DNA from: a virus
Length of the DNA: 31,236 nucleotides
Direction: 5' to 3' (one strand)
Virus record (IMG/VR): IMGVR_UViG_3300032326_000513
Location: 1 to 31,236 of that record
Shown one piece after another: positions 1 to 31,236 of the stretch. A model generated the notes under the pieces. It did no database searches, had not been told where the DNA came from, and saw nothing but the letters and a program-made list of their open reading frames with translations. Each line of letters opens with the position of its first letter. Within the stretch, counting starts at the first letter, position 1. Made by a program: the position numbers and the translations under genes.

Positions 1-1
1 T

Positions 2-2371
2 GAATACGATGAAATCCACAGGTTTGTATTCGATATCGAGACCACAGGTCTTGACCCCAAAACAAGTAAGATATTCTTGATAGGGATGAAAGACAATCGT
101 GGTTTTCTAAAATTATTATCAGCACAAAATGAAGATGAAGAACGACAAATGATTGTCGACTTCTTTAAGACTATTGATGAGTTAAAACCATCTTTGATTG
201 GGGGGTACAACTCGGCATTCTTTGACTTCCCGTTTATTTTGAAACGTGCAGAAATTTTGAAATTAAACATCAAAAAAATATCAAAGACCTTACATCCTGA
301 TTACACACTGAAACAAAAAGATGGTATCCTAAAGTTAGCAAACGAAATGGAACCATACGTTCAGACTCAGATGTGGGGATATAACATTGTGGATATTGCT
401 CACGCAGTTCGTAGAGCACAGGCAATTAACTCAGACATTAAGAGTTGGTCTTTGAAGTACATCACCAAATTTATTGAAGCGGAAAAACCAAATCGTGTTT
501 ATGTTGAAGGTGATAAGATTGGTAAAATCTATTTTGATAACCTTGAATATTGGATGAACAAAGAAAACGGAGCATATAAAAAAGTTGGGTTTGATTCAAA
601 AATAGATGAGGTCTGTAAAAGAAGGGACGATGTTTATAAATTAGTTACAGGTTCAAAAATTATTGAGGACTACTTGGACGATGACCTTTATGAAACGATG
701 GTGGTTGATGAGCAGTTTAACCAAGCAAACTTCTTGTTGTCTAAACTTGTACCAACAACATATGAAAGACTTTCAACAATGGGAACCGCAACGTTATGGA
801 AAATGATTATGTCCGCTTGGTCATATAAACATAACTTAGCATTGCCAAGAAAATTAGAAAAAAGAAAGTTTACGGGAGGTCTTTCTCGTTTGGTTCAGGT
901 TGGGTATTCTAAAAACGTATTGAAGCTTGACTACTCCTCACTATACCCATCTATTCAGTTGGTTCACGATGTGTTTCCCGCTTGTGATGTAACAGGAGCG
1001 ATGAAGAGTATGTTAAAGTATTTCCGTGATACACGTATTAAATACAAGAACTTAGCTAGTGAATATAAGTCTATTGACCCGAAACTTGCAATTTCTTATG
1101 ACCGTAAACAATTACCAATTAAAATCTTTATCAACGCATTCTTTGGTTCATTATCAGCACCACAAGTATTTCCGTGGGGAGATATCGATATGGGCGAACA
1201 GATTACTTGTACGGGTAGACAATACCTAAGACAAATGATTATGTTCTTTATGAAAAGAGGTTATGTTCCACTTGTAATGGATACGGATGGTGTAAACTTT
1301 GAAACCCCACAAGATAGAGAAGAGTATAAGTATATTGGAAAGGGGTTGAACGGATTGGTTAAAGAAGGAAAGGAATATATTGGAGCAGAAGCGGATGTTG
1401 CCGAATATAATGATTTATTTTTAAGAGGTGAAATGGGATTAGATATTGATGGTGTTTGGCCCTCAACTATAAACGTGGCTCGTAAAAACTACGCACTTCT
1501 TACAGACAAGGGTAAAGTAAAACTTACAGGTAATACAATTAAATCTAAAAAACTTCAAACGTATGTTGCTGAGTTTTTGGATACAGGTCTTCGAATGTTA
1601 TTAGATGGTAAGGGTGGTGAGTTCTTGGACTTCTACTACGAATATGTAGACAAACTATATAACAGACAAATTCCTTTGGCTAAAATTGCAAACAAAGCTC
1701 GTGTTAAACAATCAATAGATGATTATAAAGTTCACATTACTAAAACCACAAAGGCTGGTAATATGATGTCCCGTCAAGCACATATGGAACTTTTGATTAA
1801 AGAAGGTAAGAACCCTGGACTTGGTGATACTATCTATTATGTTAATAATGGTGAGAAAAAATCTCATGGAGATGTTCAAAAGAAAAAAGACGAATTAGTT
1901 TTGAATTGTTATTTGATTGATGAACGTGATATAGAAATGAATCCAGATTTATTGGGTGAGTATAATGTACCAAGATATTTAGCCGCATTTAACAAAAGAA
2001 TTGAACCATTACTTGTTGTTTATAAACCTGAAATTAGAGAGGACATTTTAATTGAGGACCCAAAAGATAGACCGATATTTACGAAGTCTCAAACTGAATT
2101 AGTACGTGGTTATCCTATGAAAGAGGCTCACCAAGATACATTAGAAGAAGTATTAACATTATCAGATACAGAATTAACGTTTTGGAAAAACGTAGGTATA
2201 GACCCATATTATATGTATTTGGATGGAACCGTAGAGTTAGTAGACACGGAATGGGTTGAAAATAACAGAAATCTAATGGAACAGTACGTCAAACAGCAAA
2301 AGAAAGTAGATGCTGATGAGTATTATGAATTTGATGTTGACGGTGATTTGATGGCTCTTAGTTTCGACTAA
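2..2371 (+). CDS. 43: Family B DNA polymerase with 3'-5' exonuclease, 5'-truncated by the window edge
   Basis: Replicative polymerase, T4 gp43-like. The frame is open to the first bases, so the true start lies outside; 789 residues are visible (T4 gp43 is 898). The TTG at 77 is not a credible start because an exonuclease motif lies upstream of it. Visible landmarks, numbered from the first visible codon: Exo I FDIET (D11, E13); Exo II NSAFFD (N70, D75); Exo III YLDDD (Y224, D228); polymerase motif A DYSSLYPS (D310); motif B KIFINAFFG (K374, N378, with Phe where Tyr is usual); motif C MDTDG (D427, D429); then a Lys-rich KSKK segment as in the DNA-binding KxY region. All catalytic acids are present, so both activities should be intact. 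The stop overlaps the convergent next gene by 4 bases. Family assignment is firm; the T4 gene name is by analogy. Confidence 0.96.
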   Translation, partial: EYDEIHRFVFDIETTGLDPKTSKIFLIGMKDNRGFLKLLSAQNEDEERQMIVDFFKTIDELKPSLIGGYNSAFFDFPFILKRAEILKLNIKKISKTLHPDYTLKQKDGILKLANEMEPYVQTQMWGYNIVDIAHAVRRAQAINSDIKSWSLKYITKFIEAEKPNRVYVEGDKIGKIYFDNLEYWMNKENGAYKKVGFDSKIDEVCKRRDDVYKLVTGSKIIEDYLDDDLYETMVVDEQFNQANFLLSKLVPTTYERLSTMGTATLWKMIMSAWSYKHNLALPRKLEKRKFTGGLSRLVQVGYSKNVLKLDYSSLYPSIQLVHDVFPACDVTGAMKSMLKYFRDTRIKYKNLASEYKSIDPKLAISYDRKQLPIKIFINAFFGSLSAPQVFPWGDIDMGEQITCTGRQYLRQMIMFFMKRGYVPLVMDTDGVNFETPQDREEYKYIGKGLNGLVKEGKEYIGAEADVAEYNDLFLRGEMGLDIDGVWPSTINVARKNYALLTDKGKVKLTGNTIKSKKLQTYVAEFLDTGLRMLLDGKGGEFLDFYYEYVDKLYNRQIPLAKIANKARVKQSIDDYKVHITKTTKAGNMMSRQAHMELLIKEGKNPGLGDTIYYVNNGEKKSHGDVQKKKDELVLNCYLIDERDIEMNPDLLGEYNVPRYLAAFNKRIEPLLVVYKPEIREDILIEDPKDRPIFTKSQTELVRGYPMKEAHQDTLEEVLTLSDTELTFWKNVGIDPYYMYLDGTVELVDTEWVENNRNLMEQYVKQQKKVDADEYYEFDVDGDLMALSFD

Positions 2372-2700
2372 GAGTCCTTCAATCCATCAGAAGATAAAAT
2401 ATACCAATAATCACCTATTTTTCGATACTCAACACAAGCACCTTTATCTAATTCAATAACATCAAATTCTTCATCAATTAAAGAATCCGCACTAACATTT
2501 ACAACCGTAAGTGCTTTTATTACTACATGGTCTGTCGTTTTAGAATCTAAGAATAAATCACAAACATCCACATCTTTTATTACAATTGCAGATTCTCCGT
2601 TTGTTGAATAGGTTTTATTTGTTACTACCGCAACATCTGAAGTCACAATTTCGTGACCATTAATAATTCTTTTTGATGGTATTGACCTAAAAACTGACAT
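2368..2700 (-). CDS. Small beta-rich protein of unknown function
   Basis: A 110-residue protein, last gene of the minus-strand block. It starts 6 bases (all T on its own strand) after the stop of the neck gene, so the two are co-transcribed and probably translationally linked. The sequence alternates short hydrophobic strands and turns, with no signal peptide, membrane segment or catalytic motif, and ends in an aromatic strand (YWYILSSDGLK). That type of ending resembles small beta-sandwich domains on phage fibre or decoration proteins. Its position after a structural gene makes a virion role plausible, but this is inference. The TAG stop overlaps the polymerase stop tail to tail. Confidence 0.7.
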   Translation of the reverse strand: MSVFRSIPSKRIINGHEIVTSDVAVVTNKTYSTNGESAIVIKDVDVCDLFLDSKTTDHVVIKALTVVNVSADSLIDEEFDVIELDKGACVEYRKIGDYWYILSSDGLKDS

Positions 2701-2706
2701 AAAAAA

Positions 2707-3828
2707 TTAAATTACGTTATATGGACTTTGGAATGCCCTGAACTTTAATAATTTGTTTAAGTTCTCTGCTTGTAAAGCCTTTTGTTCCATCATTTTTTCA
2801 GGACGTAATCTTTCTAAACGTGCTTTTAATTCTTCCCATAACATTGTTTTCTCATCTTTAGCCTCAGTAGATAAGGATGTATAGTCCATAGTTAATTCGG
2901 AATCAGGAGTTTTAAGATTACCACTAAACTTACCTCTTACTCTTGCTAAAGTTTCTTTACAGTATGCCGTAAACCATCTTCTAACCCAAATTTGTGCGGG
3001 TGAATTTAATTTATCCCATCTTAATCTTTCTAATGGAATATCAGAAGGTAGTCTAACCACATCGGGATTATTTGCCAAACAATCTTCTCTATCGAATGTA
3101 TCATAATACCAATACCAAACTCGATATTGTTGGAAATTAATATTACCAAAATCGAATTTACCACCGGGTACATTATATAAATGAATTGCCTTTTTACCTT
3201 CAGGTAATGCAGTAACTCTATAGGTAAGTTCGCCGGTTATGATTCTTCTTTTAATATTGATGTCTGACATTCTTAAAAGAATATCAAATGCTGGTGTGAT
3301 GAAATAGTTACCGGTAGTTCCTAATTGTGAAAATCCGGCACCACCACCTAAACCTATACCACCAAATCCACCAAAACCTCCCATGAATGGGTCAAAGTAT
3401 GCCGCATCTAATTCACTTCTTGAAAACCATAAAAGTTCATTAAGTTCTCTACCTGCAGGTATTTCGTAAATTTGTTGACCTGGAACTAAATCTATATAAT
3501 CTTTTTTTAATACCCAATCACCACCAGCTTGTAGACCAACAATTTTAGAGTATGCGTAAGTGTATTGAGTTTCCCAATCCATACTTCTCGTTGATAAGGC
3601 TCTCGTAATGGATTGTTCATCTAAGTTAAGACCATAAACTGAAGTCCACTGAGACTCAATTAACCAATCTTGTACATGTTGTTCATAATCTTCGATAGAT
3701 AATTCTAAAAGAGAATCCAACATTTCGTCTTCAAGTTCCACTGAACGTAAAGGTGCACCCAAAAGATTACGTATTCTTTTGTAAAGTTTACTTCTTTCTG
3801 GTTCGTTGATAATAACTGTAGTTGACAT
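2707..3828 (-). CDS. 13: Neck protein, T4 gp13-like (head-tail connector)
   Basis: 373 residues. The N-terminus has a helical segment in which a short acidic stretch (LEDEMLDSLLELSIEDY, about 32-48) precedes an aromatic region, as in T4-like gp13 neck proteins where such helices dock on the portal. The C-terminal part (about 275-345) has the WVRRWFTAYCKETLARVRGK helix, a short 'SG-NLKTPDSEL' loop and a final charged helix, which parallels the 'KKQWG-N-L-KF-G-LPGG' and acidic helix end of cyanophage gp13. Residues 149-170 form a Gly/Phe loop (GGFGGFGGIGLGGGAG) not expected in gp13. A TATTTATA motif sits 11 bases upstream. It lies on the opposite strand from the other neck and tail genes. Assignment is by remembered family pattern and is moderately sure. 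Confidence 0.65.
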   Translation of the reverse strand: MSTTVIINEPERSKLYKRIRNLLGAPLRSVELEDEMLDSLLELSIEDYEQHVQDWLIESQWTSVYGLNLDEQSITRALSTRSMDWETQYTYAYSKIVGLQAGGDWVLKKDYIDLVPGQQIYEIPAGRELNELLWFSRSELDAAYFDPFMGGFGGFGGIGLGGGAGFSQLGTTGNYFITPAFDILLRMSDINIKRRIITGELTYRVTALPEGKKAIHLYNVPGGKFDFGNINFQQYRVWYWYYDTFDREDCLANNPDVVRLPSDIPLERLRWDKLNSPAQIWVRRWFTAYCKETLARVRGKFSGNLKTPDSELTMDYTSLSTEAKDEKTMLWEELKARLERLRPEKMMEQKALQAENLNKLLKFRAFQSPYNVI

Positions 3829-3839
3829 AGATTTTTTTA

Positions 3840-3847
3840 TATAAATA
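3840..3847 (-). promoter_or_regulatory. Putative late promoter motif (TATTTATA) for the neck gene
   Basis: On the minus strand TATTTATA is followed by TAAAAAAATCT and the ATG at 3828, leaving 11 bases between motif and start. The same octamer in the same orientation precedes many other genes in this window. Inferred phage late promoter. Confidence 0.55.
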
Positions 3848-3863
3848 TCCTACCAAAATAAAT

Positions 3864-4952
3864 CTAAACAGACTTCTTTTTAATTTGTGTTGTATATTGG
3901 TCGTTTACAAATCCCCAATTCACAACTTTCCAAAAGTTTTTAATGTATTCGTCTCGTTTATTTTTATATTTTAAGTAGTACGCATGTTCCCATAAATCCA
4001 AACCAAGTAATGGGTAACCATTTTCTTTTTCGGTATTCATTAAAGGGTTATCTTGATTAGATGTTGTAACAATTTTTAATTTATTATTTTTTGTTAAAAT
4101 CAACCAAGCCCACCCTGAACCAAATTTAGTTTTTGCTTCTTCACTAAACTTCTCTTTAAATTTTTCAAATGAACCAAAATCTTTTTTTATTTTAGAAAGT
4201 ATCGGGTCAGAAACTTCTTGTTTTTTTGGTGACAACATTTTCCAAAATAAAGCGTGGTTAAAAGCCCCACCACCATTATTTTTAACAACATTATTAAATT
4301 TTGAAATCTTTTCTATTATTTCCTCAAGGTCTAAATCCTTACCTTTAATTTTTTCTAATTCAACATTAAGTTTTTCAACATAACCCTTGTAGTGTTTATT
4401 GTAGTGGGTATTCATTGTTTCACCGTCAATAAATTTTTCTAAAGAGTTATAGTCATATGGAAGTTTATCAACACTTACTTTTTTTATTTCGGTAATTAAT
4501 AATTCTTTTTTTGAAGATTCTATTTCTAATAGTGTTTCAATTTTTTCAATTTGCTCTGAAAAAGATTTATAGATAACTTTTTCCATATCCTTATTATTTT
4601 TTTCAAACTTTTTGATTTCTTGGGATGCTTGTGAACTTGCCTCATCCTCGTTTTTTCCACCGATATTTTTTCCTTTTTTTCTTTTCAAAACGGTTCGTTG
4701 GTATTCGTGTGACCACTCGTGAGCCAATGTTCTTAAGACATCGCGATTTAACCTATCTTTTACTAAAATTTTAAGTTTGTTTTTATCAGTTCTCGAACCT
4801 GTAGTCATTTCGCCGGTTCTTTTATTTTGGAATACAATATCCAAATTATCCTCTAACGGGTAATTTTTTTTAAGTTGTGAAATAAAATCATTGATTAAAA
4901 CTTTATCCTCTTTACTTGGCTCAATTCCAATATATTCAACATTTACGTCCAT
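3864..4952 (-). CDS. Fusion: HExxH zinc metallopeptidase plus Mn-type superoxide dismutase
   Basis: One uninterrupted 362-residue frame with two domains. Residues 1 to about 120 are a zinc-peptidase-like domain: LAHEWSHEYQ gives H78-E79-x-x-H82, and NEDEASSQASQE gives E102/E104 as the likely third zinc ligand, as in ImmA/IrrE-like and other gluzincin-type peptidases. A charged linker (about 120-160) follows. Residues 161-356 are a complete Fe/Mn superoxide dismutase, converting superoxide to peroxide and oxygen: ligands H183 (THYNKHY), H233 (AFNHALFW), D319 and H323 (DLWEHAYY), plus second-shell H187, Y191, W281 and W321. Gly at 229 and Gln at 300 (SNQDNPL) match Mn-type rather than Fe-type enzymes. 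No signal peptide. A TATTTATA motif lies 4 bases upstream, suggesting late expression. Domain identities are firm; the purpose of the fusion is unknown. Confidence 0.93.
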   Translation of the reverse strand: MDVNVEYIGIEPSKEDKVLINDFISQLKKNYPLEDNLDIVFQNKRTGEMTTGSRTDKNKLKILVKDRLNRDVLRTLAHEWSHEYQRTVLKRKKGKNIGGKNEDEASSQASQEIKKFEKNNKDMEKVIYKSFSEQIEKIETLLEIESSKKELLITEIKKVSVDKLPYDYNSLEKFIDGETMNTHYNKHYKGYVEKLNVELEKIKGKDLDLEEIIEKISKFNNVVKNNGGGAFNHALFWKMLSPKKQEVSDPILSKIKKDFGSFEKFKEKFSEEAKTKFGSGWAWLILTKNNKLKIVTTSNQDNPLMNTEKENGYPLLGLDLWEHAYYLKYKNKRDEYIKNFWKVVNWGFVNDQYTTQIKKKSV

Positions 4953-4956
4953 GATA

Positions 4957-4964
4957 TATAAATA
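4957..4964 (-). promoter_or_regulatory. Putative late promoter motif (TATTTATA) for the peptidase-SOD gene
   Basis: On the minus strand TATTTATA ends 4 bases before the ATG at 4952, directly after the TGA stop of the helicase gene. If it is a -10 element, the transcript would be nearly leaderless. This gives the fusion gene its own late signal, separate from the helicase upstream. Confidence 0.55.
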
Positions 4965-6728
4965 TCATCGGTTTTTAGAAATCATATTTAACATTTCTTC
5001 AATTATCGATGCCTCGTCAAATGTATCGTCACCCATAACCGTTGATATAATTTTTTTCTTTCTATTTAATATGTCGTAAATCGCACCTTCGATACTATTT
5101 TCAAATAGGGGGTAATATACTGATGTTGAATTTTTTTGACCGATACGATGAGACCTGTCTTCTGCTTGTGAATGTTCTGCAGGTACAAAAGATAAATCAT
5201 TCATTATTACCGCTTCGGCCGAGGTTAAAGTAATACCAACACCTGCAGCCTTTAAGTTTCCAACAAATACTTTGATTTTATCATTTGTTTGAAACTCATC
5301 AACAGCATTTTGTCTGTGGAACTTAGAACAACTACCATCCAAATAAACTGCTGACTTACCAAAGTGGTTATAGATTTGATTTAGTGTGTCGGTAAAGTTT
5401 GTAAATATAATAACCTTTTTACCTTGTTCTACGATGTTTTCAGCTAACTCGATTGTGTTATTAATTTTTTCTTGGGCAATAACTTTCCTTACTTTCATCA
5501 ATTTTGAAAACTGAATTGTAAGTGATGAAGACTCTTCAGGGTTTTGGTCATACCAATTGAAATACTCACCCATTAATTCTTCGTAATCTTTTGATTTGAG
5601 TCTTAAATAAACAGGTGTAATAATTTTTTCAGGTAAATCTAAAACGTCTTCTTTTAATCTTCTTAGAATGTGTGTTGAGGTTCTTTCTCTTAATTCTTCA
5701 AGATTAGATGCCCCTGTAACATTCCATACTTTTCTTTTCCCAACACTAAATTGGAATCCGTTACAATATCTTTTAGCGTAAGCCATCCAATTCATAGCTA
5801 CGGGACTATCAACAAGGTTTAATAAATTATAATAATTCATAGGTCGTGATGTCATAGGCGTTCCTGATAACAACCAAACTCTATTTGATTTACTAGCGAT
5901 GTCGTTGGCAATTTTAGTTCTTTGGGCTTGTGGATTAGAAATCATATGGGCTTCATCCATGATTACCAAATCAAAATTAATCTTCATTATTTCTGATTTT
6001 TCTTTGTCTTTGGTATCGTGGAAATTTTTTAAGATGTCATAATTTACAATAACAAAATCATGTTCATCTGAAAATTTTTTACCTTCTGCAATATATACGG
6101 TCCTATCTGAATAATTTGCTATTTCTCTTTGCCAGTTTATTTTCAAAGATGCAGGACACACGATTAAAACTTTCTTAGCGCCTGTTTCTAAAGCTGCGAT
6201 TATGGTTGAGGTTGTTTTACCAAGACCCATGTCATCTGCCAAGATAAACTTTTTGTTTCTTACAAGTTTTTCGATTGCTTCTTTTTGATGTTCCATAGGT
6301 GGTCTATGGGTGTATTTGTTGTAATCAATTGAAATGTTTTTAACTTCATTATCTTTTATTAATGCCGATTTTGGCATCCAAAAATCATGTAAAGTTTCAC
6401 CTGAAAAGATTTTACCCCAAATATGATAAGCTTTATCTTTTTCCACTAACAACTTCTCAACATAAATTTCTGAAGGTTCCTTGGTGTACATCTTATCTTC
6501 CATCAGTTTTTTACCAAAATATGTATCTAATTTGACCCATTTTTTTGCAACTTTTGGTTGTATTATGTGATAATTATTGATGTAATCGGCTTGAGGTCTT
6601 GTAGGTACAAAAGACTTACTATTTTGTTTTTTGTGTTTTAAATTAAGGATATAATTATTTGACCCTTCATAATCGTCTAAAATTAAAAGGGCTTTTGATT
6701 CGGGTGTTTTTGGCACAAAATCTTCCAT
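4965..6728 (-). CDS. SNF2-family (SF2) DNA helicase/translocase
   Basis: 587 residues from the ATG at 6728. A longer frame exists to 6896, but its extra 56 residues overlap the divergent gene at 6784 and look like non-coding translation, so I reject it. ATPase motifs: Q-like region HRPPMEHQKEAI (141-152); Walker A DDMGLGKTTS (165-174, K171); DEAH box (258-261); SGTPM motif III (288-292); motif V AGVGITLT (495-502); motif VI QAEDRSHRIGQ (521-531) with its arginine fingers. The order and spacing are those of SNF2/SMARCAL1-like translocases, which remodel forks or displace proteins on DNA. In T4-like phages a related SF2 role (UvsW: fork regression, R-loop removal) is known; equivalence here is inference. 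The N-terminal 140 residues contain no domain I can name. It heads the minus-strand block. Confidence 0.94.
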   Translation of the reverse strand: MEDFVPKTPESKALLILDDYEGSNNYILNLKHKKQNSKSFVPTRPQADYINNYHIIQPKVAKKWVKLDTYFGKKLMEDKMYTKEPSEIYVEKLLVEKDKAYHIWGKIFSGETLHDFWMPKSALIKDNEVKNISIDYNKYTHRPPMEHQKEAIEKLVRNKKFILADDMGLGKTTSTIIAALETGAKKVLIVCPASLKINWQREIANYSDRTVYIAEGKKFSDEHDFVIVNYDILKNFHDTKDKEKSEIMKINFDLVIMDEAHMISNPQAQRTKIANDIASKSNRVWLLSGTPMTSRPMNYYNLLNLVDSPVAMNWMAYAKRYCNGFQFSVGKRKVWNVTGASNLEELRERTSTHILRRLKEDVLDLPEKIITPVYLRLKSKDYEELMGEYFNWYDQNPEESSSLTIQFSKLMKVRKVIAQEKINNTIELAENIVEQGKKVIIFTNFTDTLNQIYNHFGKSAVYLDGSCSKFHRQNAVDEFQTNDKIKVFVGNLKAAGVGITLTSAEAVIMNDLSFVPAEHSQAEDRSHRIGQKNSTSVYYPLFENSIEGAIYDILNRKKKIISTVMGDDTFDEASIIEEMLNMISKNR

Positions 6729-6736
6729 AATATAAT

Positions 6737-6767
6737 AAAATATAAGAAACAACCATAAAAAATCAAT
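6737..6767 (-). promoter_or_regulatory. Weak candidate host-type promoter for the helicase gene
   Basis: On the minus strand ATTG is followed by exactly 19 bases and then TATATTTT, resembling the Bacteroidota TTTG-N19-TAnnTTTG pattern with one mismatch in each box. It ends 8 bases before the ATG at 6728. The helicase lacks an upstream TATTTATA in its own direction, consistent with a different expression class. AT-rich background makes this weak. Confidence 0.25.
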
Positions 6768-6772
6768 TAAAG

Positions 6773-6780
6773 TATTTATA
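6773..6780 (+). promoter_or_regulatory. Putative late promoter motif (TATTTATA) opening the plus-strand tail block
   Basis: TATTTATA ends 3 bases before the ATG at 6784. It sits in the 55-base divergent gap between the helicase and the neck gene and points into the plus-strand tail genes. Confidence 0.55.
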
Positions 6781-6783
6781 GGT

Positions 6784-7299
6784 ATGGCGGATAGTAGAGT
6801 TCCAATAACAAGATTGAATAAGTTTTTTGCCGAAGAAGATTTCAATTTAGAAATTTCTATGGGTGATGAATGGCTTGGGGGTGATATGAATTTCACTCTT
6901 GTTTTATATCGTGTTGATAGACAAAGAACTGTGAATGATGATGTTTATGGTGAAACTTTAGAAGATGGGATACAATTTTTACCACCTGTTGAATTCAAGG
7001 GGTATGTACAGATTGAGGCACCTTCTAATGTTGATTATGGTGCGTCTAGGTTAACTCAGTCCGAACCGGGTAATTTAAAGGTTGGCGTTTACCAAAAACA
7101 ATTAGAGGAGTTGGGTATCGATATAAACTATGGGGATTATATCGGATACTATGAAACTGAAACAAGAGTTAGATATTATAGTGTGGTTGATGACGGTCGT
7201 GTATTTTCAGATAATAAACACACGTATGGCGGTTATAAACCATTTTACCGTTCTATTAAGGCTGCACCTGTTACTGATAATGAATTTAGAGGATTATAA
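6784..7299 (+). CDS. Probable neck / head-completion protein (gp14-like, tentative)
   Basis: 171 residues, first gene of the plus-strand tail block and 2 bases ahead of the tail terminator gene. The sequence is beta-rich, with an extended N-terminus (MADSRVPITRLNKFFAEED), a central strand pattern (FKGYVQIEAPS) and a GDYIGYYETETRVRYYSVVDDG segment that looks like the small beta-barrel of connector and neck proteins, where 'GD-I-Y' precedes a strand for the interface. T4 gene order (13-14-15-18-19) makes gp14 the natural candidate, but this protein is shorter than T4 gp14 (256 aa) and I do not see a decisive motif. A generic head-tail connector is the alternative. Confidence 0.5.
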   Translation: MADSRVPITRLNKFFAEEDFNLEISMGDEWLGGDMNFTLVLYRVDRQRTVNDDVYGETLEDGIQFLPPVEFKGYVQIEAPSNVDYGASRLTQSEPGNLKVGVYQKQLEELGIDINYGDYIGYYETETRVRYYSVVDDGRVFSDNKHTYGGYKPFYRSIKAAPVTDNEFRGL

Positions 7300-7301
7300 T
7301 A

Positions 7302-8342
7302 ATGGCATTACCAAGTAAATTAAAAAAACATTTACCATTAATACCTGAAAAGGTTGGTCGTGAAAGAAGACAAGAAATGTTGGATGATATAACCAACCAA
7401 GGAACTTTTTTACCAAAAGGTGTTTTACATGCCGACTTAGATTTAGGGATGTTAGATTTTGTAAAAGAACAACTAAAATTAGTGGTGACTGAAAAACCTG
7501 TACCTACTGTAGATAAAATTATAACGACTCAGAACTGGTCTCAATTCACAGAGACATGGAACTTCCAAGATTTAGATAAGAATATTTCACTACCATTTAT
7601 CGCAACAGTAAGAACCCCCGAGGTTAAGTATGGAACTTTTCAAGGAGGTGCAGCTAATATTCCTAACAGAAGACAATTCTTTTATTATACCGTTCCAACT
7701 TGGGATGGTCAAAGAAAGGGTGCGGATGTTTATACAATACCTCAACCAATACCTGTTGACATCACATATAATGTAAAATTATTCTGTAATAGAATGCGTG
7801 AACTTAATGAGTTTAATAAAATTGTTATGCAAACGTTTACATCAAAACAGGCATACACCCAAATTAAAGGTCACTACATCCCAATTATTATGGAGGGGGT
7901 TGCGGATGAATCAGTAAAAGAAATAGAAAAAAGAAAATATTATATTGCTAACTATACTTTTATAATGAAAGGTCTTCTAATTGATGAGGCAGAATTCAAG
8001 GTATCACCTGCAGTCACTAGACAAGTTTCTTTATTTGAAACTGAGACAAGAAATACGTCAAGAAGAGTTAAATTAGAACCATCAAGACCCGACAACTTTG
8101 ATTTAGATTTATTATTTGTCGCAGGTAATAACCAATTATCTGAAGTTTTTAGATATACCGTTGACTTGAAAGTGACCGAATTAGAAAACGTGAGTTCTTA
8201 TGATGTGTTTATTAATTCAAATTATGTAGGAACTGATTTAACCACAATTCAAATTAATGACGGAGATACATTTTTAATTACTGTAACAAAGGCAAACTTA
8301 TTAGCTGAAAGTAAAATTAAAACAGTATCTTATTTAGTTTGA
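7302..8342 (+). CDS. 15: Tail terminator / sheath stabiliser, T4 gp15-like
   Basis: 346 residues, starting 2 bases after the preceding stop. The central part (about 150-250) follows the gp15 pattern: a 'VDITYNVKLFCNRMRELNEFNKIVMQTF' region (strand then helix), a stretch with IPIIMEGVADESVKEIEKRK, then a strand pair 'YYIANYTFIMKGLLIDE' and a short tail region. T4 gp15 has the equivalent MIYELSIFTRYEDDMFQIVEQ, a DEAIDGDNLSRRR loop and WSLTFEVNGW strands. gp15 forms a hexamer capping the finished tail and joining it to the neck. The C-terminal 80 residues (about 265-346) look like an added beta-sandwich domain not present in T4. Position directly before the sheath supports the call. Confidence 0.65.
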   Translation: MALPSKLKKHLPLIPEKVGRERRQEMLDDITNQGTFLPKGVLHADLDLGMLDFVKEQLKLVVTEKPVPTVDKIITTQNWSQFTETWNFQDLDKNISLPFIATVRTPEVKYGTFQGGAANIPNRRQFFYYTVPTWDGQRKGADVYTIPQPIPVDITYNVKLFCNRMRELNEFNKIVMQTFTSKQAYTQIKGHYIPIIMEGVADESVKEIEKRKYYIANYTFIMKGLLIDEAEFKVSPAVTRQVSLFETETRNTSRRVKLEPSRPDNFDLDLLFVAGNNQLSEVFRYTVDLKVTELENVSSYDVFINSNYVGTDLTTIQINDGDTFLITVTKANLLAESKIKTVSYLV

Positions 8343-8504
8343 TTATTCACCATAGATATCTTTAGTTTCTTTACAATTTTCCATAATTAACTTTTCCAAA
8401 AACTTGTAAATTTTTAATCCGTTTTTATCACAGTATTTTTTTAACTGATTGTGTATTTCTGCATCAATTTTTAGGTTTTTTATTTTCTTAACGGGTTTTT
8501 TCAT
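8343..8504 (-). CDS. Ribbon-helix-helix-like mini-protein (53 aa)
   Basis: A 53-residue minus-strand ORF starting MKKPVKKIKNLKIDAEIHNQ and ending KDIYGE. After a basic N-terminal tail it has one strand (KNLKID), then helix AEIHNQLKKYCDKNG and helix LKIYKFLEKLIMENC. This is the strand-helix-turn-helix layout of small MetJ/Arc/CopG DNA-binding proteins and of the antitoxin-like versions common in phages. It fills the gap between the tail terminator and the sheath. Its stop abuts the stop of the upstream plus-strand gene, and it is divergent from the sheath. It may act as a repressor or modulator at the late promoters beside it; this role is inference. Confidence 0.72.
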   Translation of the reverse strand: MKKPVKKIKNLKIDAEIHNQLKKYCDKNGLKIYKFLEKLIMENCKETKDIYGE

Positions 8505-8542
8505 GGTAGGTAGAAAAAAGGCAGAATTTATTCTTACTCCCT

Positions 8543-8550
8543 AATAAATA
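8543..8550 (-). promoter_or_regulatory. Near-match to the late motif (TATTTATT) upstream of the mini-gene
   Basis: The minus strand reads TATTTATT, one base off the consensus, 38 bases before the ATG at 8504. Spacing is at the long end of the range seen at other genes, so this is only a candidate. Confidence 0.25.
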
Positions 8551-8586
8551 TTATAAGAATGTAAAGTTTTTTGTTATTTGACGATG

Positions 8587-8594
8587 TATTTATA
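8587..8594 (+). promoter_or_regulatory. Putative late promoter motif (TATTTATA) for the tail sheath
   Basis: TATTTATA followed by TATAAAAAATAA, 33 bases before the sheath ATG. The leader between is almost pure A/T with no Shine-Dalgarno-like sequence. Confidence 0.6.
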
Positions 8595-8627
8595 TATAAA
8601 AAATAAATTTAAAATACTTTTATTAAC

Positions 8628-11600
8628 ATGGCATCATCAAATAAGGTTTTTGTTTCTCCTGGTGTATATACATCGGAAAGAGACTTAACGTTTGTGGCTC
8701 AAAGCGTGGGGGTAACCACTTTAGGAGTTGTAGGTGAAACACTGCAAGGTCCAGCATTTGAACCAATCTTTATAACAAATTTTGACGAGTTCCAAACTTA
8801 TTTTGGAGGAACAAGTCCTGAAAAATTTGTTAATACACAAATACCAAAATACGAATTGGCTTATATTTCTAAATCTTACCTATCACAATCTAATCAACTA
8901 TTTGTAACAAGAGTTTTAGGTTTATCAGGATATGATGCTGGTCCGTCATGGTCTATTGTGACAATTGGTAATGTTGACCCTTCTACTGTACGAGTTACAG
9001 GTACTACAGGACCTGTTATTGTAAGATTTACAGGTACAACAGGAGGAACGGTAACATATACATCGGTACCATCATCAATTAACATAGGTGGTAATTTTTA
9101 TAACCCATACACTGAATTTAATGGTGCTACCTCTTCAATAGCTGAAGATTTAACAACTTATTTAACAAATCAAATGTATTTGTTCGCTACAAGCTCATTA
9201 CTTTCTGGAAGTACCGCAATTTTTTGGGGTTCATCAAGCGCATCTACTTTAACAAGTACTACGGGTATTACTTCATTGAATACAATTACAGGCTCTACCG
9301 AAATTTTTGGGGTTCCAAATGTAAACCAAGCATATACTAATTTTTCAGCAACAACTAACGACCCATGGTATTATGGATTATTTAATTACTACCAAGGTGC
9401 TAACGATGTAAATACGTATTTTGGGCAAAGTATGGGTGCCGCACTTTCAGGTATTTCTACAACACCAACAACAGGTGTTTATTCAGGGTCCGTAGCATTC
9501 TTTACAACATCTTATTCAGGCGCACCATACTCAACTTATGATGATATGGTTGTTGCAACATTAAGGTCAAGAGGTATTTCAACATATACTTCAACTAACT
9601 CAGGACCTTTCTATCAAGTTACAGGGACTACGGATGTAAATATGATTTGTACAGGGTCATACTCAGCAGTAACTAAAAATCCATACTCAACATTCCAAAT
9701 TTCAGGTGTTACTTATGATGGAGATAACTTTAACTTTGAAACATCAATGTTAAGTACAAACAAAAACTATTTACGAAATGTGTTTGGAGCATCTAACTTT
9801 GGTAAAGCAAGAACTGAAGTTCCTTTATTTGTTGAGGAAACTTATTCTGCTCTTTTACAAACAGGATACAGAGCGGGTAAAATTAGAGGTTTATATTGTG
9901 ACTTAGTTGAATTGCCAGGTGCAAGGTCAGGTAATGCTGATAGTATCGGTTTCTACTTAGAACAATACCAAACACCTGAGACACCTTTCTTAGTTTCTGA
10001 ACTTCGTGGTAATAAAGTTTTCAAGCTATTTAAGTTTGTTCTCATCTCTGATGGTAACTCTGCTAACACATATGTGAAATTATCTATTGGTAATATTTCA
10101 TTTAATAATGGAACATTCGATGTATTTGTAAGAGATTATTTTGACAATGACCAAAATGTTAGAGTATTAGAAAGTTTTACAAATTGTTCATTGGACCCAA
10201 CTAATAATAACTACGTAGCAAATAAAATTGGTACATCAAACGGTGAATACCAAGTAAAATCTAAATATGTAATGTTAGAGATGAGTGATGAAGCTCCGAT
10301 TGACGCATTACCTTGTGGTTTTGAAGGTTATATAATGAGAGAATATTCAAACGCAACACCACCATTTGTTCCTTACAAAACTAAATACTATTCAGCGGGT
10401 GAAACAATTTACAATCCACCTTTTGGTTCAACAAATGGAGGTGATAACCCTGTTATTTCAAGTGGGGAAAATCCAAGAAGAGCTTACTTAGGTATTTCTA
10501 ATATTAGTGGTTTTGATTACGATTTCTTCCAATATAAAGGAAAACAATTACCAAACAGTTTGGCTACAGACACTACGGGACCAGCTTGGGGTTACTTAAC
10601 TAAAGGGTTCCACATGGATAGTGGAGCAACAGTTGTGACTATTGCTAACTCATATGCAACTTCTGGTCAATCAGCATTTGAAGTTGGTGTTGGGTCATTT
10701 AATTCTGAACCAGTTGATACTGATAATCCTTATTACAGATTAAACACACGTAAGTATACAGTAATGGCTTACGGAGGTTTTGATGGTTGGGACATTTATA
10801 GAGAATCAAGAACTAACACTGATACATTCGCATTAGGTCAAACAGGATTTAAATATGGGGCAGCAAGTTCAGTAACATACCCTACAGCATCAGGATGGGG
10901 AGCATTCAAACAAATTTCAGGACCTAACCAAGAAACTTGGGCGAATACTGACTACTACGCTTACAAATGGGGACAATCAACATTTGCAAACCCTGAATCT
11001 ACAAACATAAACGTGTTTGCAACACCAGGTATTGATTATGTTAATAACTCAAACTTAGTGGAAGATTCAATAGATATGATTGAAACAGATAGAGCGGATT
11101 CAATCTACATTACTACAACTCCTGACTTCAATATGTTCTTACCATCTTACCAAGATGTAACGGAAGGTTTGATTTACCCTCAGGAGGCGGTAGATAATTT
11201 AGAGAACACAGGTATCGACTCTAACTATACTGCAACATATTACCCTTGGATTTTAACAAGAGATACTGTTAATAACACTCAAATCTATATTCCTGCAACT
11301 TCTGAGGTTGTAAGAAACTTAGCATTGACTGATAACATCGCATTCCCTTGGTTCGCTTCAGCGGGTTATACAAGAGGTTTAGTAAACGCAATTAGAGCAA
11401 GACGTAAGTTAACACAAGACGATAGAGATACTTTATATAAAGGTAGAATCAATCCAATTGCAACTTTCTCTGACGTAGGTACTGTAATTTGGGGTAACAA
11501 AACTCTTCAAATCAGAGAATCTGCACTTGACAGAATCAACGTAAGAAGATTGTTACTACAAGCTCGTAAATTGATTTCAGCAGTAGCCGTAAGATTATTG

Positions 11601-11840
11601 TTCGAACAAAACGATAACAAAGTAAGACAAGACTTCTTGGATTCAGTTAACCCAATCTTAGACCAAATTAGAAGAGATAGAGGTTTGATTGACTTTAGAG
11701 TTCAAGTATCTAACACACCTGAAGATTTAGATTCAAATACATTAACAGGTAAAATCTTCTTGAAACCAACAAGAGCGTTAGAATACATCGACATCGAGTT
11801 TGTCATCACACCAACAGGAGCGTCTTTCGACGATATCTAA
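8628..11840 (+). CDS. 18: Contractile tail sheath protein, T4 gp18-like, oversized
   Basis: 1070 residues against 659 in T4. The N-terminal 100 residues are the conserved sheath start (VFVSPGVYTSERDLTFVAQ, then FEPIFITNFDEFQTYFGG), which forms the inter-subunit linking arm and first core strands. The C-terminal 165 residues (about 906-1070) are the conserved sheath core: PWFASAGYTRG, then the helical DRINVRRLLLQARKLIS region, and the final strands LTGKIFLKPTRALEYIDIEF. About 600 residues between are Thr/Ser/Gly/Tyr-rich and include several inserts, presumably surface domains on the outside of the tail. It has its own late motif and is followed by a hairpin, so it can be made at high level apart from its neighbours. 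Identity is firm; insert boundaries are estimates. Confidence 0.96.
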   Translation: MASSNKVFVSPGVYTSERDLTFVAQSVGVTTLGVVGETLQGPAFEPIFITNFDEFQTYFGGTSPEKFVNTQIPKYELAYISKSYLSQSNQLFVTRVLGLSGYDAGPSWSIVTIGNVDPSTVRVTGTTGPVIVRFTGTTGGTVTYTSVPSSINIGGNFYNPYTEFNGATSSIAEDLTTYLTNQMYLFATSSLLSGSTAIFWGSSSASTLTSTTGITSLNTITGSTEIFGVPNVNQAYTNFSATTNDPWYYGLFNYYQGANDVNTYFGQSMGAALSGISTTPTTGVYSGSVAFFTTSYSGAPYSTYDDMVVATLRSRGISTYTSTNSGPFYQVTGTTDVNMICTGSYSAVTKNPYSTFQISGVTYDGDNFNFETSMLSTNKNYLRNVFGASNFGKARTEVPLFVEETYSALLQTGYRAGKIRGLYCDLVELPGARSGNADSIGFYLEQYQTPETPFLVSELRGNKVFKLFKFVLISDGNSANTYVKLSIGNISFNNGTFDVFVRDYFDNDQNVRVLESFTNCSLDPTNNNYVANKIGTSNGEYQVKSKYVMLEMSDEAPIDALPCGFEGYIMREYSNATPPFVPYKTKYYSAGETIYNPPFGSTNGGDNPVISSGENPRRAYLGISNISGFDYDFFQYKGKQLPNSLATDTTGPAWGYLTKGFHMDSGATVVTIANSYATSGQSAFEVGVGSFNSEPVDTDNPYYRLNTRKYTVMAYGGFDGWDIYRESRTNTDTFALGQTGFKYGAASSVTYPTASGWGAFKQISGPNQETWANTDYYAYKWGQSTFANPESTNINVFATPGIDYVNNSNLVEDSIDMIETDRADSIYITTTPDFNMFLPSYQDVTEGLIYPQEAVDNLENTGIDSNYTATYYPWILTRDTVNNTQIYIPATSEVVRNLALTDNIAFPWFASAGYTRGLVNAIRARRKLTQDDRDTLYKGRINPIATFSDVGTVIWGNKTLQIRESALDRINVRRLLLQARKLISAVAVRLLFEQNDNKVRQDFLDSVNPILDQIRRDRGLIDFRVQVSNTPEDLDSNTLTGKIFLKPTRALEYIDIEFVITPTGASFDDI

Positions 11841-11854
11841 AAAAATAAAATGAG

Positions 11855-11876
11855 TGGGGGGTAGAAATATCCCCCA
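11855..11876 (+). terminator. G/C hairpin after the sheath gene
   Basis: TGGGGG and CCCCCA form a 6-bp stem around a 10-base loop, 14 bases after the sheath stop. No T-run follows, so it may be a weak terminator or a 3'-end stabiliser that makes sheath mRNA more abundant than downstream mRNA. Confidence 0.45.
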
Positions 11877-11899
11877 TAAATTATTTAATACATAAAACT

Positions 11900-12037
11900 A
11901 TGAAAATAGAAAAAAAATTAATCAAAGAATCTTTAGGTTATAAAACTGAAGGTAAAAAAACGTTTTCAGAAAAAAAACAAAATATTGTAATTACTGAAGC
12001 ACAATTAGAAAGACTTTTAGAAAAACTTAAAAAATAA
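11900..12037 (+). CDS. 45-aa basic protein with [IL]xE-type N-terminus
   Basis: A short ORF beginning MKIEKKLIKESLGYKTEG and ending ITEAQLERLLEKLKK. The stop TAA shares its last A with the ATG of the next gene (TAATG), the usual arrangement for coupled translation, which supports it being real. It is Lys/Glu-rich with an amphipathic C-terminal helix. The first ten residues end in IKE before Ser, which resembles the capsid-targeting propeptides that the T4 prohead protease cuts after [IL]xE. No enzyme motif; function unknown. Confidence 0.55.
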   Translation: MKIEKKLIKESLGYKTEGKKTFSEKKQNIVITEAQLERLLEKLKK

Positions 12038-12906
12038 TGAATATCAATAAGTACGTAAGAGAATTTGTAAAAAACAAACTTAACGAAGGTTTTACGGAAG
12101 AAGGTAATCCTGATACAAAGTATTATGCTTTTGATTGGGATGATAATATAATGTTTATGCCTACGTCAATTATTGTTTTAAGTGAAAACGACGAAGAAGT
12201 TCCGATGTCTACAGAAGACTTTGCAGAACACAGACACCAAATCGGTAAAGAACCATTTAGTTATAAAGGTACTACTGTTGTGGATTTTGCACCAGACCCA
12301 TTTAGAAATTTTGGAGTTAAAGGTGATAAGAGATTCGTATTAGATGCTATGGTGGCATCTGTTGGTCCATCTTGGAATGATTTTGTTGAGTGTATCAATG
12401 GTGGGTCTATATTTGCAATCATCACAGCAAGAGGACACAACCCAAATACATTAAAAGAAGGTGTTTATAATTTAATAATGTCTAATAAGAATGGTCTTAA
12501 TAGTAGAACACTAGCAGAAAACCTTTATAGATATAGAAATATCGGTAATGAAGTGACCGGTGAAAAAAAGGCAAAAGCTTTGACACCAAAGGAATTACGT
12601 GAGTATTTGGACCTTTGTAGATTTTATCCCGTGTCTTTCGGTGAGGGGTCTGCGACTAATCCTGAAGAAGGGAAAATCAAAGCAATGAGAGAGTTTATTT
12701 CTTATTGTAAAGATATGGCTCAAGAAATAGGTGAAAAAGCATTCTTCAAAAATGATGTAGAAAACAATGAAATACTTCCTATTATTGGTTTTTCTGATGA
12801 TGACCCTAGAAATATAGATAAGATGAAAGAATTTTTAGATGATGAAGATACTGAAAAACTAGTAAAAACTTATTTAACTAAAGGAGGAGAAAAAAAGGAA
12901 ATCTAG
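12037..12906 (+). CDS. HAD-superfamily phosphatase-like protein in the tail operon
   Basis: 289 residues. HAD motif I is YYAFDWDDN (nucleophile D33, acid/base D35); motif II is FAIITARGH (T130); a candidate motif III lysine is K213 or K215 in EGKIKAMREF; motif IV is GFSDDDPRNID (D254-D256, Mg2+ binding). All four elements of the aspartyl-phosphate phosphatase core are therefore present, with a long cap-like insert between motifs I and II. Substrate cannot be read from the sequence; phage relatives of this fold include polynucleotide 3'-phosphatases and nucleotidases. The first 17 residues (MNINKYVREFVKNKLNE) form a basic amphipathic helix ending in LNE before Gly, like a capsid-targeting propeptide. 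The gene overlaps the 45-aa ORF by one base and lies between sheath and tube. Confidence 0.85.
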   Translation: MNINKYVREFVKNKLNEGFTEEGNPDTKYYAFDWDDNIMFMPTSIIVLSENDEEVPMSTEDFAEHRHQIGKEPFSYKGTTVVDFAPDPFRNFGVKGDKRFVLDAMVASVGPSWNDFVECINGGSIFAIITARGHNPNTLKEGVYNLIMSNKNGLNSRTLAENLYRYRNIGNEVTGEKKAKALTPKELREYLDLCRFYPVSFGEGSATNPEEGKIKAMREFISYCKDMAQEIGEKAFFKNDVENNEILPIIGFSDDDPRNIDKMKEFLDDEDTEKLVKTYLTKGGEKKEI

Positions 12907-12973
12907 AAATACTTATAATGCAACGATAATTTTTAAAAATAACAAAGTAAATAGAAAAAAATTTAGTTGGATA

Positions 12974-12981
12974 TATTTATA
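12974..12981 (+). promoter_or_regulatory. Putative late promoter motif (TATTTATA) for the tail tube
   Basis: TATTTATA followed by ATAAAATAAAAG, 32 bases before the tube ATG. The rest of the 107-base gap after the phosphatase gene holds no other ORF. Confidence 0.6.
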
Positions 12982-13013
12982 ATAAAATAAAAGAAACAAA
13001 AAAATAGATAGAC

Positions 13014-13502
13014 ATGGCTGATTTGTTAATGAAAATGCCCTTTCAATATGAACCTAAAAGAAAAAATAGGTTTATTATAACGTTCCCCTCTTCTTTGGGG
13101 ATTAACTCTTGGTATGTTGAAAGTTCTTCAAGACCAAAGGTGGAGATTAATCCAGTTGCAATCCCGTTTTTGAACACTGAAACTTATGTTGCTGGTAATT
13201 TTAAGTGGGGTACAATAGACGTTACATTCCGTGACCCGATTGGTCCTTCAGCATCACAAGCTCTTATGGAATGGGTTCGTTTACACGCTGAATCAGTTAC
13301 AGGTCGTATGGGTTATGCTGCAGGTTACAAGAAAGACGTAGACCTTGAAATGTTAGACCCAACAGGTGTGGCAGTTGAAAAATGGATTTTACAAGGATGT
13401 TTTTTAACAAATGTTGACTTCGACACGTTAGGATATAGTGAAGATGGTTTGATTACTGTAAAAGCTACATTAAGACCTGATAGATGTATCTTGGTATACT
13501 AA
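13014..13502 (+). CDS. 19: Tail tube protein, T4 gp19-like
   Basis: 162 residues, almost exactly the T4 gp19 length (163). It follows the family layout: an N-terminal segment leading to FIITFPSSLGINSWYVESSS (first tube strands and the 'substrate recognition' turn), PKVEINPVAIPFLN, a strand with GTIDVTFRDPIGPSASQAL followed by helix MEWVRLHAES, then DLEMLDPTG and WILQGCFLTNVDFDTL, and the closing ITVKATLRPDRC strand. These are the sandwich strands of Hcp/gp19 tubes that stack as hexamers inside the sheath. It has its own late motif and a strong terminator behind, fitting a high-copy product. Confidence 0.94.
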   Translation: MADLLMKMPFQYEPKRKNRFIITFPSSLGINSWYVESSSRPKVEINPVAIPFLNTETYVAGNFKWGTIDVTFRDPIGPSASQALMEWVRLHAESVTGRMGYAAGYKKDVDLEMLDPTGVAVEKWILQGCFLTNVDFDTLGYSEDGLITVKATLRPDRCILVY

Positions 13503-13523
13503 AAACAAAATAAAATATTATTC

Positions 13524-13552
13524 AATCCCATCTATTTTAGGTGGGATTTTTT
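13524..13552 (+). terminator. Rho-independent terminator after the tail tube
   Basis: AATCCCATC and GGTGGGATT form a 9-bp stem (one T-G wobble) with a 7-base loop, running into six T. It lies 22 bases after the tube stop and separates the high-copy tube mRNA from the chaperone gene. Confidence 0.85.
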
Positions 13553-13559
13553 ATTTACA
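13552..13559 (+). promoter_or_regulatory. Near-match late motif (TATTTACA) before the chaperone gene
   Basis: TATTTACA followed by TAAAC, one mismatch from the consensus, 36 bases before the ATG at 13596. It overlaps the terminator T-tract. A weaker promoter here would suit a low-copy assembly factor. Confidence 0.35.
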
Positions 13560-13595
13560 TAAACTAGAGTCAAGTTATTTTTAAAGAAAAAAATT

Positions 13596-14354
13596 ATGGA
13601 CCAAAGTGCACAATACGGACAAATGGATTTCAACCTTCCACATGATATGGTAAAATTACCGAGTGGTGGAGATTTCTATAGACAGAAAAAAGAATCATTA
13701 AAAGTTGGATATTTAACGGCGATGGATGAAAATTTAATCATGTCTCAAAATACCGCAAAAGAAGGACTTATATATAGTCTTTTAAAAAATAAAATTTACG
13801 AACCAGGATTTGATGTAGGTCAAATGTTAGATTGTGATGTAAGAGCTGTTTTATTATTTTTGAGAAACACCGCCTTTGGTTCTGATTACACGTATTCTTT
13901 AACTGACCCGGTTACAAAAACAAGATTTGAAGCAACAATTAATTTTGATGAAATTAATTATATTAAATCCAAACATTCAAAAAACGAAAACGGAAACTTC
14001 GAATTTGTACTTCCAAAGTCACAAAAAAAAGTTGAAATTAAACTTTTATCTTTGAATGACACTAAAGAGTTAGATAATTTAGAAGGCCAATACCCGTCTG
14101 GAATGGTTGCACCTGTAATAACTAGAAAAATAGAAAAACACATTGTCTCTTTAGAAGGTGACTCAAGTAGAGAAAAAATTTCCAAATTCATTCAACAAAT
14201 GCCAATTATTGATTCTAAAAGTTTACGAAAATATGTATTGGAATGTGAACCACAGTTAGATGTTAAAAGACAAGTAACAGCCCCGTCAGGAGAAAAGGTA
14301 AGCGTTGAGTTGACCTTTGGGGTTGAATTTTTTCGGCCTTTCTTTGAGTTATAA
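13596..14354 (+). CDS. 26: Tail-assembly chaperone / baseplate hub assembly protein (gp26-like), frame-0 product
   Basis: 252 residues. After a short polar start, it has LPSGGDFYRQ, then a strand (SLKVGYLTAMDENLIM), then a helical region with 'KEGLIYSLLKNKI' and 'MLDCDVRAVLLFLR', the layout of the T4 gp26-like baseplate/chaperone family. It lies exactly where tailed phages put the frameshifted chaperone pair: after the tube and before the tape measure. The frame-0 end (EFFRPFFEL) appears abrupt. In the +1 frame the protein continues for 49 residues into the next ORF, giving 295 aa. I think both forms are made, the short one more often, as with lambda G and GT. The T4 gp26 name is by pattern only. 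Confidence 0.7.
   Translation: MDQSAQYGQMDFNLPHDMVKLPSGGDFYRQKKESLKVGYLTAMDENLIMSQNTAKEGLIYSLLKNKIYEPGFDVGQMLDCDVRAVLLFLRNTAFGSDYTYSLTDPVTKTRFEATINFDEINYIKSKHSKNENGNFEFVLPKSQKKVEIKLLSLNDTKELDNLEGQYPSGMVAPVITRKIEKHIVSLEGDSSREKISKFIQQMPIIDSKSLRKYVLECEPQLDVKRQVTAPSGEKVSVELTFGVEFFRPFFEL
14328..14336 (+). promoter_or_regulatory. Candidate +1 programmed frameshift site (TTT TTT CGG)
   Basis: In frame 0 the codons are TTT TTT CGG. A Phe tRNA on the second TTT can slip forward one base onto TTC, skipping into the +1 frame while the Arg codon CGG, which seems rare in this AT-rich genome, waits in the A site. UUU-CGN is a known +1 shift context (influenza PA-X uses UUU CGU). The +1 frame is open from 14314 and runs into the 14365-14484 ORF. 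A -2 slip on the six T would give the same frame. Confidence 0.55.
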
Positions 14355-14364
14355 AAAATTCTTA

Positions 14365-14484
14365 ATGGATGAAATATTTTATTTGGTTAAATATGGAAAC
14401 TTCTCATATTTGGATGTTATAAACATGCCTGTTTATGAAAGAAAATATTTTATTGATAAAGTTATAGAAACTTTTCAAAAATAA
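14365..14484 (+). CDS. C-terminal part of the tail-assembly chaperone in the +1 frame
   Basis: From the ATG this is 39 residues (MDEIFYLVKYGNFSYLDVIN then MPVYERKYFIDKVIE), but the frame is open upstream to 14314 and the helix seems to begin before the Met (SLSYKKFLMDEIFYLVKYG). The pattern helix, 'YLDVINMP', then a basic-aromatic helix is that of the second (T-like) part of tail chaperones and of the C-terminus of unsplit gp26-like proteins. It is therefore most likely translated as an extension of the preceding gene by +1 frameshifting; independent initiation at 14365 is the alternative. It ends 29 bases before the tape measure gene. Confidence 0.65.
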   Translation: MDEIFYLVKYGNFSYLDVINMPVYERKYFIDKVIETFQK

Positions 14485-14493
14485 TAAAAAACA

Positions 14494-14501
14494 TATTTAT
14501 A
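14494..14501 (+). promoter_or_regulatory. Putative late promoter motif (TATTTATA) for the tape measure
   Basis: TATTTATA followed by CTATAAAAGACT and the ATG at 14514, leaving 12 bases. The AAAAGACT stretch before the ATG recurs almost unchanged before the gene at 16358. Confidence 0.6.
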
Positions 14502-14513
14502 CTATAAAAGACT

Positions 14514-16319
14514 ATGTTATTTTTTGGACCCGAAGGAAACACAACATCAGCTGGAGATTATTCTACCGGAAAAGATTTAGCAAACCAATTAAAAACTTTA
14601 TCTGAAAGTATACAGAATTTTGTTGGGCCAAATATGAAAATGGTTTTCAAGAACCTTTCACAAGAAATGGTTTCAATAGAAAACACGTCTAAAAGTCTAC
14701 AAAAAAATATGGGAGGTGTTGCATTCAACACCCAAAATTTTACACAACAACTTTATGAGGCATATAAAGCAAATATAGGAATTGGTGCTACCTTCAAGGA
14801 TAGTGCTGATATTTTACAGGGTATGTCTGGTGAGATGGGTAGAATGGTAGGTACAAGTAATTTGACACTATCAAATATGATAACTTTTTCTAAAGCTGCT
14901 GGTATGTCATCTGAATCCGTGGGTAAGATGGTTGCAGAAATGATACGATACGGGGGTTCACAATCTGAAGCTTTAGAGGAAATGAGTAAAATGAGAGAAC
15001 AAGCCATGAAGTTAGGGCTGAACGCAAATAAATTCATTACAGATATAAATGCAAATTTAAAAAAATTAAGTGGATTTGGATTCAAAGACGGAGTAAAAGG
15101 TTTGACTAATATGGTAAAACAAGCTCAATTACTTAGAAGTTCTATTGAAAATATCGGGGCAGCATCTTTACAAAGTAAAATATTAGACCCTGAAGGGGCA
15201 ATTGAAGCGGCGGCAGGATTCCAAATGTTAGGAGGTGCTGTAGGTAAATTAGGAGACCCATTTCAATTACTTTATATGGCTCAAAGTGATATGGCGGGGT
15301 TACAAGATGAGTTAGTAAAATCAACTAAAGCTGCTTATTCATTCAATAAGAGTACTGGTCAATTTGAAGCATCAACACAGGACCTCTATAGGTTAAGAGA
15401 ACAGGCAAGTATCACTGGTGCTGACTTTGAAAAAATGGCGGAGGCAGGTAGAGAAGCTGCCAAATTAGATTTCATACAAAATGCAGTTGATTTAAGTAAT
15501 GTATCCGATGAAAGTAAGGGACTAATAGCTAGCCTATCTACTATACAGAAAGGAACTGGTAAAGTTGAAGTGAATATACCTGGTTTTGATTCACAAAATC
15601 AAACTTTAGATGAGATATTGAATGATGCCGGAAAAAAGGCGGAAATGGACAAAGCACTTGCCGAATATCAAGAAAAAATGGCACTTACTGAAAAACAACT
15701 AGCTGTAGACCAACTTACCATTGCTCAAAATCAGGCGATTGACGTTAGAACAATTAAAGAATCAATTCTAACGAATATGACACCTGAACAAAGAAAGTCA
15801 TTAGAAAATACAATTAAAGACTCATCAGATAAGATGGGTGATGTTGCAGTGAAAGCAGCGGACAAAGGGGCTTCTGCTGGAATTTCAGCAGCAAAACAAT
15901 TGGGAGCTGCGTATGGGGACAAAGATAAAATTATGAGGGAGGAAACTGCTGGAGAAAAAAGATTACGAGAGGAGCAGGAAGCAAAACAAAATGAAATTGA
16001 TGACAAAATAGTAACTAAACAAGGTTCAGATATGTTATTCAAACCTGGAGATGCTCCACAGTTATTAGCAAAAGATACTTTATATAAAGGAATTGTTGGT
16101 GATGAGGTTGCGATTGGAACTAATTTAACTGATGCTCTTAATAAAGGTGGTGGTTTAGGTGGTAAAATAGACATCAACATTAATCTAAACGGTAGTATTG
16201 GTGGAGACCCTGGACAAATAAATAAAATGTTCAATTCTCCTGAAGTTCAAAAACAAATCATGGATACGGTCCTTTATAAACTTAATGAATATAAAAGACA
16301 ACAAGGTGTATTATCCTAA
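14514..16319 (+). CDS. Tail tape measure protein (gp29 analogue)
   Basis: 601 residues, close to T4 gp29 (590), which predicts a tail of roughly T4 length. The protein is almost all helix with many Ala, Lys, Glu, Gln and Met: repeated short helices from 20 to 320, then an uninterrupted charged helix (about 385-520) with AEYQEKMALTEKQLAVDQLTIAQ-type heptads and an Ala-rich segment (AVKAADKGASAGISAAKQLG). The last 60 residues have IDININLNGSIGG and a final basic helix, a common tape-measure ending that binds the tube initiator. Its place between the frameshifted chaperone and the baseplate genes is diagnostic. It sets tail length and is expelled ahead of DNA. Confidence 0.85.
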   Translation: MLFFGPEGNTTSAGDYSTGKDLANQLKTLSESIQNFVGPNMKMVFKNLSQEMVSIENTSKSLQKNMGGVAFNTQNFTQQLYEAYKANIGIGATFKDSADILQGMSGEMGRMVGTSNLTLSNMITFSKAAGMSSESVGKMVAEMIRYGGSQSEALEEMSKMREQAMKLGLNANKFITDINANLKKLSGFGFKDGVKGLTNMVKQAQLLRSSIENIGAASLQSKILDPEGAIEAAAGFQMLGGAVGKLGDPFQLLYMAQSDMAGLQDELVKSTKAAYSFNKSTGQFEASTQDLYRLREQASITGADFEKMAEAGREAAKLDFIQNAVDLSNVSDESKGLIASLSTIQKGTGKVEVNIPGFDSQNQTLDEILNDAGKKAEMDKALAEYQEKMALTEKQLAVDQLTIAQNQAIDVRTIKESILTNMTPEQRKSLENTIKDSSDKMGDVAVKAADKGASAGISAAKQLGAAYGDKDKIMREETAGEKRLREEQEAKQNEIDDKIVTKQGSDMLFKPGDAPQLLAKDTLYKGIVGDEVAIGTNLTDALNKGGGLGGKIDININLNGSIGGDPGQINKMFNSPEVQKQIMDTVLYKLNEYKRQQGVLS

Positions 16320-16336
16320 AAAAATCTAAAACAATC

Positions 16337-16344
16337 TATTTATC
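16337..16344 (+). promoter_or_regulatory. Late motif variant (TATTTATC) for the 2045-aa baseplate gene
   Basis: TATTTATC followed by ATAAAAAGACTGA and the ATG at 16358, one mismatch from consensus and 13 bases of spacing. Confidence 0.5.
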
Positions 16345-16357
16345 ATAAAAAGACTGA

Positions 16358-19300
16358 ATGGAGAGTCCACTATCATTTAATTCGAGCGAAAATTTTAGAA
16401 AAAAACTATTGGTGAGAAACCTTCCACCATACAAAGTAGATAGTGCTTTTTCGAATGACGGTAAACCAGGTTCTTCTGAATTTAATATTAATGACCTAAC
16501 TCCCATCGATTCACCAAGTGTTGAACAAATAGGTAACCAACAAGAACAAATTCTTTTACCTATAAATCAGTACGGACCACAAACAAGTACTGGAGAATAT
16601 GGAGACATTGTTCCAATTAATATTAATTTAAATTATAAATCAAATGAAGGTGAATATGGATATCCTGACACAATAGAAAGTGATTTAGAAATTATTGGTA
16701 ATAATACTGAAAAACAAATTATAATAAAAAATGTTTATAGACCTGAAAATGGTTTATCAGACTTCGGTTCAACGGCTTGGTACATTAATAATGATAAAGT
16801 TATTAATACTGTTGGTGAAGGTGAATATACGGTACAAGATACGATTGGTAGTAATTTAGAAACTACCGCAAATGCTGACCGACCTATTCTTATTACAAAT
16901 AATCAATACGGACCAGAGAACCCTTCTAATGTTGAAGTTTCGATTAATAATAATTTACAAACTAATGCGAACGAAGGTGAGTACGGATTTCCTGATACGG
17001 TAGATAGTCCATTAGAAATAAAAGGAGAAACGGATAGACCTGCATTAATAGCCATAAATCAATATGGTCCTGAAAATTTACCAACAACCGAAGTATCAAT
17101 CAATAATAACTTACAAACCAACTCAAATGAAGGTGAGTATGGGTTTCCTGACACTGTAGATAGTGAACTACAAATTGTAGGTGAAGATGTTAGAAAACCT
17201 AATTTCTTACAAAATCAATGGGGACCTGAACAAGGACAAAGTGAAACTGAGGTTGAACCTTATAGAAAATTAAAAAGTTTAACAATACCACAAGGTAATT
17301 ATGATGTTACTGATGCTGATGGTTCTGTTTTAGAACTTGTTGGTGGAATTAAAGAAACTGAGGCATACCTATCAAACAGATATGCTACTGGTGATGGTGA
17401 ATATGACCCGACAGATTTCAAAACCCTTCAACAAGAGGCGTTACAGTTACCATATGCTAATTCAGATAATACATTTATATTTTTACCATCTACCTACACA
17501 CCATATAGTATATTATTAAATGATGACCCATCGGGTTCTGATGGTAGTTTATCACAAGACTCTGACTTAGCAAATATTGGTGCAAAACAATTAAATAAGG
17601 AATTCAAACATAGAGTTGCTTTAGAATTGTTCCAACAAACTTTGGGACAAGTAAATATATTCAATTCTAATGTTAATCCTGATACTGGAGAAATATCTGC
17701 TCAACCAAATACTGACCCTTTTGATGTTATTGGTTTATTAACAGGTAATATTCCTATTGTATCGAGAGTTTATAATATTACAACTCCTGATTTTCTATTT
17801 GGTCAAGGTATTAACTTTGCGGCTAAATTAGGTGGTCTTTATTCACCCTATTCTTATATTCCTGGTGAGTATTTTGATTATCCTGAACGAATAGGTAATG
17901 GACCTTTTGAAAACCCATTATCATTAATAGGTGGTGCATTGGGTTCCTTATTTAGTGCTCTACAACCCGCAAATCAATCTTCATCTGAATTATTTGTTGA
18001 ATTTACATCAGTACCAACACGTAAATTACTTTACGACCAATTAAAATACAATCAGTACAGACCTGATTATAAAATAGGTAATAATTTACTTGCACCTAAA
18101 GGTGTGTTCTATCTTGGTGATAGAAAAAATCATTTGACAGAATTAATGTCACCTGCGCCTGAACTACCATATGCAAAAGATGGTAAAACCTCTGCGATGG
18201 GACCAGTTCTTTCTTACTCTAATATGGGTAAGTTATATGAAGGAGAACAATTAAATGAAACACAATTTGGTTTAAATAGTAGAAACTTATACAGTGCAGG
18301 TGCCAATAAAGATGGTGTTAAATGGATTGGCGCTGGTATCTTCGGTGGTGTAACTTGGATTGGTAGTAAGAGTCCAAAAGAGGATAACAAACCACTACAA
18401 GGTAAATTACAAGGTAGAGGCGGAGAACAATTCGAAGATAATAGTGAATTCACTTTTGGTAACTTAGTAGGATTCGATTCAACTAAATCCACAAATTTAG
18501 ATTTTACACCAGGTTCTTTATTGGATGTAACACAAAAACTTGTAGACGCAGGTCAACGAAGTTCACAACCTTTAGAACATGTTGGAACCGCTATTAACCA
18601 AGTATCAAAGGTATTCAATGACGGATATCAAGAATTAACAAAAGGTTCAAGAGTTATAAGATATACAACCCAAAACTCTAAACCTGATAGTAGTGCTACA
18701 CCGACAGGTCTTGAATATTGTAGAGTATTCACAAAAGACAGACCATATTATACTTATGATGAGCTACAAAAAACAGATGGTAATATAAGAGGTTATACTA
18801 ATTCAGTATTAGACAACACGTACAATTTGAATATTGCACCAATTGATGGGTATAGTATAAAAGATGGTAAAGTAAAAAAATACATGCTATCTCTCGAAAA
18901 CTTGGCGTGGAGAACATCAAATAAGAAGGGTTATACTTATGATGATTTACCTGCATGTGAAAAGGGACCAAATGGTGGTAGAATTATGTGGTTTCCACCA
19001 TATGATTTAAGTTTTGATGAAAGTGTTAGTACACAATGGACTGACAACAATTTTTTAGGTAGAACTGAACCGATTTATACTTACACTAACACATCAAGAA
19101 AGGGTAACGTTTCTTTTAAAATTATTGTTGACCACCCATCAATTCTTAATGTTTTAGTCGATAAAGAATTAGAAAATGTTGGAAACAACGGAGAAATAAC
19201 ACAAATTATTGATTCATTTTTTGCGGGATGTACTAAGTACGATTTATGGGACTTAGTTAGTAAATTCCCAATGTTTACACCCAATGACATTTTCGAAACT

Positions 19301-22300
19301 CAAATATTAACAACTGAAGATATTGTCACAGTAGTAGAAGAAAATAGTTATTCTATTCCTGAACAAGAAATTGATATTGATACTGAAATTGAACCTACAC
19401 CTACACCATCACCATGTGTTGTGTTAAAATACCAAATTGGAGTTACTACTGATTTAACATATACAGGTTGTTCAGGAGATGTAATTACACTAACAGGTTT
19501 AGCTCCAAACGCGAGCGGAGAAATATGTGCAATAAGAAGTGATGCTTATAATTATTCAACACCTGACCCTACAAATACTATAACACCAACAGGACAAAAT
19601 TGTGTTCAAACAACACCTGGACCAACTCCAGGACCAACACCTACACCAACACCTACGGCAACCGAACCACCATTAAACATTCAATTTCCGGATATTGGTT
19701 TTTATTTTGATAACAACTTTCCTGATGGAACTGGAAATAGATTCGGTACCACAGTTACTCAAGATTTTGAACATTGGTACGATTTATATATTGGTTCAAA
19801 AAACAATTATTTAAATGATGGAAAACCTGATAAATATAGCGCAGCTTTAAATAAAATATTTTCATACGGAGATAGTACTAAAGCAGATAAAACTAGTTTC
19901 ATTTTAGGACTTGATGAAGGTAATGTAACTAAAATAGAATATCTAAGGAATTATGTTGATACAAGAAAAGAGGAAATAGGTAATTTTTTCGATTATATAA
20001 CTAAGGAATTCAACGAAGCTAAAAGCTTCATACCAAAACTAGGTAAAATATTAGATGATGGGGGGACCGTTGAATTTGATTTAGAGGCGAGTGCATCAGC
20101 TGTAACCGACCCCGAATATAATCTAAATTTATCTAAAAGAAGAAATGATGCGGTTTTGAAGTGGATATTAAAACAAAAGTCACCAAACCAAACAACTTTA
20201 CAAAATTATAACCAACAAGGTAAATTGAAAATTAATCAGACATCTGTCGGAGAAAGTCCAACACTGATAGACCCACCATATAAATTTGTTGAATGTTCTA
20301 AAGGTTTTGAATCATCGAAAAAAGAAGGTGTTGTGTCAATAAACGCAATGGCTTGTCGTAGAACTAAAATTAGTAATATCAAACCTATAATAAATCAATC
20401 ACAAAATGAAAACCAAACACAAAATTCGACAGTTCCATTAACTAATGGTGGTGACTCGTCACAAACCGGTCAAGAATTATCAGGTCAAGATTTCTTAGTG
20501 ATAGCACCAAATCCACAACCTGGAACTGATGGAGGTGTAGCGCAACCAAATGACACAACTAACCCTTTTGTTGCTCAAGACCCAATTTCACAACCTTATA
20601 CAAATACACCAAATACGAGACAACAAGACGTACAAACACAAACACTACAAAAAAGAAAAGATTTAACAAAAAGATTAGCAAGAAAACTTTTAACTGAATG
20701 TAATTATTTTGAATATATCAAACAAAATGAACCGATGGTTTATGATGGTATTAAATCAAAAATAAAATACTTCCAACCTGCATTCCATTCAATAACACCA
20801 GAAGGACTCAATGCAAGATTAGTGTTCTTACAACAATGTATGAGGCCCGGTGATACGATACCTACAGTATCTCTGTCAGATAGTGGTCAACAAACATTAT
20901 TATTTAATGATGCAACGAACAGTGCTTTTGGTGCACCTCCAGTTTGTATTTTAAGAATAGGTGATTTTTTCCATACAAAAATTGTTATTGACCAAATAAC
21001 TTTTAAATATGATGATGGTAGATTTGATTTAAATCCTGAAGGTATTGGAGTTCAACCAATGATTGCAACTGTGAATGTATCATTCAATTTTATAGGTGCT
21101 CATGGTTTGGCAGGTCCTGTTGCTCAATTACAAAATGCATTATCATTTAACTATTATGCTAATACTGAAATGTATGACGAAAGAGCCGAATCAACAGAAC
21201 AACTTAATTTAGAAGTTTATGATGCTCAAATACTTTCACAAGTAAAAGATGACTTAAATGTTGTCAATACGGAAGCACCAAGACCGGTAGTTAATGATGG
21301 AGGGGTTACAATTGGAACGATAATAACTAATACAATTGATTTAAACACATCCATTACTTCAGGTACTATCAAGTATAAAGATGTAATGAGTGGGTTGGCG
21401 AATTTAACAAAAGAATATACCGAAAAAACACTTTCTACTTTAGAAAAAATAAATGAAAATTATTTGATTGGTGGACTACAGGTGTTCACAAAAGACAGAA
21501 AATATATTGAAGGAAACTTTAATTATTTAAGTGGAAATATAACAAATACTGCAAACATATTTGGGTACTCTTATGACGTTCAAACTAAAATTGAAAGTAT
21601 TGCAACTAAAGCGAAGGAAGATGTTGATAATGGAGATGTGTGTCCACTTCTTTCAGGATTGGCAAATCAAAATTTATCAAATGCTCAAGTAAGAAAAGTT
21701 AAAAAAGAATTAAAAAATCAAATAGACGCTAAAAAAGAACAAATGTTGAATGATTTAGAAAATTATGCAAATGAAATTAATAATATACAATACCCATTAA
21801 TAAGTTCAATTGACAAAATAAATTATGTTTCAGATGCTCATGATGGGTTTATAAAGAAAAATAATTCAGTAGTTATTTATAATCTTTCAGGAACAACACA
21901 GATAACACAACCAACCCTATCTGGTGTGAACAATACATTACAAGAACTTGTTCAAGATTCTTATTTGGTTAAAAATAACATAAATGATTTTTATCAAAAG
22001 TTACAAGATTTCAGTTTAATACCAACAGGTGAGGATGTATACAGAGACGATTTTACTCAAAATACTTATATATCCAATCAAAACTTTTTACCACAAGAAA
22101 CTGTATTCTTTATTTTATTTGGTAAAGACATAATAGATGATTCTGATAAGTTTGCAATAGATTTGATAGATAAAGCAATACCAAATTTAAATCAAGATGA
22201 TGAAATTGCTTGGTTAAAATTCTTAGATGAAAATCTAAATCAACCAAATACAGGACTTAGAGATTCATACAAAGCTTCTAAAACTGTTGTCGATAAAAAA

Positions 22301-22495
22301 ATTGCAGATTTCAGAACAACGTATTTTAATTCTACATTTACAAATTATAAACCTTATAATTTAGATAAAGAAAGAATAATGTGGTATGAATCCCAAGTAA
22401 CAGCACAAGCACCTTATACAGATAATTTATCTGCAATTTACTCGTCAACAAATGCGACGTGGGACAAATTTAATTTACAAAAAAGTTTTCAATAA
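16358..22495 (+). CDS. Giant multidomain baseplate / tail structural protein (2045 aa)
   Basis: Not a recognised single family; a mosaic. Residues 70-340 are tandem ~54-residue repeats (NQYGPE..., NEGEYGFPDT). Residues 340-1000 contain a structural core with GRIMWFPPYDLSFDES and RKGNVSFKIIVDHPS (about 875-925), as in tube-cap and baseplate proteins that bind the tube. Residues 1013-1105 are a four-Cys module between Pro/Thr linkers. Residues 1106-1337 are OmpA-like (FPDIGFYFDNN; YNLNLSKRRNDAV at about 1250). From about 1470 a second conserved tail core follows (FHSITPEGLNARLVFLQQC; then LNPEGIGVQPM and LQNALSFNYYANTEMYDERA), then a charged helical C-terminus. Position after the tape measure fits a gp48/gp54-like tube initiator or wedge part. 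Its stop overlaps the next ATG (TAATG). Confidence 0.75.
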   Translation: MESPLSFNSSENFRKKLLVRNLPPYKVDSAFSNDGKPGSSEFNINDLTPIDSPSVEQIGNQQEQILLPINQYGPQTSTGEYGDIVPININLNYKSNEGEYGYPDTIESDLEIIGNNTEKQIIIKNVYRPENGLSDFGSTAWYINNDKVINTVGEGEYTVQDTIGSNLETTANADRPILITNNQYGPENPSNVEVSINNNLQTNANEGEYGFPDTVDSPLEIKGETDRPALIAINQYGPENLPTTEVSINNNLQTNSNEGEYGFPDTVDSELQIVGEDVRKPNFLQNQWGPEQGQSETEVEPYRKLKSLTIPQGNYDVTDADGSVLELVGGIKETEAYLSNRYATGDGEYDPTDFKTLQQEALQLPYANSDNTFIFLPSTYTPYSILLNDDPSGSDGSLSQDSDLANIGAKQLNKEFKHRVALELFQQTLGQVNIFNSNVNPDTGEISAQPNTDPFDVIGLLTGNIPIVSRVYNITTPDFLFGQGINFAAKLGGLYSPYSYIPGEYFDYPERIGNGPFENPLSLIGGALGSLFSALQPANQSSSELFVEFTSVPTRKLLYDQLKYNQYRPDYKIGNNLLAPKGVFYLGDRKNHLTELMSPAPELPYAKDGKTSAMGPVLSYSNMGKLYEGEQLNETQFGLNSRNLYSAGANKDGVKWIGAGIFGGVTWIGSKSPKEDNKPLQGKLQGRGGEQFEDNSEFTFGNLVGFDSTKSTNLDFTPGSLLDVTQKLVDAGQRSSQPLEHVGTAINQVSKVFNDGYQELTKGSRVIRYTTQNSKPDSSATPTGLEYCRVFTKDRPYYTYDELQKTDGNIRGYTNSVLDNTYNLNIAPIDGYSIKDGKVKKYMLSLENLAWRTSNKKGYTYDDLPACEKGPNGGRIMWFPPYDLSFDESVSTQWTDNNFLGRTEPIYTYTNTSRKGNVSFKIIVDHPSILNVLVDKELENVGNNGEITQIIDSFFAGCTKYDLWDLVSKFPMFTPNDIFETQILTTEDIVTVVEENSYSIPEQEIDIDTEIEPTPTPSPCVVLKYQIGVTTDLTYTGCSGDVITLTGLAPNASGEICAIRSDAYNYSTPDPTNTITPTGQNCVQTTPGPTPGPTPTPTPTATEPPLNIQFPDIGFYFDNNFPDGTGNRFGTTVTQDFEHWYDLYIGSKNNYLNDGKPDKYSAALNKIFSYGDSTKADKTSFILGLDEGNVTKIEYLRNYVDTRKEEIGNFFDYITKEFNEAKSFIPKLGKILDDGGTVEFDLEASASAVTDPEYNLNLSKRRNDAVLKWILKQKSPNQTTLQNYNQQGKLKINQTSVGESPTLIDPPYKFVECSKGFESSKKEGVVSINAMACRRTKISNIKPIINQSQNENQTQNSTVPLTNGGDSSQTGQELSGQDFLVIAPNPQPGTDGGVAQPNDTTNPFVAQDPISQPYTNTPNTRQQDVQTQTLQKRKDLTKRLARKLLTECNYFEYIKQNEPMVYDGIKSKIKYFQPAFHSITPEGLNARLVFLQQCMRPGDTIPTVSLSDSGQQTLLFNDATNSAFGAPPVCILRIGDFFHTKIVIDQITFKYDDGRFDLNPEGIGVQPMIATVNVSFNFIGAHGLAGPVAQLQNALSFNYYANTEMYDERAESTEQLNLEVYDAQILSQVKDDLNVVNTEAPRPVVNDGGVTIGTIITNTIDLNTSITSGTIKYKDVMSGLANLTKEYTEKTLSTLEKINENYLIGGLQVFTKDRKYIEGNFNYLSGNITNTANIFGYSYDVQTKIESIATKAKEDVDNGDVCPLLSGLANQNLSNAQVRKVKKELKNQIDAKKEQMLNDLENYANEINNIQYPLISSIDKINYVSDAHDGFIKKNNSVVIYNLSGTTQITQPTLSGVNNTLQELVQDSYLVKNNINDFYQKLQDFSLIPTGEDVYRDDFTQNTYISNQNFLPQETVFFILFGKDIIDDSDKFAIDLIDKAIPNLNQDDEIAWLKFLDENLNQPNTGLRDSYKASKTVVDKKIADFRTTYFNSTFTNYKPYNLDKERIMWYESQVTAQAPYTDNLSAIYSSTNATWDKFNLQKSFQ
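16565..17374 (+). repeat. Five tandem ~54-residue repeats (with the start of a sixth) inside the baseplate gene
   Basis: Units begin at about 16565, 16730, 16901, 17057 and 17213, with a degenerate sixth at 17375. Each has N-x-Y/W-GPE, a variable stretch, NEGEYGFPDT-like and a strand ending in a charged turn. Units three and four are closest in protein, but many third codon positions differ, so the duplication is old. This is a protein-level repeat. Confidence 0.8.
19394..19672 (+). other. Cys-containing Ig-like module between Pro/Thr linkers (in the 2045-aa gene)
   Basis: PTPTPSPC opens the module and a TPGPTPGPTPTPTPTATEPP-type linker closes it. Between are YTGCSGD, GEICAIRSD and GQNC, giving four Cys in about 65 residues. 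This pattern of a small disulfide-capable or decoration-like domain with Pro/Thr linkers is familiar from Bacteroidota surface and phage tail proteins; function is inferred. Confidence 0.55.
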
Positions 22496-22812
22496 TGGAT
22501 TACTACAATAGATATAAAGATTTTTTGATTAACGGACAACAAACTGTTGTTCCGTTTTTATCTATACCTGGTAGAGTTACAGACCAGCAATATTTGTATA
22601 GACAAGGAAGAAGTAGATTAGATAAAATAAGTTTTGAAAAATATGGAACACCATATTTTGGTTGGTTGATATTGGCTGCAAATTCCTTATATGGTGGACT
22701 TGAACAAAACATACCCGATGGTACAATATTAATTATTCCTTTTCCATTAACTGCGGCATTACAAGATTATAAAGCCGCTTTAGATACTCACATATTCTAT
22801 TATGGCCGTTAG
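22495..22812 (+). CDS. 53: Baseplate wedge protein, T4 gp53-like
   Basis: 105 residues, translationally coupled to the gene before (TAATG) and overlapping the next by 11 bases. It has a LysM-like strand-helix-strand: a strand (VTDQQYLYRQGRSRLDKISFEKYG) that resembles the 'REGDRPDTISYDFYG' part of gp53, then TPYFGWLILAANSLYGG, corresponding to 'YDWTILLVNNI', and a final IPDGTILIIPFP strand as in LysM repeats. gp53 locks wedges to the hub in the T4 baseplate. Short length is normal for compact versions; T4 gp53 is 196 aa. Confidence 0.75.
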   Translation: MDYYNRYKDFLINGQQTVVPFLSIPGRVTDQQYLYRQGRSRLDKISFEKYGTPYFGWLILAANSLYGGLEQNIPDGTILIIPFPLTAALQDYKAALDTHIFYYGR

Positions 22813-25800
22813 ATTAAAACAAAATAAAAAAATCTTTATTGAGACCGATTATGATAACATTGTTGTTGTTAACCCCAACGAAGTTTTTTCTCCCGACGGT
22901 ACAAAACAAGAACGCCTTGTTGACCATGAAGATTTAGTTTATTATGCCAATTTAGAAACATTTATAATCCCAAGAACTAAGTTAGCTATTGGTGATAATT
23001 TTGACTCACCAGTTATTAATACAACAAGTATTGCAACAATGTTTGCGGGTGACGACGCGTTGAAAATTAATTTCATGAAACCAAAAGGTAAGACACAATT
23101 TGATACAAGTTGGTCAGACCAATTGACGGGAGAAGGTACAAGAACTTTCAACGGAGCTAATCAATCAAGTGAAAGAGTTGTGAACTTTGAAGGTAGACAA
23201 TCTTTTAAACGTTCCGTTTCCAACCCTGAAGATACACAATTATTAGGTATAAAAGAAATAAGAGTTAATATAAAGGGAACGGGTGTCCCTGAAGTAAATA
23301 TACAATTAGTCGACATACAAGGAAGGTCTTTATTTGAACAAGGGGAAAATTCATTATATTCTGCATTTTTTAATTTTCCTTATCCGTTGTTTTATTTGAC
23401 ATTAAAAGGTTATTATGGTAAAGCTGTCAAATATAGATTATCATTAATGTCGTTCAATGCAAGTTTTGACGCAGACACAGGTAATTATAATATTTCACTC
23501 AAACTAATTGGTAAATTCACTGCGCTTCTTTTTGATACGCCTTTATCTTACGCGGTAAACGCACCAAAAATGTACAATACCCAAATTACAGTAACACAAG
23601 AGAGTGATGGTAAAAGGAATACAAAGAATGTCTTTAACACTTATAAGGGTAGACAAAAACTTGAAGAGGTTTATAAAACCTATATGAGAAAAGGATTATT
23701 ACCCGATAACTTCCCGATGCTATCAATAGAGGATTTTGTTTATAGAGTTGAAAACTTTGAAGCAACATTAAAAAAAAATTTAGAAACACAAGCAGATTTT
23801 ACTAAATTAAATGATTTGAAGTTGTTTGCAGACACTTTAATTAATTTAAGAAAAAAAGTTTATGATTATTCTATTAATAATTTTCTTGATAGAACAAGTT
23901 TTTATGTTGTCGGTGAAGAAATATATTATCCCTTCAAAAAAGAAGTTTCGTTACAATCAAGAGAAGATTACAAAACATTTATAGACAAAAATATAATTGA
24001 TTACACAAAACAATTAAAAGACAATGCAACTTTTGGTGAAAAGGGTGAAACAAAAGACCAAATTAGTATATTAACTAAAAATAAAAAAGACATAATTAAA
24101 AAATTAGATTTTAACGCTTGGCAAAACAATAGAGCGGATGTCTTAAATACATACTTATCAAGATATAGTAGAAATTTAGAAGCAGAAAATCCTGATGAAT
24201 ATAAAAATTTTATTCAAAAAGAAGCTGAAAATGCTCAACTTACAACACAAGTAAGAGATGAAAAAGGTCAAATTATAAATGACACACCCGATTATTTTGT
24301 TTTTGGGAACAAAATTGTTGCTGACGGCATATACGTGAAAAATTCTTATTTAGATAAGATTGACGAAATGCAAAAAAGTTTAGAGTCAAAACAAAAAGTT
24401 ATTGAGGACACGTTAACAAAATATTATTCAAATTTACAATTAAAAAACCCAAGTGAAGGTGGGTTAGGATTCAAACCAACAATAAGAAACATTTTCGCAA
24501 TAATAATTGCAGGTGCAGATGCCTTTTATAGGTTGATGGAAGATAACCATGAAGAAGCATGGAATGTAAGAACTGATAAGGACAGGTTATTGGCGGTAAT
24601 ACCAGCAGAAAAAAACTTTTCAGTTGATGCTGTGAAAAGTATACAAAAGTCAAGTACGGAATTAAATGATGATAATGTTGTATATCCTTGGCCTTTATAT
24701 TTTACATTAGAAAAACAAGAAAATGGTAGTGATTTATATACAATACAATATCCAGGTGACGCAAAATACATAAGACAAACAAAGGCTTATGATTACAGAG
24801 TTTGGCCTGAAGTTGGTTTTGTTGAGGCATACATAAAGGCTTCATTAGAAAAAGAAAAACCAACTTCTAATTACACATATGACAACATAACAGACGTAAC
24901 TAAATATGTTTCTTGTAACGCTTTAGAGTTCCCATTCAAAACAGCACCATATCAAGATTTGAATGCTATTAAAACATTTTATGAAATATTTGAAAGAAGT
25001 TATATTAGTTCTCACTATGGAAACTTACCACTCGATTTATCACAAAAAAAACAGATAGATAAATTTTATGGTGATATTGAAAGTTCTAATATAGGTTTAG
25101 TCGCCCCCGAGGATATTACAATCAATCAAAATTTGAAGAATTTAAAATTCAATTCATTAAACAAATTGATTGATTATATGAAAACAATATCAAATAATGG
25201 TAAAGGACAAAGTTGGCAAACGTACATACGAGATATATTCAACACAGAATATATTAAAAACTTACTACAAAACGTTAATGAAATTTATTCAATTGACACA
25301 TTATCAGATAGGTCTGTGAAAGTTTCTGCTGAATTGCCGTTGGCTACCAATATTAAAGAATTTTTAGAGGATAGTGGGACATCCAAAAAAAATACGTTAG
25401 ATACGTATCCATTTACTGATTTAACATGGTTACAAGAAAACATGGCTAACGGAAGTAATATTGGTGCGTTTGAAGATTATAATAATACTACAAGAAGTTA
25501 CATTTATTTAGATGATAAAAAAACTATCGCCAGAATTAATGAAACTGAAAAATACCCTAATTTAAAATTATTCACAAATAACACGGTATTTCAAAGTAAT
25601 ACACAAGCATATTTAACACAAGTAGGGTCAACTGAAAGAATTAATTCAAGACTATCTCTTAAAAACTTTTTTGAAACAAGACAAGATAAAGATTTATATT
25701 TAACTGAATCATATATTAACTATGGAACAAGTTATAGTGGAAATATCGGAACTTTTATTCAAACAACATCATTATTAAACACACCATATTTTGTTAATGC

Positions 25801-28800
25801 TCTCATCGATGGAGTAACAAAACAAAAAAATAATCAAGAAAACTCATTTGTAGGTTTAGGTTATTTGTATTTGAACTCATTACCACTGATAACAACCAAA
25901 GAAAAAATAAAAGACATAACAGATAATGTATTAACAGATTTAGATTATTTAGCAGCAACATTTAATAAATTTTCAGCAATACATCAAGTACCTTATGCTT
26001 GGGTATTAAAGTACGGTTCAATATGGCATAGATATAAAAAATACATAGAAGATAATGTAGATATATTAGACGATTGTTGGAAAAATTTTGATTTTAATGT
26101 TGCTTATGCACCAACAACAGGTGATAGTACAACCACATACACAATATTAGACTATAGTGGTAATCCTCAAAATATCACACTACAAGGGGCTCAATTTTAC
26201 CAAAATCCACAAAACTCGTTCATATTAAGAAATACGTTCGATGTTGGGTTTTACCCCAAAGTTGTAAATTCATTAGAATATTATTTGAATGAAGAAGATT
26301 TATTAACGGGTTATACAACAACTGATTTTGCGGATGTATATAATAAAGGTTTAAAAATTGGTTTCAATAGTGAGTCCACCACAATGTATGGTACAGGATT
26401 TGACCCAAATAATGGATTCAGAGAGTTCTCAAAGAAAAACTATTTTACATATAGATTAATTGAAAACACGGCGGTTCAGTCGCAACCAGACACTATAAGA
26501 CTATACCCTTCAATGGGAGGTATACCGTTCGACCAATCAATTTTTGAATGTTTCAATCAAACGAATAAAATTACCGAAGAAATATATAACAACTTCTCAG
26601 TTTTCAACGGAACTGTTAGGTCATTATGGGGTATTTCTAATTTTGGATATTATAACAACGATTTAATTAAAAAACCATTACCGACCGAATATCTTAAAGT
26701 TATTAAAAATAATGCACCACTTCAAAATGATTTTAATATTGTTAGTAATGATTTAACTTACTCAAAAATAGACGAAATATTCAATTTGTTTGATGTTGAT
26801 TTATTGGATAAAATGGAAGAAAAGTTTTTAACTTTCTGTAATTTTAAACCATTAGCGAGTGAATTAAAATTGAATGAGGAAAATATTACACCTAATTATA
26901 TAGACACTAACGGTTTAACAAATTCAGACGTTAAATTATTACGATATCAGATTAAAAACATTTTTGATTTTGATAGTAGTTTATTTAATAGTGTGAATCA
27001 AAACGAAGATGGAATAGAATTAGGAAAATTACAAATTTCAAATTTATATACATCATTAAATAAATTTTTAAATTTTGATTGCGTATTAAAAATTGCAAAC
27101 CCAACAAACTTTGATAGAAAATTATTTGATTCATTTAGTACTATTTCAAACTTACAAGTACAAGACAAGTATAAATTTGAACCTTATGTGAAAGGTACGT
27201 TACCCGGTGACGGAACAGCAACTACTTTATTACAAAGTATAACTCAAAACCCTTCTGCTTGGGATGCGTTCAGAAAATATTTAGGATATACCACAATACC
27301 TGGGTTAGAGTTTCAAACACAAGTACAACCGGTGTTACCATCCGTACCTATCGCACAAAATAATCCACCTACACCATATACACCACCCGTTGCGGGGCAA
27401 AATTATAGAACGTTCCAAGATTTATGTAGTGGTACGTATTTTAATATAATTGACCCAAATGATAACACAAGCACAACATCATTTAATTACTATAATAATG
27501 ACGTATGGTTCTTAGAGGTTGTTGATAACACATCACAAACAAAAAAATTCTGTGCAAGAAAGGTACCTGATAGTGCGACAACAACCACATATAATTTGGA
27601 GAATGATGACAATTACCCACAGACAAATGCTGTAGGAACAACACCGGCAAGTTACTGTATGTCATTTTATCAAACACAATTAAATTGCCAACAATCACCT
27701 TTATTAGACCCTATACAATTACAGTTTATTGGGGTTTCGTCAACAATATTACCTGACGTACCCGGTGATGGTGATTATATTAACATTGAAAAAACAGACG
27801 GTACATACCAGGTGTTTAGAATTATAGGTGACCCTAATTTTGATGCTAATAAGATTGAAAATATAAGATTTTATCCACCGGGGACTGACCCAATAAACCC
27901 ACCAATCGGTACTAGTATATATCGTGAAGGGTTTGGGGGTATTGACACAAACTACGCGAGAGTATATAGAGTTGATAATAATGTAGGTGGTAATTATGTT
28001 ATGACGGTAGAATACACCCCTAATTCCCCAAATGAAATCATATTATCTGCGAATGTTTCAACCCTACCTGGTTTACAAAACACAATACCACAACAAACAA
28101 CAGTACCCCAACAGGCACAACCATTACAAAATACACAAAAATCTTTCTTAACTGATTTCTTCATTGATAATTCAATCGCATTTAATGAACAAAATATTAT
28201 TACTTTATATCCATTAGTGAGACTTTATGGTGAACAAAAAAGACTTGACCCTACATATGACAAAACTAAATTCACGACATATATAAATAATTTTTTAGAG
28301 AATAGAAGAAGTTTACAGGATAAAATGGTTACAGAAACTTTTGCCAATCTGAATAAAAATTTGAATAATATTGATGTAACGGTTGATTTACCTACTACTG
28401 CACTTAACGGTGACACTACAAAATTAGCTTTATATAATACATTAAAAGGATTTAACGATAAATGGATTGCTGGGTCTGATTTAAAAAACAACACTTTGTT
28501 TGAGGACTTTTTGTTTATGGATAGGGCAAATAGTGATTTGGGTAATTCTTTTGTGTTAGATGTTAAAAAGGTAGTTAATGCTTTGAATATCCAATCAAAG
28601 CAAGACCAAAGTTTAATGAGTGTAATAAGTACAATTTTAGAAGATAATTATTTTATTTTCATGGCGATGCCGGCTTACATTAATTTTTACGGGATACAAA
28701 AGGCTGTAAAAAATGGTCAACCATTAAAAGATGTTGAAATAGGTAATTCATTATTCGGAACATACTTAGAGGTTGACTATACAGACTCAAGTCCAAAATT

Positions 28801-30100
28801 TCTGTGTTTATATGTTGGAAACCCTTCAGAATATCCTAAACCAAAAGAGAACACATTCAATCGTTTTGGTGATGATAGTTTCGACTTAAGAATGTCGGAC
28901 AACCCACTTAGAGTTTCTGACCCAAAAACAAACTATTCCTTGAGTAATCGCGTTGTTGGATTTGCGGTTGATTTTGGTATAAGAAATCAAAACATATTCA
29001 AAAGTCTGAGTTTAGACATGTCAGAAATGAAAAATACATCAGAATCATTCAAAGTTTATGCTGACATGGGTAGTTCTGTTGCTGGAGATAAAGTTGCTCA
29101 ACAGTCAGCATCACTTTATAGTATATACAAATCCAGGTCATACAGTTGTGGTGTAAGTAGTATGGGAAATGCCATGATACAACCTACGATGTATTTTGTA
29201 TTAAGACACGTCCCTATGTTTTATGGACCATATTGGATAACTGAAGTAAGTCATAATATTAATACTGGTGGGTTTAATACAGAATTTAAAGGTACTCGTA
29301 TACCAAAATATGCATTACCAAAAGTGGATAATTTATTGGCGTCTGTAAATCAAATAGTAATAACTAAGATTAAAGAGTTGGCCACCAAGGATAAAGAAAA
29401 ACCGACTACCGAAAATGAACCTGTAACACAAAATCCAACACCTGTTATTTTGGCAAGTCCTGAAAATAACTGTGAAACTATTACAAAATACCCTACAGTA
29501 CCGTTTGAAACGTTGGTACAAAGTACATTTACAGATACAGATATAATACCAGTAATAAAACAAGAAACAAGTGATACATCTTTACGAGCAATAATTTATG
29601 GTATAACTAAAGGAATTTTCCGTGGAACCACATTAAATAATGGTATTACTAATTGTATTAATAATAACCCATTCGGAATCAGCACAAAAATAAATTATAA
29701 AGGTAATTTACCTACTTTTATTTTGAAACAGTCTTGTGTAAATGTAGAAAATACACCAACACCATTAGTGAAATTTAATAACCTAACAGAATCTGTTAAG
29801 TTCATGGTTTCATATATGACACAAGTCATAAATTTAGTACCACAGTTAAAAACTTTGAATCCTGATACTAATGAAAACAAACAATACGGAAAAGCATTGT
29901 TCCAACTTACGTACACTTCATGGGTGACACAAAAAGCTTTTGGTGACGATACTACAACACCAATCCAACCACCATTAAATGCCCAACAAATAAAAGATAC
30001 CACAATACAAGATTATACAAATGAAAATCTTTTAGATAATTATAACTCTTGGGTTGATGTATTTACTGAAAGTTATAAGTATTTTAAACAAAACCCATAG
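22802..30100 (+). CDS. Giant baseplate hub-like structural protein (2432 aa)
   Basis: Largest gene in the window; its ATG lies inside the end of the gp53-like gene. Residues 1-260 are a conserved core (LLGIKEIRVNIKG at about 147; FFNFPYPLFYLTLKGYYGK at about 190; then a beta domain). Residues 260-1500 are long helical and mixed segments I cannot name. Residues 1503-1780 hold a Cys-containing insert between Pro/Gln/Thr-rich linkers. Residues 1780-2200 return to a tail-core fold: CGVSSMGNAMIQPTMYFVLRH then MFYGPYWITEVSHNINTGGF, like the final domains of hub proteins (gp27/gpD type), where 'G-Y-I-V-H-I--G--T' is typical. The C-terminus (2222-2432) may be a peptidoglycan-hydrolase-like domain (NNPFGIS at about 2288). 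Hub identity is likely; boundaries and the enzyme call are weak. Confidence 0.72.
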   Translation: MAVRLKQNKKIFIETDYDNIVVVNPNEVFSPDGTKQERLVDHEDLVYYANLETFIIPRTKLAIGDNFDSPVINTTSIATMFAGDDALKINFMKPKGKTQFDTSWSDQLTGEGTRTFNGANQSSERVVNFEGRQSFKRSVSNPEDTQLLGIKEIRVNIKGTGVPEVNIQLVDIQGRSLFEQGENSLYSAFFNFPYPLFYLTLKGYYGKAVKYRLSLMSFNASFDADTGNYNISLKLIGKFTALLFDTPLSYAVNAPKMYNTQITVTQESDGKRNTKNVFNTYKGRQKLEEVYKTYMRKGLLPDNFPMLSIEDFVYRVENFEATLKKNLETQADFTKLNDLKLFADTLINLRKKVYDYSINNFLDRTSFYVVGEEIYYPFKKEVSLQSREDYKTFIDKNIIDYTKQLKDNATFGEKGETKDQISILTKNKKDIIKKLDFNAWQNNRADVLNTYLSRYSRNLEAENPDEYKNFIQKEAENAQLTTQVRDEKGQIINDTPDYFVFGNKIVADGIYVKNSYLDKIDEMQKSLESKQKVIEDTLTKYYSNLQLKNPSEGGLGFKPTIRNIFAIIIAGADAFYRLMEDNHEEAWNVRTDKDRLLAVIPAEKNFSVDAVKSIQKSSTELNDDNVVYPWPLYFTLEKQENGSDLYTIQYPGDAKYIRQTKAYDYRVWPEVGFVEAYIKASLEKEKPTSNYTYDNITDVTKYVSCNALEFPFKTAPYQDLNAIKTFYEIFERSYISSHYGNLPLDLSQKKQIDKFYGDIESSNIGLVAPEDITINQNLKNLKFNSLNKLIDYMKTISNNGKGQSWQTYIRDIFNTEYIKNLLQNVNEIYSIDTLSDRSVKVSAELPLATNIKEFLEDSGTSKKNTLDTYPFTDLTWLQENMANGSNIGAFEDYNNTTRSYIYLDDKKTIARINETEKYPNLKLFTNNTVFQSNTQAYLTQVGSTERINSRLSLKNFFETRQDKDLYLTESYINYGTSYSGNIGTFIQTTSLLNTPYFVNALIDGVTKQKNNQENSFVGLGYLYLNSLPLITTKEKIKDITDNVLTDLDYLAATFNKFSAIHQVPYAWVLKYGSIWHRYKKYIEDNVDILDDCWKNFDFNVAYAPTTGDSTTTYTILDYSGNPQNITLQGAQFYQNPQNSFILRNTFDVGFYPKVVNSLEYYLNEEDLLTGYTTTDFADVYNKGLKIGFNSESTTMYGTGFDPNNGFREFSKKNYFTYRLIENTAVQSQPDTIRLYPSMGGIPFDQSIFECFNQTNKITEEIYNNFSVFNGTVRSLWGISNFGYYNNDLIKKPLPTEYLKVIKNNAPLQNDFNIVSNDLTYSKIDEIFNLFDVDLLDKMEEKFLTFCNFKPLASELKLNEENITPNYIDTNGLTNSDVKLLRYQIKNIFDFDSSLFNSVNQNEDGIELGKLQISNLYTSLNKFLNFDCVLKIANPTNFDRKLFDSFSTISNLQVQDKYKFEPYVKGTLPGDGTATTLLQSITQNPSAWDAFRKYLGYTTIPGLEFQTQVQPVLPSVPIAQNNPPTPYTPPVAGQNYRTFQDLCSGTYFNIIDPNDNTSTTSFNYYNNDVWFLEVVDNTSQTKKFCARKVPDSATTTTYNLENDDNYPQTNAVGTTPASYCMSFYQTQLNCQQSPLLDPIQLQFIGVSSTILPDVPGDGDYINIEKTDGTYQVFRIIGDPNFDANKIENIRFYPPGTDPINPPIGTSIYREGFGGIDTNYARVYRVDNNVGGNYVMTVEYTPNSPNEIILSANVSTLPGLQNTIPQQTTVPQQAQPLQNTQKSFLTDFFIDNSIAFNEQNIITLYPLVRLYGEQKRLDPTYDKTKFTTYINNFLENRRSLQDKMVTETFANLNKNLNNIDVTVDLPTTALNGDTTKLALYNTLKGFNDKWIAGSDLKNNTLFEDFLFMDRANSDLGNSFVLDVKKVVNALNIQSKQDQSLMSVISTILEDNYFIFMAMPAYINFYGIQKAVKNGQPLKDVEIGNSLFGTYLEVDYTDSSPKFLCLYVGNPSEYPKPKENTFNRFGDDSFDLRMSDNPLRVSDPKTNYSLSNRVVGFAVDFGIRNQNIFKSLSLDMSEMKNTSESFKVYADMGSSVAGDKVAQQSASLYSIYKSRSYSCGVSSMGNAMIQPTMYFVLRHVPMFYGPYWITEVSHNINTGGFNTEFKGTRIPKYALPKVDNLLASVNQIVITKIKELATKDKEKPTTENEPVTQNPTPVILASPENNCETITKYPTVPFETLVQSTFTDTDIIPVIKQETSDTSLRAIIYGITKGIFRGTTLNNGITNCINNNPFGISTKINYKGNLPTFILKQSCVNVENTPTPLVKFNNLTESVKFMVSYMTQVINLVPQLKTLNPDTNENKQYGKALFQLTYTSWVTQKAFGDDTTTPIQPPLNAQQIKDTTIQDYTNENLLDNYNSWVDVFTESYKYFKQNP

Positions 30101-30107
30101 ATAGATA

Positions 30108-30115
30108 TATTTATA
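30108..30115 (+). promoter_or_regulatory. Putative late promoter motif (TATTTATA) after the hub gene
   Basis: TATTTATA followed by TAATAAAAATGTT and the ATG at 30129, leaving 13 bases. It drives the two small genes to 31034. Confidence 0.6.
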
Positions 30116-30128
30116 TAATAAAAATGTT

Positions 30129-30353
30129 ATGAGTATGAAAGCATTATTAGATGATTATTTAAAAAAAGATACAAGAGTTACCCAAAGAGATGCTGGTAAT
30201 GGTTATCAAGAAGTTTGTGACTTAGATACTGGTGATTGTTATACAATCAGAATGAAAGATGGTCTAATCGAAAGAGTGGATAATACTATGAGAACAAACA
30301 GAACATTAAAGGTTGAAACTCCACAAGGTGTTAAAACATTATTAAACGGATAA
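30129..30353 (+). CDS. Small protein of unknown function (74 aa)
   Basis: 74 residues starting MSMKALLDDYLKKDTRV. An upstream ATG at 30124 opens only two codons before a stop. The protein is a short helix followed by a beta-rich part (GYQEVCDLDTGDCYTIRMKDG) with two Cys seven residues apart, CDLDTGDC, then TLKVETPQG near the end. The paired Cys could bind metal or form a disulfide, but nothing proves this. No family recognised. It ends directly at the next ATG (TAA then ATG), so the two genes are co-translated. Confidence 0.65.
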   Translation: MSMKALLDDYLKKDTRVTQRDAGNGYQEVCDLDTGDCYTIRMKDGLIERVDNTMRTNRTLKVETPQGVKTLLNG

Positions 30354-31034
30354 ATGTATAGTAAAATGAACGTAGAAAAAAAAATATTGGAAGAATTAAA
30401 AAGATTCAACCAAATTAATTCATATATCTTAAAAGAGCAACCTGAAGCACCTACAGAACCTGAAGGTGGTGTGCCACCGGCACCAGAAGCGCCTGTTGAA
30501 GGTGATGTACCACCGGCACCTGATGCTGCAGCACCAGCTCCTGAAGCACCGGCAGCAGATGCTGAAGCTGCTCCAACTGAAGTTCCTGAACCGGTAGATG
30601 TGGAAAACGACCCGGATGTAGAAGAGGTTGATGCTGAAAAACCTGAGGATGAGGAAACTGAAGAAATTGATATCACTGACCTTGTAACATCACAACAAGA
30701 AATTCAGGCAAAACAAGATGAGTTTATGAATGATATGTTTTCAAAAATTGATGATTTGGCATCAAAATTAGAAAACATGGACCAAATTATGAGTAAGATA
30801 AATGACTTGGAAACTAAATTTGATAAGTATAGAGAAAAAACACCTGAAGAGAAACTAATGTTACGTTCTTTAGATTCTTATCCTTACAATCAAAAACTGA
30901 CAGATTTCTTTCAAGATAAAGAAGAAGAGATGGAGAAAACAGGAAAAAATGAATATGTATTAACATCAGATGAGGTTGAGAACTTTTCTCCAAACGAGGT
31001 AAAAAAAACATTTAATATTTACGACAACGAATAA
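30354..31034 (+). CDS. Acidic Pro/Ala-rich coiled-coil protein with [IL]xE-type N-terminus
   Basis: 226 residues from 30354; an ATG at 30366 (MNVEKKILEELK) is an equally good start. Layout: an amphipathic helix ending ILKE-Q at residue 28; a Pro/Ala/Glu low-complexity region (29-80); an acidic run (80-105); a coiled coil (about 107-163, SQQEIQAKQDEFMNDMFSKI then DDLASKLENMDQIMSKINDL); and a conserved-looking tail (PEEKLMLRSLDSYP, then YVLTSDEVENFSPNEVKK). The net charge is strongly negative. The ILKE site resembles a T4-type prohead-protease cleavage site, and acidic low-complexity plus coiled coil is common among head-core or internal proteins, but this is inference. No enzyme motif. Confidence 0.7.
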   Translation: MYSKMNVEKKILEELKRFNQINSYILKEQPEAPTEPEGGVPPAPEAPVEGDVPPAPDAAAPAPEAPAADAEAAPTEVPEPVDVENDPDVEEVDAEKPEDEETEEIDITDLVTSQQEIQAKQDEFMNDMFSKIDDLASKLENMDQIMSKINDLETKFDKYREKTPEEKLMLRSLDSYPYNQKLTDFFQDKEEEMEKTGKNEYVLTSDEVENFSPNEVKKTFNIYDNE

Positions 31035-31059
31035 TAAAAATAATTGAATTTCGTACTAG

Positions 31060-31067
31060 TATTTATA
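31060..31067 (+). promoter_or_regulatory. TATTTATA motif just before a terminator
   Basis: TATTTATA followed by CTATAAATTAAGG, 26 bases after the stop at 31034. The terminator at 31077 follows at once, so a transcript from here would be a very short RNA unless read-through occurs into the gene at 31167. Possibly an added late promoter for that gene. Confidence 0.35.
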
Positions 31068-31076
31068 CTATAAATT

Positions 31077-31099
31077 AAGGGGTGTTTACCCCTTTTTTT
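31077..31099 (+). terminator. Rho-independent terminator ending the tail block
   Basis: AAGGGGT and ACCCCTT form a perfect 7-bp stem with a GTTT loop, followed by a run of seven T. It lies 43 bases after the stop of the last tail-block gene and directly before a host-type promoter. Confidence 0.92.
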
Positions 31100-31100
31100 A

Positions 31101-31131
31101 TTTGACAAACTTAAATATTCACCTATATTTG
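31101..31131 (+). promoter_or_regulatory. Bacteroidota-type housekeeping promoter (TTTG-N19-TATATTTG)
   Basis: TTTG at 31101-31104, exactly 19 bases, then TATATTTG at 31124-31131, matching the known Bacteroidota -33/-7 consensus TTTG and TAnnTTTG with optimal spacing. The start codon follows 35 bases on. This points to transcription by unmodified host RNA polymerase, so the gene at 31167 is probably early. Confidence 0.8.
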
Positions 31132-31166
31132 TTGTAGATAAAAGAGTAATAATTAAAAATTTATTT

Positions 31167-31236
31167 ATGGCAAATTCAGTATTAGATTCAGTACTTGCGC
31201 AGTACGAAAAGAACTCAACAACTACGGGTTCACAAA
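31167..31236 (+). CDS. Start of a gene cut by the window edge
   Basis: ATG followed by an open frame to the last base; 23 codons visible (MANSVLDSVLAQYEKN, then a Ser/Thr/Gly-rich stretch). The short amphipathic helix followed by a polar linker is not enough to name it. Its own host-type promoter and position after a terminator suggest an early or middle gene, such as a replication protein (a gp32-like single-strand-binding protein would fit), but this is a guess. Confidence 0.6.
   Translation, partial: MANSVLDSVLAQYEKNSTTTGSQ

Follow-up and report, generated by a model that had tools for sequence, protein, structure and literature searches.

The gene at positions 3864 to 4952 on the minus strand (ATG at 4952, stop codon 3864-3866) of a 31,236-base virus record, a fragment analyzed over its whole length and called the window below, encodes a 362-amino-acid protein in which a zincin-like domain (MP) is fused to a full Fe/Mn superoxide dismutase (SOD). 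Judged by alignment with relatives that have no MP, the linker between the two parts is the N-terminal tag of the SOD itself, and it ends in a motif of the prohead-protease type. The reading to which we give slightly more credence than doubt is that the protein is a SOD precursor made late and packaged into the head, where a gp21-type prohead protease would trim it and from which it might leave with the DNA; the packaging, cleavage, ejection, SOD activity, and role of MP in it are what we infer. The original prediction, which claimed a single continuous frame without stating the strand, was right on this point: the 362 codons run without interruption on the minus strand. It had also raised the case of an assembly error, with homologs encoded as two genes separated by a stop or gap. 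Instead, both parts share one frame in 123 distinct ORFs, of which 110 are whole. A first IMG/VR scan gave at least 589 relatives, the best 80 of which were kept; all 80 are fusions that match residues 20 to 351 or more. Because both parts share one frame in these best 80 relatives, we ruled out an assembly artifact, and the data support a genuine fusion in which a zincin-like domain is joined to a full Mn-type SOD.

The SOD domain (residues 156 to 362; 3867-4487, minus strand) was recognized by Pfam, by fold search, and by alignment. Both Pfam halves score above their curated cut-offs, Sod_Fe_N at residues 161 to 241 (E 2.4e-22, 79.6 bits versus a cut-off of 27) and Sod_Fe_C at residues 250 to 351 (E 3.2e-42, 143.2 bits versus 20.9), and the fold search returned the Sphingobacterium MnSOD 6gsc (45% identity) as the closest PDB entry. 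The metal ligands H183, H233, D319, and H323, together with G229 and Q300, are invariant in 30/30 aligned relatives, and so are the gateway residues H187 and Y191 and also E322. The complete domain with all four ligands and the Mn-type Gly229/Gln300 pair, both of which had been predicted, are thereby borne out. This Gly/Gln pair is also found in cambialistic SOD enzymes. The window SOD carries Mn-type residues, and its activity and any preference for Mn are putative. The sampled phage SODs are under purifying selection, with dN/dS values of 0.04 to 0.13 in 11 pairs, which are rough because dS exceeds 1 in all of them.

For MP (residues 1 to 128; 4569-4952, minus strand), an HExxH...E signature had been predicted with either E102 or E104 as its glutamate. 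The signature itself stands: H78, E79, and H82 of the HExxH motif (residues 78 to 82; 4707-4721, minus strand) and E102 (4647-4649, minus strand) are invariant in two alignments, in 30/30 and 54/54 relatives. E104 is conserved only in at least 90% of the 54, and since it is not invariant there, E102 is the likelier third metal ligand. Nineteen residues separate H82 from E102, and thermolysin has the same HExxH-to-Glu spacing. The structure model has a mean pLDDT of 93.6, and its best structural matches are zincin-like: 1oz9 (Z 9.6), M1 aminopeptidases (about 9), and Wss1 (8.6). The lack of a peptidase fold that the original prediction named as evidence against itself is thus not seen in the model. 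Such a fold is nevertheless no proof of a peptidase, because the top match, 1oz9, is a YbeY-family protein, that family is not known as one of peptidases, and the members of that family among the fold matches include a metallo-endoribonuclease. Foldseek alone gave nothing at E < 0.001 for the model, no Pfam, PHROG, or NCBIfam family reached its curated cut-off (the best, DUF6055, had E 8e-4, below its cut-off), and a sequence profile search of the PDB gave a single match, at E 0.21 and no zincin. The domain searches, which had been proposed for each part, identified both SOD halves and matched MP to no family at its cut-off. From the invariant residues and the predicted fold, MP is probably a minimal zincin-like domain and a putative metallopeptidase. 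It also exists in other phages as a gene of its own of about 129 amino acids, where it carries no tag like that of SOD. MP may be another enzyme carried as cargo, or it may contribute to targeting as part of that region.

We surveyed the forms in 411 loci, 410 from six overlapping viral scans plus the window, counting distinct ORFs. Besides the fusions (110 whole, 13 cut), they yielded MP-only ORFs (20 whole, 4 cut) and SOD-only ORFs (34 whole, 1 cut); these proportions are no census, because the queries were these very proteins and retention was limited to the best 80. One whole SOD-only ORF (L412) is bacterial in type and was left out of the tag count below. The suggested survey for MP with and without SOD thus found both, and SOD without MP as well. 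In two contigs, MP and SOD are separate genes lying 162 kb (G016) and 134 kb (G017) apart. The constant part is SOD; MP is optional, and the fusion is not the basic unit.

In a tree of 58 phage and 8 bacterial SODs, the phage SODs form one clade in which presence of MP changes three times or more, and the L471 SOD, which has no MP, lies inside a fused clade, suggesting a recent loss of MP. The tree thus indicates repeated joining or loss of MP, with individual placements unsure because of long branches (L442 and L393). A second tree, with 32 phage SODs and 80 cellular ones, again gave a single phage clade (support 100/99), and these single clades indicate that the sampled phage SODs share one origin. 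Among the 80 cellular loci kept, the best SOD has 52% identity, and 70 of the loci are from Bacteroidota; MP was not found in the ORFs of these 80 loci. In a collection of annotated phages, 15 records match SOD, none of them over 80% of the fusion, and nothing matches the MP domain or the neck protein. The best matches to the capsid protein in phage records include an uncultured phage, Microcystis phage Mel-JY01, Flavobacterium phage immuto, and Rhodothermus phage RM378. The phage group with this SOD is widespread and T4-like, probably with Bacteroidota hosts, for which freshwater Flavobacteriia may be a first candidate. One record considered as a phage SOD, MW462191, was set aside, as its neighbors look bacterial.

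The junction between MP and SOD is strongly constrained. Residue -9 from the SOD core is Glu in 79/79 distinct fusion junctions, with I, L, or V at P3; 1 of 108 ORFs (L243), which has no LPY anchor, was dropped from this set. SOD-alone proteins start with a tag of 25 to 40 residues closed by the same kind of motif, with Glu at -9 in 22 of 23 distinct tags (P3 is V, L, or I in 21 and M in 1) and at -8 in the remaining one. The variable linker of the window protein (residues 129 to 155; 4488-4568, minus strand) matches these tags and is read as the propeptide of the SOD. It closes with LITE (residues 152 to 155; 4488-4499, minus strand), a putative prohead-protease site at which the cut would fall between E155 and the following I; several relatives have LINE followed by I at this place. 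The residue after the Glu is M in 41 and I in 38 of the 79 fusion junctions, and A in 12 of the 23 SOD-alone tags. Lys at -7 (K157) is invariant too (79/79), and as the conserved stretch thus runs past E155, a structural reason for it is possible. Residues 131 to 161 are modeled as a helix with pLDDT < 50.

The capsid protein of the related phages has a similar site. Their gp23 carries LINE followed by A in 18/18 cases, in the same alignment column as FLTE followed by A of T4, and this is presumed from the alignment to be the head-protease site of these phages. A gp21-type protease (PF03420) was found in 7/12 and 14/16 related contigs (two sets, with G006 in both) and a T4-type gp23 in 7/12 and 11/11 (two sets); the 31-kb window, being a fragment, showed neither of them. 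The portal profile PF07230 had no match in the window and none in the control, and is therefore uninformative. In T4, gp23 is reported to be shortened by 65 residues (PMC9026906), Alt is cleaved at ITE-6 and LTE-619 (PMC5694885), and internal proteins enter the prohead via short propeptides; a 10-residue capsid-targeting sequence (CTS) is enough for packaging, and foreign enzymes fused to a CTS were packed and delivered to the host (PMC9026906). By its residues, LITE followed by I in the fusion fits the T4 gp21-type cleavage rule.

The same kind of motif recurs where further modules follow. A C-terminal module of more than 100 residues is present in 53 of the 110 whole fusions, and the 48 distinct tails seen in the first 254 loci sort into groups of 26, 17, and 5 members. 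Six tails scanned against Pfam gave none above cut-off (weak matches include BapA_N, E 0.0032), three scanned against PHROG gave none at E 0.01, and PADLOC found nothing in the fusion and three tails. In 35-residue windows, the pattern [LIVF][LIV]xE occurs at 76/76 MP-SOD junctions and 21/35 SOD-tail junctions, the other 14 being without the strict motif, versus 22/227 windows inside MP, 1/315 inside SOD, and 19/277 inside tails. One tail module, ALKWL, also occurs as small standalone proteins with the tag MKIIITE followed by S (L184 to L188). Two standalone copies adjoin the fusion in G003; a further L188 copy is tagged differently, and the copy at 143749-144045 of G003 has none as called. 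Distant relatives of another tail (27 to 32% identity, three ORFs of two kinds) have N-terminal tags with such a motif or a looser one. A wider, modular arrangement is conceivable, although we lean somewhat against it: short tags ending in such sites would precede enzyme modules, single or in polyproteins (MP-SOD-X), and within the prohead one protease would release a cocktail of enzymes, SOD included, that enters the host along with the DNA.

For the SOD itself, the favored course of events would be as follows. The precursor would be expressed late, alongside the virion proteins, and its propeptide (residues 129 to 155) would associate with the prohead core, much as capsid-targeting sequences do in T4. 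A gp21-type protease encoded by the phage itself would cut after E155 and free a SOD of canonical length (residues 156 to 362) inside the head. Ejected with the DNA, this SOD might lower superoxide early in infection, or it might guard the packaged genome. MP, a phage zincin-like domain also known on its own, is placed in frame before SOD in this lineage. The virion-borne antioxidant put forward in the original prediction is strengthened by the prohead-protease-type motif and stays a putative role. The main weakness lies in the position of the propeptide: T4 CTS cargo carries it at the N-terminus, whereas the motif of the window protein is internal (residue 155), although near the N-terminus in SOD-alone relatives, and a folded MP of 128 residues must be tolerated in the prohead.

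The chief rival, unlikely in our view but to be taken seriously, is an uncut two-domain SOD that works late in the cytoplasm of the infected cell, with a linker that merely joins its parts. Active-site conservation and purifying selection would suit any SOD, and Vibrio phage 2.275.O encodes a SOD without MP among genes for IF-3, RpsU, and gyrase. Such an enzyme agrees less well with a tag that is retained in SOD proteins without MP, whose end resembles the cleavage site of the capsid protein and whose kind of motif stands before many third modules. We consider it improbable that MP cuts the linker and frees SOD, or is a protease controlled by redox state or metal. The invariant HExxH and E102 and the zincin-like model agree with this, but the persistence of the conserved cleavage-like site where MP is absent weakens the original idea that the peptidase frees its SOD partner. 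MP was not found in four of five SOD-alone contigs (G023, G025, G026, and G027, possibly fragments), the fifth (G024) having a different ORF with a more remote MP-like match and a sixth pick (G022) being a fusion, and the two genes lie far apart in G016 and G017.

Late expression, a part of the packaged-SOD reading, is suggested by the upstream sequence. The T4 late consensus is TATAAATA, and its reverse complement, the box TATTTATA, lies on the coding strand at 4957-4964 (minus strand), 4 bases 5' of the fusion ATG, where a late-type motif had been predicted. TATTTAT precedes the ATG in most relatives, by 1 to 7 bases in 66 of the 73 distinct stretches that lie upstream of MP and fusion genes. 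The count of boxes in the window alone is not above chance (10 versus 6.45, with 11/100 shuffles as high). In six contigs plus the window, TATTTAT lies within 40 bases upstream of 294 of 1,069 genes, compared with 95 for its reverse complement and 46.1 in block shuffles (largest 66). It precedes the sheath, neck, and prohead-protease genes in G001, but the box is no universal mark of head genes, since gp23 has none in its 40 upstream bases in 6/6 contigs. Seven of the ten window matches to TATTTATA lie in coding orientation upstream of called genes (4957-4964, 3840-3847, 6773-6780, 8587-8594, 12974-12981, 14494-14501, and 30108-30115). The distance from box end to ATG in all contigs peaks at 4 to 5 and at 12 to 18 bases, which may reflect two classes of start.

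Boxed genes also show more of the cleavage-like motif near the N-terminus. In counts that are descriptive and no blind test, because the patterns were picked after examples had been seen, the motif [LIVF][LIV]xE occurs in residues 2 to 41 of boxed proteins 128 times (mostly in the first 20 residues) versus 51.8 (SD 6.8) in shuffled sequences, with a smaller excess near the N-termini of unboxed genes (173 versus 112.5, SD 11.0); a looser tag pattern matches 16/294 boxed N-termini versus 5.6 shuffled (largest 13) and 19/771 unboxed ones versus 13.6 (largest 21). The strict tag pattern of 11 to 12 residues is not enriched at protein N-termini (2/1,069 versus 1.1 shuffled).

Gene order was read in six fusion loci (the window, G001, G002, G003, G004, and G009) and nine SOD-only loci, ten having been taken and L412 being unlike. 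In all 15, the SOD gene sits between a helicase gene and a neck gene. The neck gene, in the window a head-tail adaptor-like gene with its own box (2707-3828, minus strand; phrog_211, E 1.1e-10), is directly downstream in 14/15, with two small genes intervening in G003. The helicase gene, of SNF2 type (4965-6728, minus strand), directly adjoins upstream in 12/15, with small genes intervening in G002, G004, and L442. The predicted structural-gene neighborhood is thus supported. The adjoining neck gene and the late-type box could point to a virion protein whose MP acts on an envelope protein at entry and whose SOD sits at the neck, a reading that we find slightly more doubtful still than cutting by MP: Pfam and PHROG searches of the fusion gave no domain of tail or neck type, SOD-alone forms hold the same locus without MP, and gene order alone cannot place a protein in the particle. 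Least probable of all is that E-[MIA]-K serves this SOD subfamily as a structural N-cap, or that M is an internal start, without any proteolysis, as the invariant K, the M in 41/79 junctions, and the low-confidence linker helix might suggest, since I takes that place in 38/79 and A in 12/23 SOD-alone tags, and a like motif precedes unrelated tails.

The helicase gene beside SOD in L454 (1231-3876, plus strand) is enlarged, with a start that looks intein-like by eye (LGKCEPKNNKVFTPNG), and the helicase ORF of L471 is long too (964 amino acids). In locus L310, a gene at 77973-78935 of G003 (plus strand), GIY-YIG homing endonuclease-like by eye, adjoins the helicase gene.

Compared with the Fe/Mn SODs of Bacteroidota (PF00081/PF02777), the phage SOD is alike in its full domain, four ligands, and Gly/Gln pair, and the window protein differs by its propeptide and N-terminal zincin-like domain. 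Its likeness to T4 internal head proteins and Alt rests on the tag motif, a propeptide-like tag ending in [LIV]xE, and on related contigs that encode a gp21-type protease and a gp23 whose site is similar; the cargo here would be SOD, and packaging is what the tag suggests. Viral SODs are already known, and the MP-SOD fusion was found in no record of the annotated phage collection. Vibrio phage 2.275.O likewise has an Fe/Mn SOD in a large phage, with 29% identity and no MP match. PMC7019647 describes the Cu/Zn SOD A245R of chlorovirus PBCV-1 as expressed late and packaged in the virion, with less superoxide in PBCV-1-infected cells than with virus lacking A245R; it belongs to another SOD family and an algal virus, and the passages on it mention no fusion (PMC7019647). 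Neither an MP-SOD fusion nor a SOD with a prohead propeptide was found in the literature searched by title and abstract opening among the entries listed, and that literature gave no account of head cargo of this kind in these uncultured T4-like phages. If the packaged-SOD reading is true, a tailed phage delivers a ready-made antioxidant enzyme, a bacterial counterpart of the virion-packaged chlorovirus SOD, and the role of superoxide at phage entry becomes directly testable. The tag motif would then allow head cargo proteins to be recognized from sequence in this large group of uncultured T4-like phages.

Other proteins of the window and of related contigs were noted in passing. The tail gene region of the window encodes two very large proteins of 2,045 and 2,432 amino acids (16358-22495 and 22802-30100, plus strand), which have no PHROG match at E 0.01. 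The protein at 30354-31034 (plus strand) begins with MYSKMNVEKKILEELKRFNQINSYILKE followed by Q and a Pro/Ala/Glu-rich stretch; it looks prohead-type-tagged and has homologs by eye in G001 and G009. The protein at 12037-12906 (plus strand) starts with MNINKYVREFVKNKLNE followed by GF and then a DWDD motif, and by eye resembles HAD proteins; G004 encodes a similar one (30319-31149), with the similar tag IITEIFQE at its start. Adjoining the standalone MP gene in L227 and L254 is a divergent gene (5122-5958 and 5181-5948, respectively, minus strand) for a tagged protein, muramidase-like by eye, that starts with ILISETEKKRIKELYTLDE or LLITEEEKNNIKSLYNINE. A polyprotein-like ORF in L252 (10882-12147, minus strand) carries the near-identical tags NLQEKIRRILKG, GLEESIRRILREE, and NLQESIRRILREE, one at its N-terminus and two internally between modules.
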